Assembly (NCBI GenBank): GCA_003142375.1
Contig: PLME01000004.1
Location: 69,060-133,059, forward strand
Direction of reading: 5' to 3'
DNA: 64,000 nt
Source of the DNA: Dehalococcoidia bacterium
Lineage (GTDB): Bacteria > Chloroflexota > Dehalococcoidia > GIF9 > UBA5629
Part shown: positions 1 through 64,000 of the stretch, in pieces
Layout of the letters: every line of letters begins with the position of its first letter
Position numbering within the stretch: position 1 is the first letter of the stretch
The notes under the pieces: generated by a model
What the model was told of the DNA's origin: nothing
Databases searched by the model: none
Seen by the model: the letters and a program-made list of their open reading frames with translations, nothing else
Translations under genes and position numbers: made by a program

Positions 1-1102
1 ACGGTTGTACAATTCCGGTATCCTTTAAAATCCGGCCGAGAAGCTTCTTACGCTGAATTAGAGGGACGCTCCAAAGCCCGTACCCGTCCAGGTAAAGGAT
101 GTCGAAAACGTAATATATAATCGGTGCGGACGACTGGCCCGGGTCAGCTTCCTGGTTGGCTTTCAGATAGTCCTGCAAACACTGGAAGCAGGGCCGCCCG
201 TTTTCGTCCAGCGCCGTTATCTCACCGTCCAGTACCAGGTCGGTATATTTTTGGCTATCGAGGTCCTTGACCAGCAAGGGATAGCGGCCGTTGATATCCA
301 GCCCATTGCGTGAGATCAGTTTGGCCTTGCCTCCCCGGATAAGTGCCAGAGAGCGGAAACCGTCCAGCTTGGGCTCGAACAGCCACTCTGGCTCTTCCGG
401 CGGAACGGGGGCCAATCCGGCCAGCATGGGGGCAATCGAGGATGGGAAAGGCTCCCGGCTGGCCCCGGGCAGATTCCCGGGGTCCGGTTCGCCATCCGTC
501 GCTGTGGGCGGCTGGTGCCCGGCTTTGATATCCTCGATGCTCAAGCCCGAACGTACAGACGTATTTTCGCTCAATAGATCGTGGCCGCCGCCGGCAAACT
601 TGTCCTTGTGTTTAATCAGGAGCCAGTTATTGTTGGAACCGGACATCTTGACCAGCGTCCATGACCCCTTCATGCGGTGGCCGCGCAGCGTAATCGATAA
701 TTTGCCGTTTTCAAGCCCCTGCCTCATCAATCGGCCGGAGGTTTCAAGATCATCGAAGAATAGCCTGTCGCCATCCTCCGGCGAATAGGTACCCTCATCC
801 CAGACGATCACTTCTCCCGCGCCATACTGGCCCTTGGGGATGACCCCCTCGAACGTTCGATAGTCCAACGGGTGGTCTTCCACCATGATTGCCAGACGTT
901 TTACAGAGGGATCGGCCGACGGCCCGGATGGCACCGACCAGGACTTGAGGGCTCCATCAACTTCCAGGCGGAAATCGTAGTGAAGGCGGCGGGCGGCGTG
1001 CTTTTGAACGACAAATTTAAGCGGCCCCTCACCGCCGGGCAAGAGCGGCATCGGCTCGGGGCTACGGGTGAAATCGCGTTTCTCCTCGTATTCCCTCAAC
1101 AT
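1..1102 (-). CDS. ligD: DNA ligase D, 3'-phosphoesterase + ATP-dependent ligase domains (partial, runs off left edge)
   Basis: Reverse-strand translation from ATG at 1102: MLREYEEKRDFTRSPEP...FVVQKHAARRLHYDFRLEVDGALKSWSVPSGPS (PE domain), then EPKLDGFRSLALIRGGKAKLISRNGLDINGRYP (ligase KLDG motif); open to the window edge. Confidence 0.9.
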   Translation of the reverse strand, partial: MLREYEEKRDFTRSPEPMPLLPGGEGPLKFVVQKHAARRLHYDFRLEVDGALKSWSVPSGPSADPSVKRLAIMVEDHPLDYRTFEGVIPKGQYGAGEVIVWDEGTYSPEDGDRLFFDDLETSGRLMRQGLENGKLSITLRGHRMKGSWTLVKMSGSNNNWLLIKHKDKFAGGGHDLLSENTSVRSGLSIEDIKAGHQPPTATDGEPDPGNLPGASREPFPSSIAPMLAGLAPVPPEEPEWLFEPKLDGFRSLALIRGGKAKLISRNGLDINGRYPLLVKDLDSQKYTDLVLDGEITALDENGRPCFQCLQDYLKANQEADPGQSSAPIIYYVFDILYLDGYGLWSVPLIQRKKLLGRILKDTGIVQP

Positions 1103-1232
1103 CAATTCAATTATACCGCCGGATTGCAAAAAGGCTCGTTATGTCGGCCTGTAACACCGATGCGGGACGATACTGCATTGACCTGAAGCTGATATATGCT
1201 TATGATTTAATTAACACAGGATCGAATTTACT

Positions 1233-2117
1233 ATGGGTCGAATTTTAATTGGCATTTCCTCGTGGGCGGATCCGGCCCTGTCAAAAAACGGCTTTTATCC
1301 TGAGGGCATCAAGACCCCGTCTGAGCGTCTGGCCTACTACAGCGCCCATTTTGCGGTGGCCGAGATAGATTCCGCTTTCCATATCATGCCCACCAGGACT
1401 AACCTCAACTTGTGGCTTACTCAAACTCCGCCGGGATTCGTTTTCGATATTAAGGTCTTCAGCCTGTTTACCGGGCACCCTACCCCCTTCAGTGCACTGC
1501 CTCCATTTGCCCGCAGGGATCTGGAAGACTACGGTCATAAGAACCTCTACCTGAGCCTCATGCCGCCTCCACTGGTTGATGCCCTGTGGCGCTTATTTAA
1601 CGACCTGGTGAAACCTGTGGCCGATGCCGGTAAGCTGGGGGTATTGCTACTGCAGTTTCCGCCCTGGTTCCATGCTCAGCACAGGAATATGGCCTATATC
1701 GCAGAGTGCAAAGAGAAGCTGGCGGGCTATGACCTGGCGGTGGAATTCCGCACCAATGACTGGTTGAATGAAAGGAACAGGGAAACCACGCTTGAACTGC
1801 TGCACAGGCTGGATATAGCCCTGGTCTGTGTCGACGGTCCTCAGGGCTTGAAGACCAGCGTAGCGCCGCTGTCCGAGGTCACATCCTCGGTCGGGATTAT
1901 CCGCTTTCACGGCCGCAACACGCAAAATTGGGAGAAGAGGGGCATCCCTGCCCCCGAACGCTATAAATATTTATATGGGGAAGATGATCTGGAAGAATGG
2001 CTGCCGCGCATACGGAAAATGGAGGCGGAAACCGACGAGTTGCATATTATCTTTAAGAACAAATATCAGGACAACCCTGTTAAGAATGCGGAGCAGATGG
2101 CCAGACTGCTGGCTTGA
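1233..2117 (+). CDS. DUF72 (YecE-like) family protein
   Basis: MGRILIGISSWADPALSKNGFYPEG...YSAHFAVAEIDSAFH...FDIKVFSLFTGH, typical DUF72 N-terminus and FHGRN motif. Confidence 0.85.
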   Translation: MGRILIGISSWADPALSKNGFYPEGIKTPSERLAYYSAHFAVAEIDSAFHIMPTRTNLNLWLTQTPPGFVFDIKVFSLFTGHPTPFSALPPFARRDLEDYGHKNLYLSLMPPPLVDALWRLFNDLVKPVADAGKLGVLLLQFPPWFHAQHRNMAYIAECKEKLAGYDLAVEFRTNDWLNERNRETTLELLHRLDIALVCVDGPQGLKTSVAPLSEVTSSVGIIRFHGRNTQNWEKRGIPAPERYKYLYGEDDLEEWLPRIRKMEAETDELHIIFKNKYQDNPVKNAEQMARLLA

Positions 2118-2157
2118 TGCTTCTCCTCGTTAAACATTGCGGGTAATCCTGCCGGTT

Positions 2158-2949
2158 TTATTTTGGTCTGCCTGCGGCAGCGGTCTCCTTTCTAGCCGTT
2201 TCAATGCTTGTGCGCAGGGCCTCCATGAGGTCTTTGACGGCTGGCCTGGGCTCCCTGGGCGCCTTGATCTCCAGTCCCTTCACCCTGGCATCGATAACCT
2301 TTTTCAGGGCTTCGTGATACTGGTCGCGGTAATCCTCCGGTTTAAACTTTTTGGTCATAGCCTCAACCAATGCGGAGGCCATAGCCAGTTCATCTTTGGA
2401 AAGCTCCTGCACGGGCGGCTTGAGGTCGTCTTTGGGCAAAATGTCGGTCTGGTAGTGAATGGTATGCAGCATCATTATATTTTCGAAGGGCCGCAGGCAG
2501 CAGAGATGCTCCTGTCTTTGAAAGGTCACCTTGGCGATGCCGACGCGCCCGGCCTTTATCAGCGTCTGGCGCAGCAGGCTAAAGGGTTTTACGCCCAGTT
2601 CATCCGGCTCCAGGTAGTGACTGCCCTTGAAATAAATGGGATCGATCTCAGCGGCATTCACGAAGCCGGCGATGCTAATGGAGTGCAGCGTCTTGAGAGG
2701 CACCTTTTTAAAATCGCTTTCTTCCAGCACCACATACTGGCCGGCAGCATATTCATAGCCCCTTACGGTATCCTGCAGGGGCAGGTATTCATTGTCCACC
2801 GGGCAAAACCACATCTGCTTCAAACGGGAAAGGCATTTCTTGTGCAGTATATGAAAACTCGTGGTGTGCGTCTCTGTGGCCACATACATTTTAACGGGTA
2901 TGGCGACCATGCCGAAGCTGATAACCCCTTTCCAAAAAGCCCTGGCCAT
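2158..2949 (-). CDS. ku: Ku protein (bacterial NHEJ)
   Basis: MARAFWKGVISFGMVAIPVKMYVATE...HKKCLSRLKQMWFCPVDNEYL, canonical bacterial Ku N-terminus. Confidence 0.95.
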   Translation of the reverse strand: MARAFWKGVISFGMVAIPVKMYVATETHTTSFHILHKKCLSRLKQMWFCPVDNEYLPLQDTVRGYEYAAGQYVVLEESDFKKVPLKTLHSISIAGFVNAAEIDPIYFKGSHYLEPDELGVKPFSLLRQTLIKAGRVGIAKVTFQRQEHLCCLRPFENIMMLHTIHYQTDILPKDDLKPPVQELSKDELAMASALVEAMTKKFKPEDYRDQYHEALKKVIDARVKGLEIKAPREPRPAVKDLMEALRTSIETARKETAAAGRPK

Positions 2950-3050
2950 CGTTTCAACCTCCTTGTCTGCAAATCCGGGACTAAATAATCAACTGCCCTA
3001 CAATGCTAGCATAAAAACGACGGTCTGGGGATGGCACATTTTAGATAGCA

Positions 3051-3087
3051 AAAGGCCGGCACGCAGTATAAAGACGTGCCGGCCTTT
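3051..3087 (-). terminator. Rho-independent-like terminator after the FHA genes
   Basis: 13-bp perfect stem AAAGGCCGGCACG/CGTGCCGGCCTTT, 11-nt loop, just downstream of the minus-strand stop at 3093. Confidence 0.75.
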
Positions 3088-3092
3088 GGTTA

Positions 3093-4625
3093 CTAGATCC
3101 TGAAGGTGAGCTTTAGGGCGTCCGCTACCTCGATGGTATCGCCGTTTCTCAGCAGTTGCCTGCCCTTGCCCCGTATGGATTCACCGTTGAGGCGGGTACC
3201 GTTGGTGCTATTGGTATCTTCGATGTAGTAGTCGCCGTTTTCATATTCCATCATGAGATGTTTGCGGGATATGAGGTCGGCCCTGTCGGGCGACGCCGCC
3301 AGGGAACGTAAATCGCTTCGTCCCAGCGACATGGCGCCGCCCCTCACGGATAGCTCGCCACCGCCAGCCGTAACTAGCCGTGCCGCACCCGCCCCAATAG
3401 GCGTGGTATGCGGCGTGCCGGTGGCCGGCAGTGTGGCTGCGGGCGCCGTCCCCGCTGTAGACGTAAAGGCCGAAGCTGTGCCGGAATGCTGAAGTGCCGC
3501 TGCAGGTTTCCTGGTCAGGAGAGCTATGATAACTGCGGCTGCCACGCCCATGATGGCAATCATCAGGATGATGGGAAGCCACGGGTTAATTGCAGCCGTG
3601 GTGACCATTGTGTCGGTTTCAATGGGGCTGGTGCTTGTCTCGACCGGTGGGCTGCTATATGTGGGGTAGGTAGTAACGTAGGGCGCCACTGTAACAGTGG
3701 TGCTGGCGGTCACCGAGCCTACGCTGTTGGTGGCAGAGATGGTATAAGTTGTGGTAGCTGCCGGTGTGACGGCGGCCGAGCTGGAGATGGCTACCGAGCC
3801 GATGGACGGCGATATGCTGACCGAGTTTGCGTTGCTGACGACCCATGACAGCGTAGCCGCCTGTCCCGGTTGAACATAGTTGGGGTTGGCTGTGAAAGAG
3901 CTGATGGTCGGCGCATACTCGGGCAGCGGCTGAATGGTATTGTTCAGGTAGTAGTTATAGTTATAAGGAAATACCGAGTTATTGTATGGGTAGTAATAGT
4001 AAGGATACTGGTAGTAGGGATACTGGTAGTACGGATAGGGATATGGATAGGGATTGGGGTTGGGATGCGGACCTGGACCTGGACCTGGACCTGGACCTGG
4101 ATGATGGTGATGCCCAAGAGGGTCCGAAGGGTCAGGGGGAGGAGGATCTCCAGGCGCGGGCGGAGTGTATGAGTGATGGTGTCCAAGCGTTCCTGAAGTG
4201 TCCGCAGGTGAGCCCGAAGGATCGGCCGGCGGCGCCGATGTGGGTGCGGATGTATCCGTAGTCGTTGCTGCACCGGAATCAGTAGTCGAAGGATCCGGTG
4301 GAGGGGGTGGGGGAGGAGGAGTCGTTCCGCTCGCGTCGGACACTGGTGGTATGGTTGTCCCTGTATCTGACGACGATGTAGTCGTGGTTGTATCGGCCGG
4401 CGGCGTAGTCGTGGTCGTATCGGCCGGTGGTGTAGTCGTGGTCGTATCGGCCGGTGGTGTAGTTCCCGCGTCGTCGTTGAGTTGAACGGCCGCTGTTGCC
4501 GGCGCCCATGTATCGGGTACCGCGTAAGCGGGCGTCAGGGGTAACACAAAGACGGCGCATGCCACCAGTGATGCCAGTAAAAGTATGGTCTTTTTATAAT
4601 TCATAGTAACCTCCTTGGATTGCAC
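3093..4625 (-). CDS. Secreted/membrane FHA-domain protein: signal peptide, Thr/Pro repeats, PY-rich segment, Ig-like domain, TM, C-terminal FHA
   Basis: Signal ILLLASLVACAVFVLPLTPAYA; TPPADTTTT repeats; GPGPGPGPGP; PYPYPYYQYPYYQYPYYYY; TM LPIILMIAIMGVAAAVIIALL; FHA SLGRSD...ISRKHLMMEYENGDYYIEDTNSTNGTRLNG. Confidence 0.85.
   Translation of the reverse strand: MQSKEVTMNYKKTILLLASLVACAVFVLPLTPAYAVPDTWAPATAAVQLNDDAGTTPPADTTTTTPPADTTTTTPPADTTTTTSSSDTGTTIPPVSDASGTTPPPPPPPPDPSTTDSGAATTTDTSAPTSAPPADPSGSPADTSGTLGHHHSYTPPAPGDPPPPDPSDPLGHHHHPGPGPGPGPGPHPNPNPYPYPYPYYQYPYYQYPYYYYPYNNSVFPYNYNYYLNNTIQPLPEYAPTISSFTANPNYVQPGQAATLSWVVSNANSVSISPSIGSVAISSSAAVTPAATTTYTISATNSVGSVTASTTVTVAPYVTTYPTYSSPPVETSTSPIETDTMVTTAAINPWLPIILMIAIMGVAAAVIIALLTRKPAAALQHSGTASAFTSTAGTAPAATLPATGTPHTTPIGAGAARLVTAGGGELSVRGGAMSLGRSDLRSLAASPDRADLISRKHLMMEYENGDYYIEDTNSTNGTRLNGESIRGKGRQLLRNGDTIEVADALKLTFRI
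4069..4101. repeat. Hexanucleotide tandem repeat (ggacct)n encoding (GP)n
   Basis: gcggacctggacctggacctggacctggacctggatg; about five ggacct units. Confidence 0.85.
4378..4461. repeat. In-frame 27-bp tandem repeat encoding TPPADTTTT
   Basis: About three near-identical copies of gtagtcgtggtcgtatcggccggtggt inside the FHA ORF. Confidence 0.85.
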
Positions 4626-6190
4626 TATTTTTTAAAACTAATCTTTAATTTGTCTGCCAGGTCAATGGTATCTTCGTTCTCCAGGGCATGTCTGCCGGTA
4701 CCTTTGATCTCCATCCCGTTAACACGCGTGCCGTTGGTGCTGCTGCGGTCCTCGATGTAGTACTGGTCATTCTCATACCAGATGTTGATATGCTGCCTGG
4801 ATATATAAGAGACGCTATCCTGCGGCAGGAATTTATCGAAATCATGCCTGCCGAATGACCTGGAGTTGCCTGCCAGCAATATCTCGCTGCCATCCGGCAT
4901 CGAAAGCTTGGCCGGAGGGATTTCCACCACCGATGTTACAGCAGGGGCTGTACCGGCCGGCATAGTAGCCCCGGCAGGGCTGGTGCCCGCTGCACGAGTG
5001 GTTGAAGCCTGCGAAGTAGCCACTTTGGCAGGTTTTCTGACCAGCAGTGCTGCGATGATGACCGCTGCTACCGCCAGCAAAGCTATGAGACCCCAGAGCA
5101 AAATGGGTGGATGCTGGACGTTGACGGTTACCGATGCTGACTGTGACGAACCGTCGATATAAGTGGCTGTCAGGTTATAAGTAGTCGTATTCTCGGGCGA
5201 TACCCTGGCGCTGCCACTGGAGCCGTAGCTGCCCACGCCTGAAATGTACACCTGCGTTGCGGAGGGGGCATCCCATGACAGGGTGGCATACTGGCTGCTC
5301 TGTATGGTGGCCTGGTCGGTTCTGAGTATGGGAGCTACCCTGGGCATAACCGCAATAGTCAGGGAGGACGATATGGGATTGCCCGAGTTGCCTGTAGCCG
5401 TAAGAGTGTAGGCGGTCGTGGCCGACGGAGTAACTGTAGTAGTCCCGGATGAGGCCACCGTGCCCACGCCCGGCGAGATAGTCACGCTGTTGGCATTGCT
5501 GGTCGTCCAGGTCAGGGTTGCCGTCTGCCCCAACTCCAGAGAAGATAAGCTGGCGTTAAATGAGTTTATTACAGGGGCTGCCACGGGTGTTGGTGTTGGG
5601 CCTGGTAGATCGTTCGGATAGTAGCCCCGGGTATAGTTGAAGCTCAGCGTGCGCGTCGACCAGCTGAAACCGGAGATGAACCACATCTTCCAGAAATAGC
5701 GGCCGGATGAGTCCCATTGCTGGGCGGCGAAGGGGCCTATCCTCCAGATGCCTGCACCGGGACGGTACCACCGGTAGCACAGCCAGTGCCCGTAAGGGCT
5801 GCTGCCCGAGGGGTAATACTCCCATAGATAAAAGTAGCCGGGGCCATTGAAGGATATGATCAGATAAACCTGCTGAGTGCTGTAAAGGTTGGTCAGCAGT
5901 TGCCCGTAGCTGTTAACCAGGTAGGCATTTGTAATCGAACTGGGTATGCCCGGTTCAACCTGTGAAGGCATAGGTATCTGCAAAGCCGGCCAATTCTGGC
6001 CGTAGGTTTCTACACCGACCGAAGGGTCCAACGAGGTCCCGCTGTCGTAGGGCGGCTGCCAGGTGTCATCGGGGCTCATGGGTGGCGTAGCTTCCGACTG
6101 GGCCAGAACCGGGGAAAACATGCTGACCGCTGAAGTACATATCAGTGTTAATATGAGCAGTGGCATCAATATCTTTTTCATAGCGAACAA
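4625..6190 (-). CDS. Membrane FHA-domain protein with extracytoplasmic Ig-like domains
   Basis: Signal peptide LLILTLICTSAVSMFSPVLAQ; repeated 'LSWTTSNANSVTISPGVGTV...TPSATTAYTLTATG' Ig-like modules; TM LLWGLIALLAVAAVIIAALLVRK; FHA SFGRHDF...ISRQHINIWYENDQYYIEDRSSTNGTRVNG. Confidence 0.85.
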   Translation of the reverse strand: MFAMKKILMPLLILTLICTSAVSMFSPVLAQSEATPPMSPDDTWQPPYDSGTSLDPSVGVETYGQNWPALQIPMPSQVEPGIPSSITNAYLVNSYGQLLTNLYSTQQVYLIISFNGPGYFYLWEYYPSGSSPYGHWLCYRWYRPGAGIWRIGPFAAQQWDSSGRYFWKMWFISGFSWSTRTLSFNYTRGYYPNDLPGPTPTPVAAPVINSFNASLSSLELGQTATLTWTTSNANSVTISPGVGTVASSGTTTVTPSATTAYTLTATGNSGNPISSSLTIAVMPRVAPILRTDQATIQSSQYATLSWDAPSATQVYISGVGSYGSSGSARVSPENTTTYNLTATYIDGSSQSASVTVNVQHPPILLWGLIALLAVAAVIIAALLVRKPAKVATSQASTTRAAGTSPAGATMPAGTAPAVTSVVEIPPAKLSMPDGSEILLAGNSRSFGRHDFDKFLPQDSVSYISRQHINIWYENDQYYIEDRSSTNGTRVNGMEIKGTGRHALENEDTIDLADKLKISFKK

Positions 6191-6249
6191 TCAACTCCGT
6201 TGAAATAATTTCTTTTTAAATAAATATACTCAGTCCGGGAGGCGATTGC

Positions 6250-6288
6250 TTGACTGCGGGCTTACAAGTCACTGACAGTTTTCTGACA
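6250..6288 (+). promoter_or_regulatory. Four-unit 11-bp-period direct repeat (putative winged-helix regulator operator)
   Basis: TTGACT(6250) CTTACA(6261) CTGACA(6272) CTGACA(6283), exact 11-bp spacing, upstream of the FHA gene starting at 6190. Confidence 0.6.
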
Positions 6289-6388
6289 AAATGAACTAAG
6301 GCGGAGTCTCTCCGGGAAAAATCGACGCACAATCTGCAAAGCAGACTTGAAAAACTCGAATCGGCGGCGAGACTGTTATTAGGGCCGG

Positions 6389-6853
6389 TTATTTCTTTCT
6401 CAGCGGGTAAACCGCGCCACTTATTAAGAGAAAGAATATAAGCGCGCCGCTTATATAAAGAATGCGTTTTGGGTCGGAGAAGCTTTCCACCGTGAAGCTG
6501 CCGGCAGGAGCGTTGCCGACATATACCGTGTAGGTACCCGGCTCGACGCAGCTCACGGTAAATTTAATGGAGGTTTTGCTGCCGCTAGGCAGGGTAACGC
6601 TCTGGTCTGCCACTTCATGGTCGTTGACGTAGAGCTTGATCTGGGCCGAGCCATCGGCCGTGCCTGTGTTAGCCACCTCCGCAATGACCGCAACAGGAGC
6701 GTGCGGGGCTACTCTGGTTGCGGATAGCGAGGCGCTTATTATGAATATATTGGCTTTGGCTGCGGACGCATAAGCAGCCGGAGCCCACAACAAAACCATA
6801 GGCAACAACGCTGCCAGGAGCAACAATTTAGATGCCGCGGCTTTTTTGATCAT
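6389..6853 (-). CDS. CARDB-like membrane protein
   Basis: Signal peptide, 'VAPHAPVAVIAEVANTGTADGSAQIKLYVNDHEVADQSVTLPSGSKTSIKFTVSCVEPGTYTVYVGN' CARDB-like module, C-terminal TM followed by RKK. Confidence 0.65.
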   Translation of the reverse strand: MIKKAAASKLLLLAALLPMVLLWAPAAYASAAKANIFIISASLSATRVAPHAPVAVIAEVANTGTADGSAQIKLYVNDHEVADQSVTLPSGSKTSIKFTVSCVEPGTYTVYVGNAPAGSFTVESFSDPKRILYISGALIFFLLISGAVYPLRKK

Positions 6854-7001
6854 TTAAGGCCCCAGACTCAAAGATAACAAATAATGTTGATAATGTCTGG
6901 CCCCAATCCGCTATTAATTAAGATACTATATGGTTAAATAATACAGATATGAGCTTTGTTACTAGGCCGCTGCGGATGTAACAGGCATTGTTTAAGGAAG
7001 A

Positions 7002-8108
7002 TTAAAGGACGAGAAACTCCAGCTTGATGGCCCCGGCCGGCTCTATGGTATCCCCATCATTAAGATCCACCGGCCCCTTGCCTTTGATGTCGATGCTGTT
7101 GAGCAACGTGCCGTTGGCGCTGCCCCCATCTTCGATAGAGAACTGGTCCCCGTCGAGGTTAATAATGAACTGCTTGCGGGAGATGAGCCCCAGATCGTCC
7201 AGTTCCAGCGCCCGTGCCAGCTCTCCCCTGCCCATAATTTTGCTGGCGCCTGCAAGCTGTATTTCCATACCGTTGGGCAGGGACAGTTTGGCCCTGGCTG
7301 CTGCCCGGGGTACAGCGGCAACGGAGATTTTATCGGGAGTAGAAATAAAGGAGGCTTCTTCGCCGTGAGGTTCAACCGGTTTTGGCTCCCTGACCGGCTT
7401 CACACGCCTCCTGCTGTAAATCCTGTACAAGAAGACAACGATGACTATCACCGAGGGGCCGAACAGGAGCACCAGCGGGTTGGTAATAAAATTAGATAGC
7501 TGATCCGTTGGGGAGGCCGCTTGCTCGGTTGTGGGGGCGGGTTGAGAGGGTACCTGTATGGCGGTAGCGCCTTTTGCGTAAGTCCAGTAAACCAGGTTAT
7601 CCCGCGAGCCTCCCGGCTCCTCGGCGGCCCATTGCTCGTTATTGTAAAACCATATCCGATAGATATGCTGTCCCTCCGCCTCGCTATCCATCGGGCTAAA
7701 AGGTCCCAGGCTCCACTGGCCGCTCTGCGGCAACTGCCATTTATAGGCGATCCATTTTCCCTGTTTATTATTGGGAGGGTAATATTCGTAGATATAAAGC
7801 CAGCCAGCGCCGTTGATATCTATATCCAGGTACCAGTTCTCATTGCCCGTGACCATGCCGTTTCCCGACGGGCTGATGAAATCAGCGATAAATACGGGGG
7901 AGCTGTTATCGGTCTGCGATGTAGGCCCCTGGAGTAGGAAGTTGACCGGCGGCTTGATGGCGGGGTATCCCGAGCTGCTATTGGGGAGGTCGGTGATAGT
8001 GTAATTCTCGGTGGGGGCGCCCATGGCCGCAACTCCTGCTGTCCAGCAGGCAGCGAGAGCCAGCAGGCCCAGGGCCCATATGACGGCGGACATCAGCTTG
8101 GTAATCAT
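7002..8108 (-). CDS. Membrane protein with C-terminal FHA domain
   Basis: Signal peptide; extracytoplasmic region; TM PLVLLFGPSVIVIVVFLYRIY; FHA IMGRGELARALELDDLGLISRKQFIINLDGDQFSIEDGGSANGTLLNS; start overlaps kinase stop (ATGA). Confidence 0.85.
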   Translation of the reverse strand: MITKLMSAVIWALGLLALAACWTAGVAAMGAPTENYTITDLPNSSSGYPAIKPPVNFLLQGPTSQTDNSSPVFIADFISPSGNGMVTGNENWYLDIDINGAGWLYIYEYYPPNNKQGKWIAYKWQLPQSGQWSLGPFSPMDSEAEGQHIYRIWFYNNEQWAAEEPGGSRDNLVYWTYAKGATAIQVPSQPAPTTEQAASPTDQLSNFITNPLVLLFGPSVIVIVVFLYRIYSRRRVKPVREPKPVEPHGEEASFISTPDKISVAAVPRAAARAKLSLPNGMEIQLAGASKIMGRGELARALELDDLGLISRKQFIINLDGDQFSIEDGGSANGTLLNSIDIKGKGPVDLNDGDTIEPAGAIKLEFLVL

Positions 8109-9136
8109 TTTTTTGCTGTCGCCTCCGCGGGTTTTACGGGGCAGCCGTTTTCAGGTGAGAGCGCAGAGCGCATTGCACCGGCATCGGCGAACCTGTCGCC
8201 GGGGGCGAACATGATGGCCTGCGCCAGGCACCTGGCTGTCCGCTTGGATATACCCACTGATATAAGGTAATCTGCGACCTTCCCAGCCTCGGCGTATGTG
8301 CGCGGCCAGTTCGATTTGAACAGTCCTGAGCAGATCTCGTTGGGCTGTCTGAGTGTAAGCAGGTAAATGGCGGTTTGTGCCAGGCCGCACAGGTCACAGC
8401 GCTGGTCGGCCTCGCCGCCCAGGAATAGCTCGGGGATATCGAAGCCTTTATTGGCGATCTGCGTGAAGGGGTCACCGCGTTCCTTGTCCTTGTCAGTCTC
8501 GTTCATGTTTTTGGCCGTGCCGAAGTCGATCAGCTTAACGGAGCCGTCGCTGACCAGCATGATGTTCTTGGGGTTCACATCCCTGTGAATAATGCCCGCG
8601 GCATGGATATAGCCCAGTGCGTCCAGCAGATTGCAGGCCCAATCAAGCACCTTCTTTTCGCCGGGTGAAGACCTGGGAGATGAGGACATCAGGGTCTCCC
8701 CGTTCACAAAATCCATGACCACATGGAACTCGCCGTTATAGTAAAAATCCTCGATATGCTTGACTATGACGGGGTGGTTCAGCCTTTTGAGGTAGCCGGC
8801 TTCCAGCATGAGCTTATCCAGGTAAACATTATCCATGTTGGTTCCCCGGCGCGGCGTCTTGATAATATAAGTCTTGCGTGTCTTGCGCTCGGTGGCGATC
8901 CAGATTGTCGCCATACCCCCCTGTTTAAACGGCTGCAGCCGGGCATCATAGCGTCCATTGACGGGGAAGGTGTTTTTGCCCACGGCGGGCGCCGCTGGCT
9001 GGCTGACCTTTACCTTTTTGGAGGCTGGCTTACGGAGCCTGTATTTACGGGCGACCTGGACCAAGGCCACGGTCAGTGGTATGGCTGCACAGATAGCCAC
9101 TATTATCACGATGATGAGGTTTCTATCGGGTATCAT
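8105..9136 (-). CDS. Membrane-anchored Ser/Thr protein kinase
   Basis: N-terminal TM LIIVIIVAICAAIPLTVALVQVA; kinase motifs YIIKTP, HRDVNPKNIMLVSDGSVKLIDFGTAK, IPELF. ATG at 9136 forms a 4-nt ATGA overlap with the PP2C stop, so it is preferred over the ORF start at 9181. Confidence 0.88.
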   Translation of the reverse strand: MIPDRNLIIVIIVAICAAIPLTVALVQVARKYRLRKPASKKVKVSQPAAPAVGKNTFPVNGRYDARLQPFKQGGMATIWIATERKTRKTYIIKTPRRGTNMDNVYLDKLMLEAGYLKRLNHPVIVKHIEDFYYNGEFHVVMDFVNGETLMSSSPRSSPGEKKVLDWACNLLDALGYIHAAGIIHRDVNPKNIMLVSDGSVKLIDFGTAKNMNETDKDKERGDPFTQIANKGFDIPELFLGGEADQRCDLCGLAQTAIYLLTLRQPNEICSGLFKSNWPRTYAEAGKVADYLISVGISKRTARCLAQAIMFAPGDRFADAGAMRSALSPENGCPVKPAEATAKK

Positions 9137-9939
9137 GATGCCGTCCTGATACTGGTTTTGGCGTTTGTCAGGGCTTGCCATGAAGGCAGGTTGACCGGCC
9201 TGGCTATAATGACCGATATATTATCGGGACCGCCCGCCAGATTGGCGTCGGCTGTCAATTCAGCGCAGGCCTGGCTGGGTCCGGGGGAATTCAGCACGGC
9301 TTCGGTGATCTTCTCCCCGGGGAGCACTCCGCATAGCCCGTCCGAGCAAAGAAGGATATTATCCCCTGCATACAGCTTCAACTGTATCAGGTCGGGGGTG
9401 CTGTCTCCCGAGTAGCCGAGGACACGGGTTATTTCGTTGCGGCGCGGGTGGCTTCTGGCTTCCTCCTGGGTGATCTTCCCGGCATCCACAAGCTGCTGGA
9501 CGACCGAGTGGTCCCTGGTGACCTGCAGGGTCTCGCGTGTGTTGATGATATAGCAGCGTGAGTCACCTATATGGGCCACATACATGTCATGGTCGATTAC
9601 CAGCGCGGCGGTAAGCGTGGTGCCCATGCCCTGCAGATCCCTGTCCCCTGCGGCCTCTATAACGCTGCTGTTGGCCCTGTCGAAGGCATCCGACATGATG
9701 GTGAGGGGTGCAGAGGGCGACCGTTCCAGCAGGCCGGCCAGGCACTCCGCGAAGAAGGTTTTAACGGCAAGGTTGCTGGCGACCTCCCCGGCATTGTGTC
9801 CTCCCATGCCGTCGGCCACGGCGAACAACCCGGCCGATGCCGTGCTCAGATGGGTCTTGATTTCAAAGCTGGTAAAAAAAATACTGTCTTCGTTCAGCTT
9901 GCGCAGAAGTCCTGTATCCCAGCCGTAGCTTATATCCAA
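9133..9939 (-). CDS. PP2C-family Ser/Thr protein phosphatase
   Basis: MDISYGWDTGLLRKLNEDSIFF...LFAVADGMGGHNAGEVAS...AHIGDSRCY...LLCSDGLCGVL...GGPDNISVIIA. Confidence 0.95.
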   Translation of the reverse strand: MDISYGWDTGLLRKLNEDSIFFTSFEIKTHLSTASAGLFAVADGMGGHNAGEVASNLAVKTFFAECLAGLLERSPSAPLTIMSDAFDRANSSVIEAAGDRDLQGMGTTLTAALVIDHDMYVAHIGDSRCYIINTRETLQVTRDHSVVQQLVDAGKITQEEARSHPRRNEITRVLGYSGDSTPDLIQLKLYAGDNILLCSDGLCGVLPGEKITEAVLNSPGPSQACAELTADANLAGGPDNISVIIARPVNLPSWQALTNAKTSIRTAS

Positions 9940-9964
9940 TTCTTACTCCAGCGTAGTGATAACA

Positions 9965-10459
9965 TTACGTTAGCTTAAAGGTCAGCATCAACTCCGGCTG
10001 CAGCGAAAGCTCGATGCGGTCGCCGTCCTTCAGCGCCTGTCTGCCCTTATTGTGTATATCCACATTATTCAGTTTGGTATGGTTGGTGCTGCCCCTGCCC
10101 TCGCGGCCGTAGTCCTGGATGTAGTAGGTGCCGTTATCGCAGGTTATCAGCAAGTGCTGCCTGGAGATGCTCATTAAAATGTCGCGTGGCAGGGTACCGT
10201 CGAAATTGCTGCGTTCGATAAAGGTAGGTGTGCCTGAGAGCAGGATCTCCGCTCCACCCGGCATAAGGACCTTGGCTTTGGGCGCGGACAGCAGCGTACC
10301 GGCCTGTTCCTGCTTGACTGAACCGTTTATCCCGTTATCGTTTTCAGCCCCGGCAAAATAATTGCCGCATGTATAGCAGAAAAACCTGCCCGCGCTGTTC
10401 ACGCCCCCGCAGCGGGAGCACACGATGGTATTTTCGGCCGCTTCATCCATAGTTTGCAT
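9965..10459 (-). CDS. Zinc-ribbon + FHA domain protein
   Basis: CSRCGGVNSAGRFFCYTCGNYF; FHA-like FIERSNFDGTLPRDILMSISRQHLLITCDNGTYYIQDYGREGRGSTNHTKLNN. Confidence 0.8.
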   Translation of the reverse strand: MQTMDEAAENTIVCSRCGGVNSAGRFFCYTCGNYFAGAENDNGINGSVKQEQAGTLLSAPKAKVLMPGGAEILLSGTPTFIERSNFDGTLPRDILMSISRQHLLITCDNGTYYIQDYGREGRGSTNHTKLNNVDIHNKGRQALKDGDRIELSLQPELMLTFKLT

Positions 10460-10489
10460 AAAAGTTTAGTTAATCGGCAAGGGCATTGC

Positions 10490-10528
10490 TTGACAGCTAT
10501 CTGACGAATACCTAATATAAATCTGACA
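10490..10528 (+). promoter_or_regulatory. Four-unit 11-bp-period direct repeat (second copy of the 6250 array)
   Basis: TTGACA(10490) CTGACG(10501) CTAATA(10512) CTGACA(10523), exact 11-bp spacing, in the divergent 10459/10608 intergenic region. Confidence 0.6.
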
Positions 10529-10607
10529 AATTCAAATTATGCCGCAACTGCATTCAATATATTATACTGCAACCAGAATGGCTGCTCAGAAGCGCCGGAG
10601 GTAAAGA

Positions 10608-11285
10608 TTGGCTTTTATCGTGGTCAAGAAAGGTGATGTGGAGGATATGGGGAGGATATTCACGCTCGATAAAATCGAGACGGTGATCGGCCGCCGCACC
10701 CTGCAGAACAAGCCCGATATCGAGCTTAACGACGAGGTGGTTTCCCGGCGGCACCTGGAGATATCGCAGAAAGGCGTCCGGTATTATATAAAGGACCTGG
10801 GCAGCACTAACGGAACGCTGCTGGATGACGATAGGATAGTGCCCGGAAATTTGTATGAACTCAAGCATAACAGCAAGATCGGCCTGGGCGTTGCCGGAGA
10901 CTCGGCGCAGGTTGTGCTCCAGTTCAAAGAGTCCGAGACCACCAATATCATGACCAGGGAATCTGCCGCCGCTAAAAGCAAAGCTGCCGCCGTCGCATGG
11001 CTCAGGATCGATGAGAGGAAGAAAGAGGTATGGGTGGATGCCAGACAGAAGAAGATATCTAAAAAGGAGTACGAGCTAATACTCTTCCTGTATAAAAACG
11101 CCGGCAATATCTGCTCGCGCGAGGAGATAATCCAGGCTGTCTGGCCGGAAAGCAAAGACCCCTCAGCCATCTCCGACGCCACTATCGACCAACTCATTCA
11201 CCGCCTGCGCGAGAAGGTGGAGCCCGAACCCGCCAAACCAACCAGGATCGTCAGCAAGAAGGCGTTCGGGTATATGCTGGTTTAG
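10608..11285 (+). CDS. FHA-domain / OmpR-PhoB-type winged-helix transcriptional regulator
   Basis: FHA VIGRRTLQNKPDIELNDEVVSRRHLEIS...DLGSTNGTLL, then C-terminal ISKKEYELILFLYKNAGNICSREEIIQAVWPES...TIDQLIHRLREKVEP...KAFGYML. Confidence 0.9.
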   Translation: MAFIVVKKGDVEDMGRIFTLDKIETVIGRRTLQNKPDIELNDEVVSRRHLEISQKGVRYYIKDLGSTNGTLLDDDRIVPGNLYELKHNSKIGLGVAGDSAQVVLQFKESETTNIMTRESAAAKSKAAAVAWLRIDERKKEVWVDARQKKISKKEYELILFLYKNAGNICSREEIIQAVWPESKDPSAISDATIDQLIHRLREKVEPEPAKPTRIVSKKAFGYMLV

Positions 11286-11311
11286 CCGGGATATTTAGAA
11301 CAGGCGGATAT

Positions 11312-11812
11312 TTAAGTTTTTACGGCGGGCTTCAATCTGTTATCGATTAATTGACGTACCCTGGATGAGGCTTCGTCGAGGTGCTCAATTTCCGATGACC
11401 ACATCATTATCATGGTCTGAGGGTATTGATCTATGACAGTCAGGATCTCCGTATATTCCGATATCAGCGAGGCAATGACATGCAATAACCTGGTCACTTC
11501 CTCTTTGAGAAGAGGGTTATCGCTCCCCTTTTCAAGAGCTGTCAGCGCCATGAATTTATATTCGTCGGAAGCCAGCCTGGCTATGAGATGGTCTGCCCGT
11601 TTGGTAATTTTGGACCAGTTCACACGCGTTGGCCCGACCGTGGGAATGATTTTTTGACGTGCTAACTGATTATGTGCTGATACCAGTTCGTTGGTTTCAC
11701 AGAAAATGGCTTTCAATGGATCCAGCAGCTGTATCTCTTTGCTGGCTGCTTCAAACAAATGCAATTCGATCTCCGGGACCTCCCCCTTCTTAGCCTTAGC
11801 TTTAGCCGACAA
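11312..11812 (-). CDS. hypothetical protein, probably helical
   Basis: 166-aa ORF, no family recognised; adjacent to the FHA island. Confidence 0.5.
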   Translation of the reverse strand: MSAKAKAKKGEVPEIELHLFEAASKEIQLLDPLKAIFCETNELVSAHNQLARQKIIPTVGPTRVNWSKITKRADHLIARLASDEYKFMALTALEKGSDNPLLKEEVTRLLHVIASLISEYTEILTVIDQYPQTMIMMWSSEIEHLDEASSRVRQLIDNRLKPAVKT

Positions 11813-12030
11813 TACCCTTTTCCTCCTGCATGCGATCGTGGGAGAAAATCATGCATTATGCGTTTTTGATAATCTAACCGGTACCAGTGATTTTGTCAAG
11901 TGCTTATATGATCGGCCATAGGTTCGGGGAAAAGTTCTGAACCCCGTTACTAACGGTGATGGGTTTTTGGCCTTGCTGAAATCTGTTTCCCTATCTGCTA
12001 GAATAAGCTGGTATCAACCGGGGGGAACAG

Positions 12031-12618
12031 GTGAACAAGACCGCTAAAATAATTGTAGGCACTTTAATTGCTTTAATACTGGGCAGTGTCATAGGTATTG
12101 GGTCCGCCGTCGCGGCCTTTGATATTGTGGCAAACCGACTCAGCATCAATAACGGTCCATGGCAGACCAGCCTGGCCGTGGGCAGCCAGCAGGCCGATCC
12201 GTATACCAGGACTTCCATTGCCATACACTATCTCCTGGCCCTCAACCAATCGGAAGTTATCTATTACAACGCGTATAAGGACGATAACGGAGACCCACTG
12301 CGGAGTGATTGCACATATAGGATCGAGGGCAAAACGCTGGAAACACGATGGTGGAGCATCACGGCTTATGGTACGGACGATTTTCTCATTCCCAATGAAT
12401 TAAACCGCTATTCCTATAATATGGACAATGTGAAATATGACGCCGACAACAATTTCGTGATTTATCTGTCAAAAACCCCGAAAACGGGGGACTGGTTGCC
12501 GCTGGGTGACCAGAAGACCTTTTCTCTCTCATTGCGGCTGTATAATCCCGGCCAGCTGATTCGCGATCACCCGGATATAGTCGAGCTGCCCCACATTATA
12601 AAGGAAGGCTGTAAATGA
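12031..12618 (+). CDS. DUF1214-like protein
   Basis: N-terminal TM; NNGPWQTSLAVGSQQADPYTRTSIAIHYLLALNQSEVIYYNAYKDDNGDPL...RWWSITAYGTDDFLIPN; GTG start. Confidence 0.65.
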   Translation: MNKTAKIIVGTLIALILGSVIGIGSAVAAFDIVANRLSINNGPWQTSLAVGSQQADPYTRTSIAIHYLLALNQSEVIYYNAYKDDNGDPLRSDCTYRIEGKTLETRWWSITAYGTDDFLIPNELNRYSYNMDNVKYDADNNFVIYLSKTPKTGDWLPLGDQKTFSLSLRLYNPGQLIRDHPDIVELPHIIKEGCK

Positions 12619-13133
12619 ACAGGTGGTTATGGTGGAGCGCACTGGCAACCGTAGCTGTTGCAGTGATTGTCCATTTCCTCACAATATTTGCCATACCCAT
12701 TTTGATCATGGATACCGCCATGTCCAAATATCCCACAAACGTGTTGATGAAGGGCGGACGGACGACAGCCGAGAACAGGATGGTTGTCAGGCCAAGTCCC
12801 GACCTGGTCTATTCGATCCTGCTGTACGACGTGAGCCAACAGCCCATCCGCTTTAAGGCTCAGGTACCCGGCGATACCTACTGGTCGGTAGCGTTTTACG
12901 CGGCCAACACGGACAATTTCTTTGTCTTGAACGATCAGCACGTGGAATCGAATCCGTTGGAGATCCTGCTGGTCAAACAGGGCGCTGCTATTCCGGAAAA
13001 CGAGAGGGCCCAGGTAGTTGTTTCCCCCAGTGACAGGGGCATAATGCTGGTGCGCCACCTGCTTGTCAGCGACGATAAATATGATGGCGTGGTTAAAATC
13101 CAGGGGCAGTCTTCAATCCAGATGGGGTATTGA
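12615..13133 (+). CDS. DUF1254-like membrane protein
   Basis: Translationally coupled (ATGA) to the preceding ORF; N-terminal TM; 'DLVYSILLYDVSQQPIRFKAQVPGDTYWSVAFYAANTDNFFVLND'. Confidence 0.6.
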   Translation: MNRWLWWSALATVAVAVIVHFLTIFAIPILIMDTAMSKYPTNVLMKGGRTTAENRMVVRPSPDLVYSILLYDVSQQPIRFKAQVPGDTYWSVAFYAANTDNFFVLNDQHVESNPLEILLVKQGAAIPENERAQVVVSPSDRGIMLVRHLLVSDDKYDGVVKIQGQSSIQMGY

Positions 13134-13137
13134 GAAT

Positions 13138-14388
13138 CTAAATCCCGCTCTCGATGCAGTATTCACGCAGCGTATTTAACGAAGCGAAGAATTCCTTCAT
13201 CATGGTCCCCACCGGGTACATGCCCCGCCTTGAAACTGAAATAAGTCCGTCTCTCTCCTGAATAATGCCCGCCATTTTGAAGAAGATCAGCTCCGCCCAC
13301 AATTTCGAGTGAATATCTGCGCCGAAGCGTTTCCTGAACGATTCAGCGTTCAGTCCCATGCCGAAGAACTGTGTAAGCATATAGTAGCGGCAGTGCTCCA
13401 GTTCAGAAAGCCGGCGCATACGGACGATGGGCAGCTTACCCTGCGCCACCAGGTTATGATAGCCTTCCAATGAGAAGGAGTTGACCAGGAAATCGCCGCC
13501 CAGGAAGCCGACCGAGCCGGCCCCCACACCGATATAGTCGTCATAGTCGATGATATACTCGTCGATCATGCGGTCGCCGCGTGAGAAGCACCATGCGGTG
13601 GCTGGTTTATAGCCGCTATCGAGCACCTCGTGCAGGATGATGTCGTAGAACCGCTTCTCCCTGGAGGTATCCACCCGCCTGAATTTCCTTTCCAGTGCGT
13701 CCATTTTGTGTGGTGAGGGCATGAGAGGGTAGAAAGTTGCCTGGTCGATGCCCATGTCCTTGAATATCTTTACGTCCGACCTGAACTGCTCCAGCGTCTG
13801 AGTTGGGAAGTTGAACATCAGGTCGACGTTGACTGTGTCGAACTTGCCCTGCACCAGCTTGAGCTTCTCTATGGAGTCCTCGCCTTTGAAAAGTGTCCTG
13901 CCCATGGCTTTCAATAGCGTATTATCGAAGCTCTGCACGCCCACAGAGAGGCGGTTAATGCCGAGCGTTTGAAGCTGCGCTACTGTATCCGGCGTCAGCT
14001 CACGGGGCGTGGTTTCAAGGGAGATGCGCCTGACATCGAATTTAGCCCTCAGGTATGCGATAAAATCGCCCAGTTCATCCATCAGGACAGTGGGCGTGCC
14101 GCCGCCGAAATAGAAATCGTTGAACTTGAAGCCCAGTGCGCCGTACATGTCGACCTCTTTGCGCAGGTCGATGAAATAGCTGCGGGCCTGTTCCTCCTTG
14201 AAGAGATAGCGGTTGAAGCAGCAGAAAGGGCAGAGCGTGCGGCAGAAAGGGATGTGGATATAGAGCGAAACCCGATCGCCGCGGGTCTCCCCTTCGCTGG
14301 AGAGTTGGGACAGGTCAACATCCCCCGTAAATCTGAGGAATTTCTTGCCCTCGTTGCGGACGACCGAGCCTACGAACCAGGGTATCAT
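13138..14388 (-). CDS. HemN/HemW-like radical SAM protein (coproporphyrinogen III oxidase family)
   Basis: VSLYIHIPFCRTLCPFCCF (CxxxCxxC), FYFGGGTPTVL, LSVGVQSFDNTLLKAMGR. Confidence 0.85.
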   Translation of the reverse strand: MIPWFVGSVVRNEGKKFLRFTGDVDLSQLSSEGETRGDRVSLYIHIPFCRTLCPFCCFNRYLFKEEQARSYFIDLRKEVDMYGALGFKFNDFYFGGGTPTVLMDELGDFIAYLRAKFDVRRISLETTPRELTPDTVAQLQTLGINRLSVGVQSFDNTLLKAMGRTLFKGEDSIEKLKLVQGKFDTVNVDLMFNFPTQTLEQFRSDVKIFKDMGIDQATFYPLMPSPHKMDALERKFRRVDTSREKRFYDIILHEVLDSGYKPATAWCFSRGDRMIDEYIIDYDDYIGVGAGSVGFLGGDFLVNSFSLEGYHNLVAQGKLPIVRMRRLSELEHCRYYMLTQFFGMGLNAESFRKRFGADIHSKLWAELIFFKMAGIIQERDGLISVSRRGMYPVGTMMKEFFASLNTLREYCIESGI

Positions 14389-14435
14389 GATGAGAAATTA
14401 TACAACATCGGCCGCCCTCTCCCTGCCCTCTCCCT

Positions 14436-14459
14436 GGTTCTATTATATCTCTATTGATA
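14436..14459 (+). repeat. Left inverted repeat flanking low-GC insert
   Basis: GGTTCTATTATATCTCTATTGATA; 22/24 match to the reverse complement of 16644-16667; outer CCCTCTCCC motif also shared. Confidence 0.75.
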
Positions 14460-14533
14460 AAGGGGATATATGTAATATCTATGGGGAGGGCAAAATAGGT
14501 GTGGCTTAGGGACAAATCAGGTAGAATAGGAAC

Positions 14534-15280
14534 GTGGCAAAATTGCCAAGGAACTTCCCGATCAGAAGGGTGCTGGGCATGCTTATAGCAGCGGGGTTCA
14601 GCACATTCTCATTAGTCTCAGTTATCTGGCAACCATTGAATGATTTTGTTGCTCAATATATTCCAAATGCTACTAACATTGTAATAGCCATTTTATCGGG
14701 GATTGTGTTTATTATATTTGTGATTTCGGCACTTTGGGATTTATCAAGCAAATTAGATGAATCCGAAAACAAGAAGCCTTTTATATCAGTTGTGCCAGAG
14801 TTTGATAACAATGACTACTTGTGTTTAGGAGTTACTAATAATGGCGAAGAGGGCAATTTTGAAACACAGATATCTTTGCTTGTTATAGAAATGGATGACA
14901 AGTGGATTTCGGCAACAGAATTTTCCCCATGGGTAGGCATTTGGGAACACTCTGATACAAATGAGATAACGATTAGGAAAGACCGTACGGAAAAGGTTAG
15001 ATTAGCACATGATAGGGAACTGCAAGGGAAGGGCTTAGAATTACTAGGTTATGATCTTAAGACTAAGACAAAGGAGGTAATGAAGAATTTTACAAGTAAC
15101 GTCACTAAGGTCAGGCTAGGGGTCATAATCACCTCTAGTCCAAGCCCTAGAAATGGGACTTTCAAAAAAGTTTATGAGATAACCTCTTCTGATGTGGCAG
15201 AGATTAAGTTACGTGAATTTAGAAAGAATCCAATTTTACACGGTCGTCCAGCGAAGAGAAAATCAATTCTCTTGCGTTAG
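14534..15280 (+). CDS. hypothetical membrane protein
   Basis: GTG start; two N-terminal hydrophobic helices, AT-rich ORF, no family recognised. Confidence 0.6.
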   Translation: MAKLPRNFPIRRVLGMLIAAGFSTFSLVSVIWQPLNDFVAQYIPNATNIVIAILSGIVFIIFVISALWDLSSKLDESENKKPFISVVPEFDNNDYLCLGVTNNGEEGNFETQISLLVIEMDDKWISATEFSPWVGIWEHSDTNEITIRKDRTEKVRLAHDRELQGKGLELLGYDLKTKTKEVMKNFTSNVTKVRLGVIITSSPSPRNGTFKKVYEITSSDVAEIKLREFRKNPILHGRPAKRKSILLR

Positions 15281-15339
15281 GAGATAATAGTGAATTCCAC
15301 GGTCTCCTCAAACATCCAAATATGATTATTAATCGTCGC

Positions 15340-15828
15340 TTATTTCTTTGGGAAAGCCAATATCCCCATTACTACAAGATTAACCGCTGGAACAAGCATT
15401 ACTAGACCAAACCACCAAGGTTCGCCAAGTGCAAGCGAAATCCTGAACCAAGCCCAAAACCATAATAATACTAGCCATAAAATAGTAGCCATGAATTCGT
15501 AAGGGAGAAAGATTGAAATGAACACGGTGACAACAGTAAGGATAAATATCCAACGCCAAGATAGGGGTATTTGAGCTATTTGATAAAGAAGATAGAGATT
15601 GATAATAGGTATCCAGGCGAACCAAGATTTATATGGTCGTGGCTTTTGAACGTCGTAAATAGACCCACTAAGGCCACCAAATATCTTAAATGTTAATTGT
15701 GGGAGTGCGCCATTGAATTCATCTGAGATTCTCTTTAGGCAAACTGCAAACCACGCGTGAATTACGCTGAAAATGACTAAGTAAATACCTATTCTTTCCA
15801 ATCTATCCAACCCCAATGTTAATATCAC
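15340..15828 (-). CDS. hypothetical multi-pass membrane protein
   Basis: Hydrophobic: KSWFAWIPIINLYLLYQIAQI...FISIFLPYEFMATILWLVLLWFWAWF. Confidence 0.6.
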   Translation of the reverse strand: MILTLGLDRLERIGIYLVIFSVIHAWFAVCLKRISDEFNGALPQLTFKIFGGLSGSIYDVQKPRPYKSWFAWIPIINLYLLYQIAQIPLSWRWIFILTVVTVFISIFLPYEFMATILWLVLLWFWAWFRISLALGEPWWFGLVMLVPAVNLVVMGILAFPKK

Positions 15829-16525
15829 GAACTATTTGATCGACTATTCCAAATATCTTTTCGTGTGGTGCTTGAAAGAATTCTCGGTTTGGATTGAATC
15901 TGTACTGTTTAAGAGCTTCGTGTATTAAAGATTCCGCTTTTATGCAATCGGATACTTTCCAGCTTTTATCAATTAGGAACCTAGCTGGTACTCCCGTTCC
16001 TTGGCCTAATTGTTCCATACGGTCTTCGGGTTTACCACGTGTCATGCCTACTTTGAAGATATCCTCTTTCAAGGCTGGTGAATGCGAAATGTAGATATAG
16101 CCTTCTTTTCCTGAAACTGGTTGTGGAGAAAGCGAAAACAATGGTTCTGGTCGCTTTCTAGAGTAGATTAACCAAGCGACTATTGCACATATGGCTATTA
16201 ATAAGAATATGAAAATTATTAGGTTCTGTCTGAACCAGTTAAAGAAAGCAATGAATAACGGAATCAAATATATCCACGCTAGATATACGAATGATATCAC
16301 TATCAACAATACGCATATAGCCTTACCGAAGTTGCCTTGACGCTTGTTGAATATGTATCTCAATGCGGATATAGCGATAAGAATTATAGCGATGGTCGTG
16401 AGTATCCAACTTATATTATGTTGGAACCACGGTGAAGTCTGTGGAGAAAATAGAATCCATCCAATTATTGCAATGATGAATGTATAGAACAAGAATGTGC
16501 CAAGACCGCGATTCCGTTTTTGCAC
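15803..16525 (-). CDS. Membrane-anchored GIY-YIG (T5orf172/MUG113-like) domain protein
   Basis: Several N-terminal TM helices then GYIYISHSPALKEDIFKVGMTRGKPEDRMEQLGQGTGVPARF...CIKAESLIHEALKQYRFNPNREFFQAP. Confidence 0.7.
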   Translation of the reverse strand: MQKRNRGLGTFLFYTFIIAIIGWILFSPQTSPWFQHNISWILTTIAIILIAISALRYIFNKRQGNFGKAICVLLIVISFVYLAWIYLIPLFIAFFNWFRQNLIIFIFLLIAICAIVAWLIYSRKRPEPLFSLSPQPVSGKEGYIYISHSPALKEDIFKVGMTRGKPEDRMEQLGQGTGVPARFLIDKSWKVSDCIKAESLIHEALKQYRFNPNREFFQAPHEKIFGIVDQIVRDINIGVG

Positions 16526-16643
16526 CTAAGCCTCCCACCCAAGCGATGGTTACATCATTATACCAGTGTAGTCAATCGCAAGACATATCTGGACAAAAAA
16601 TAAGATGAAAAAAACTAGGCATGGCGAATGTAAAGAATATGTC

Positions 16644-16667
16644 TATCAATAGGGATATAAGAGAACC
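16644..16667 (-). repeat. Right inverted repeat flanking low-GC insert
   Basis: TATCAATAGGGATATAAGAGAACC on +; reverse complement matches 14436-14459 at 22/24; followed by GGGAGAGGGG. Confidence 0.75.
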
Positions 16668-16694
16668 CCTATCGGGAGAGGGGATTACATTTAT

Positions 16695-16716
16695 AAGAGG
16701 GGCTAAAGCCCCTCTT
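16695..16716. terminator. Perfect 9-bp stem-loop
   Basis: AAGAGGGGC-TAAA-GCCCCTCTT. Confidence 0.55.
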
Positions 16717-16775
16717 CAACGCCCCTTGCCCGAACAACTTTGCTGTCGGAGCATGCGTCACACGTCGCTAAATAC

Positions 16776-16799
16776 GAAGAGGGAACCTGTTCCCTCTTC
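16776..16799. terminator. Perfect 10-bp stem-loop
   Basis: GAAGAGGGAA-CCTG-TTCCCTCTTC. Confidence 0.55.
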
Positions 16800-16824
16800 A
16801 ATGCCTTCCTTTTTATTAGCTCAG

Positions 16825-17583
16825 CTATTTCTCATTTAGATATTGTTGTGCTTGAGACAATATTTGGTTTAAGTCTGTATCACTTAAAAATGAACCGGTA
16901 TCAAGGAAACGCTGCAAATCTTCGTCAGTTTGAAATTTTTGTAGGAAAGTTTCAAACTTTGCTTGTTTTAATGCTTTACTGATTACCCAAGCGGAACTTT
17001 CCAGGCCATTAATGCCGTAAATACTTTGGTTCTGTTGTTTAGCCTGGATTTTAATCAAGCCCTGTTTAATTAAATCGTTATACTGTGTTTCACTAAGATT
17101 AGCCAGAATAGCATCCTGTGCCATTAATATTTCAATATTCTGGAAACTCATAGAGTCGAATCCCCGTTGTTCCGATGTCCAGTCTTTCCCGATTGCTGCA
17201 GGGTCCATGGTCTTGTATTTTTCTATAAGCTTTTCTCCGGCATCTTTCCTATTGAATAATTCTCGAATACCATTGAATTGGGTTTTTATTGCTTCAAAAC
17301 CTTGTTGCGGATAATTATATGCTAGCCATTCTTCATAGAGGGGATAAGTTAAAACGGTTTCTACTAAACCTGCGGTCGACATCGTGTTTAGTATAGTTTC
17401 GGGTACCTGACAAGCTTTAAGCATTTCATCGTGAGTTGTAAAGGCTTGCCATTCTGGTGTTCCACCCTTTATTGGATAAACATATACATCAGATTTATTG
17501 AAATTTAGTGGCATATCTGTGCAAGATATAAATATTAAGGGCAGAAATAATGAAGCTAGCAAATAATTTAATATCCTTTGCAT
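16825..17583 (-). CDS. hypothetical lipoprotein
   Basis: Lipobox-like LFLPLIFISCTD at N-terminus; low GC; no family recognised. Confidence 0.6.
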   Translation of the reverse strand: MQRILNYLLASLFLPLIFISCTDMPLNFNKSDVYVYPIKGGTPEWQAFTTHDEMLKACQVPETILNTMSTAGLVETVLTYPLYEEWLAYNYPQQGFEAIKTQFNGIRELFNRKDAGEKLIEKYKTMDPAAIGKDWTSEQRGFDSMSFQNIEILMAQDAILANLSETQYNDLIKQGLIKIQAKQQNQSIYGINGLESSAWVISKALKQAKFETFLQKFQTDEDLQRFLDTGSFLSDTDLNQILSQAQQYLNEK

Positions 17584-17595
17584 TGAGGTACTCCC

Positions 17596-18624
17596 TTACA
17601 ATATGGCTACGCCGTGATCGCTACTGTCGGTAAGGATTTCGAAGGCGGCCCGATTCGATGTTGTCAGGAGCTCGGATGAGCCCTTCCGGTTACCTTTTCT
17701 GTAGGTTATCTGCAGGTTGCAGGAAGCTATCTTGGTATTGAGGCAGTATTTATTGCCCCCTGGCGGATTATAATAGTTCAGTCCCACGAACCGATCACGG
17801 TCCGCCCAGATCTGGCCTGAGAGGCCCACCTCATCATTCTCGGAGCCGAAGTGCCAGTCGAAATATATGAAATGGCCGTGCGCAAAGATGGTTTGAGAGA
17901 TATCGTTGAGAGCGAACTCATCTCCCTTATGCCTCAGGACGATGGGGGTCATGGTGGGAGTCCAGAGAGGGCCGATCTTCAGCCTTGCCGTGGCCACTTC
18001 CAGAAAGCTTGATGGACTGTTGTCGAAGCCGGCCACCTGTCCCCAGGCATAAAGGTCGGTATGCTTCGATCCCCAGTTGTGGTTCTGGCTGCCCACCCAG
18101 TTCTCAATTTTTATCTCCCTGCCGTCGACCTTGAGCATGCCATTAAATTCGGCCAAGGGCAGTGGCACGCAGCTTTTAGCTTTGGGGAACCTCCAGCTAT
18201 ACATGCTCGGTGATAATAAGAAGAGTGGTTTTCCCTCACCCCGATAAATAATGTCCCAGGATATATTATGGCCGTGAGATGAAGCGCCGCCGCTGAATTT
18301 ATTATCATTTAAAATTGCATCTTCTATGGTAATGTCCAATGCGGAGGGGCTGAAGGAGCAACGGTCGAAAGGCACTTCCTTTTTTACAGCTACATTCGTT
18401 TTAGTCTCGCCGTCGAAATATACGGCCCAGAGCTCGCCAATGGCTTTTTCAGGGCTGCCCTGCGGGCTGAATATGGTGTAACGTATCCAGAAAGCCAGCG
18501 GCCTGGAAGGGTGATTAGCACGCAGGAAATAGCTTTCATAATGGCCCTCTTTCTGACCCGGCCTGTAGATCGTGTTATTAGCCCCGGATATCAAGTAGCT
18601 TTGACTATTCTTCACCTGCACCAC
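17596..18624 (-). CDS. CrtC/lipocalin-like (hydroxyneurosporene synthase/tocopherol-cyclase-like) protein
   Basis: ESYFLRANHPSRPLAFWIRYTIFSP...GSQNHNWGSKHTDLYAWGQVAGFD pattern. Confidence 0.5.
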   Translation of the reverse strand: MVQVKNSQSYLISGANNTIYRPGQKEGHYESYFLRANHPSRPLAFWIRYTIFSPQGSPEKAIGELWAVYFDGETKTNVAVKKEVPFDRCSFSPSALDITIEDAILNDNKFSGGASSHGHNISWDIIYRGEGKPLFLLSPSMYSWRFPKAKSCVPLPLAEFNGMLKVDGREIKIENWVGSQNHNWGSKHTDLYAWGQVAGFDNSPSSFLEVATARLKIGPLWTPTMTPIVLRHKGDEFALNDISQTIFAHGHFIYFDWHFGSENDEVGLSGQIWADRDRFVGLNYYNPPGGNKYCLNTKIASCNLQITYRKGNRKGSSELLTTSNRAAFEILTDSSDHGVAIL

Positions 18625-18675
18625 CTCCTCAATACCATTATATAATACCCGAACGTGTAGTCTTCAGATTGTGGG

Positions 18676-19458
18676 CTATAAAGTGGAATGGCTCTGGCGT
18701 GCCAGGACGGCTGCGCCCAGGGCGGCCATCAGCCGGGGATTATCGGGGACAATGGCCTTGATAGCCAGCTTTTCTTCGATGGCCTGCACCAGGCCGATAT
18801 CCAGTGCTCCGCCGCCGATAATGACGACTTCCTTCTCTAACGTGAAGCCGCGGGCCATGGCGGCGACCTTTTCAGCGATGGAGTGGTGTATGCCGGCCAG
18901 AATATCCTCCGGCCGGTCGCCTTGCGAAATGCGCGTGATGACCTCGGTCTCGAGGAAGACGCTGCACGAAGTGGAGAAATTGGATGGCTTAGTCGCTTTT
19001 AATGAAAGTGGACCTATCTGGTCCATACTTATTTGTAAAATGCGTGCCAGCACCTGCAGCAGCCGTGCACTGCCCGTGGCGCAGATCTCGGATGCGGTGA
19101 AATTGATGATGTTACCCTCTTCGTCGATGGTGATCACCTGGCTGCCCTGGCCACCGATATCGATGATGCTGCGGGCAGCAGGGAACGAAAGGCTGACGCC
19201 CCTGGCAGAGCAGATAATTACTCCGTGATAACTATCGGCCCCGGCGTTCCTGCCGCCGATGCCTGTAGCTGCGCTGACTTTAATATCGGAAGCCTGTAGC
19301 CCCGCTTTGCCGAGGGCTTCGGCTTTTAAGGCGGCCGTGGTGTTCACGTAGTTGGTGCCGGAGGGTATGACCGCCGATGCTACAATGTCCTTGTTATTGA
19401 CGATGACGGCCTTGCTGCCGACCGACCCGATATCTATCCCCAGAAAATACTCTGTCAC
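18676..19458 (-). CDS. BcrA/D-HgdC-type ASKHA ATPase activator (divergent paralogue)
   Basis: VTEYFLGIDIGSVGSKAVIVNNKD...DIGGQGSQVITIDEEG...ICATGSARLLQVLARILQI; GTG start preferred because upstream ORF extension overlaps the next activator. Confidence 0.85.
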   Translation of the reverse strand: MTEYFLGIDIGSVGSKAVIVNNKDIVASAVIPSGTNYVNTTAALKAEALGKAGLQASDIKVSAATGIGGRNAGADSYHGVIICSARGVSLSFPAARSIIDIGGQGSQVITIDEEGNIINFTASEICATGSARLLQVLARILQISMDQIGPLSLKATKPSNFSTSCSVFLETEVITRISQGDRPEDILAGIHHSIAEKVAAMARGFTLEKEVVIIGGGALDIGLVQAIEEKLAIKAIVPDNPRLMAALGAAVLARQSHSTL

Positions 19459-20333
19459 CGGCCGTTCTCCCCGAAATCGATGCGGGCTTCGCTGAGCTTT
19501 TTCTCCCGGTGGGCATCGTATTCGCCGCTCTTGATAAGCTGATTGTACTGATCGTGCGCCAGTATGGCCGCGCCCAGGGCGCCCGTGATAAGCGGCTCTT
19601 CCGGCACCAGCACGGGCACGCCCAGCACGGTCTCGATAGCCTTGACCATACCGGCGTTCTTGGCCACTCCCCCGGTGAAGACAACGGGAGGCTCGACCTT
19701 CAACTGCCGGGCCAGCTTGACCACGCGTGTGGCTATTGCGATATATACCCCGGCCAGTATGTCGGGCAGGGGCTGGCCTTCGGACAAACGGGAAATGATC
19801 TCCTGCTGTGCGAAGATGGTGCACAGGCTGTTGATCCTGACCGGCTTGTCGGTCTGGAGAGATATGCGTCCCATCTCGTTGAGGTCCAGCCCGAGTGTTT
19901 CAGCGGCCACCTCGAGGAACCTGCCTGTGCCGGCGGCGCATTTATCGTTGGTCAGGAAATCGGTTAGCTTACCGTCTTTGATGCGGAGCACCTTGGCGTC
20001 CTGTCCGCCGATATCGATGGCCGTGCGCACGTCCGGGAAGAGGGAGGCCACACCTTTGGCATGGCAGGTGAGCTCGGTGACCTGTTTGTCGGCGAAGGGC
20101 ACATTGACCCGGCCGTAGCCGGTGGAAATGATATAGGCGACTTTATCCAGCGGTATGCCGGCTTTCTGGAGCACGTCCTCCATGACCTTATTGGCGCGTA
20201 AGCGGTGTTCGGCGCCTGTCTGCCCCACCACGTAGGCACGCATGCCGCTCCGGGCGTCAACTATGACGGCCTTGGACATGGTGGAGCCGATATCTATGCC
20301 GGCGAAGAAAAGTTCTGAAGTAGGATCATTCAT
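19455..20333 (-). CDS. BcrA/D-HgdC-type ASKHA ATPase activator
   Basis: MNDPTSELFFAGIDIGSTMSKAVIVDA...IDIGGQDAKVLRIKDGKLTDFLTNDKCAAGTGRFLEVAAETLG. Confidence 0.9.
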   Translation of the reverse strand: MNDPTSELFFAGIDIGSTMSKAVIVDARSGMRAYVVGQTGAEHRLRANKVMEDVLQKAGIPLDKVAYIISTGYGRVNVPFADKQVTELTCHAKGVASLFPDVRTAIDIGGQDAKVLRIKDGKLTDFLTNDKCAAGTGRFLEVAAETLGLDLNEMGRISLQTDKPVRINSLCTIFAQQEIISRLSEGQPLPDILAGVYIAIATRVVKLARQLKVEPPVVFTGGVAKNAGMVKAIETVLGVPVLVPEEPLITGALGAAILAHDQYNQLIKSGEYDAHREKKLSEARIDFGENGR

Positions 20334-20352
20334 TGGCGGCCCTGTGCTTACC

Positions 20353-21525
20353 TCAGCCCAGTGTCTCCACGAATGCCTCCACCCTGGTTTTAATGGGAGC
20401 CAGCGACCTTTCGCTGTAGTCGTGCTCGATATAGAGGCTGGGTATGCCCAGCCCATCCAGATAGTGCCTCAAGTTGGGCACTTCGTAGCCGTGTGTGTCG
20501 CAGTACTTAACGCTCTGCAAAATAGCTCCGTCCACCTTCCAGTCATTCACGGCCTTCTTGATATAGTCGAACCTGCTTTCCAGGTCTTTATCATAATTCT
20601 TTTTTAACTCGGAGGGCTCCGACTGGCGGTAGGTGCGGGGGCACTTGAGGTCTACAAGGTAGCGCTGTGCCAGGCTGTGCAGGTCGTAGGGCGGCTTCAC
20701 ATCGGCCCAGAAAGCACGTGTGCCAACGCAGGTATCGTCAACTACCACGCTGGCGCCGGCGCTCTCTATCAACTCATAAAGTGAGGTATTATCGAAAACA
20801 GGGCCCCAGACCAGCAGGCGGGCCTTCTTTTTATCCGGTTTGTCTTTGCGCTCCTTGACCTCTTCGATCACATTTTCCAGGAGCTCGTTGCCCTCTTCCA
20901 CCGGCAGGCTGAAGAGTGCCACCAGCACCTCCAGGTTCTCCATGGAGGTCAGCAGGGGCGGGTCGGGCTTGCGCAGGTCGTAAAGCTGCCTGACGAGTTT
21001 GCGCTGCCTGTTATGCAGTTCAACAGCTTTGGCCAGCTTGTCATCGGTCAGCTGCTGCCCGGCAAACTCCTCAAGGTGCCGCTTGAAGGAGTTGATTTGC
21101 CCTTCAAAATAATCAACGGCCGGGGCATGGTCGGTATGCGGCACGTCCAGCAGGTGCGAAAAATTGGGCGATTTGACGAAATCGCGCCACTGCAGGATGA
21201 GTCCTGCCCCGATATCGCAGGTATGGGCGCCCACAACCCCGTCCAGGAAGTTGAATTTGCCTTTCAGCGCCAGGTCCATGATGCTGCGCAGGAAGGGGCA
21301 GACGACCGTGGTGGATACCTGGTCGGCGGCCGTGATGGTCTCGTTCATATCTCCGAAAATGCGGAAGGGGATCATGCCCAGCGCGGTGATCAGTTCGACA
21401 GGGGGATAAAGGCATATATAGCCGATGATTTTCTTGCCGGATTTGCGCAGTTCACGCATGCGCAGACCCCTGTCCTGATAAACGCCCTTTGCCAGGGATA
21501 GCCCTTTCGTAATTGCTATTACCAT
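20353..21525 (-). CDS. 2-hydroxyacyl-CoA dehydratase / benzoyl-CoA reductase family subunit (BcrC/BzdN/HgdB-like)
   Basis: GKKIIGYICLYPPVELITALGMIPFRIFGDMNETITAADQVSTTVVCPFLRSIMD...VGAHTCDI. Confidence 0.88.
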   Translation of the reverse strand: MVIAITKGLSLAKGVYQDRGLRMRELRKSGKKIIGYICLYPPVELITALGMIPFRIFGDMNETITAADQVSTTVVCPFLRSIMDLALKGKFNFLDGVVGAHTCDIGAGLILQWRDFVKSPNFSHLLDVPHTDHAPAVDYFEGQINSFKRHLEEFAGQQLTDDKLAKAVELHNRQRKLVRQLYDLRKPDPPLLTSMENLEVLVALFSLPVEEGNELLENVIEEVKERKDKPDKKKARLLVWGPVFDNTSLYELIESAGASVVVDDTCVGTRAFWADVKPPYDLHSLAQRYLVDLKCPRTYRQSEPSELKKNYDKDLESRFDYIKKAVNDWKVDGAILQSVKYCDTHGYEVPNLRHYLDGLGIPSLYIEHDYSERSLAPIKTRVEAFVETLG

Positions 21526-21551
21526 ATCAATCTCCAGATTTTACTAACAAA

Positions 21552-22913
21552 TTACCAATCCAGGCCCTGTGCTTTGCGGACCTTGCGGTAGTGTTCCATG
21601 GTCTGTTCAAAGGCTTCCGCCCTGGCCAGCGTTTCCTGCGGATTGAAAACACGCTTGTCGATAATGTCGCCCTCTACCCACAGGGTGGGCACATTGAGCT
21701 TTTTCATCAGGAATTCCTGCATCGACCTCAGACCGGCGCTGGCGGCGCGGCAGGAGATGAGCGGATGCAGGAAGAACCCGTCAATTTTGTAGCCCCTGGC
21801 TGCGCGTAGGTAGATCTCCGCCACCGGGTTGGCAATACCATCCTCCAGCGCACAGGAGTGTATGTTGAAAACAAAATTGCGTGAGAGGCGTGCCATTTTC
21901 TCCAGCGGGTCGCTGACACGGCTGAGATCGGGCGGCTTGGGGGCATGATATCCGTAGCTTTCGAAAACAAAGTTCCAGCCCTTCTCGGCCAGGCTGTCGA
22001 AGAATTTAAGGCTGTGCCAGGGCGGCAGCTCGGCGAATATGATGCGGTATTTTTCCGGGTAGTTGATGCCTGCGACCTTATTGTTTACACGTTCCTGCAG
22101 CTCGGCCAGCATATCCTGATAGAGCTTGAGGGCCGTGGCCATATCTCCGGCGAAGAAGAGAGAAGGGGGCATGCTGCTCCAGAAATCGGTGCTGTGCATA
22201 GGGCCCGGAACCGATTTGCGCAGCTCGCTGATCTGCCAGGTAGTCTCGTGGATTTTAACGGCCAGGTCGATCAGCTCTTCCAGCCTGGCCCAGTCCATTT
22301 TCCTGCCTAACAATTTCTCAAGGAAGGCGATAAAGGCCTGCAATTCCTTGACCAGGAACTTTATCTGATAGCCTTCCAGGTCCGGCTCTGTGCCTTCGGC
22401 GGTGCCCATCATGGGCATCTCGAGCACCCACTGCGGTGCATCGAAATACCTTCCCAGCGCCTGGAACCATTTGAAACGTGCGTCGCAGATAATGCCGGAG
22501 CCCAGCAGCAGGGTGGGCTTGGCCATGCCCCCCAGCGGCGCCTCGGGAGGTATGCGGCCGTTAAGGTCTTTCATCATGCGGTAGGAGTAGCCGATCGTGC
22601 TCCGGCCGTAGCCGCAAAGGTGAGTTGGGTAACCGTCCGAATCCGCGGCATCCAGGAAGGGCTCGGCGCTGCCCGTGGAGGCCAGCAGGGTGGAGTAGTT
22701 CTCGGGGTAAACGATGTTGAGCCCCATAGCCTTGAGGGGCAGGTCCCCTTCCCAGTAGTTGAGCATGGCCCATACCGTGGGTTTGCCCTCGTTACTGGCG
22801 TTCAGTGTATCTATGTAGTCCTGCTGCACCAGGTTGCGCAGCGGGTACATGCTTTTAAGCCGGTTGATGGCCCTTTTCTGGTCGGTTTTGGCGGGAGCTG
22901 CGGTTTCGCTCAT
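21552..22913 (-). CDS. 2-hydroxyacyl-CoA dehydratase / benzoyl-CoA reductase family subunit (BcrB/BzdO/HgdA-like)
   Basis: 453 aa; VWAMLNYWEGDLPLKAMGLNIVYPENYSTLLAS...LCGYGRSTIGY...GFFLHPLISCRAASAGLRSMQEFL; paired with preceding family member. Confidence 0.85.
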   Translation of the reverse strand: MSETAAPAKTDQKRAINRLKSMYPLRNLVQQDYIDTLNASNEGKPTVWAMLNYWEGDLPLKAMGLNIVYPENYSTLLASTGSAEPFLDAADSDGYPTHLCGYGRSTIGYSYRMMKDLNGRIPPEAPLGGMAKPTLLLGSGIICDARFKWFQALGRYFDAPQWVLEMPMMGTAEGTEPDLEGYQIKFLVKELQAFIAFLEKLLGRKMDWARLEELIDLAVKIHETTWQISELRKSVPGPMHSTDFWSSMPPSLFFAGDMATALKLYQDMLAELQERVNNKVAGINYPEKYRIIFAELPPWHSLKFFDSLAEKGWNFVFESYGYHAPKPPDLSRVSDPLEKMARLSRNFVFNIHSCALEDGIANPVAEIYLRAARGYKIDGFFLHPLISCRAASAGLRSMQEFLMKKLNVPTLWVEGDIIDKRVFNPQETLARAEAFEQTMEHYRKVRKAQGLDW

Positions 22914-23040
22914 GGGACACCCCTTTTGGTTAATTATTGATTGAAGGATAAATCAGTCTTAATGTTAAGCATTATCAGGGTAAAAGTAAAGGTACATTCC
23001 CTTACGGAACCATAGTGGACAGCGACATATCGGCCGGTGT

Positions 23041-23778
23041 CTAAGGGTCTTCGACAGTATAGCGGGCCCATGAGTCACTGCCGTGCCCATCCGGTTTTTC
23101 CCTGCGCTCCCGGTCCCAATTGTCCTTGAGATGCTTCACCTCGATAGTTTTAGCGGCGGGTGGAATGCAAAGGTCATTAGAACCGCGCGCGATCAAAACA
23201 GCGTAATTTTCGCACACATCCGCATATTGCTCTATTGTATAGAAGTGGTAGAGATGCCACCCTTTGAGGACCCAGGTGTGGCAGATCATTTCGATATTGA
23301 CTGCCGCCAGCAGCGGGTCGCAGGTCTTGAACTGTCCCTGTCTGCATCCTTGATCTAAGATCTCTTTAAAAAGGCTGACTGTACGGAATTCCGTATGTAC
23401 CACATCCTCCAATTGGTCCCATTCCAGGTGCTGTGACGTGTTATACCAGAAGAGCACCATTTTATCTCTTGAATCGATAAGGTATAGGTATTTCCTGACG
23501 GCCTTCTTCAGCATCTCCTCCGGCGCCGTATCTTCCATCTCCTTACGTACTTCCCTCTCCCATTTACGTATATCCCTTATGTGTACTTTGCAGAAGATGC
23601 GGGGGAAATCGTATTTAGAGGTTATGTAGTGATAGAGGGTCCCCACGCTGATGCCGCGCACCCCGGCGATATCCCGGGCTGAAGTTTGCCAGAATCCTTT
23701 TTCGAAAAACAGGCTGGCAGCCACCTTGCAGATCTGCTGCAGCTTTTTCCCTGAGGGTTTCTTCTCGCTGTTGGCCAT
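23041..23778 (-). CDS. TetR family transcriptional regulator
   Basis: ICKVAASLFFEKGFWQTSARDIAGVRGISVGTLYHYITSKYDF. Confidence 0.92.
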   Translation of the reverse strand: MANSEKKPSGKKLQQICKVAASLFFEKGFWQTSARDIAGVRGISVGTLYHYITSKYDFPRIFCKVHIRDIRKWEREVRKEMEDTAPEEMLKKAVRKYLYLIDSRDKMVLFWYNTSQHLEWDQLEDVVHTEFRTVSLFKEILDQGCRQGQFKTCDPLLAAVNIEMICHTWVLKGWHLYHFYTIEQYADVCENYAVLIARGSNDLCIPPAAKTIEVKHLKDNWDRERREKPDGHGSDSWARYTVEDP

Positions 23779-23903
23779 AGGATTGACGCTATTTTACCTT
23801 AATTAAAATATTGCTACAAAATAATGCACATGATTTTACGAGACTGTTTACGAACGCCTCAAATTGCCTCTAAGAGAGTCTATAAAGACGTATTAGGATA
23901 CCG

Positions 23904-23974
23904 TTGACAATAAATTTAAATTAATGGTAAACTGCTGTTCACAACTACTCGAACGACCATTCGTTCGAGTAGTT
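23904..23974 (+). promoter_or_regulatory. Promoter A + palindromic operator
   Basis: TTGACA(23904-09)-N18-TAAACT(23928-33); perfect inverted repeat AACTACTCGAACGA-CCAT-TCGTTCGAGTAGTT (23943-23974). Confidence 0.8.
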
Positions 23975-24081
23975 ATCGGTTAGCTTCGATATTCAATACA
24001 TAGCGGCAGTTTATTAAGGGATGGTATTATATAAAAGGGTTTCAATACACTCCATAGATGATGAGGCAGGTAAGAGAAGCG

Positions 24082-24405
24082 ATGGTCAAGATGACAGCCG
24101 AAGCCAGAGAGGCGGTCAAATCGTTTTTGACAACGAGAGATAATCCGCGGACGATTCGTATAGACCTGCATTCCACCGGATGCTGCGATTCTTCGCTGGG
24201 CCTGAGTGTGGATGAGGTTCGAGAGAATGATTTAATCCAGGAGATAGACGGCCTGACACTTGTTATCAATCCCGAAATTTACGAGCTTGTGGGAGAAATC
24301 ACTATTTCCTACGTGGATGAAAAAGGTAAGAAAGGATTTGTCTTGAATTCCGGTAAGCCGCTGAACGAGTGGGACGGATTCGGGACCTGTGAGATAAAGC
24401 AATAA
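24082..24405 (+). CDS. HesB/IscA-like protein
   Basis: MVKMTAEAREAVKSFLTTRDNPRTIRIDLHSTGCCDSSLGLSVDEV...INPEIYELVGEITISYVDEKGKKGFVLNSG; start 24058 or 24082 uncertain. Confidence 0.65.
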   Translation: MVKMTAEAREAVKSFLTTRDNPRTIRIDLHSTGCCDSSLGLSVDEVRENDLIQEIDGLTLVINPEIYELVGEITISYVDEKGKKGFVLNSGKPLNEWDGFGTCEIKQ

Positions 24406-24483
24406 CATCGCATATGTAAAGGTGAGCAATTACCTTAGATATGGCATCTTGTATCTAAAAAATATAATAGGAGGGAGGCACAA

Positions 24484-27144
24484 GTGGAACAATACAAGCT
24501 GTTCATCGATGGCAAATTTGTAGACGCAGCCAGTGGCAAGACCTTCGAATCCATTGACCCCGGCACCGAGGCCCCTTTAGCGACCATAGCACAGGCAGGT
24601 AAAGCCGATGCGGAGGCGGCTATAGCCGCAGCGCGCAAGGCATTCAACAGCGGCGTGTGGAGCGGGCTTACCCCGGCCGCCCGCATGGCCAAGATTCACG
24701 ATTTTGCAGACGAGGTAGCCAAGCAGGGCCTGCGCCTGGCAGCAACCGAGTGCATGGACTCGGGCCAGATCATAGGCCTGGCCAAGTTTTCCCCTTTGCT
24801 GGGCATCGGGTTTTTGCGCAACATGGCCCTGGCAGCGGCCACAAAATTCCCCTGGGAAGAGGAGATCCCTGTATCCGGTAACGCCTTCGGGCCCGGCCGT
24901 GAGTTTATCCGCAGGGAGCCCATCGGCGTGTGCGTCGGCATTATACCCTGGAACTTCCCCATGACCATGGCTTTCTGGAAAATCGCCCCTTCTCTGATCA
25001 TGGGCAATTGCCTGGTTTTGAAGCCTGCTTCAAATACCTCGTTGAGCGCCCTTATCATCGCCGAATGCGCCAAAGCGGCAGGCATTCCTGACGGCGTGAT
25101 AAACGTTATCGCCGGCCCGGGCGGCGAGCTGGGCAGTGTCCTTTGTACCCATCCTGACGTGGACAAGGTTGCCTTTACAGGCAGCACCGAAGTCGGGCGT
25201 GAGATCATGAGGATGGCCGCGGATACAGTTAAAAAGGTCACGCTGGAACTGGGCGGCAAATCGGCCAATATCATTCTTGACGATGCCGATATGGAGCTGG
25301 CCGTGGAGGGCGCCTGCTTCGGCACCTTCTTCCATCAGGGCCAGATATGCGAATCGGGCACCCGTGTGCTGGTACCATCCAAGATATATGATCAATTCGT
25401 AGAAAAGATGAAGAAACGTGCGGAAGCCTTGCGCATCGGCTATCAGCTTGATCCTACTTCGCATATGGGTCCGCTGGTCAGCAAACAGCAGCTTGCTACG
25501 GTAGAACGCTACGTTAAGATCGGCAAGGACGAAGGCGCCAAACTGGTGACAGGCGGCAAACGCGTTGAGGTAGCGGGAATTAAGGGCGGCTACTATTACG
25601 CTCCGACTATCTTTGCCAACGTGAATAACAAGATGCGCATTGCACAGGAGGAGATCTTTGGCCCGGTGGTCTGCGTGATTAAATACGACAGCGATGAAGA
25701 GGCGGTAGCGATTGCCAACGATTCGATTTACGGCCTGGGGGGCGGCATATTTTCCTCCAATCAGGCCAGGGCCGAACGTGTGGCCCGCGGCGTACGCACC
25801 GGCACGATGTGGATAAACAACTATCATATCTTTTCCGATTATTGCCCCTTCGGCGGCTATAAACAGTCAGGCGTGGGACGCGAGCTCGGCCTTGCGGGAC
25901 TTCATGAATACACTGTGATCAAGCGTGTACACGTCAATACTATGGCTGATGCCAAGACCAACATGACCTTCCAGCTTATGTCTGACTATAAGAAAGTTGA
26001 CGGTTTTGCCTATAATTGCCCGACGACGGTGGTCGCGGGACACGGCGCTCTCAGCTCAATCTATAAGGCGATAGTAGACCTGGGCTGCAAGCGAGCTTTG
26101 ATACTCACCGATCCGGGTGTCAACAAGGCCGGACTGGCACAAAAGGTAAAGAATGCCCTGGCAGATTTCTGCGTGGGTATCTACGACAAAATCCCACCCG
26201 ACCCCGACCTGGAAGCGGTGGATGCAGCGACAGCAGTAGCGCGTGAGTTGAAAGCGGACTGCATTGTAAGTGTAGGCGGCGGCAGCGTTATCGACACCGC
26301 AAAAGGTGTCTGCGTAACCCTGAAGAACGGCGGCAACGCCAACGATTACCTGAACTTCCTAGTGCTGACGGAGCCTCAGACCCCGCACATAGCCATCCCG
26401 ACAACCTCGGGGACGGGCAGTGAGGTGACCAACGTGTCGGTACTGACCAGCCATAAAGCCGGGCGCAAACTTTTCATAGTCGATGCCAGGATCATGCCAA
26501 ATGTGGCCATCCTGGACCCGATCTTTTCCCTGTCCCTGCCCAAAGATATGACCGTTAGCACGGCCATGGATGCCATGACGCACGCCATCGAAGCTATGAC
26601 CAGCACCATGTCGAATAAGATCTGCGACGGCATGGCCCTGCAGGCCATCCGCCTGATCAATGAGAACCTTCCACTGGTGGCAGCGGATGGCAAAAATGAG
26701 AAGGCCAGGCTGAACATGCAGCTTGCCGCCACCATGGCAGGATGGGCCTTCACCATCGCACAGGTGGGCCTGGCGCATGGTATGGCCCATACCGTTGGTG
26801 CGCTGCACCATGTTCCGCACGGAGCGGCCTGCGGCATAATCCTTCCCAAGGTGATGCGCTATAACGTGGAGACCTCGGCGGACAAGCTGGCGCAAGTAGC
26901 ACACGCGCTCAACGTCAACACCTCTAATATGTCTGATCGTGATGCTGCCCTGGCGGCGGCGGATGCAATTGAAGCCCTGATGGTCAAGGTCGGACACCCG
27001 ATGAGACTGCGCGATATGGGCGTGCCTGAGGAAAGCATCCCTGTCTGCGCTTTCCACGCCATCGCAGATACGGCTGTCATCTTCAATGGGCGGCCTGTAA
27101 ACGATCCCAACGACATTATCAAGCTTTACACAGAGGCTTACTAG
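24484..27144 (+). CDS. Fused classical aldehyde dehydrogenase :: iron-containing alcohol dehydrogenase
   Basis: One 886-aa ORF (GTG start). N-half: classical ALDH (PWNFPMTMAFWKIAPSL, FTGSTEVGR, TLELGGKSANII, GQICESGTR). C-half: Fe-ADH (IVSVGGGSVIDTAKG, IPTTSGTGSEVT, DAMTHAIEAM, GMAHTVGALHHVPHG). Confidence 0.92.
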   Translation: MEQYKLFIDGKFVDAASGKTFESIDPGTEAPLATIAQAGKADAEAAIAAARKAFNSGVWSGLTPAARMAKIHDFADEVAKQGLRLAATECMDSGQIIGLAKFSPLLGIGFLRNMALAAATKFPWEEEIPVSGNAFGPGREFIRREPIGVCVGIIPWNFPMTMAFWKIAPSLIMGNCLVLKPASNTSLSALIIAECAKAAGIPDGVINVIAGPGGELGSVLCTHPDVDKVAFTGSTEVGREIMRMAADTVKKVTLELGGKSANIILDDADMELAVEGACFGTFFHQGQICESGTRVLVPSKIYDQFVEKMKKRAEALRIGYQLDPTSHMGPLVSKQQLATVERYVKIGKDEGAKLVTGGKRVEVAGIKGGYYYAPTIFANVNNKMRIAQEEIFGPVVCVIKYDSDEEAVAIANDSIYGLGGGIFSSNQARAERVARGVRTGTMWINNYHIFSDYCPFGGYKQSGVGRELGLAGLHEYTVIKRVHVNTMADAKTNMTFQLMSDYKKVDGFAYNCPTTVVAGHGALSSIYKAIVDLGCKRALILTDPGVNKAGLAQKVKNALADFCVGIYDKIPPDPDLEAVDAATAVARELKADCIVSVGGGSVIDTAKGVCVTLKNGGNANDYLNFLVLTEPQTPHIAIPTTSGTGSEVTNVSVLTSHKAGRKLFIVDARIMPNVAILDPIFSLSLPKDMTVSTAMDAMTHAIEAMTSTMSNKICDGMALQAIRLINENLPLVAADGKNEKARLNMQLAATMAGWAFTIAQVGLAHGMAHTVGALHHVPHGAACGIILPKVMRYNVETSADKLAQVAHALNVNTSNMSDRDAALAAADAIEALMVKVGHPMRLRDMGVPEESIPVCAFHAIADTAVIFNGRPVNDPNDIIKLYTEAY

Positions 27145-27196
27145 CTCTGTAAATTCCGGACAGCCGGAATAAGCTGAATAAGCTGAATAAGCAGGA

Positions 27197-27239
27197 CCGG
27201 GGCCGGTTATAAAATGAAAGTTTTAATAATCGGCCCCGG
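27197..27239. terminator. Stem-loop after ALDH-ADH gene
   Basis: CCGGGGCCG...CGGCCCCGG 9-bp GC stem continuing into an A/T-rich inner stem. Confidence 0.65.
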
Positions 27240-27325
27240 CTCGATTTTGCGGCAATTACAGAAGCCGCATGACTGAAAACATAATATAATATGTAACAGC
27301 AGGCTATTTAATTGAGTAGATAGAT

Positions 27326-27613
27326 ATGGCCAGGATAAATATTAACTTTACCGGCTCATGGAGGCTTTTTGTCGGTGTGGGCGCTGTGGCCGCGGATGTG
27401 AACAGCATCGGGGAAGCCAGGGAATATATCGAGACCAATTACGGCCCCGCCTACCGGGATAAATTGCTTTCAATGGGAGTAAAAAGGCAGTTATCTATCT
27501 GGCAGAGCAGCAATGTTCTGCTGAACGGCAAGAGCGTAAAGCAGATGGCCGAAGACTCCAAATTAAAAGATGGTGACAAACTGGACCTGCTGCTGGCAGT
27601 GGCCGGCGGTTAA
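27326..27613 (+). CDS. MoaD/ThiS-family sulfur-carrier-like protein
   Basis: 95 aa; ...NVLLNGKSVKQMAEDSKLKDGDKLDLLLAVAGG, beta-grasp pattern with C-terminal GG. Confidence 0.8.
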   Translation: MARININFTGSWRLFVGVGAVAADVNSIGEAREYIETNYGPAYRDKLLSMGVKRQLSIWQSSNVLLNGKSVKQMAEDSKLKDGDKLDLLLAVAGG

Positions 27614-27659
27614 CGGCCATATTTAATTTTCCCGTTCGCTTAGATGGATGTGTAAACCG

Positions 27660-28067
27660 CTAATCCAGCCACTCGGTGGGTACTTGCATGGTGCAGTTGG
27701 TCAGTTCGGTAGCTGCCTTGGTATAGCGCATGATTTTGGTCATGTCGCCCGAGAGCTTTGATTGCCTGGTGATCAATGCTGCAGTGGCGCCCAGCTTCTT
27801 GGTGGCTATTTGTTTCCAGACAGAATAGGCAGCCGAAAGGACGAAGGCGGGTTTGTATTTAGTGACATCTGTGACAATTTCGCAGGCACGGCACTTGCCG
27901 TGCCAGAGATCTACATACATATAAGCTTTCTCGGTAACCGGGCCTCCCGCCTCGGTAACGAAGTAAAAATCACCCTCCCAAGTCTTGGCAGAATCCTCAT
28001 AAGCTTTGCTGTTATTGAGCGCATCTTTAAACAGGGCACACCACTCTTGAGTCAAATATTTTGCCAT
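27660..28067 (-). CDS. SCP2 sterol-binding-like small protein (copy 1)
   Basis: MAKYLTQEWCALFKDALNNSKAYEDSAKTWEGDFYFVTEAGG...; clear paralogue of 28379-28786. Confidence 0.65.
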   Translation of the reverse strand: MAKYLTQEWCALFKDALNNSKAYEDSAKTWEGDFYFVTEAGGPVTEKAYMYVDLWHGKCRACEIVTDVTKYKPAFVLSAAYSVWKQIATKKLGATAALITRQSKLSGDMTKIMRYTKAATELTNCTMQVPTEWLD

Positions 28068-28232
28068 AATGCCCACCCCCTAGTTGAAATTTAACGTAGT
28101 ATAGGCCTAAACGGTCAATCTTCCAAGCTCTATCTTTCAACCTGGTTAAGTTCCGCTGGGACGCAATGATTCTAAAAAGGTTTTCTTGAAAATGGTCTCC
28201 ATAGAGTGTCTTTTATCGAGTGATAGTTAATA

Positions 28233-28298
28233 TTGACAAAGAATGTGGGATGATGATAAATTACGCCAGCATAAATCGAACGAGCGACCAATCGACTG
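28233..28298 (+). promoter_or_regulatory. Promoter B + operator-like site
   Basis: TTGACA(28233-38)-N18-TAAATT(28257-62); CGAGCGACCAATCGACTG at 28281-28298. Confidence 0.7.
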
Positions 28299-28378
28299 TT
28301 TTGGTTCTCCACTATTTTAGGCTGCTATAATCTATTATAATCAGGGCAACAATAATCAAATAAAAAGGAGTTATTAGC

Positions 28379-28786
28379 ATGGCACAGTATGCAACTCAGG
28401 AATGGTGTGACCTTTACATGGAGGCGCTGAATAAGAATACGGCCTGGTCGGAAGCCGCCAAGACATGGGAAGGCGATTTCTATTTTATTTTTGAGGTTGG
28501 AGGCCCGATCAAAGAGCCGCGTTATATGTATATAGATCTCTGGCACGGTGTCTGCCGTGGCTGCGAAATGGTTACCGACACCAGTGAACACAAGCCTGAA
28601 TTCATCATTTCAGCGCCTTATCAAATTTGGAAAAGGATTTGTACCAAGCAACTCGATTCCACCCAGGCCATTATTACCAAACAGTCCAAGCTTACCGGCA
28701 ATATGGCCAAGATCATGCGCTACACCAAGGCGGCCAATGAGTTGACCAATACCACTCAGCAGCTGCCGACTGAATGGGAAGACTAG
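28379..28786 (+). CDS. SCP2 sterol-binding-like small protein (copy 2)
   Basis: MAQYATQEWCDLYMEALNKNTAWSEAAKTWEGDFYFIFEVGGPIKEPRYMYIDLWHGVCRGCEMVTD. Confidence 0.65.
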   Translation: MAQYATQEWCDLYMEALNKNTAWSEAAKTWEGDFYFIFEVGGPIKEPRYMYIDLWHGVCRGCEMVTDTSEHKPEFIISAPYQIWKRICTKQLDSTQAIITKQSKLTGNMAKIMRYTKAANELTNTTQQLPTEWED

Positions 28787-28828
28787 TTGTTCAGCGATAA
28801 TTAAATATAAAAAATAGGGAGGTCAGCA

Positions 28829-30001
28829 ATGTGGGCTTTTTCATCCCCAATGATTTCGTACGGCGATAATGCGCTGGAGTACATACTTCAAATCAGAGGT
28901 AACAAGGCTTTCGTTGTCGCAGATAAGAACATTGTAAAGCTGGGGCTTTTAAAGCTGGTGACAGACCAGCTCGATGCCGCAGGTAAGAAATGGGAAGTAT
29001 TCGACGATGTCGAGCCCGAACCGTCTCTCATAACGATTAAAAAGGGCGGCGCCGCAGTGGCTAAATTCCAGCCCGATTGGGTGATCGGCGTGGGCGGCGG
29101 CTCGGTCATGGATGCGGCCAAGGCCATTATCCTGTTGCTGGCCAGGCCGGACCTGGAGCCCGACGCTCTTTCACCGGCGGAGACGTTCAATTTCAGGGAC
29201 AAGGCCAGGCTTATGGCCATCCCTACTACCAGCGGCACCGGATCCGAAGCGACCTGGGCTATTGTACTCACCGATACGGTGCTCGGCCGCAAACTCGGCC
29301 TGGGTACACCCGAATGCATGCCTGATGTAGCCATACTCGATCCCGTTATGGTGATGGGCATGCCCCCGATGATTACGGCCGATACCGGCATGGACGTCCT
29401 GTGCCACGCCATCGAAGGATACACATCCGCCTGGGGCACCACCATTACCGACGGGCCGGGACTGATTGCGACGCGACGGGTTTTCCAGTACCTGGTCAAA
29501 GCCTATAAGGATGGCTCCGACCTGGAAGCACGCAGGGAAATGATGTACGCGGCTACACTGGGCGGCATGTCTTTCGGCAATTCGATGGCCGGCCTGGGGC
29601 ACAGCCTGGGGCATGCGCTTGGGGCCCTTTTCCATGTCCCCCACGGGCGAGCAGTTGGGCTCTTCCTGCCGTATACGATGGAATACCTTGTGAACGGCTC
29701 GGAAGAGACCACTAAAAAATATGCCGAAATGGCCCGCTTTTGCCTTGGGGCCAGTGGCAATGACAAGGCATGTGCTAAGGCCCTGATTGCCGCCGTACGG
29801 AAACTGGCCAAAACCCTGGCACAGCCGCTCTCTGTAAAAGACTGCGGCATCGATAAAGCTAAATATGACAAAGCAATACCTGATCTGGTTGACCGTGCTT
29901 TGAATGAAACCATGACCATCACGGTCACGCGAATTCCGGAGAGCGAGGACCTGAGCAAAATGTACGCCTATGTTTACGAGGGCAAACCAATCGATTTCTA
30001 A
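28829..30001 (+). CDS. Iron-containing alcohol dehydrogenase
   Basis: IGVGGGSVMDAAKAI, IPTTSGTGSEATW, DTGMDVLCHAIEGYTS, AGLGHSLGHALGALFHVPHGRAVG. Confidence 0.93.
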   Translation: MWAFSSPMISYGDNALEYILQIRGNKAFVVADKNIVKLGLLKLVTDQLDAAGKKWEVFDDVEPEPSLITIKKGGAAVAKFQPDWVIGVGGGSVMDAAKAIILLLARPDLEPDALSPAETFNFRDKARLMAIPTTSGTGSEATWAIVLTDTVLGRKLGLGTPECMPDVAILDPVMVMGMPPMITADTGMDVLCHAIEGYTSAWGTTITDGPGLIATRRVFQYLVKAYKDGSDLEARREMMYAATLGGMSFGNSMAGLGHSLGHALGALFHVPHGRAVGLFLPYTMEYLVNGSEETTKKYAEMARFCLGASGNDKACAKALIAAVRKLAKTLAQPLSVKDCGIDKAKYDKAIPDLVDRALNETMTITVTRIPESEDLSKMYAYVYEGKPIDF

Positions 30002-30022
30002 TGAAATTAGAGAGGGAAGACT

Positions 30023-31870
30023 ATGAACGGATACTGGGGAAAGATACTGGTTGCAGACCTCACAAAGGGCGTTTTATCCGAAGAGCCGCTCAATGAAAAA
30101 TATGCCCGCGATTTCCTGGGAAGTACGGGCCTGGCGGCGCGCTATCTCTTCGACATGGTAAATGCAAAGACCGACCCATTGGGGCCCGATAACCCTCTGA
30201 TTCTGATGCCCGGGCTTTTCAACGGTACCAGTGGGCCCAGCGTAAGCCGCTGGGGCGGCGCAACTGTTTCGCCGTATACCGGACATTATGGCGATGCCAA
30301 TGCAGGCGCCTGGTTCGGAGCTGAATTCAAGAATGCCGGTTACGATGGCATTATACTCAAAGGTCAATCCCCGAAACCCGTTTACATTTTCATCCGGGAC
30401 GGCGTGGCTGAGATCAAGGATGCCGCTCACCTGTGGGGCAAAGATACTTACAAGACGCAGGAGGCAATCAAGAGCGAATATGACGATAGCCGCGTGCAGG
30501 TAGCCTGTATCGGACCTGCTTCCGAGAATCTCGTGCCCTTTGGCAATATCATGTCGGAGTGGGGGCATTGCCTGGGGCGAGCCGGGCTGGGCTGCGTGAT
30601 GGGCTCTAAAAAAGTCAAGGCCATAGCCGTACGAGGCAAGTTGAAGATCCCTATGCAGGACCCCGAAAAATTCCGCGAAGCAGCGAAAAAGGCCATGGAT
30701 GAAGTTAAAGAAGGTTTTCTTAGCCTCATAATGCATGAGACCGGGACGGCCGGGTGGGTCGATTCCGCTATTAGCTACGGAGATGGGCCGACCCGCTATT
30801 ACACCGCGCCCACCATGCCGGAGGCGACGGATTTAAGCGGCGTCACGCAACTGGAGAAGTACCAGACGGGCAATACCGCATGCTACGGTTGTCCCATACG
30901 CTGCCGCAAAGTACTGCAAATAAAAGAGGGCAAGTATTTATACGATAAAGTTGAAGGCCCCGAATATGAAACGGTAATGGCCTGGGGTCCCATGCAGGGG
31001 CTGGTCCTCGACATGTCTACTTCGGTATATTTCAATGAGCTATGCAATTCGTATGGTTATGATTCCATCAGCAGCGGCGCCAGTGTCGGCTATGCCTATT
31101 ACCTTTATGAACTGGGGGTTATAACTGAAAAAGATACAGGCGGGCTGAAGCTCAATTGGGGTAACATCGACGCTGCCATTGAGTTGGCGCATCTCATAGG
31201 CAAGAATGAGGGCTTCGGCAAGATACTGGCCGGCGGGACCAGGCGCATGGCCCAAAAATACGGCCGTCCCATCGGGGAAGCAGTTCAGTGCAAGGGCCTT
31301 GAGTTTCCCATGCATGAACCCAGGGCTTACCATTCGATGGCGCTGGTTTACGCCACAGCCCCGCGCGGCGCCGATCATAATAAGAGCGATGCCTACCAGG
31401 TAGACGGCGGTACTGGCCATTTTGACCTCGGCCTTAATGCCGGGGACCGCTGGGATAACGACAAGGCTGCCATGGTGGAAAAAAGCCAGAATTTCAGGGC
31501 GCTGACCGATTCGCTGGGCATCTGTCATTTCTGCATGCTGCCCTTCGTCAGCATGGTTGACATGGTAAATGCTGCTACCGGCTGGAATACCGACGTCGAC
31601 CAGCTACTCAAGACAGGCGAGCGCGTCTTCCAGTTGCAGCGGGCGCTTTCCTGCAAGCTGGGCATTTCGGCCAGGGATGATGTAATGCCTGAGCTTGCTC
31701 TCAGACCCATCCCGGACGGTGGGCAGGAAGGCCACGTGCCCGACATGGAGAAGATGTTGCCCGAATATTACGGCATACGTGAGTGGAATAAAGTCACGGG
31801 GAAGCCTTCAAAAAGCCGGCTGGAAAGCCTGGGAATGGCCGAAATAGCCGCCTCGATCGGCGCACAGTAG
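30023..31870 (+). CDS. Tungsten-dependent aldehyde ferredoxin oxidoreductase family protein
   Basis: MNGYWGKILVADLTKGVLSEEPLNEKYARDFLGSTGLAARYLFD...TACYGCPIRCRK...NELCNSYGYDSISSG. Confidence 0.92.
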   Translation: MNGYWGKILVADLTKGVLSEEPLNEKYARDFLGSTGLAARYLFDMVNAKTDPLGPDNPLILMPGLFNGTSGPSVSRWGGATVSPYTGHYGDANAGAWFGAEFKNAGYDGIILKGQSPKPVYIFIRDGVAEIKDAAHLWGKDTYKTQEAIKSEYDDSRVQVACIGPASENLVPFGNIMSEWGHCLGRAGLGCVMGSKKVKAIAVRGKLKIPMQDPEKFREAAKKAMDEVKEGFLSLIMHETGTAGWVDSAISYGDGPTRYYTAPTMPEATDLSGVTQLEKYQTGNTACYGCPIRCRKVLQIKEGKYLYDKVEGPEYETVMAWGPMQGLVLDMSTSVYFNELCNSYGYDSISSGASVGYAYYLYELGVITEKDTGGLKLNWGNIDAAIELAHLIGKNEGFGKILAGGTRRMAQKYGRPIGEAVQCKGLEFPMHEPRAYHSMALVYATAPRGADHNKSDAYQVDGGTGHFDLGLNAGDRWDNDKAAMVEKSQNFRALTDSLGICHFCMLPFVSMVDMVNAATGWNTDVDQLLKTGERVFQLQRALSCKLGISARDDVMPELALRPIPDGGQEGHVPDMEKMLPEYYGIREWNKVTGKPSKSRLESLGMAEIAASIGAQ

Positions 31871-31957
31871 ACACTATAACTAACTATAGAGCCGTGAAAG
31901 GCCTTGGGAGGCTGATACAGCAAGCTGGTTGGAACCTGAGGGTTTCTTTAGAGAAGG

Positions 31958-32605
31958 CTACGATTTGTCTGTGCCGCGTGCCAGAGCCACTGCCATATCC
32001 TGGCACAGATCGGAATACACTTCCAGTGTGTAATGGTCTTTCAAAAACGGTCCCTTAAGAATCCATTCGTGACACAGCAGCTCTATGCTGTAAGCGGTAA
32101 CTCGTAAATCCCTGAATTTAAAGGATCCGTCTTTTTTACCTTTTTCCAGGATTTCTTCAAAATATCCTATAGCACGAAATTCCGCATGTGTAATCGCCCT
32201 CAATTGGTCCTGGCTTAAATATCTAACCGTATCGTACCAGAACATAATTAGCTTATTCCGGCGGTTGATCCAGGACAAATATTCGCTTACGGCCTTTCTC
32301 AGGGTATTCTCGAGGGTGTTGACGAGCATCTCCTTGTGTATTTCCTTTTCAATTATGTCGAGATCGCTGTTATGGATTTCGCAAAACATCTGAGGGAAAT
32401 CATTTTTCGACTTGATGTAGTAATAGAGCGTTCCGACGCTGATGCCGCAGGCTTCGGCCAGCTCCTTGGTCGTCGTCTGCATGAATCCCTTTTTGAAGAA
32501 AAGGCTGGCTGCTACCTCGGCAATGTGCCGCCTCTTGGCAACAGCGCTTCTTTTCCTTCTGTTTTGCCTGGAGTTGTTTTTGGGAGTGCTATTTACCTTT
32601 GCCAT
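31958..32605 (-). CDS. TetR family transcriptional regulator
   Basis: HIAEVAASLFFKKGFMQTTTKELAEACGISVGTLYYYIKSKNDFPQMFCEIH; paralogous to 23041-23778. Confidence 0.92.
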   Translation of the reverse strand: MAKVNSTPKNNSRQNRRKRSAVAKRRHIAEVAASLFFKKGFMQTTTKELAEACGISVGTLYYYIKSKNDFPQMFCEIHNSDLDIIEKEIHKEMLVNTLENTLRKAVSEYLSWINRRNKLIMFWYDTVRYLSQDQLRAITHAEFRAIGYFEEILEKGKKDGSFKFRDLRVTAYSIELLCHEWILKGPFLKDHYTLEVYSDLCQDMAVALARGTDKS

Positions 32606-32720
32606 TGAGCAATCTCTGAATTATCCACAAATCGCCAGCATTATATAGGAAACGTCCCACCGGCTCAATAGTTCAACGTGTTTTTAAACAATTTTAGAGG
32701 TCATTATTGCTTCGTACGGC

Positions 32721-32785
32721 TTGACAATAATTTCCCGTTAATGTTAAAGTACGCCTCGCGTAATTAAACCGAGCAATCAGTCGAC
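32721..32785 (+). promoter_or_regulatory. Promoter C + operator-like site
   Basis: TTGACA(32721-26)-N18-TAAAGT(32745-50); ACCGAGCAATCAGTCGAC at 32768-32785. Confidence 0.75.
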
Positions 32786-32833
32786 TTTCCAACTAGATAG
32801 TTCTAATATAATTTTTTAGGAGGTTCAAGGTAT

Positions 32834-34096
32834 ATGCGGAAATGGCATGGGATTACAGCAGTTCTGGTCGTTATCGCGACTGTGCTGGGCATAGTTGCCT
32901 CTGCATGTGCGGGAGGGGGAGAAAAAGCAGCTCCTCCGGTGGCCACCGGGCCGATCATCTATAAGATGGGATGCCCAACGCCGCTAAGCGGCCCTGCGGC
33001 ACCCTGGGGTCAGGCGGGGCACGATTTTTATCAAAAATGGATCCAGTTGTTTAATCAAGCCGGTGGTTTCAAAGTAGGGGACACAACCTATAACGTTACA
33101 TTTACTGAAGTAGACGATGAAAACACCCCCGAAGGCGGCGCGGCGGCAGCCAAACAGCTTATCTACGGCGACGGCTGCCAGGCGATAGTTGCTTATTGGA
33201 GCTGGGGCATGCCGGCGGTACAGGCGGTAACTACACCCGCCAAAATCCCCCTGCTAACCAGGACGGGCAACGAGGCGGTACCTATGTCGGAAGGCGGTAT
33301 ATATGATCCGGCAAAGTATCCGTACACTGTTTTTGCCAATCCTTCTCACGAACAGATTATCTCCGACTTTAAGGCCATCGCAAAAGCGTATCCGGGCAGA
33401 ATGATCGGCATTGCCGATTCCACACTGGGCAAAGGCCCGGGCTGGGACGTCGTTGACAGGACTCTGGATGCGGCCGGCATCAAGTATCACCATGAGTGGT
33501 ATACCCCTGCAGCTACCGACTATACTCCTTACATTACCAAGTTTAAGGAAGCCGGCTGCGGTGTTATCTACACGGCTGGCGACATCGGCGCATCCTTTAA
33601 TATTGCCAAGCAGCGCTGGGACATGGGCTACAAAGATATCGTATGCGGCGTCGCCGGACCCTGTGTCGACCCGTCCGTATACAACGCTGTCGTGGGTTAC
33701 GATGCTTCACAGGGCTTCATCGATCAGTATTTTGGAATCTGGGACTACAAAGATACCAAGATAGATCCCGCGATCATGGCCATGGCCAAGCAGGTAAATG
33801 ATGACGTGGCCAAGGATACTGGTGCTCCGGTTGTCTATACAGGCTGGATCGGCTGGATGCCCTCGCACATGTTGATTCTCACGCAGGCGATGACAAAAGC
33901 CGGGAGCACTGATCCCGATGCCATCATGAAAGCCATCCAGGGCGGAACTTTCAGTACGTCCACGGGCACCTATACGATGTCAGGCGCCAAGACCTATGGC
34001 TCCCCGATAGTTTTCGGCACCCCGGGCGCTCTCTCGCAGATTAAGGGCGATAAAGAAGTCTATCTCTCCGAGTCACCCTGGACTCCTCTGCCCTAG
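32834..34096 (+). CDS. Branched-chain-amino-acid-type ABC transporter substrate-binding protein
   Basis: Lipoprotein signal ATVLGIVASACAGGG; IYKMGCPTPLSGPAAPWGQAGHDFYQKWIQLFNQAGG...; followed by complete Liv-type permease/ATPase set. Confidence 0.9.
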   Translation: MRKWHGITAVLVVIATVLGIVASACAGGGEKAAPPVATGPIIYKMGCPTPLSGPAAPWGQAGHDFYQKWIQLFNQAGGFKVGDTTYNVTFTEVDDENTPEGGAAAAKQLIYGDGCQAIVAYWSWGMPAVQAVTTPAKIPLLTRTGNEAVPMSEGGIYDPAKYPYTVFANPSHEQIISDFKAIAKAYPGRMIGIADSTLGKGPGWDVVDRTLDAAGIKYHHEWYTPAATDYTPYITKFKEAGCGVIYTAGDIGASFNIAKQRWDMGYKDIVCGVAGPCVDPSVYNAVVGYDASQGFIDQYFGIWDYKDTKIDPAIMAMAKQVNDDVAKDTGAPVVYTGWIGWMPSHMLILTQAMTKAGSTDPDAIMKAIQGGTFSTSTGTYTMSGAKTYGSPIVFGTPGALSQIKGDKEVYLSESPWTPLP

Positions 34097-34126
34097 TAGC
34101 ACTTAAGAATTATAAGGAGAAATGGT

Positions 34127-34978
34127 ATGCCCCCTGCTGGAATATGGATCGATGGACTGGTCCAGAGTAGTACATATATAACCATGGCGTTCGGCATGGT
34201 GCTGGTATTCAGCATCCTGGGAATATTGAACTGGACGCATGGGCAGTATTACATGTTGGGAGCAGTCATCGTTTACTACGGAGTAACAGCAGCGGGCGTA
34301 CCTTTCCCCATCAGCATGCTGGTCACCGGTTTGATCATCGCAGGACTGGGCATGCTGGTCAAAAAGGTTATCATCGATCGCGTGTCGGGCGATTTATATG
34401 TAGGAGCGGTCACCCTGGCGCTGATCTTCTTTTTCGAGGGCCTGGCCAGCATGCTCTTCGGCATGCAGGATAAAGGCCTTGCCAATGTGATGCCCGGCTC
34501 TATGGACTTTGGCTCTTTCAGCGTTAGCTACCAGAAAATTGCCGTAGTGGGTTTCACGCTGGTCGTTATGATAGCCATGTATATCGTGCTGAACCGCACC
34601 AAAGTAGGTTTATCCATCAGGGCTGCGGCACAGGAACCCCGGGCGGCGAGTTTATACGGGGTTCGTGTGGACCGCGTTTCATTGATCGTTATGGGCATCG
34701 GGTGTGCGCTGGCCGCATGGGCAGGCTGCATCATGGGACCCGTATATAGCATTAATCCCTTCATCGGGCGTATTCCCATGATATTTTCACTGCTGGCCAT
34801 CGTCATAGGTGGTTTGGGTAGTTTGAGCGGTGCAATTATCGGCGGACTGATCCTGGGTTTCCTCAACAGCGTCATGGCCTATTACATTTCATACTATTCG
34901 GAGGTTGTACTGTTTGCGCTGGTAATTATCCTACTGCTGGTCCGGCCGCAAGGACTATTCGGAGCTGCCTTGAAATGA
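34127..34978 (+). CDS. LivH-type ABC transporter permease
   Basis: FSILGILNWTHGQYYMLGAV...SIRAAAQEPRAASLYGV...IVIGGLGSLSGAIIGGLILG. Confidence 0.9.
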   Translation: MPPAGIWIDGLVQSSTYITMAFGMVLVFSILGILNWTHGQYYMLGAVIVYYGVTAAGVPFPISMLVTGLIIAGLGMLVKKVIIDRVSGDLYVGAVTLALIFFFEGLASMLFGMQDKGLANVMPGSMDFGSFSVSYQKIAVVGFTLVVMIAMYIVLNRTKVGLSIRAAAQEPRAASLYGVRVDRVSLIVMGIGCALAAWAGCIMGPVYSINPFIGRIPMIFSLLAIVIGGLGSLSGAIIGGLILGFLNSVMAYYISYYSEVVLFALVIILLLVRPQGLFGAALK

Positions 34979-36024
34979 ATGTATGGTTAAATAGATTCAG
35001 GACATTCGATTGGAGAAATACCTGGCCCAAAGTTGTGGCCGCTGTTCCCGTCATCATTTTCCTCCTCATCCCCGTTTTTACCCAAGGTGAAATCGTCCTC
35101 AATATGCTGATCTTAAGCGGCATCTGGGCGGTTGCGGCCATGGGCTTTACCCTGATATTGAGGACCGGGCAGTTCAGCCTTGGCCAGGCAGCGTTTATGG
35201 CCATAGGAGGATATACCTCTGCCATAATATCGGTTGTGTTGGGATGGCCGTGGTGGTTTGCATTTTTACTCTCAGGCATCGTTTCGGGTATAGTAGCCAT
35301 GTTGATCGGCTCTGTGGTTCTGCGCGTGGGAGGGATTTATTTTTCAATCATCACCCTGTCGCTCACGGAGGTCATCAGGATTATTGCTCAACAGTGGGAA
35401 CCGGTTACTCATGGTTCAAGGGGTTTGATAACTACACCTCCGCCAAATATCGATCTTGGCCCGTTGCACATCAATTTCATGGCCAACTCTGTTCCATTTT
35501 ATTATTTGACCCTCATACTTGTGGCAGTAACCGGCCTGGTTTTCTGGCAGATAGGCAAAACACGCATGGGCGGCACGTTCTATGCCATGCTCGCTAATCA
35601 AACGCTTGCCGAGCATGAAGGTATCCACCTGATGAAATACCGGGTGATCGCTTTTACCCTGGCCGGTGTATTCGCCGGGTTCGCCGGCGCTATTTATGCC
35701 AATTATCTGACGGTAATATCACCACTTATATTCGGCCTATGGCAATCAATACAGATCATGATGATGAGCATCGTGGGCGGCATGAGCTCACTGGTTGCCG
35801 GCCCCATAATTGGTTCCACTCTGCTTTATGTGCTGGGTATACAACTGGCACGGCTGCCGATTTACGGTATTGCGCAGTTGCTTTACGGAGCAGTAGTCGT
35901 ACTCGTGCTGATATTCCTGCCCAAGGGTACCGGGCTTATCGACCTCTGGCCCAGGATATGGCGCAAGATATACAGAGAGGTAGAGGAATATGAGATACCC
36001 GGTGAAACCCGGCAAGAAGATTAA
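34975..36024 (+). CDS. LivM-type ABC transporter permease
   Basis: GFTLILRTGQFSLGQAAFMAIGGYTSA...KYRVIAFTLAGVFAGFAGAIYANYLTVISP; ATGA overlap with preceding gene. Confidence 0.9.
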   Translation: MNVWLNRFRTFDWRNTWPKVVAAVPVIIFLLIPVFTQGEIVLNMLILSGIWAVAAMGFTLILRTGQFSLGQAAFMAIGGYTSAIISVVLGWPWWFAFLLSGIVSGIVAMLIGSVVLRVGGIYFSIITLSLTEVIRIIAQQWEPVTHGSRGLITTPPPNIDLGPLHINFMANSVPFYYLTLILVAVTGLVFWQIGKTRMGGTFYAMLANQTLAEHEGIHLMKYRVIAFTLAGVFAGFAGAIYANYLTVISPLIFGLWQSIQIMMMSIVGGMSSLVAGPIIGSTLLYVLGIQLARLPIYGIAQLLYGAVVVLVLIFLPKGTGLIDLWPRIWRKIYREVEEYEIPGETRQED

Positions 36025-36036
36025 TAAATCAGGGAA

Positions 36037-36810
36037 TTGAAAACGATGGCCTTTTTAGAATTGGATGATCTCACCAAACTTTTCGGTAAGCTGGCGGCCG
36101 TTGAGGACGTCAGTTTTAAAGTGGAGCAGGGTGAAGTCCTGGGCATAGTCGGGCCCAACGGCTCGGGCAAGACTACCCTCATCAATTTGATTTCAGGCTA
36201 TTACAAACCGACGCGAGGGACGATTTCCTTTATGGGCAAAAAGATCTCCGGGTTGAGGCCTGATGAGATAGCCAAATTAGGGGTGGTCAGGACTTTCCAA
36301 TCCAACGTGCTTTACGAAAAAACGACTTTGGTTCAGAGCATGTTGATGAGTTCCCGTTTACAGTATAAGACCAGCGACATCGAGTCATTTATGGAAACAA
36401 AAAAATATAAAGATGAACACGAAGGCGTGGTGGGAAATGCTCTCCAGACATTGCAGTTGCTCGACCTGTTTAACGAGACTTTCAGGCCGGCATCGGTGCT
36501 ATCGCACGGGTACCAGAGGATGCTGGGTATCGCCCTGGCGCTGGCAGCCAATCCCAAGGTGCTTCTTCTGGATGAACCAACCACAGGCATGAACTATGAG
36601 GAGGCCCAGTTCGTGGTCGAAAATATCAAAAGGATCAACGAGCAGGGCATTACGGTATTACTGATCGAGCATAATATGAAGGTGCTGCTCAATGTAGCAA
36701 CCAGGGTGGTCGTCCTCAGTTTTGGCAATAAGATTGCCGATGGGAATCCTCACGAAATGATGAATAAGCCGGAGGTCATCGAGGCCTACCTGGGAACGGA
36801 GACAGTATAA
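36037..36810 (+). CDS. LivG-type ABC transporter ATP-binding protein
   Basis: Walker A GPNGSGKTT; LSHGYQRMLGIALAL; LLLDEPTTGMN; start 36037 or 36046 uncertain. Confidence 0.9.
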   Translation: MKTMAFLELDDLTKLFGKLAAVEDVSFKVEQGEVLGIVGPNGSGKTTLINLISGYYKPTRGTISFMGKKISGLRPDEIAKLGVVRTFQSNVLYEKTTLVQSMLMSSRLQYKTSDIESFMETKKYKDEHEGVVGNALQTLQLLDLFNETFRPASVLSHGYQRMLGIALALAANPKVLLLDEPTTGMNYEEAQFVVENIKRINEQGITVLLIEHNMKVLLNVATRVVVLSFGNKIADGNPHEMMNKPEVIEAYLGTETV

Positions 36811-36813
36811 ATC

Positions 36814-37518
36814 ATGCTGGAACTGAAAAGCATTCTGGTCAAATACGGAAAAACTGTAGCTGTCAGGAAGTTATCATTATCTGTGAACGAGGGGGGTTTT
36901 ATTACGATCCTGGGCGCCAACGGGGCGGGCAAGTCCTCGACCCTTAATGCCATCAGCGGCGTTGTCAAAATCAGGGGGGGCGAGATAGATTACAAGGGAG
37001 AAAAAATAAATGGACTGAAGCCGGGAGAAATAGCGGCCAAAGGTATAATACAAATACCCGAGGGCAGAAGGCTTTTCCCGCTCATGACGGTTGAGGAAAA
37101 CCTGAAGATGGGGGCGTACCTGCAAAAGGACAAAAAGAGGATAAACGAGGCCTTGGAGAAGGTATTTGTCCTCTTCCCGGTGCTAAAAGAAAAAATGCAC
37201 GCCAAAGGACGTGAATTGAGCGGCGGCCAGCAGCAGATGGCTGCCATCGCCCGCGGAATTATGGCATTGCCGGAAGTCCTCATGTTCGATGAGCCGTCCC
37301 TGGGACTAAGCCCTTTGCTGCGACAGCAGCTTGCTGAAAAAATTAAAGAGATAAACCACGACGGCGTCACCGTTATCCTGGTTGAACAGAACGCACGTCT
37401 GGGATTGATGCTGGCCAATTACGGTTACGTCCTGGAAAACGGCGATCTGACGCTACAGGGAAAAACATCCGACCTCATGCTCGACGATAATGTTAAGAAA
37501 GCCTACCTAGGGGTATAA
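36814..37518 (+). CDS. LivF-type ABC transporter ATP-binding protein
   Basis: GANGAGKSST; ELSGGQQQMAAIARGIM; LMFDEPSLGLSP. Confidence 0.92.
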   Translation: MLELKSILVKYGKTVAVRKLSLSVNEGGFITILGANGAGKSSTLNAISGVVKIRGGEIDYKGEKINGLKPGEIAAKGIIQIPEGRRLFPLMTVEENLKMGAYLQKDKKRINEALEKVFVLFPVLKEKMHAKGRELSGGQQQMAAIARGIMALPEVLMFDEPSLGLSPLLRQQLAEKIKEINHDGVTVILVEQNARLGLMLANYGYVLENGDLTLQGKTSDLMLDDNVKKAYLGV

Positions 37519-37684
37519 ATTCTAATACCCGTCAAGCTGGATCGAAGAGATACGTTCAGCATTTGCAGAGTAGATGCACTCCCTCCATTTTACGTGCCGT
37601 CCTATCCTTTGTTTCCTGCCCATAGTTAACCCGCATCATGCCATTCCTATTTAGAGAGAGCTCAAAAATTGATCTATAGACGCG

Positions 37685-37720
37685 ACTGCGAGGCGTCCGT
37701 GAGCGTGAACGCCTCGCAGT
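37685..37720. terminator. 12-bp perfect stem-loop in intergenic region
   Basis: ACTGCGAGGCGT-12 nt-ACGCCTCGCAGT. Confidence 0.65.
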
Positions 37721-37792
37721 ATGGGAGGACTTGAAACAAAGACCGCTTAAATCATTCAGAAAAGCGATCCCGCATCCTGCTACCAATGAAAT

Positions 37793-37857
37793 CTCGACTG
37801 ATTAGTCGGTCTAAACTTCATTAAATCGAGTTTAGCATCAAATTTTATCAGTGTCAA
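37793..37857 (-). promoter_or_regulatory. Promoter D + operator-like site (reads leftward, no clear gene)
   Basis: Minus strand: TTGACA(37857-52)-N17-TAAACT(37834-29); ACCGACTAATCAGTCGAG (37810-37793). Confidence 0.65.
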
Positions 37858-37969
37858 GGAACCGGTCGCAGATACAGGATTATGGTTTTTCAAGCTCTAG
37901 GCGGGAGATAGAAAGTCTGTAAGAAATGGGTCAATTCATTGGCTTTGCAGGATGGATGTTAGTAAATGA

Positions 37970-38011
37970 CTTGCCGGCATATGCGGACGATCGTCCGCAT
38001 ATGCCGGCAAG
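37970..38011. repeat. 42-bp perfect palindrome
   Basis: CTTGCCGGCATATGCGGACGA|TCGTCCGCATATGCCGGCAAG, 14 bp 3' of the acyl-CoA ligase stop. Confidence 0.9.
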
Positions 38012-38024
38012 CTGAACGTTTATT

Positions 38025-39683
38025 TTATTTCGATTTTTCTTCTTCCTGAAGGGCCCTGCGCAATACTTTGCCGACCATGGTCTTGGGCAGGTCCTTGCGG
38101 AACTCGTAGAACCTGGGCACCTTATAGCCGGTCAACTTCTCCCTGCAGAACTTCTGCAACTCATCAGCCGTTACCTCGCAGCCTTCCTTGACGACTATCC
38201 AGGCCTTAACCGCCTCACCCTGGCGCGGGTCGGGGATGCCGGCCACGCAGGCTTCAACAACCATAGGATGCATCATAATGACATCCTCCACGTCACGCGG
38301 CCATACCTGGAAACCTCCACACTTGATGAGGTCCTTCTTCCTTGACGTGATGAACATGTAGCCATCCTCATCCAGATGGGCTATATCGCCGGTATAGAGC
38401 CATCCGTCGCGCATGGCCTCGGCAGTTTCCTGCGGATTCTTCCAGAACCCCTGCATCAGTTGGGGGGCTTTTATACACAACTCGCCGTCTTCACCGATGG
38501 GAAGCTCCTTGGTGCCGGTCTCGAGGTCCATGATTTTATAAATATTATCCGAGAAGGGGCAGCCGACGGAGCCCTGCTTCCATGGGCCATGGGTGGGAGT
38601 ACAGCTTCCTGCAATGGCCGATTCGGTCATGCCGAAGCCCTCAACGACAATGCCTTTGGGATCGATCAATTTCTCGAACGCAGCCTTGGTATCGGTCATG
38701 AGAGGCGCTGCGCCTGAGGTTACACGGTTAACGCACCTCAGGTCATCCGGCTTGCGGTCGGGAGAATTGAGAATGGCGATGAGCATACTGGGAGTGGCCG
38801 AAATGCTTACAATCTTCTGATCCCTGATCGTCTCAATGACGTTTTTGATATCGCGCGGGTTGAAAACCAATACCTGGGGCATATGTGCCATGAAATATAC
38901 GCCGAATCCAACGAAGCAACCGAAGGCATGGAACATAGGCAGGTTGGCCAGCATTTTGTCTTTGTATTCTATTGTACGTGACTTCCACCATGCATAATGC
39001 TGCATACCAATCATGACCATATTGTGATGCCTGTGCATAACACCCTTGGGGGCGCCTGTGGTGCCTCCGCTGAAGAGAATGAGGCCGATGTCATCTTTTG
39101 TCACTTTGATCGACGGGCGGCTCTTGCCCTTGTTTTTCTCGATCAGGTCGCTCCACCATACGTCACCCTGCTCCAGTTTGACGGTCCCGGCTGCCTCGTT
39201 CTTGATGGGCGCTACCGCGTAGGTATCCAGATCGGTAACTATCATCTTGCGCAGCTTGGTTTGAGGCTGGAAGCCCTTGATCATCGCGTACCACAGTGAG
39301 GTTACTATGGCTACCTCGGCATCGACGACCTCTATGGCGTGCTGAAGCTCGAAGGGAGTGTAGAGCGGGTTTAGCGGTACCACTATTGCGCCGGCCTTCC
39401 AGATGGCAAAGTAGGCCACGAAGGACTGGGGGCAATTGAGGAAAAGCACAGCTACCCGGTCACCTTTTTTAACACCCTCAGCAATGAGCGCGTGCGCCAG
39501 GGCATTGCTGTGGTCTTCCAGCTCTTTGTAGGAAAGTTCCCTCTTCATGAAAATGGCCATGGGATGGTCCGGCCTCTCTTTGGTATAGTCCGCCAGAAGG
39601 TCCATCACGGTAATGTTTGGATAGGGCTCTAAGGTATGAGGTACATCGTGGTCGTAACTCTTGAACCAAGGATAGTCTTTCAT
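38025..39683 (-). CDS. Acyl-CoA synthetase (AMP-forming, fatty-acid/aryl-acid CoA ligase family)
   Basis: LILFSGGTTGAPKGVMHRH; VEGFGMTESAIAG; DGWLYTGDIAHLDEDGYMFITSRKKDLIKCGGFQVWP. Confidence 0.93.
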   Translation of the reverse strand: MKDYPWFKSYDHDVPHTLEPYPNITVMDLLADYTKERPDHPMAIFMKRELSYKELEDHSNALAHALIAEGVKKGDRVAVLFLNCPQSFVAYFAIWKAGAIVVPLNPLYTPFELQHAIEVVDAEVAIVTSLWYAMIKGFQPQTKLRKMIVTDLDTYAVAPIKNEAAGTVKLEQGDVWWSDLIEKNKGKSRPSIKVTKDDIGLILFSGGTTGAPKGVMHRHHNMVMIGMQHYAWWKSRTIEYKDKMLANLPMFHAFGCFVGFGVYFMAHMPQVLVFNPRDIKNVIETIRDQKIVSISATPSMLIAILNSPDRKPDDLRCVNRVTSGAAPLMTDTKAAFEKLIDPKGIVVEGFGMTESAIAGSCTPTHGPWKQGSVGCPFSDNIYKIMDLETGTKELPIGEDGELCIKAPQLMQGFWKNPQETAEAMRDGWLYTGDIAHLDEDGYMFITSRKKDLIKCGGFQVWPRDVEDVIMMHPMVVEACVAGIPDPRQGEAVKAWIVVKEGCEVTADELQKFCREKLTGYKVPRFYEFRKDLPKTMVGKVLRRALQEEEKSK

Positions 39684-39810
39684 AGATCCTCCCTTATTTA
39701 ATTTGTGAACGCTTAAAGCCGGATTGATTCAACTTCTGAACCATAACGTATATTGTATTCATATGTCGCAAAAAGATTTACGCCCTGGATAAAAAGCCAA
39801 CTCACCATCT

Positions 39811-39861
39811 CCCCGACCATGCGCGAGCCGTACTCTATCACTAATGGGAAATTACTGTCAA
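39811..39861 (-). promoter_or_regulatory. Promoter E (acyl-CoA ligase) with operator-like site
   Basis: Minus strand TTGACAGTAATTTCCCATTAGTGATAGAGTACGGCTCGCG; 34/40 identical to promoter C; CCCCGACCATGCGCGAG at 39811-39827. Confidence 0.7.
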
Positions 39862-39982
39862 GCTCCGCCTCACAATCAATTTAGATACAACTGTTGATGT
39901 TTTTGAGTATAATTTCTTTCGGGTTCGGCTTTTATGTATATTTAGGGTTAGTAAGGATGCGGAGAACAAGAGTGGGAGCATC

Positions 39983-41404
39983 ATGAGGATATTGCTTATA
40001 GCCATGCCCGACACCATAAGCGCGCTGGATGCCGTTATGCATATGCCCAATCTTGGGCTGTGCTCCATAGCAGGCAACCTGAATGGACGTGAAGTAAAGA
40101 TAGTCGACCTGGCATTTCACAATAAAAACATGGCCGGTTTCATCTGGCGTATTCTGCATGAGTTCCGCCCCGAAATCGTGGGACTGAGCGCCATGACCTT
40201 TCAATTCGACAGCGCACGCCGGGTTGCGCAAATCTGCCGTTCTGTTAATCCCGGGATAATAACCGTATTGGGGGGATATCATGCTTCTTTGATGTATGAG
40301 GAGATCGGGGCCGGGGCCGACTCAGGGCTCTTCGACTTTATTGTGAGGGGAGAGGGCGAAATAACCTTCCCCAAACTTGTGCATGAACTGGAGACCTGCC
40401 ACGGGGAGTTCGGACTTATACAGGGTCTTTCGTTTCGCAAAGACGGCAGGTTTCAACATAATCCTCCGGCGCCTCTCGTAGACCTAAATGCGCTCAATTT
40501 GCCTGATCATAATTGCCGCCTCCTGGACGGCGCCCGTTATTTAGGGCGGCGTTTCGATTGTGTCGAAACATCACGCGGCTGCACCATGGGCTGCAAGTTC
40601 TGTAGCATCGCCCATATGTACGGGCGTTCGATCCGATTTTTTACGTTGGAACGTATAATTGCAGAACTTAAGGGGCTTAAGCAGCAGGGCGTAGAGGGGG
40701 TCTTTTTTGTTGATGATAATATCACCCTGGACGTGCAGCGGCTGAAGAACTTATGTGATCTGATTGTAGACGAGAAACTCGATTCAATGTCATATGTCAT
40801 CCAGGCCAGCGTTAAAGGGATCGCATCGGACCCCGAATTGGCGGGTCGGCTGAAGAGCGCAGGCTTCAAGTGGGTATTTCTGGGCATTGAGAATGGCATA
40901 GCCAAGAACCTTGAATCTATGGGCAAGACCGGCGTATTAAATAATACACAGCGCGCCGTATCGCTGCTGCAGGAACAGGGCATCGGCGTTTTCGGCGGTT
41001 TCATCATAGGCAACCCGGATGACAGCCGTGAGGATATCCAGGCCACGTACCGGTTTGCGCTGGAGTTGGGTGTAGACCATCCCATTATGCAGTGCATGAC
41101 GCCTTACCCCAAAACGGAAATTCGTGAGCAACTTCTTTCCGAAGGTCTCATCACCAACCGTGAAGATTTCAGCCTCTACAACGGGTTTATCTGCAACATA
41201 TGCACCAGGCATATGAGCAGCCGGGAGCTTACGATGTCCATGTTCTGGGAGGGCTTACGTCTATACTTTCATCCACGCTACCTGGCTAAAAGCCGTTTCT
41301 GGCAGTACAGCCCTTTGCTCTGGCCTTCGCTGGTAGCCAATAATTTTCGCTATCTTATAGGTGCGGCCAGAGGCCGGATGTTCGCTTCGCGGCATAGCTG
41401 GTAA
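39983..41404 (+). CDS. B12-binding-domain radical SAM protein (BchE/YgiQ-like)
   Basis: N-terminal cobalamin-binding-like region; ETSRGCTMGCKFCSIAHMYG (CxxxCxxC); GVFFVDDNITLD. Confidence 0.88.
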   Translation: MRILLIAMPDTISALDAVMHMPNLGLCSIAGNLNGREVKIVDLAFHNKNMAGFIWRILHEFRPEIVGLSAMTFQFDSARRVAQICRSVNPGIITVLGGYHASLMYEEIGAGADSGLFDFIVRGEGEITFPKLVHELETCHGEFGLIQGLSFRKDGRFQHNPPAPLVDLNALNLPDHNCRLLDGARYLGRRFDCVETSRGCTMGCKFCSIAHMYGRSIRFFTLERIIAELKGLKQQGVEGVFFVDDNITLDVQRLKNLCDLIVDEKLDSMSYVIQASVKGIASDPELAGRLKSAGFKWVFLGIENGIAKNLESMGKTGVLNNTQRAVSLLQEQGIGVFGGFIIGNPDDSREDIQATYRFALELGVDHPIMQCMTPYPKTEIREQLLSEGLITNREDFSLYNGFICNICTRHMSSRELTMSMFWEGLRLYFHPRYLAKSRFWQYSPLLWPSLVANNFRYLIGAARGRMFASRHSW

Positions 41405-41494
41405 TATAAACCCGTTTTCTTTGCGCGGTATACGTTCAGCGGGATATACTAATAAAGCGCTTCTATTTATCAGGGTTGCAAGGGGGTATTTTCA

Positions 41495-42061
41495 ATGAAG
41501 AAAATGGTCCGCTGCAAGGCATGTGGTTTCATTATGGAAGAGGCCAGACTGGGAGATGTTTGCCCGGCCTGCGGTGCGCCTCGAATTTCTTTTGAACCAT
41601 ATACCGATACAATGGGTGAAAACCGGCGCAGGCTTCTCAACTTCGACCTGCATCCGATAGCAGTGCATTTCCCGGTGGCCTTCACAGTGGCTGTCCTCGT
41701 GTTCCTTTTAGCCTCATTCTTATTTTCCGGCCAGCTTGCGGACCTTCTCATCTGCACCACCAAAATGATGAGCTTATTTTTACCCCTCGTAGTGCTGCTG
41801 GCCTTTTTAGTGGGCTTTCTGGACGGTAAGACCCGCTTCCGCAAAATCGGCAATTCTCATATACTCAAGACCAAGATAAGGCTGGGGATCATCCTGTTCG
41901 TACTGACGGTATGCCTTGCCGTAGTGGTCTGGTTGAAAGCCTTCATCGATCCTCTGTTTACGATCATCTCGATCATAATCGACGCGGGGGCTCTGGCCTG
42001 TATTTTGGTATTATCTCTGTTAGGCACCAGCATATCCAATGCTGCTTTCCCGGGTAAATAG
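41495..42061 (+). CDS. Rubredoxin-like metal-binding domain fused to multi-pass membrane (DUF2231-like) region
   Basis: VRCKACGFIMEEARLGDVCPACGAP then LDLHPIAVHFPVAF-type membrane region (FDLHPIAVHFPVAFTVAVLVF). Confidence 0.7.
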   Translation: MKKMVRCKACGFIMEEARLGDVCPACGAPRISFEPYTDTMGENRRRLLNFDLHPIAVHFPVAFTVAVLVFLLASFLFSGQLADLLICTTKMMSLFLPLVVLLAFLVGFLDGKTRFRKIGNSHILKTKIRLGIILFVLTVCLAVVVWLKAFIDPLFTIISIIIDAGALACILVLSLLGTSISNAAFPGK

Positions 42062-42064
42062 GCA

Positions 42065-42217
42065 ATGGAAGCTGCCGCACTTGATTTAGCCCGTGCCCAA
42101 TTCGCCGTCACCACGATCTTTCACATGATATGGCCCCTGCTGAGCATAGGGCTCAGCCTGATGATGGTGGTGATGGAGGTCTTATGGCTCAAGGAAGAAA
42201 AGCAGTTTGGATACTAG
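42065..42217 (+). pseudogene. cydA: Truncated cytochrome bd oxidase subunit I (N-terminal 50 aa only)
   Basis: MEAAALDLARAQFAVTTIFHMIWPLLSIGLSLMMVVMEVLWLKEEKQFGY*; matches CydA N-terminus, stops before the rest of the fold. Confidence 0.75.
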
Positions 42218-42237
42218 GTTCCCGGTCTATTGGCCGG

Positions 42238-43158
42238 CTACTGTGCCGGCGCCATGGTGGTGCCGGCAACGCGTATCATCCAGTTCACCTTGCTTCTATC
42301 TGTATACCAAACGGAGTTGGGGTAGAAGTGTTCCATGGATATGATCGTAAGGTAGGGAGGTTTGCCCTGAGCTAGGTCTGAATGTTCGTTTTCGATACTA
42401 TCGTCCACGCCTATCTGAATTCCATGGTGCATGCTCATGCTGGTATATAAATATATGAAGAATTTTCCCGTCAGGTCTGTGGGGGGAACCTCGAAGTCCA
42501 CCCATTCAGGGGGACGGTAGGGGAAGGCCCCCTCCACCGGGAATTTGGCGTCGTTATATGCAATGTTGTAGAGCACAGACTTCATATCGCTGCCGAGTAT
42601 AGACAGCTCGAAGTTCTTGCCTTCCCAGGCGGTGCCGTAAAGCCCGCCGCAGATGCGTATCTTATCGATGGTGAAGCTCTTGTTAGGTGCAGTGAAGTCG
42701 ATGAGGAAACCCCCATTGTTTCCTGCCCACAGGGCATCTCTGGAAGTGCCGTCATCGTATTTAAGCTCCACCTCTTTTTGCGCCATGCCTGTGACGATAA
42801 GAGAGGCGCTTGAATCCCCCAGTTTCACCGAATATTTACCCGGATCATTCAATGTAAAAGCAAAGGTCACCGTCTTGGTGGAGCCAGGTTGTATGGTGAC
42901 GAGTTTGCCCTGTATCTGCTTGCCGTTTACCGTCAGCGGAGTGGAAAAGTTGCCCGGCATACTGCCTGTATTGGTAACCTGGGCGGTAACTGTGACTTCT
43001 TCACCCGTAAGTACCTGGGAGGGCATCATCGATATGGATGCCACCTCAAAGTTGGCCGGCGTTTCCACATGCTGCGGCGTGCAGGCCGTTAACCATAGGA
43101 CTGTAATGGCAGCAACGATCACGGGTGAACAGATTTTTACTGTATAACGCATGGTCAA
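42238..43158 (-). CDS. CARDB-like lipoprotein
   Basis: Lipobox VLWLTACTP; 'VLTGEEVTVTAQVTNTGSMPGNFSTPLTVNGKQ...' CARDB-like module. Confidence 0.6.
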   Translation of the reverse strand: MTMRYTVKICSPVIVAAITVLWLTACTPQHVETPANFEVASISMMPSQVLTGEEVTVTAQVTNTGSMPGNFSTPLTVNGKQIQGKLVTIQPGSTKTVTFAFTLNDPGKYSVKLGDSSASLIVTGMAQKEVELKYDDGTSRDALWAGNNGGFLIDFTAPNKSFTIDKIRICGGLYGTAWEGKNFELSILGSDMKSVLYNIAYNDAKFPVEGAFPYRPPEWVDFEVPPTDLTGKFFIYLYTSMSMHHGIQIGVDDSIENEHSDLAQGKPPYLTIISMEHFYPNSVWYTDRSKVNWMIRVAGTTMAPAQ

Positions 43159-43218
43159 AAGATACCAGTAAAGAGACCAGGCCTCTGAATACGGCTATAT
43201 TATAACACCAGCAGGTCG

Positions 43219-44187
43219 CTAGCCCCCGAAAATCCTCCGGGGATTTTCCACCACCATGAGGCCGATTTGCTCATCGGTGATCCCCGCCTGTTTAAGCTGG
43301 GGGATGATATTTTGGAATAAATGGGTATACGACCAGTCTGCGATCATCTGGACCACAAAATCGGGCAGATTGTAGGGGCGCCCCAGCCATTTGGCTGAGA
43401 AATCGTGAGATAGCACAACACGGTCGGCAAAACCCAGTCCCAGCAGTCCCAATAAAGTAGCCTTACGAAGATTATCGGGAAAAAGGAAATTTATGCCCCA
43501 GCGGTCAAAGCCTATGGAAACGCCCTTATCTAAAACCGCCATCTGATACTGGAGATTGGCATTGCCACACATGTGCCCGATAACAATCTTCCCGGGGTCC
43601 ACTCCCTCGCCCGTAAGCAGCGCCGCCTGCTCAGGTCCCATCGTTCCCTGCTGTGTATGGGTTATGATGGGCACCCCAGTCTCTTTCTGCGCCCTGGCTG
43701 CAGCTTTCAATACCCTATCCTCGTAGGGCGAAATATGGCCGTTGCCGGTGGCAACCTTGATGACGCCGGCTTTAACCCCGGATTTTCCGATGCCGAAGGT
43801 GATCTCCTGCACAAAGGTCTCGTATAACTCAGTAAGCGTGTCGTGAACTTGGGAACGGAACTTGATATAAGCGGGCATGCCCTCCTCTTCCATATACATT
43901 CCCGTCGAACAAATGATATTAAGCCCGGTTCTCTCCGAAACAAGCTTAATAAGGTCAACATTCCGATTGAGATCGTTAGGGGTGGCATCAACTATAGTTT
44001 TTATCCCGTATTGTTTGACCATGCCCAGTGAATCCGCCACGATTTTGGCCAGGTCGTTCAATTCGATGTGCTCGCATAAGGCGTCCTTGTCCCATCCTGC
44101 ATAGGCCAGGACCATATGCTCATGCATGAGTGTGGGGCCCATTTGATCGGCTGATATGCTTCCCAGTACGGTGTTGATCTTTGACAT
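43219..44187 (-). CDS. Phosphotriesterase-family metallohydrolase
   Basis: MSKINTVLGSISADQMGPTLMHEHMVLAY...GVIKVATGNGHISPYEDRVLKAAARAQKETGVPIITHTQQG...KIVIGHMCGN; RBS before ATG 44187. Confidence 0.85.
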   Translation of the reverse strand: MSKINTVLGSISADQMGPTLMHEHMVLAYAGWDKDALCEHIELNDLAKIVADSLGMVKQYGIKTIVDATPNDLNRNVDLIKLVSERTGLNIICSTGMYMEEEGMPAYIKFRSQVHDTLTELYETFVQEITFGIGKSGVKAGVIKVATGNGHISPYEDRVLKAAARAQKETGVPIITHTQQGTMGPEQAALLTGEGVDPGKIVIGHMCGNANLQYQMAVLDKGVSIGFDRWGINFLFPDNLRKATLLGLLGLGFADRVVLSHDFSAKWLGRPYNLPDFVVQMIADWSYTHLFQNIIPQLKQAGITDEQIGLMVVENPRRIFGG

Positions 44188-44273
44188 GGCGAACCTCCCT
44201 CTTTTCAACCTGATTGCCGTTGACTGTTACGGCACTATATCACCCGAAAAACCGAAAGTCAACGACTTTAAGG

Positions 44274-44783
44274 TTATATATACCCAGCCTTCTTATACTC
44301 TTGAGCTATATCCACGTAAGCATCGGAGCCAAGCCGTATGACGGCCAGCATTTCATCGCTTAACTGCTCCTTTATACGGGCGGGCGATCCGATGGCCAGC
44401 GATCTATCAGGTATCTTCATGTCCGGCGGAACCAGCGCCCCGGCCGCCACCAGGCAGGACCGTCCCACATCGACATGTTGAAGCAGCACTGCGCTGATGC
44501 CTATCAAGCTGTCGTCACCGATACTGCGGCAGTGAATGGTCGCAGCATGGCCGATGATGACGTTGTCGCCGATAGTGATTTCGTCCGGCGTATGGATAAC
44601 GCAGTTGTCCTCTACGCTGGTATTCTTGCCGATCTTTATGCGGCCGAAATCTCCCCTGACAACGGCTCCCGGCCAGATGCTGGAGTTTTCACCGATCTCC
44701 ACGTCTCCCACAACATAGGCCGCCTCGCTGATAAAGGCTGTCGGGTGAACCTGCGGTGTTTTCCCCTTGTAACTTCTTATCAT
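44274..44783 (-). CDS. Gamma-carbonic anhydrase-like hexapeptide protein
   Basis: VHPTAFISEAAYVVGDVEIGENSSIWPGAVVRGDFGRIKIGKNTSVEDNCVIHT...IGHAATIHCRSIGDDSLIGISAVLL. Confidence 0.9.
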   Translation of the reverse strand: MIRSYKGKTPQVHPTAFISEAAYVVGDVEIGENSSIWPGAVVRGDFGRIKIGKNTSVEDNCVIHTPDEITIGDNVIIGHAATIHCRSIGDDSLIGISAVLLQHVDVGRSCLVAAGALVPPDMKIPDRSLAIGSPARIKEQLSDEMLAVIRLGSDAYVDIAQEYKKAGYI

Positions 44784-44896
44784 CGTAATACCTCGCTCGA
44801 TTAATCTGCTTCAATATGTATTATAGCTGATGTCACTGCAGCGACCATGCGCTGTCCGCATTGACACCCGGATGGCCAGCACATACAATCTTCATC

Positions 44897-45493
44897 GTGA
44901 AAATCCTGGTCGTCCTCGCCCATCCCAATCAAGGGAGCTTCAACCACGCCATTGCGGAGAGGGCCGTTAAAACTCTCAATAAAAATGAGCATGAAGTCAT
45001 TTTTCATGACCTGTATGCAGAAGGTTTCAATCCTGATCTGCCTTACGATGAAATTCTGGAAAACGAAAAAATTCCTGGGGAGATCAAGAACTATTGCTCG
45101 AAACTGGCTGAAGCCGACGGCATCATCATCGTGCATCCCAACTGGTGGGGCCAGCCTCCGGCCATACTGAAGGGATATGTCGACCGCATATTCCGCACGA
45201 ACGTGGCCTACAAGTTTGAAGAGGGCGATAGCGGAGAGGGTATACCTATTGGTCTGCTTAAGGCAAGGGCGGCCCTGGTCTTTAATACATCCAATACAGC
45301 CTGCAACAGAGAGATGGAAGCCTTTGGCGACCCGCTGGAAACGCTCTGGAGAAATTGTATCTTTGATCTGTGCGGGGTGAAGACGTTTTACCGCAGCGCA
45401 TTCGGCGTTATAGTCACCAGTACCGCCGAGCAGCGCCGGGCCTGGCTGGATGAAGTTCAAGATACCGTAAACAGGTATTTCCCATCCAGTTAA
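44897..45493 (+). CDS. NAD(P)H dehydrogenase (quinone)/flavodoxin-like oxidoreductase
   Basis: VKILVVLAHPNQGSFNHAIAERAV...IIIVHPNWWGQPPAILKGYVDRIFR; GTG start. Confidence 0.85.
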   Translation: MKILVVLAHPNQGSFNHAIAERAVKTLNKNEHEVIFHDLYAEGFNPDLPYDEILENEKIPGEIKNYCSKLAEADGIIIVHPNWWGQPPAILKGYVDRIFRTNVAYKFEEGDSGEGIPIGLLKARAALVFNTSNTACNREMEAFGDPLETLWRNCIFDLCGVKTFYRSAFGVIVTSTAEQRRAWLDEVQDTVNRYFPSS

Positions 45494-45578
45494 AGCCGAA
45501 GAAATTACAGATACGTCCGGCTAACCTTTTCCACCTTTTCCCAGAAGGCATTATACTTTAAGACGAAGGGAGGTTACG

Positions 45579-46202
45579 ATGAAGAAAAATCCTGTGGTAT
45601 ATAAAACCATGAGAGAGATAGTCGAGCTGTCACATACGGCCCTGGTGCTGTGGGATGTGCAGGACGCTCTGGTCAACGTGATTTTTAACAGGCAGGAATT
45701 TCTGCTAAATTTGAAAAGCCTCGTTGATGCCGCCAGAAAACACGGAATCCCGGTGATTTATACTAAGATCACGCCTTTGCCTTTTGACTGGGAGTCATCT
45801 TTCAGACTGTACATGCAGATGAAAAGATCTGGTGTGGACTCTCTGGATAAGCTGCGGCCTTTTCTGCAGCCGGGCAGCCCCGAATCTGAGATAAACAGCG
45901 AGGTAAAGCCGATGGACGGCGATATCGTGCTGGATAAGCATACGGCAAGCATATTTATCGGCACTCATTTTGAAAACCTGATGAGAAATGCGGGAATAAC
46001 CACAATTCTATTTACCGGCATATCCACTGAGTTCGGCATAAGCTCGTCCGCCAGGGATGCCGCCAACCGGGGTTTTTACCCGGTGGTTGTGGAAGACTGC
46101 GTCTCGTCATATAACAGAGATCTGCACGAGGCTGCCCTCAAAACGCTGACTGTTATGAGTATCGTCGTTCCGTCGGCTGAAATAATCAGAGAATGGGAAT
46201 AG
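45579..46202 (+). CDS. Isochorismatase-family cysteine hydrolase
   Basis: ALVLWDVQDALVN...LDKHTASIFIGTHFENLMRNAGITTILFTGISTEFGISSSARDAANRGFYPVVVEDCVSS. Confidence 0.85.
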   Translation: MKKNPVVYKTMREIVELSHTALVLWDVQDALVNVIFNRQEFLLNLKSLVDAARKHGIPVIYTKITPLPFDWESSFRLYMQMKRSGVDSLDKLRPFLQPGSPESEINSEVKPMDGDIVLDKHTASIFIGTHFENLMRNAGITTILFTGISTEFGISSSARDAANRGFYPVVVEDCVSSYNRDLHEAALKTLTVMSIVVPSAEIIREWE

Positions 46203-46235
46203 AAATTGTAGATGCTGTCGGCTGATGGGGAGAAG

Positions 46236-46814
46236 TTAGATATAGCTGTCGGTGCTTTTATTGAGGCCGCAGCAGTATGATACAGCCTTGCTGGCCAGCC
46301 CGATATACCTGTTCAGATAGTAGTAGCGCTTAGTCTCCAGTGTAATCAGCTCGCAGGATATCTCATCCTCCACGGTCATAATCCCGTAGCTGCGGTGCAT
46401 GGCGGGGAACCTTCCTATAACGCTACCGGGATTGAAAAAGAGTATGCCGTCCTCGACCGTATTCCTGCAAGAGTGTGTGTGGCCGTAGAGTATGGCATCC
46501 AGCTTACCCTCGAACTGTGTGGTCAGCCCCCATTTGAAGCCAAAGGGGAAAGCGCAGCCGTGGCCGTGGATGATGCCGATGCGCTTGTTGTTGACTTCTA
46601 TGAGGTCTTTCTCGGGAAGCCCCGGGATATGTCCGTCATGGTTACCGGCCACACCGCGAAAATCTGCGATCTCTTTGAGGTCATTGACCAGGTCCTCAGA
46701 ATGGAAGTCTCCCAGGTGCACCACCATATCCATACGGGTGAGTGCGTTGATAAGAGAAGTGGGCAGCTCGCTGATGCGGTGTACGTGAGTGTCAGCAATT
46801 ACACCTATTTTCAT
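46236..46814 (-). CDS. YfcE/MJ0936-type metallophosphoesterase
   Basis: MKIGVIADTHVHRISELP...VHLGDFHSEDL...VAGNHDGHIPG...LYGHTHSCRNTVEDGILFFNPGSV. Confidence 0.9.
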   Translation of the reverse strand: MKIGVIADTHVHRISELPTSLINALTRMDMVVHLGDFHSEDLVNDLKEIADFRGVAGNHDGHIPGLPEKDLIEVNNKRIGIIHGHGCAFPFGFKWGLTTQFEGKLDAILYGHTHSCRNTVEDGILFFNPGSVIGRFPAMHRSYGIMTVEDEISCELITLETKRYYYLNRYIGLASKAVSYCCGLNKSTDSYI

Positions 46815-47025
46815 GATATTTTCAATTAAATCCGAACTATTCTCCTGAATGAGCGAACGTGGCACATGTTATCACGTTTTACAAACAATGTCTACCCTTT
46901 TTAAGTGTAATTGCGTCAATTAGCGATCAATTTACTATATCCGAGACATAATCCATGACAGCCGGTATGATTAAGAGGTATAATTCCAACGTTTTGCGTT
47001 TAATTTATGAAGGGAGCCAGGAACT

Positions 47026-48369
47026 TTGATCATAAAAAACCGTGAGGAGCTGATATCCTCCAACCTGCGGGCCAGGGCAGTGGAATTAATCGAAGCCGGC
47101 ATCACCCGTGTCTTGCCGGCCAACTTGCTCAGGGCTGCTATTAAGTATAACCATGAGAGGAGAAGCCTGCGAGTCATGGGCGAAAGCTATGATTTGTCAC
47201 GGGGCCGGATATTTGTGGTAGGCGGAGGCAAGGCCTCCGGGCTGATGGCGGAGGAGCTGGAAAGGATAATTAGCCCCGCCGATATTACAGCGGGCATTGT
47301 AAACTGCAATAGCGGGAATTATGAGACCAAGAAGATATCGGTAAGGCAAGCCGGACACCCTCTGCCGGATGAAGCTGGCGTACACGGCGTGCAGGATATG
47401 CTGGCTATGAAAGCCAGACACTCGATAGGCAGGGGGGATCTTGTCATATGTTTGGTTTCAGGCGGAGGCTCCGCCCTTTTGCCCTGCCCGGCCAGCGGCA
47501 TTACGCTGAAGAGCCAGCAGGAGATAACTCTGCTCCTATTGCGATGCGGGGCCAACATCAAAGAAATAAATACTGTGCGCAAACACCTGTCGCTGATTAA
47601 AGGCGGCAGGCTGGGCGCTTTTTATGAGCCGGCCAAAATAGTGTCTCTTATTATCTCCGACGTTGTCGGCGATGATCTCAATACCATAGCCTCCGGTCCG
47701 ACCGTTCCCGACCCATCTACATTCAGTGACGCCCAGGATGTGTTGAAGAAATACGGGCTTACTGCCAAGGCTCCTAAAAACGTGGTTGATTTTATAAGCA
47801 GGGGCTTGGATGGGCTTGAAGCCGAAACGCCCAAAGAAACCTGTAATTGCGACAACTATGTTATCGGCAATAACAGCATGTGTCTCGAAGCTATGGCGGA
47901 AAAGGCCAGGGACCTGGGCCTGAGGCCGAACATTGTGACAGCGGAACTCAGCGGGGATACTACCAGGATGGCCTTTGAAAAGGCTGAGGAAATAGCCGGC
48001 GGGAATTATAAAGGGTTCGATGTAATCTTGCTGGGCGGCGAGACGACGCCAACCCTGCCCGAGAATTCGGGCAAGGGAGGCAGAAATCAGCATTACGTGG
48101 CTGTCTCGATGCTGGCTATGAAGAAACAGCATCCTCCATGGCTGGTGGCATCAGTAGGAACGGACGGTTCAGATTACCTGCCCGAGGTGGCCGGTGCCAT
48201 GGTGGACGACCGCTCGCTGCCCACGGCTGCGGCAGCCAAGATTGATATCGATGACTATATCGCCAGATTCGATAGCTATTCGCTCTTCAGTAATATGACC
48301 AGATCGCTGATAATTACCGGATCGACCGGCACCAATGTCAGCGATGTGATACTTTACCTGTTAGGCTGA
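47026..48369 (+). CDS. Glycerate 2-kinase (GckA/DUF4147 family)
   Basis: IFVVGGGKASGLMAEELE...GHPLPDEAGV...LVSGGGSALLPCPA...LLGGETTPTLPENSGKGGRNQ...SVGTDGSDYLPEVAGAMVDD. Confidence 0.9.
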   Translation: MIIKNREELISSNLRARAVELIEAGITRVLPANLLRAAIKYNHERRSLRVMGESYDLSRGRIFVVGGGKASGLMAEELERIISPADITAGIVNCNSGNYETKKISVRQAGHPLPDEAGVHGVQDMLAMKARHSIGRGDLVICLVSGGGSALLPCPASGITLKSQQEITLLLLRCGANIKEINTVRKHLSLIKGGRLGAFYEPAKIVSLIISDVVGDDLNTIASGPTVPDPSTFSDAQDVLKKYGLTAKAPKNVVDFISRGLDGLEAETPKETCNCDNYVIGNNSMCLEAMAEKARDLGLRPNIVTAELSGDTTRMAFEKAEEIAGGNYKGFDVILLGGETTPTLPENSGKGGRNQHYVAVSMLAMKKQHPPWLVASVGTDGSDYLPEVAGAMVDDRSLPTAAAAKIDIDDYIARFDSYSLFSNMTRSLIITGSTGTNVSDVILYLLG

Positions 48370-48888
48370 CAGGTCTTTTTCCATGAAGCAGACCAGGAAA
48401 GGCAGGTGTTCAAACTGTTTTGTACCGGTTTCCAGGAAACCGAACGATTTATACCAGTTTTTTAAGTTCGTCTGGCTATTTACCATACCCAGCGCCACTT
48501 TGGTGCCTCCCTGCTGGCGTACATAGTCCAGTAAGGATTCCATCAACTTCCGCCCATAGCCCTGGAGCCTGTAGGCAGGCAGTATTGACAGCCGGTCCAT
48601 ATAGTAAATGCCGCCTTCGCCTTTTTCCGCCGCTATGAAACCAACCTGGTTCTCGTCAACATAAAGTCCCCAAAAGGTTGCCTTTTTATGCAAGTCCCGC
48701 AGCCTTTCCATGGTGTAAAATGCAGGGTGGTCGGGGGTCTTTTCGCGCGTCATATTCATTTCTTCGGCAACCGTCCTGAAAGACTGCCTGATAACTTCCA
48801 GGCTCTTTGCGAGCTGTTCTTCAGTTGTTATTTGCTTTACATCCGGCATATTCGGTTCCTGATCTCCTAAGTTATCGGCCTGTCCCAT
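48361..48888 (-). CDS. GNAT family N-acetyltransferase
   Basis: IYYMDRLSILPAYRLQGYGRKLMESLLDYVRQQGGTKVALGMVNSQTNLKNWYKSFGF. Confidence 0.88.
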   Translation of the reverse strand: MGQADNLGDQEPNMPDVKQITTEEQLAKSLEVIRQSFRTVAEEMNMTREKTPDHPAFYTMERLRDLHKKATFWGLYVDENQVGFIAAEKGEGGIYYMDRLSILPAYRLQGYGRKLMESLLDYVRQQGGTKVALGMVNSQTNLKNWYKSFGFLETGTKQFEHLPFLVCFMEKDLSA

Positions 48889-48898
48889 AAGAAAAACC

Positions 48899-50203
48899 CT
48901 ACTCGATTCCGTTGAGCCTATTATAGTCCCGCCAGTATTTGAGGAAAAGGAAGCCAGGTCTGGCCTCCGGCAAATTAGCCAGGGTTGATCCCCACTCCCC
49001 GACTATCTTTCTCGCTAAGTTGAAATACCTGTCTATACTTGATTGGCTGGGTGCTGTGCCCGCCCGTTCAATAGTTTGCAGCATGTCACGTTCATAACCT
49101 TCGGTTTTCGAATGTATTTCTTTTAAGGCGGAGGGGAAACGCAGTAGGGCTTGCCTGTGCAATTTTTCACATTGCCACCAGTATGAATCGGGGCTGTAGT
49201 CTGCCTGCCCCTCCAGATAGCCAGCCGGGTTAGCCGTGCCGGGGCCAAATACCGGGTAGAAGGGGCTGAGGCAGGGATTAGCCGTTCCCGTAACGTAGAG
49301 CAGGCTCCTTTTTTCGTTAACATTACCGACCATCGAACCAACCGACTGGCTGCGGCGAATGAGCTTGTCCGCGGCATGCATGCAGACCGTGCCGCCGTAT
49401 TTATCGGGGCGGAAGCCATCATGCCCGCCGTGATCACGCAGGATGGCCATGAAGTCGGCGGCGGTCAGTGCACCTTTCTTTTGGGTTAGAAGCTTCCTGG
49501 AACACTCAACCCTGTTGTTGGCCGCAGCTGCCCATGTATAGAGAGGGTCCGAATAACACCGGGCGAAATCGAAGGCGGATTCACTGCGGCACCAGCCTTT
49601 CTTGATGGCGTTCCGGACCAGCCCGGGGGAAACCGCGTCAAAATCGCGGCCGATGGAAATTACGTTGGAAATGCTCCAGACATCCTTGATTTTCTTCCAG
49701 GCCCACCAGTATTTTACAGCCTCCAGCACATACGCTTCTTGAGCATCTGCTATCAGGTAGCTGTTCATATAGTAGAACTTCTGCCTGTAGCCGCAGTTGC
49801 CGCCCTGGCCGTGCGTCTCAAGAAGCCTAATGATAATATCCATTGCTTCTCGGGCCGTCTTGCTCCTTTCCAGTGCCAGCCGCAGCAGGTCCATGCCCGT
49901 CAGCCCAATCTTATCCGGCTTTTCTTTGGTGAAAAGCGCCTCGTTGCCGATCATTACGCCGTATTCGTTGGCGCCCATTTCCGCGCCGAACATCCAGAAG
50001 GGCTGGCAGAGAAGTATCCTGGCGGTTTCCTCAACCTGCGGAATCGAAATATAGGTGCATTTGACGGTCTCTCCCGGCCTGTACCGCTTGCGCGGCTGGA
50101 TGACGATATTCTGGACCTCGTCGGGTTCACGGTCGCTGTTCTTGCCGAAGAGAGTATTGCCGTTTGCTGTAGCCGGTCCCAGGGCAACTATGGTATCGCA
50201 CAT
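48899..50203 (-). CDS. Peptidase C69/secernin-like dipeptidase
   Basis: MCDTIVALGPATANGNTLFGKNSDREPDEVQNI...MGANEYGVMIGNEALFTK. Confidence 0.9.
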   Translation of the reverse strand: MCDTIVALGPATANGNTLFGKNSDREPDEVQNIVIQPRKRYRPGETVKCTYISIPQVEETARILLCQPFWMFGAEMGANEYGVMIGNEALFTKEKPDKIGLTGMDLLRLALERSKTAREAMDIIIRLLETHGQGGNCGYRQKFYYMNSYLIADAQEAYVLEAVKYWWAWKKIKDVWSISNVISIGRDFDAVSPGLVRNAIKKGWCRSESAFDFARCYSDPLYTWAAAANNRVECSRKLLTQKKGALTAADFMAILRDHGGHDGFRPDKYGGTVCMHAADKLIRRSQSVGSMVGNVNEKRSLLYVTGTANPCLSPFYPVFGPGTANPAGYLEGQADYSPDSYWWQCEKLHRQALLRFPSALKEIHSKTEGYERDMLQTIERAGTAPSQSSIDRYFNLARKIVGEWGSTLANLPEARPGFLFLKYWRDYNRLNGIE

Positions 50204-50297
50204 GTATCCCTCCTTCCCGGTCGTCCTTTCTGCATCTTAGCAGAATACAGCTAAGCTTGACAAAACAACCCACGGCTTCATAAAGTGTGTTGATAGT

Positions 50298-51101
50298 TTG
50301 ACCCAAAAAAGTTCGGGAGGATTTTATATGCCGAATTTGAAACAGTTCTCACTGGAAGGCAAAGTTACCATGGTAACGGGCGCCAGCAGGGGCATCGGAC
50401 GTGCTACGGCGCTGGCCTTTGCCAGGGCGGGTTCCGATTTGATATTAACCAGCCGCAAGGCTGAAGACCTGGAAAAGGTGGCGGCTGATATAAGAAACGA
50501 AGGCCGGAGGGCGCTGGTGATCAGCGCCCATCTGGGCAGGACGGAAGATACTAAGAACGTGGCGGCTACCGCCAGGGCCGCCTTCGGCAGGATAGACATA
50601 CTGGTCAACAATGCGGGCACCAGCCCCATTTTCGCCTCTTTCCTGGAGTCCGACGAGAGGCTGTGGGACGCAATTATGAACCTGAACCTCAAGGGACTGT
50701 TCTTCCTGAGCCAGGCGGTAGCTAAGATTATGAAGGAGCAGGGCGGGGGCTGCATCATAAATGTGGCCTCGATAGACGGCTATCTGCCGGAGACTGACAA
50801 TGGGGTGTATGCCGTCAGCAAGGCGGGGGTGATTATGGCCACCAAAGTAATGGCACGGGAGCTGGCGGCTTTCAATATCAGAGTGAACACGCTGGCGCCC
50901 GGATTCGTACATACCAAGCTGCTCGATGCCAGCTTCCAGGCCCGGCCGGGACGTGAGGAAGAATGTAAAGGCTTTGTGCCGCAGGGACGCATAGGAGAGC
51001 CCGAAGACATGGTGGGGACTATGATCTACCTGGCATCGGATGCCTCGAAGTTTGTCACAGGGCACGTGGTGATTGCCGATGGCGGCATGCTTTATATTTG
51101 A
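50298..51101 (+). CDS. Short-chain dehydrogenase/reductase
   Basis: VTMVTGASRGIGRATALAFARAGSDLIL...ILVNNAGTSPIF...YAVSKAGVIMATK; likely start MPNLKQFSLEG at 50328. Confidence 0.93.
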   Translation: MTQKSSGGFYMPNLKQFSLEGKVTMVTGASRGIGRATALAFARAGSDLILTSRKAEDLEKVAADIRNEGRRALVISAHLGRTEDTKNVAATARAAFGRIDILVNNAGTSPIFASFLESDERLWDAIMNLNLKGLFFLSQAVAKIMKEQGGGCIINVASIDGYLPETDNGVYAVSKAGVIMATKVMARELAAFNIRVNTLAPGFVHTKLLDASFQARPGREEECKGFVPQGRIGEPEDMVGTMIYLASDASKFVTGHVVIADGGMLYI

Positions 51102-51116
51102 TCAGATTGAGTTGCT

Positions 51117-51581
51117 CTACTTGAGAGTGAGGGTCTTGCATATCGCCATGATCTGGTCTTTTTTATCCTGGTCGCCGAGCGTATAACCGGTAATAACGAT
51201 CCCCACTCCGTCCTTGTTGACACCAAGAGAATATCCCCACATGTTTACTATCATTATTTTAGCAGTGACTATCGCTTCAACTGCGAAAGTTTTGCCATCT
51301 GCCAGCGTTGTCAATTTGGATGACTGAATATTCACAGTCACGCCTATGTTTTTCAGACCTGGGCTCTCATCATAAGCAGCTTTAATGGCTTTGCCGAAAT
51401 CAGCTTCCGGAGTGCTGCTAATACTTGCCGGAGCAACGCTGGCATTCACGCTGTCGGCGCCCTGGAAGCTGCTTGCAGCTATTGCAAAAACCATGGCACC
51501 CGATTTCTCCGCTGTTATCCAGTTACCGGGATACATGAAACTGAAGCCGTACTCGTCATTGGTATATGTGGCATCGAACAC
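51117..51581 (-). CDS. PsbP/DUF1795-like protein
   Basis: YTNDEYGFSFMYPGNWITAEKSGAMVFAIAASS...; no signal peptide in this ORF. Confidence 0.45.
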   Translation of the reverse strand: MFDATYTNDEYGFSFMYPGNWITAEKSGAMVFAIAASSFQGADSVNASVAPASISSTPEADFGKAIKAAYDESPGLKNIGVTVNIQSSKLTTLADGKTFAVEAIVTAKIMIVNMWGYSLGVNKDGVGIVITGYTLGDQDKKDQIMAICKTLTLK

Positions 51582-51664
51582 TTCCTGCCTCCTTCACTAA
51601 AAATATTATCCACCGGGCAATCTATCACCGTATAATAACATCTTTCAACAACCCGATGTTCAAA

Positions 51665-51702
51665 CTCATAACCCGAAGGTCGCAGGTTCAAATCCCGCCC
51701 CG
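51665..51702 (+). pseudogene. tRNA-Met-like 3'-half remnant (anticodon loop to acceptor)
   Basis: CTCATAACCCGAAGGTCGCAGGTTCAAATCCCGCCCCG: CAU anticodon loop, variable region and T-arm present; 5' half absent. Confidence 0.6.
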
Positions 51703-51705
51703 TTT

Positions 51706-53133
51706 CTACGTTTTCGGGAGCCGGCGGCGTTCGTTATATTCGACTACCATCCTCAGCGCCTCGGCGGCTGCCGGGAAGCTGTAATAGACCGCTTTTTTAG
51801 ATGCCACCATCTTCTGAACAAGCTCGAAAATCACCTTCTGGCGATCGGGGATGATGCCATTTTCGCAAATATAGGCCACCGGCTTGTGTGAAACATCATA
51901 GGCATGGCTGAGAGCATCGCCCCACATGAACAGGGCCGCGAAGGCTTCCCTGGGCATCTGGCTGGGGCGCATGAAACCGACACAAAAATCTATCTCATCC
52001 CAATCAGTCAGCACGTCCACAGCTTTCTCAAGGCTGCCGGAGTCCATCATGCTCTGCGAGTAATCTACCGGGTTGCTCAGCATATTGCCTGCCAGCTGGG
52101 TAAAGCCCATCAGCTTTTCCCTGATATCGGCGGTCACACGCGGCAGCCTGAATCCCCTGCGCTCGAACTCGTCGGTGAGCAGCACGCTGGCGCCCCCTCC
52201 CGGACCGATCAAAAGCGCATTCCTGCCGCCTGGATCGGGTATGAAGGACAGGGTAACAAGGATATCCACCATCTCTTCCACATTGTGGACCATGATGGCA
52301 TTGGACTGCCGGCAGAGCGTTTCCCAGATGGCATGATTTCCAGCCAGCGAGGCAGTGTGGGTGGAGGTAGCCCTGGCCCCGGCCTCTCCGCAGCCTCCCT
52401 TCACCAGTACCAAGGTCTTTTCCTTCGCAGCCTTCTTAAACAGCGGGAGGAACCGCTTGCCATCCTTCACGCCCTCCAGGTACATTGCGATAATTTCAGT
52501 TTGGGGATCTTCGATCATGTATTCCAGGAAGTCGCATTCGTTGAGGTCGCAGGCATTGCCGAAGCTGATGACCTTGCTGAACCTTACGCCGCGCCAGCCT
52601 GCTTCCATAATCACATAGTCTGTGTTGCCGCCGCTCTGGCTGATGAACCCCACGTGGCCGCTTTCCTTGGGAAAGTTAGGGTCGAAGGAGACCTTGGATT
52701 CCGGGCAGTAGATGCCCATGCAGTTGGGACCCAGGATCCTGATGCCTGTCTCATGCGCCAGCCGGGTGAGCTCATCCTGCAATCCTTTAACATCTTCCTG
52801 TCCGGTCTCGGCGAAACCGGCGGTGCAAAAATGGATGGCCTTAGCGCCCTTGGCCGCACATTGCTTGACGATCTCGGGAGCAATTTTGGCGTTTACAGTG
52901 CCGATGGCATAATCGATAGTCCCCGGTATTGCATCGACCGATTGATAAACTTTGTAGCCGTTCAGCTCTCCGCCGTGCGGATTGACCGGATAAAGCGGGC
53001 CCTTGAATTCGAATTCACGCATGGCGCTCCAGAAAGTCCTGGTCCAGTGATGGGGGTTGCTGGTGGTGATCCCTACCAGTGCAACGTTCCTGGGATGAAA
53101 TATAGCGTCCAGCGCGTCGTAAATTTTAGACAT
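51706..53133 (-). CDS. ADP-forming acyl-CoA synthetase alpha-subunit-like / CoA-binding protein
   Basis: AIFHPRNVALVGITTSNPHHW...RILGPNCMGIYCPESKVSFDPNFPKESGHVGFISQSGGNTDYV...STHTASLAGNHAIW. Confidence 0.85.
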   Translation of the reverse strand: MSKIYDALDAIFHPRNVALVGITTSNPHHWTRTFWSAMREFEFKGPLYPVNPHGGELNGYKVYQSVDAIPGTIDYAIGTVNAKIAPEIVKQCAAKGAKAIHFCTAGFAETGQEDVKGLQDELTRLAHETGIRILGPNCMGIYCPESKVSFDPNFPKESGHVGFISQSGGNTDYVIMEAGWRGVRFSKVISFGNACDLNECDFLEYMIEDPQTEIIAMYLEGVKDGKRFLPLFKKAAKEKTLVLVKGGCGEAGARATSTHTASLAGNHAIWETLCRQSNAIMVHNVEEMVDILVTLSFIPDPGGRNALLIGPGGGASVLLTDEFERRGFRLPRVTADIREKLMGFTQLAGNMLSNPVDYSQSMMDSGSLEKAVDVLTDWDEIDFCVGFMRPSQMPREAFAALFMWGDALSHAYDVSHKPVAYICENGIIPDRQKVIFELVQKMVASKKAVYYSFPAAAEALRMVVEYNERRRLPKT

Positions 53134-53238
53134 CAGGCATTCTCCATAGGTGCAGCAAGATTATGTTGATTAACGAGTCAATTAATAACGGCAGTGGAAA
53201 TTATATTATATTACGGTTGTCATAGACAAGCGGGCAAT

Positions 53239-54492
53239 TCAGCCGCCACCGGCTTTTTCCATAGTTATTTGTATGGCGCGGGTCCGCTGCAGCAGCGGCG
53301 GATGCGTGTAATTCAGGAAAACGTAAAAAGGGTGCGGTGTAAGGTTGGAGAGATTATTCCTGGACAATTTCTTCAAAGAATCGACCATCTGTGCAGCATC
53401 CGGCACGGTTAAAGCCGCGAAACGGTCTGCATCATACTCGTATTTACGAGAGAGCATGTTCATGAGCACGGCCAGCACAAGCTCGATAGGTGTATACAGC
53501 AGGCCGAAGAATATCAACCCTGTATAGATCGAAGGCTGCTGTACGTAAAAGGCCTGGTATAGCCCCGGGCTGTTGAGGAAGAGGGATAACAGGAAAAGCA
53601 ATATTCCGAAATGCAAGATGTTAGTGATCAGGCCCCAAAGGATGTGTTTTTTCTTGTAATGGCCGATCTCGTGCGCCAGGACAGCTACCAGCTCGGGAAC
53701 GGTATGCTGTGCTATCAGCGTATCGAAGAGGGCTATTCTTTTATTGCGGCCGAACCCTGTGAAAAAGGCATTGGACTTGCTGGACCTTCTCGAACCGTCA
53801 ATTACATAAACGTTGCTGATGGGGAATTTTACAGATTCAGCATAGCGGATGATAGCACCCCTCAGTTCCCCTTCTTCCAAAGGTGTGAACTTGTTGAAGA
53901 GCGGCATAATCCAGTTTGGTGCGATGAACTCAATAACCAAAAGATAAATGGTCAGTGCCGCCCAACAGTAAAGCCAGGCGTAAACGCCTGCCAGTTCGAA
54001 CAAGGCTAATATACAGGCCAGCAAAGGGGCTCCCAAGATCGCCGCCAGTATGAGGGCCTTCAGCCTGTCGATGATGAAGGTGCGCGGCGTCGTCCTGTTG
54101 AAGCCGTAATGCTGCTCGATAACGAAGGTAGCGTAGATGCTGAAAGGGAGCATCACCAGGTTATAGGCCAGCAGCAAAATGCCGGTATATAATAGCCCGT
54201 TTAGTATGCTTGCCAGTCCCCACGCCCTGACCGCCTGGTCGAGCCAGTTGAAGCCTCCGCTGAACCAGAATGCCAGCAACAGGACCAGGCTGAAGGCGCC
54301 CGTAATCAGCCCGAAACGTGTATTTTCGCGTGTATATTCCTGCGACCTGCGGTACGCATCGGGAGTATAAATGTCCTTGAGTACCTCCGGTGGCTCTAGC
54401 TTTAGTGCCCTGAGATTCAGGATATTGGAAACAAGGTCGAGTACAAACTCCAGCAGGAGAGCTGCCAGGATTACGGCGGCGAAAATATTCAT
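53239..54492 (-). CDS. M48 family (Ste24-like) metallopeptidase
   Basis: LVAVLAHEIGHYKKKHI (HExxH), multi-pass membrane, EYDADRFAA. Confidence 0.92.
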   Translation of the reverse strand: MNIFAAVILAALLLEFVLDLVSNILNLRALKLEPPEVLKDIYTPDAYRRSQEYTRENTRFGLITGAFSLVLLLAFWFSGGFNWLDQAVRAWGLASILNGLLYTGILLLAYNLVMLPFSIYATFVIEQHYGFNRTTPRTFIIDRLKALILAAILGAPLLACILALFELAGVYAWLYCWAALTIYLLVIEFIAPNWIMPLFNKFTPLEEGELRGAIIRYAESVKFPISNVYVIDGSRRSSKSNAFFTGFGRNKRIALFDTLIAQHTVPELVAVLAHEIGHYKKKHILWGLITNILHFGILLFLLSLFLNSPGLYQAFYVQQPSIYTGLIFFGLLYTPIELVLAVLMNMLSRKYEYDADRFAALTVPDAAQMVDSLKKLSRNNLSNLTPHPFYVFLNYTHPPLLQRTRAIQITMEKAGGG

Positions 54493-54589
54493 GGGGGAAT
54501 ATTATAGGAAAATCTCAGGACATGTAAACCTTTGCCGTCCGGCGCCGTTAATATATATGAATTCCAAAAAGATGGGAGGTCTTACTGCC

Positions 54590-54952
54590 ATGAGAAGCTT
54601 AATTATCCTGTTTATGGCGGTTTTTATAATAGCGGTGGTGGGCGGCTGCCAGGTCGCTTACAGCGGCACGCCGGTTGTCGTAAGTTACGACAATACTGAC
54701 AGCAACCTTTTGACCCTCAAAATAACGCAACCGCAGGATGAATCGGTGGTGAGGAGCAACCCCCTGGCCGTCAGCGGCACTGTAACCTTACCGTCGGAAA
54801 TTACCGTGGACGGGGTTTCAGTGGATGTCAAAGACAACCATTTCAATACTTCTATTGACTTGGAACCCGGGCCCAATTCCATCGACATATCGGCCAGAGA
54901 TATTTCGGGCCGCGAGACTTCCAAAAATATCTCAGTGGTCTACGTGCCTTAA
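54590..54952 (+). CDS. Ig-like-fold lipoprotein
   Basis: MRSLIILFMAVFIIAVVGGCQVAYSG lipobox; 'VSGTVTLPSEITVDGVSVDVKDNHFNTSIDLEPGPNSIDISARD'; GGGAGG RBS upstream. Confidence 0.7.
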   Translation: MRSLIILFMAVFIIAVVGGCQVAYSGTPVVVSYDNTDSNLLTLKITQPQDESVVRSNPLAVSGTVTLPSEITVDGVSVDVKDNHFNTSIDLEPGPNSIDISARDISGRETSKNISVVYVP

Positions 54953-54993
54953 TTTTGACAGAACTTCTTCCTATCCTTTAAATTACCCGGGCA

Positions 54994-55638
54994 ATGAAAT
55001 CTATAGTCCTTGCTTCCTCCTCCCCGCGGCGTAAAGAGCTGCTGGAATCCATCGGGCTAAAATTCACCGTCGATGCTACTGAGGTCGAGGAGGACATCGG
55101 GAGCAAACTCAAGCCCGCCGACCTGGTTAAAGCCATTTCGCTGGAAAAGGCAACTGCTGCCGCCGCCCGGCATCCCGATTCTATAATCATAGCTGCCGAT
55201 ACCCTGGGCGTGCTGGGGAACATGTTGCTGGGCAAACCGCGCAGCACGGCGGAAGCGATCGCAATGCTGCGCATTATGAGCGGCAGGTGCCACCGTGTTT
55301 TAACCGGGTTTACCATCCTGGATTCCGGAGGGGACAGCAGGGTTTCGAAGGTGGTGGAGACCAGAGTATATTTTAAAAAGCTGAATGACGAAGAAATCGA
55401 AAACTACGTGCGGAGCAATGAGCCTCTGGATAAGGCTGGGGCTTATGCTATTCAGGGCATTGGTTCGTCACTGGTAGAGAGGATCGAAGGAGATTATTAT
55501 AATGTTATCGGCCTGCCGCTGTATGCGCTGGTTAGTGAGTTGAAGAAATTCGGCGTGACACTACCGGTGGGTGTCAGCCATGTATCGCTGCGGAATCCCC
55601 CGCCAGGTAGCCCGTGGAGAAAGCCGCTTGCAAGTTGA
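54994..55638 (+). CDS. maf: Maf-like nucleoside triphosphate pyrophosphatase
   Basis: MKSIVLASSSPRRKELLESIGLKF...IIAADTLGVLGNMLLGKPRSTAEAIAMLRIMSGRCHRVLTG...YAIQGIGSSLVERIEGDYYNVIGLPL. Confidence 0.95.
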   Translation: MKSIVLASSSPRRKELLESIGLKFTVDATEVEEDIGSKLKPADLVKAISLEKATAAAARHPDSIIIAADTLGVLGNMLLGKPRSTAEAIAMLRIMSGRCHRVLTGFTILDSGGDSRVSKVVETRVYFKKLNDEEIENYVRSNEPLDKAGAYAIQGIGSSLVERIEGDYYNVIGLPLYALVSELKKFGVTLPVGVSHVSLRNPPPGSPWRKPLAS

Positions 55639-56911
55639 AGCCTCCCGTATCGGCATCGATATCAAGCACTTCACCGCAGAAATAAAGCCCTTTTATCAGC
55701 TTTGACTGCATGGTGCGCGGGTCGACCTCGTTCAGGCAAATACCCCCGGCCGTTACCATGGCCTCAGCCAGCGGACGCGGGCCCTTAATATCCAGCCTGT
55801 AGTCTTTTAAGATGCGGCTGATATTTTCACGTTGTGGGGCGGTGACCTGGTTAGCCCTGGTCTGCCCGGAAACCCCGGCCTCGGCTAAAACTGATACAGC
55901 TATTTTCGATGGCACTAAATCTTCGAGTATATTCTGCACTAAACGGCTGCTGTAACGGTTCAGCATCTCCTGCAACTCCTCCTCCGCATGTTTATGTTCC
56001 TTTTTAGGAATGAGGTCGATGGTGAGGCTGGCGAAGCCCTGCTCCAGGGCATCCGCCACCGCCAGGCTCATGAGCAGAACAGCCGGGCCGCTGAGGCCGT
56101 AATGCGTAAAGAGGATATCGCCGGTCCGGCTTTCGATGAGGGGCAGCCGGATCTTGCGGCCCGCTATGCCGCGTCCACAGTCTTTACCGGGGATTAAAGC
56201 CGGGTCGATATCTTCGGCTCTGCAGGCAAAGGATGTTAGCCGTACACCTTTCAAACTTATACCCTGCAGACTTTGGGCTTTTGTTCCTTCCGTCATCAGC
56301 GGCACCAGTGCCGGCCGCAATCTGACAATCGAATGTCCCAGGGCGGCGGCCATTTTATATCCGTCGCCGGTTGACCCGGTCTGAGGGTAGGAGGCGCCCC
56401 CGGTTGCCAGTACTGCTGCATCGGCCCTGTAAGAGCCCATGGCGGTGCATACAGCGGTGACACGCCCACCTGATGCTTCAATTTCCCGGACGGGCGATTC
56501 CATTACGATTTTGACGCCGTTTTGAGACATATATTGTATAAGAGCGGCTACGACATCCGAGGACCGGCCGGAAGCCGGGAAGATGCGGCCGTCCGGCTCT
56601 GCCAGCGTTTTAAGTCCCTGCCCGGCGAAAAAATTCAAAAGGTCATTGCGGGAGAAACGGCGGAGGGAGGGGTAGAGGAATTTCCCGTTCCTGCCGAACA
56701 TACAGATGAAATCTTCGAAGTCCCGTGCGTTGCTGAGGTTGCAGCGCGTATTTCCGCTGATTAGGACTTTTTTGCCCGGGCGCTCCATTTTCTCTAGCAG
56801 CAGCACTTCGGCGCCTGATTCCGCGGCGCGGCCGGCCGCCATCATGCCGGCCGCCCCACCGCCGATAACGACAATTTTTTTCTTACTCATAGCGTTTTGC
56901 ATACCCGTCAA
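55574..56911 (-). CDS. HI0933-family FAD/NAD(P)-dependent oxidoreductase
   Basis: [49 protein letters not shown]...[31 protein letters not shown]. Confidence 0.93.
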   Translation of the reverse strand: [445 protein letters not shown]

Positions 56912-57020
56912 GCGGCTTGCCGCCGGGAGAATATCGAACGCCGGACCGTCGGTATGTGCATGCCCCTCTCAATCCGTATTATAATAACATCATTTCCACA
57001 CGGCAGGAATTTATCTCAAA

Positions 57021-57545
57021 ATGAAAAAAACCGGCGGCGTGTTGACACGCCAAGACTTGCTTGAATTGCTGAAAGGCCAGCCTCCCCTGTTAGCAGGGTT
57101 TGTGAACCTCGAGGAGCAATTGCAGCCTAACGGCATCGACCTGACTGTGCGTGAAATCAGCGCCTTCTCATCCAGGGGCAACCTTACAGAGACCAACGAG
57201 GGCAGGGAATTGTCCAAAACAACACTTCTGGTATTCGATGCTCACGGCGGCGTTGACCTGTTGCCGGGGGCTTACCTTATCACGTTTAACGAAATCGTCA
57301 GTCTCCCCTCCGATATTATGGCTTTGGCCAGGCCGCGTTCGAGCCTGAACCGCTGCGGCGTCAGCATGCACAGCGCCGTCTGGGACGCAGGCTATTCAGG
57401 GCGGTCACAGTCGATGCTGGTTGTATATAACACACACGGCTTCAGGCTGCACAGAAACGCGCGGGTCATGCAGCTCGTCTTCATGTATACTACGCGTGAT
57501 GTCGGCCAGGGCTATAGCGGCCGTTATCAGAATGAAAATATTTAG
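57021..57545 (+). CDS. dCTP deaminase/dUTPase family protein
   Basis: LEEQLQPNGIDLTVREI...ALARPRSSLNRCGVSMHSAVWDAGYSGRSQSMLVVYN...MQLVFMYT. Confidence 0.9.
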   Translation: MKKTGGVLTRQDLLELLKGQPPLLAGFVNLEEQLQPNGIDLTVREISAFSSRGNLTETNEGRELSKTTLLVFDAHGGVDLLPGAYLITFNEIVSLPSDIMALARPRSSLNRCGVSMHSAVWDAGYSGRSQSMLVVYNTHGFRLHRNARVMQLVFMYTTRDVGQGYSGRYQNENI

Positions 57546-57571
57546 TCTTTAATTAAGGAGAACCGATCTCG

Positions 57572-58726
57572 ATGAAAATAAGCAGACTATCATTTTACTT
57601 GATGATATCAACTTTGTTGTTGTTGCTCGGTCTGGCGGGCTGCATCAACCAGTCGCCCATCGAACAGGCGGTCATTACCAGCGGTGTGGCCAAGACCGGC
57701 CAGCCGGAACTGGCGGCCGACAGCTTCGCCCCGGATGTAAAGAACATCTATTGCTCGGTCAAGCTTTCCGCCACATCTACAACATCCATGGTCAAGGCAG
57801 AATGGTATGTGGCTAAAAGCGACGAGGCCGGCCTTACCAATTCCCTGATTGGGAACGAGACCCTGGCGGCATCGAGCCCCTACATCGTTTTTACCTTCAC
57901 CCGTGCGGATAAGCTCCTGCCCAGGGGTGACTACGAGGTGAAGTTGTATTTCGACGATAAATACCAGAAGTCTGCCACCTTCAAAATCCAGGGAAATACA
58001 TCTGCTCCGGCGGCCACCGTGAGCGAAGCAACCATGTGCTCCGCCATCGACCTGCTGACAAATAAACCTGTCGATAAAATAGATACCTTCCCCAATGATA
58101 TCTCTAAGATATTCTGCTCCTTCAAAGTAAGCGGAGCTGGAGTAGACACCGCGCTTAAAGGACATTGGGTATATGTATCCGGTGAAATAGCGGGCCTGGC
58201 AGGCAAGACAATTAATGACAGCTCCACCACCTCTGAGGGCAGGGACTATATAAGTTTTTCCATAGGCGTTCCTCCAGGTAAATTCTTCCCCAACGGCGAC
58301 TATGATCTAAAGCTGCTGGTGGAAGACAAGGAAGTGGCGAACCTGCCCTTCAAAGTTGTGGCTCCAGCATCTATCCCCGGGCCGTTTTTCGCAGGCATGT
58401 CAACCTTTGCCTACTCGGGTTCGGACAACAATACGATTGTATTGACGTCACAATTCCCGGCGGATAGCCCGGCGGTCAACCTGCTGGTCAAGGCCTATAA
58501 TGTGCCGTCAGGTTCCACCCTCGACATTCAGTGGATCGTCGCCAAAAGCACCGACCAAACCCTGATCGACCAGGTCGTAAAAGAGGAAAAATTGCAGATT
58601 CAGGGCTCAGGCCCGATCGTCAGTTCGCTGATCAGCCGTTCCGGCCCCTTTGTCAAAGGTGACTATCAGGTCAAACTGCTGATAGGTAGCCAGGAAATAG
58701 CTACGGTTCCCTTTAAGGTGCAGTAA
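57572..58726 (+). CDS. hypothetical lipoprotein with three repeated modules
   Basis: Lipobox LLGLAGCINQ; three similar segments ending in FPNGDYDLKLLVEDKEVANLPFKV / GDYEVKLYFDDKYQKSATFKI / GDYQVKLLIGSQEIATVPFKV. Confidence 0.7.
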   Translation: MKISRLSFYLMISTLLLLLGLAGCINQSPIEQAVITSGVAKTGQPELAADSFAPDVKNIYCSVKLSATSTTSMVKAEWYVAKSDEAGLTNSLIGNETLAASSPYIVFTFTRADKLLPRGDYEVKLYFDDKYQKSATFKIQGNTSAPAATVSEATMCSAIDLLTNKPVDKIDTFPNDISKIFCSFKVSGAGVDTALKGHWVYVSGEIAGLAGKTINDSSTTSEGRDYISFSIGVPPGKFFPNGDYDLKLLVEDKEVANLPFKVVAPASIPGPFFAGMSTFAYSGSDNNTIVLTSQFPADSPAVNLLVKAYNVPSGSTLDIQWIVAKSTDQTLIDQVVKEEKLQIQGSGPIVSSLISRSGPFVKGDYQVKLLIGSQEIATVPFKVQ

Positions 58727-58734
58727 ACCGAGTA

Positions 58735-59535
58735 ATGGATATGAAAAGCGTTGTTACCATCATTCTGGCCTTGCTACTGATCAGCATTGCGGCTTTAGCG
58801 GGCTGCAGGCCTGCCATACAGGCAGACCGGGATACCCTGTTCCAGGTGTCGACTATCGGTGCGCTGATGCAGGGTGTCTATGACGGGGGTATGACGCTGG
58901 GCGAGCTCAGGCCATACGGTGATTTCGGCGTCGGCACTTTCAAGGACCTGAATGGAGAGATGCTGTTATTGAACGGCAAATTTTACCGGGCGCAACTTGA
59001 CGGCAGCATCATCAGTGTGCCGGATGATACCATAACGCCTTTTGCAGAGGTGACTTTCCTGGATGATGATGTGATGGTGTCACCTGATAAGGTCATGAAT
59101 TTGAGCCAGATGCAAGCCTACATAGACAGCCTGCTCCCCAGCCTGAACCTGTTCTACGCTATTAAAATCGAAGGACGGTTCAGCTACATGAAAACGAGGA
59201 GCGTTCCTGCCCAGACCCAGCCCTACCCTGCCTTGACCGAAGCAGTTAAGAACCAGCAGGTCACAGAGTCCCGCGATATCGAGGGCACCATGATCGGCTT
59301 CAGATGCCCGCCCTATATAGATGGGGTGAACGTTCCGGGATACCATTTCCATTTCATTGATAAGGACCTGAAGAAGGGGGGACACGTGCTCGACTGCCAG
59401 ACCTCGGATATCAAAATAGTAATCGATAATACGGCCAATTTCATTATGGAGCTGCCGGGCAATAAGCACTTTTACCAGGTGAACCTGGGACAGTCCGATC
59501 AGCAGGGACTTAACCAGGTGGAGAAGGGCAAGTAA
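58735..59535 (+). CDS. Alpha-acetolactate decarboxylase with lipoprotein signal
   Basis: LISIAALAGCRPA lipobox; LFQVSTIGALMQGVYDGGMTLGELRPYGDFGVGTFKDLNGEMLLLNGKFYR...YHFHFIDKDLKKGGHVLDC. Confidence 0.88.
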   Translation: MDMKSVVTIILALLLISIAALAGCRPAIQADRDTLFQVSTIGALMQGVYDGGMTLGELRPYGDFGVGTFKDLNGEMLLLNGKFYRAQLDGSIISVPDDTITPFAEVTFLDDDVMVSPDKVMNLSQMQAYIDSLLPSLNLFYAIKIEGRFSYMKTRSVPAQTQPYPALTEAVKNQQVTESRDIEGTMIGFRCPPYIDGVNVPGYHFHFIDKDLKKGGHVLDCQTSDIKIVIDNTANFIMELPGNKHFYQVNLGQSDQQGLNQVEKGK

Positions 59536-59591
59536 CGGCGGATTTACCGCCGCTTTGACTCGACTTATCAGGGGAAGTAAACTCACATAGT

Positions 59592-59774
59592 ATGCCTAAG
59601 AAGAAGAAACTCAAGCCTTCATGGTTGGATAATCTGAAGATCAGCGTTAAACAGGCGCTGGGTATGAAAGTTATTCTTTGCGATTCCTGCCGCTACGATT
59701 GGCGCGGTGCCTGCCATCAGCCCGCCCGTCCCAACGCAGTATGGTGCCCCGACTACAGCAAACGCGGCGGCTAG
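59592..59774 (+). CDS. small Cys-containing hypothetical protein
   Basis: 60 aa with CDSCRYDWRGACHQPARPNAVWCPDY. Confidence 0.55.
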   Translation: MPKKKKLKPSWLDNLKISVKQALGMKVILCDSCRYDWRGACHQPARPNAVWCPDYSKRGG

Positions 59775-60190
59775 CCTTGTCCCTGACCCAAGCCAACCGG
59801 CGGCGCCTGAACGACCCTGAGGGGTATGCGGGTCATCTCGTGTCCTTCCACCACAGCATGAATGGAGTATGACCCGTACCTGGGGAATTCCACGCCGTCG
59901 AAGCGCATGGCAATGCGGCCCGTGCTCTCGGTGCCGGAGGGGGGCCTGGGTATAGTGATCTTGCCTTTAAGAGGCGGGATAATCTCTTTGCCGTCTTCAT
60001 CTATCATGTGCACTTCGAAATTCTTATCGCCTGCCTCCACTACCGTGGCGCGCATCTGGATGACGAGGAAAAAGGTTGGGTGCCTTGTCGGTACCTGCTG
60101 GGCAATTATGGTATCGAAGCCGATGCCCAGGGCGTTGATCTTGTTGGTAGCCTCGGCATAGTCACAGATAAAAGAGAAATCCACCTGCAT
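59771..60190 (-). CDS. hypothetical protein
   Basis: 139 aa beta-rich ORF, MQVDFSFICDYAEATNKINALGIGFDTIIAQQVPTRHPTFFLVIQMRAT; convergent 4-nt overlap with previous ORF. Confidence 0.6.
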   Translation of the reverse strand: MQVDFSFICDYAEATNKINALGIGFDTIIAQQVPTRHPTFFLVIQMRATVVEAGDKNFEVHMIDEDGKEIIPPLKGKITIPRPPSGTESTGRIAMRFDGVEFPRYGSYSIHAVVEGHEMTRIPLRVVQAPPVGLGQGQG

Positions 60191-60327
60191 TACGCGTTTA
60201 TTCTACCATGTCCGGCAGGGACGTATTTTCTATTCCAGCCCGGCGAAGTCGAAATATGCCGTTTCTTTGACGGCACATATAGCTGATGTTATCATAAGTC
60301 CAACTCAGCGGCTATGACGGGAAGGAT

Positions 60328-61605
60328 ATGGATAGTCAGCACGGTTTATATTTCATAATAATCTTCATATGTCTGCTTTTATCGGCGTTCTTTTCCAGCG
60401 CGGAAGTGGCCGTCATCTCCATGAGCAGGATACGCGTGAAGCACCTGCTCAGCAACGACGTTAAGTTTGCGGACATACTTGAAAGCTTCAAGCAAAATCC
60501 CGGCATTTTCCTCGCGGCCATCCTGCTGGGCAATACGCTGGTCAATATAGCCGCCGCTTCTATGGCTACGATCATCGCTGTCAGCCTGTTCAAAGAGCAG
60601 TTGGGCGTGGTTGTTGCGACTATCACCATAACCGTGATCATACTGGTATTTTGCGAAGTCATCCCTAAAACCATAGCATCTCATAATAACGAAAAACTGG
60701 CGCTGGCCTATTCCATCCCGGTGCAACTTTTAATCTGGATCCTATACCCCTTCGTCTGGGTACTGAGTAAGATCGGGGCCGGGTTTACACGCATAGTATC
60801 GGGAGAGGAGGAAGCCAAGCTGACGGTGGACGAGGCCGAGATTCGCACAGCCATCGACGTGGGTGAAGCCGAGGGTGTGTGGAAGGATACCGAAGCCGAT
60901 ATGATTCACAAGGCCCTGGAGTTCCCGGACCGGCCGGTGAAGGACGTGATGCAGCCGCGCACCGAGATTTCGTTCATCGAAGAGGGGACCAGGTTGGACG
61001 AGTTCCTCAAAATATACAGCGACCACCCTCATTCCAGGTTTCCTGTGTTCAAAGAGACACCTGACAACGTAACCGGCATGCTGACCACCAAAGACGTACT
61101 CATGGCCATAGCCAGGAACTCCGTGGAGATGACGGATGCCATTGACCTGATGGTCAGGCACGCCTATTTTGTGCCCGAGACCAAACGGCTGGGCGAGATG
61201 CTGGCCGAGATGCGCGACAACAATTTCCACATGGCTATCGTCATAGACGAATTCGGTGGGGTGGCGGGCATAGCCAACCTGGAACACCTGGCCGCTGAGA
61301 TCATGGGCAGCATCGGCGACGAGATGACCACCAACGAAAAAGAGATAACCCCTATCGATGCCAATACCAACGAGATAGACGGGGGTATCAGGGTGGAAGA
61401 GGCTAACGATCAGCTCGACCTGGACTTGCCCGTGGGGGAGTACGACACGGTGGCCGGGTTTATACTCAGCCACCTGGGGCGCATACCCAAGCAGGGCGAG
61501 CATTTTAAGTTCCGCGATCTGAAGATGGTGATTACTGAGATGAAGGATAGGAAGATCGAGCGGATCACTGTAACCAGGGAAAAGAATGCACCGCCTGCGC
61601 CTTAA
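60328..61605 (+). CDS. CNNM/DUF21 + CBS-domain hemolysin-family transporter (CorC-like)
   Basis: FFSSAEVAVISMSRIRVKHL...VKDVMQPRTEISFIEEG...FHMAIVIDEFGGVAGIANLEHLAAEIMGSIGDE. Confidence 0.92.
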   Translation: MDSQHGLYFIIIFICLLLSAFFSSAEVAVISMSRIRVKHLLSNDVKFADILESFKQNPGIFLAAILLGNTLVNIAAASMATIIAVSLFKEQLGVVVATITITVIILVFCEVIPKTIASHNNEKLALAYSIPVQLLIWILYPFVWVLSKIGAGFTRIVSGEEEAKLTVDEAEIRTAIDVGEAEGVWKDTEADMIHKALEFPDRPVKDVMQPRTEISFIEEGTRLDEFLKIYSDHPHSRFPVFKETPDNVTGMLTTKDVLMAIARNSVEMTDAIDLMVRHAYFVPETKRLGEMLAEMRDNNFHMAIVIDEFGGVAGIANLEHLAAEIMGSIGDEMTTNEKEITPIDANTNEIDGGIRVEEANDQLDLDLPVGEYDTVAGFILSHLGRIPKQGEHFKFRDLKMVITEMKDRKIERITVTREKNAPPAP

Positions 61606-62227
61606 GTTCAGCCGCGGTGAGCAGCTCAAATATCTTTCGCATCTCGATCTGATGAGATTATGGGAGCGCGCACTGCGCCGTGCCGGATTGCCTGCTGCCT
61701 ACTCCGAAGGGTTCAGCCCGCATCCCAAGATATCGCTGGCCTCGCCCCTGGCTGTAGGTGTAACCAGTTGCGCTGAATTGATGGACGTTTTCCTGAACCG
61801 TACAGTCTCCCCCGGGATTTTTATGAAAAAGGTGGCGCCCCAGCTTCCACAGGGCATAGAAGTCCTGGAGGTATTGCCTGTGAATGTTCAGTCCCCTTCG
61901 CTGCAATCGCGCTTGCGCCAGGCGGAATACCTGGTTGAGCTGGAAACCGATAAGAATGCCGAGCAAATCACAATGGAAATAAAATCGTTGTTGGATAAAG
62001 GCAATTTGCCCTGGCATCATTCCCGCGACACCGGTGAGCGATTCTATGATCTTCGCCCCTTGATCGAAGACCTTTGGCTGATCGAGGTTAAAGAAACCTT
62101 ATGCCGCATCGGCATGCTGCTGCGCTGCGATGCCTCCGGTACTGGCAGGCCCGAGCAGGTGGCCAGGGCATTGAACTTTACACAGCCACCCATGTGCATT
62201 GAACGCACTAAACTCATCTTCGCCTGA
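61586..62227 (+). CDS. DUF2344 (TIGR03936) radical-SAM-linked protein
   Basis: MHRLRLKFSRGEQLKYLSHLDLMRLWERALRRAGLPAAYSEGFSPHPKISLASPLAVGVTS. Confidence 0.9.
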   Translation: MHRLRLKFSRGEQLKYLSHLDLMRLWERALRRAGLPAAYSEGFSPHPKISLASPLAVGVTSCAELMDVFLNRTVSPGIFMKKVAPQLPQGIEVLEVLPVNVQSPSLQSRLRQAEYLVELETDKNAEQITMEIKSLLDKGNLPWHHSRDTGERFYDLRPLIEDLWLIEVKETLCRIGMLLRCDASGTGRPEQVARALNFTQPPMCIERTKLIFA

Positions 62228-62310
62228 AGTGTCTCCCTGTTCTCTGATTGCGAGCATCCGGGTTTAACCATATAATAAACCGTCGGCCATCGCATTCAAG
62301 GAGGAAACCC

Positions 62311-62925
62311 ATCAGACTCTATCTTATACGGCACGGCGAGACCGTCTGGAACAAGCAGAGGATCATCCAGGGCAGCGGCAGCGATACGGAACTGAGTGAG
62401 ACCGGCAAAATTCAGGTTGAGAAGCTGGCCCTGGTTATGAAGGATGTGCCGTTCACCGCGATATATTCCAGTCCCATGCAGCGCGCCATGGAGACCGCCG
62501 GAGCAGTTGCGGGCTATCAAGGACTGGAAGTCCATCCGGAAGCCGATCTGAGGGAAATACATGTTGGCGAGATGGAAGGCATGTCTCTGGAGACCTTTGC
62601 CAAAGGTTTCCCGCAGTTCCTGGTGGACTGGCAGACCAAAGGCGAGGAAGTCAACTTCAACGGCGGCGAAAAGCTGGGAGAGTTCAGGGACAGGGTATGG
62701 GCGGTGGTTAAAAAGGTCGTTAAGTCCAATCCTGAGGGCACAGTGGCCCTGGTTTCACACTACTTTGTGACCGCTACTATCGTCTGCACAGCGCTGGGGC
62801 TGCCCTTGACCAACCTGGTGAGAATACGCATTCAGCCCAGCAGCCGGACCATCCTGGACTTTGGGGACGGCTGTGACCCGCGCCTTTTACTATTGAGCGA
62901 TACCTGCCATTTAAGGGAGAAGTGA
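62311..62925 (+). CDS. Histidine phosphatase (phosphoglycerate-mutase-like), apparent ATC start
   Basis: (I)RLYLIRHGETVWNKQRIIQGSGSDTELSETG; AAGGAGG RBS 6 nt upstream of ATC 62311; ORF caller start TTG 62248 lacks an RBS. Confidence 0.88.
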   Translation: MRLYLIRHGETVWNKQRIIQGSGSDTELSETGKIQVEKLALVMKDVPFTAIYSSPMQRAMETAGAVAGYQGLEVHPEADLREIHVGEMEGMSLETFAKGFPQFLVDWQTKGEEVNFNGGEKLGEFRDRVWAVVKKVVKSNPEGTVALVSHYFVTATIVCTALGLPLTNLVRIRIQPSSRTILDFGDGCDPRLLLLSDTCHLREK

Positions 62926-62926
62926 T

Positions 62927-64000
62927 TTGCCCGCCAGTATCAGCAGCCTCCCTAAAGTTGTCGGCAGTTATATACGGAAGTACGGCCTGTTGTCCGGGGG
63001 GGAGAAGGTGCTGGTGGCGGTATCCGGTGGGCCGGACTCGGTGTGCCTGCTCCACGTGCTGAACAGCCTTAAGGACGAGCTCGGCATTCAGCTACATGTA
63101 GCGCACCTTGACCACAGCCTGCGCGGTGCGGAATCAGATGCCGACTCCCAGTATGTTTCCGCCCTGTCTGGGAAACTCAATTTACCTGTCACTATTGAAA
63201 AAAGGGACGTGCGCTCGCAAAGCGTCCAGGACAAAATTTCGCTTGAAGAAGCTGCCCGCGAAGTACGGTACAGGTTCCTGGATGAGACCGCCCGTCAGGT
63301 CGGCGCCTCCAGGGTTGCAGTGGGGCACACGCACAACGACCAGGTTGAAACAGTGCTCATGCACTACCTGCGCGGCACCGGCGTTCAGGGCTTGCGCGGG
63401 CTGAGGCCAGCCGTTCCCATACCCTGCGGCAAAAAGGATGACGGCATATGGGTGATACGTCCCCTGCTAAATCTCACGCGGGAGCAGACGGTAGAATATT
63501 GCAGCTCCCTCGACCTGAAGTCGCGCATCGATTCTACCAATGAGCAGACCGGCTTCCTGCGCAACCGCATCCGTCTGGAACTCTTGCCGCTGCTGAGGCA
63601 GTATAATCCCGACATTGATGATGCTCTCACCCGGCTGGCCGACCTGGCCGGTGAGGACGCTGATCTGCTGGATGCTCAGGCTACGGCCGCCTACGACCAG
63701 ACAGCCAGCAGCGAAGGCAACCTGACCTGTTTGGACTCCGGCAAGCTGCGCGGCGCTCCGCTGGCGCTTCAAAGGCGTGTTTTCCGCATTGCGCTGGAGC
63801 AGGCCTATGGCAGCCTGAAGGATATAGAAGCTCAGCACGTCAATGCTCTGGTAGACCTGCTGTTCGGCGCCACAGGCAGGTGTGTGAGCCTGCCGGGCGG
63901 GGTAACCGTCACCAGCGAGCGCAGCCGCATGGTCATATCCAAACCCGGAACCCCGGTCTGCCCGTGGCCCGTTTTAACCAAAAGCTATGATTTGAATATT
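62927..64000 (+). CDS. tilS: tRNA(Ile)-lysidine synthetase (partial, runs off right edge)
   Basis: KVLVAVSGGPDSVCLLHVLNSL...LHVAHLDHSLRGAESDAD...VAVGHTHNDQVETVLMHYLRGTG...IDSTNEQTGFLRNRIRLELLPLL; TTG start. Confidence 0.93.
   Translation, partial: MPASISSLPKVVGSYIRKYGLLSGGEKVLVAVSGGPDSVCLLHVLNSLKDELGIQLHVAHLDHSLRGAESDADSQYVSALSGKLNLPVTIEKRDVRSQSVQDKISLEEAAREVRYRFLDETARQVGASRVAVGHTHNDQVETVLMHYLRGTGVQGLRGLRPAVPIPCGKKDDGIWVIRPLLNLTREQTVEYCSSLDLKSRIDSTNEQTGFLRNRIRLELLPLLRQYNPDIDDALTRLADLAGEDADLLDAQATAAYDQTASSEGNLTCLDSGKLRGAPLALQRRVFRIALEQAYGSLKDIEAQHVNALVDLLFGATGRCVSLPGGVTVTSERSRMVISKPGTPVCPWPVLTKSYDLNI

Follow-up and report, generated by a model that had tools for sequence, protein, structure and literature searches.

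The gene bdhE at 24484..27144 (+ strand) of the window, i.e., the 64,000 nucleotides of contig PLME01000004.1 analysed here, encodes an 886-aa fusion of an aldehyde dehydrogenase (ALDH) to an iron alcohol dehydrogenase (Fe-ADH), and judged by Pfam domains, alignment to the structure PDB 9LDL and Foldseek this Dehalococcoidia gene is a Chloroflexota addition to the published BdhE family. With a probability of roughly 70% the product acts as a bifunctional BdhE, which would interconvert alcohol and aldehyde and form the free acid, the aldehyde being channelled within a ring homotetramer. The ALDH-FeADH architecture as such is not new, because it is that of the BdhE family, which has already been published (Konno et al., 2025, Nat Commun 16:8278, PMC12454647).

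The reading frame starts with GTG, comprises 886 codons and contains zero internal stops, confirming the single uninterrupted ORF of the preliminary description. A putative ribosome-binding site (GGAGGGAGG; 24470..24478, +) is located 5 nt before the GTG and the start matches the solved homologue 9LDL, which aligns over residues 2-886; a scan for promoters and terminators around bdhE returned nothing firm. Pfam places a classical aldehyde dehydrogenase domain (PF00171 Aldedh, 549 bits) at residues 12-482 (24517..25929, +) and an iron alcohol dehydrogenase domain (PF00465 and PF25137) at residues 513-886 (26020..27141, +), the latter consisting of an Fe-ADH match at residues 513-679 (165 bits) and an ADH_Fe_C match at residues 690-886 (191 bits), in the domain order that had been described. 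The 30-residue gap between the Pfam domains forms the inter-domain linker (residues 483-512; 25930..26019, +), which is of equal length in 9LDL and of low confidence in the AF2 model. The motifs PWNFP, ELGGKSAN and GQICESGTR quoted earlier are all found in the product. By alignment, the oxyanion-hole residue Asn157 (ALDH Asn169 position; 24952..24954, +), Glu255 corresponding to the general base Glu268 of ALDHs (25246..25248, +) and the invariant nucleophile Cys289 (ALDH Cys302; 25348..25350, +) are present in the N-terminal half, and alignment to FucO and AdhE shows the Fe-ADH metal-ligand positions Asp696, His700, His765 and His779 to be kept in the C-terminal half.

Homologous unfused genes often adjoin (L022, L024, L033), and an assembly chimera or a frameshift might thus fuse two neighbors artificially. 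Such an artefact is of vanishingly small probability and was ruled out by the identical fusion of identical length in many independent genomes and by the solved structure. A full-length single-frame fusion with 98% identity is present in a genome of the same genus, and intact fusions of 52-86% identity occur in many independent MAGs labelled as Dehalococcoidia/Chloroflexi, Deltaproteobacteria including Desulfobacteraceae, and Myxococcales; in an Acidimicrobiaceae MAG (L016) the frame is cut by the contig end. Because the fusion is intact in independent MAGs and aligns to 9LDL free of gaps, it is a product of neither chance nor chimerism, and the real ALDH and Fe-ADH fusion proposed beforehand is borne out. 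Among the sampled genomes of the class bdhE was found in 11/343, own genome included (E <= 1e-180). Copies with a stop or a frameshift were seen in the MAGs L012, L013, L018, G004 and L119, which may reflect sequencing error or decay. The genome G012 carries two bdhE genes (L117 4343-7000 and L116 1750-4407), which are 63% and 75% identical to bdhE of PLME01000004.1; one lies beside genes for an aldehyde:ferredoxin oxidoreductase (AOR), SCP2 and Fe-ADH, the other beside an HGD-D trio.

A sequence search of the PDB resulted in one full-length match, 9LDL (886 aa, 1297 bits), which is the cryo-EM structure of Halomonas eurihalina BdhE (Konno et al., 2025). Both proteins share 64.2% identity over 886 positions with zero gaps, residue 1 of 9LDL being taken as Met. 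Foldseek, queried with the AF2 monomer model, ranked 9LDL first and above AdhE structures; this ranking alone was used, because the domain arrangement of the model (16 sequences, pTM 0.48) is uncertain and its whole-chain TM-score of 0.55 against 9LDL therefore carries no information. BdhE (bifunctional dehydrogenase E) was defined as a fusion of ALDH and ADH that arose independently of AdhE; it forms ring tetramers whose ALDH-ADH tunnels are connected, and the main text of that paper does not name Chloroflexota (Konno et al., 2025). The protein described here has a fused N-terminal ALDH and C-terminal Fe-ADH in more than 800 aa, is homologous to the solved BdhE over its full length and clusters with 9LDL apart from AdhE in the trees of both halves. 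From the Halomonas structure and the gap-free alignment, the Dehalococcoidia BdhE is predicted to form a ring tetramer as well, with an ALDH-ADH channel running through BdhE-specific loops, and given the ring shape of the solved tetramer spirosomes would not be expected.

Hydrolytic ALDHs are characterised by Glu268, which CoA-acylating ALDHs lack. The set Asn157, Lys180, Glu255 and Cys289 is kept in 16/16 aligned BdhE rows, 9LDL included, whereas the acylating AdhE/EutE rows (n = 4) carry Thr, Ser/Ala, Val/Ala and Cys, the Cys alone being kept; the position of Glu255 is Val in AdhE and Ala in EutE. Moreover, the identity of the N-terminal half to AldB, BetB and PuuC of E. coli amounts to 40-43% vs. 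23-26% to EutE and the N-terminal half of AdhE. These residues and identities uphold the classical, non-acylating type claimed before, while the phylogenetic check did so in part: the ALDH tree separates acylating from classical rows at 100/99 and unites the BdhE rows in one clade (100/99), but an AU test did not reject BdhE beside the acylating rows (p 0.35), a test of low power because the acylating branch is very long. Two other AU runs with BdhE joined to the acylating clade did not decide the placement either, with p 0.15 and p 0.10 (the latter for a tree that included L074 in antisense and L098 in a wrong frame). Based on residues, identity and published trees, the N-terminal half is classified as a classical (AldB/BetB-like) ALDH; the features of an acylating EutE-type half, i.e., absence of Glu268 and Asn169, were not found. 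The AdhE model NF010378 scores 310 bits vs. a cut-off of 951, which together with the active-site residues rules out membership in AdhE and substantiates the distinction from AdhE drawn in the preliminary description.

In the bifunctional mechanism, the C-terminal Fe(II) alcohol dehydrogenase would interconvert primary alcohol and aldehyde with NAD(H), and the aldehyde would be transferred between the ALDH and ADH domains of neighboring chains in the ring homotetramer. The N-terminal classical ALDH would then oxidise this aldehyde; the free acid is the most likely product, formed when Glu255 assists the hydrolysis of a Cys289 thioacyl intermediate. The residues make a CoA-independent alcohol-to-acid chemistry plausible, and taken together with the neighboring genes they suggest a free-acid product with moderate confidence.

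Alternatively, the protein might be a functional analogue of AdhE, i.e., a CoA-acylating, fermentative enzyme interconverting acyl-CoA and alcohol despite its classical ALDH fold. Halomonas BdhE was reported to oxidise ethanol and choline and to reduce acetyl-CoA, the latter with consumption of NADH, which argues against a purely hydrolytic ALDH (Konno et al., 2025). Furthermore, BdhE and AdhE are mutually exclusive across species (Konno et al., 2025), and AdhE exceeded the curated cut-off in 0/14 genomes, namely the own genome, which is 92% complete, and 13 other bdhE-bearing genomes. This absence agrees equally with the assignment to BdhE. However, the N-terminal half keeps the hydrolytic Glu and the Asn that are absent from all acylating rows. 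NADH was the sole readout of the published assays, CoA-SH was part of the ethanol mixes, and neither a CoA-free control nor an identification of products is listed in the main-text methods (Konno et al., 2025); the ADH half could by itself account for the NADH formed from ethanol. Acylating chemistry is supported by nothing other than the acetyl-CoA result, which agrees poorly with the conservation of the hydrolytic residues, and we regard an AdhE-like function as rather improbable.

The genes surrounding bdhE suggest that a hydrophobic acid, aldehyde or alcohol is turned over anaerobically. Downstream follow a ThiS/MoaD-like protein (27326..27613, +; PF02597), two divergent SCP2-like genes (27660-28076, -; and 28379..28786, +; PF02036), which are situated between bdhE/ThiS and the Fe-ADH/AOR genes, a stand-alone iron alcohol dehydrogenase (28829..30001, +; PF00465, PF25137) and the AOR (30023..31870, +; PF02730, PF01314). 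On the other side, a divergent TetR-type regulator (23041..23778, -; PF00440, PF17932), one of two TetR regulators near bdhE, is accompanied by two subunits of the HGD-D family (2-hydroxyacyl-CoA dehydratase/benzoyl-CoA reductase type; 21552..22913, -, and 20353..21525, -; both PF06050) and by an acyl-CoA dehydratase activase, whose start is uncertain and which overlaps the next gene (19455..20456, -; PF01869, TIGR00241 272 bits). SCP2/Fe-ADH genes with or near AOR accompany bdhE in L004, L006 and L117, AOR in L011, L013 and L018, and the HGD-D trio, there co-directional, in L008/L113 and L116. More distantly, several FHA-domain proteins are encoded beside a Ser/Thr protein kinase at 3093-9181 (-). 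The substrate of BdhE would accordingly be a hydrophobic alcohol or aldehyde, and the enzyme may serve anaerobic oxidation or detoxification of such compounds alongside AOR.

This neighborhood also bears on a role in osmoprotection as a GbsA-GbsB-like choline/betaine-aldehyde enzyme. The top named model for the N-terminal half is betaine-aldehyde dehydrogenase (TIGR01804), the C-terminal half matches the model of the choline dehydrogenase GbsB, and choline is among the compounds oxidised by Halomonas BdhE. Nevertheless, with 530 bits the protein stays below the TIGR01804 cut-off of 668.6 and thus outside this family, the GbsB model reaches 279 vs. 550, the assay in question recorded choline oxidation by AdhE, too (Konno et al., 2025), and the neighbors are AOR, SCP2 and HGD-D enzymes, with no betaine gene recognised among the neighbors scanned. 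This makes osmoprotection a very improbable function.

Next to these genes, a small iron-sulfur-type (HesB/IscA-like) protein of 115 aa with a GCCD motif (24058..24405, +; NF038090 66.8 bits, below the cut-off of 85) is encoded on the strand of bdhE, 78 bp upstream of it. Among 22 genomes tested, such a gene is present in 11/15 bdhE-bearing Dehalococcoidia, adjoining bdhE in all 11, and in 0/7 relatives without bdhE (Fisher two-sided p = 0.004, not corrected for shared ancestry). It lies upstream of bdhE but downstream in G154 and G217, and additional downstream copies occur in L015 and L023. The GCCD motif is kept in 12/12 copies covering it; conservation does not extend to the C-terminal cysteines of IscA. 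HesB is not mentioned in the main text of PMC12454647, and our literature search returned no paper tying HesB-like proteins to alcohol dehydrogenases. We hypothesize that the HesB-like protein supplies iron to the Fe-ADH half. A more far-reaching proposal, which we consider doubtful as a whole, is that a dedicated HesB/IscA-like partner delivers Fe(II) to the ADH half or protects it there in Dehalococcoidia and some Thermodesulfobacteriota, that alcohol is oxidised to acid in a CoA-independent, channelled manner and that BdhE and AdhE are convergent in architecture and not in chemistry.

Regarding the history of the fusion, the ALDH and ADH genes are unfused in L024 (Spirochaetales; ALDH then ADH) and in L022 (ADH then ALDH), and in the ALDH tree no other single-domain rows lie closer to BdhE than these two (81/86). 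The BdhE rows of the ADH tree cluster together with the exception of the divergent L020, whose ADH half falls with single-domain Syntrophales rows with weak support (86). The unfused pairs, and likewise the neighboring aldB and yiaY of E. coli, fit the model that gene adjacency precedes fusion (Konno et al., 2025).

As a summary, a recently described convergent fusion family is extended to uncultured Dehalococcoidia, and a HesB/IscA-like neighbor emerges as a novel partner candidate of an iron alcohol dehydrogenase. The hydrolytic active site is kept in all BdhE members examined; therefore, the published AdhE-like acetyl-CoA claim is directly testable, and at stake is whether the convergence of the two fusions extends to chemistry or is limited to shape. 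Compared to Halomonas BdhE, domain order, the 886-aa length and the catalytic residues are all equal, whereas the protein described here belongs to a Dehalococcoidia MAG, in which its gene is linked to both an AOR cluster and a HesB/IscA-like gene. E. coli AdhE shares the order of N-terminal ALDH and C-terminal Fe-ADH and a similar length but is 29.7% identical, and it differs by its acylating EutE-type ALDH without the Asn/Glu pair, its independent fusion and its helical filament (spirosome). The GbsA-GbsB pair, whose models match both halves, and the AldB-YiaY pair, the closest of the tested E. coli relatives (AldB 43%, YiaY 38%; genes aldB and yiaY), are both encoded by adjoining genes, but in contrast to BdhE these are unfused.
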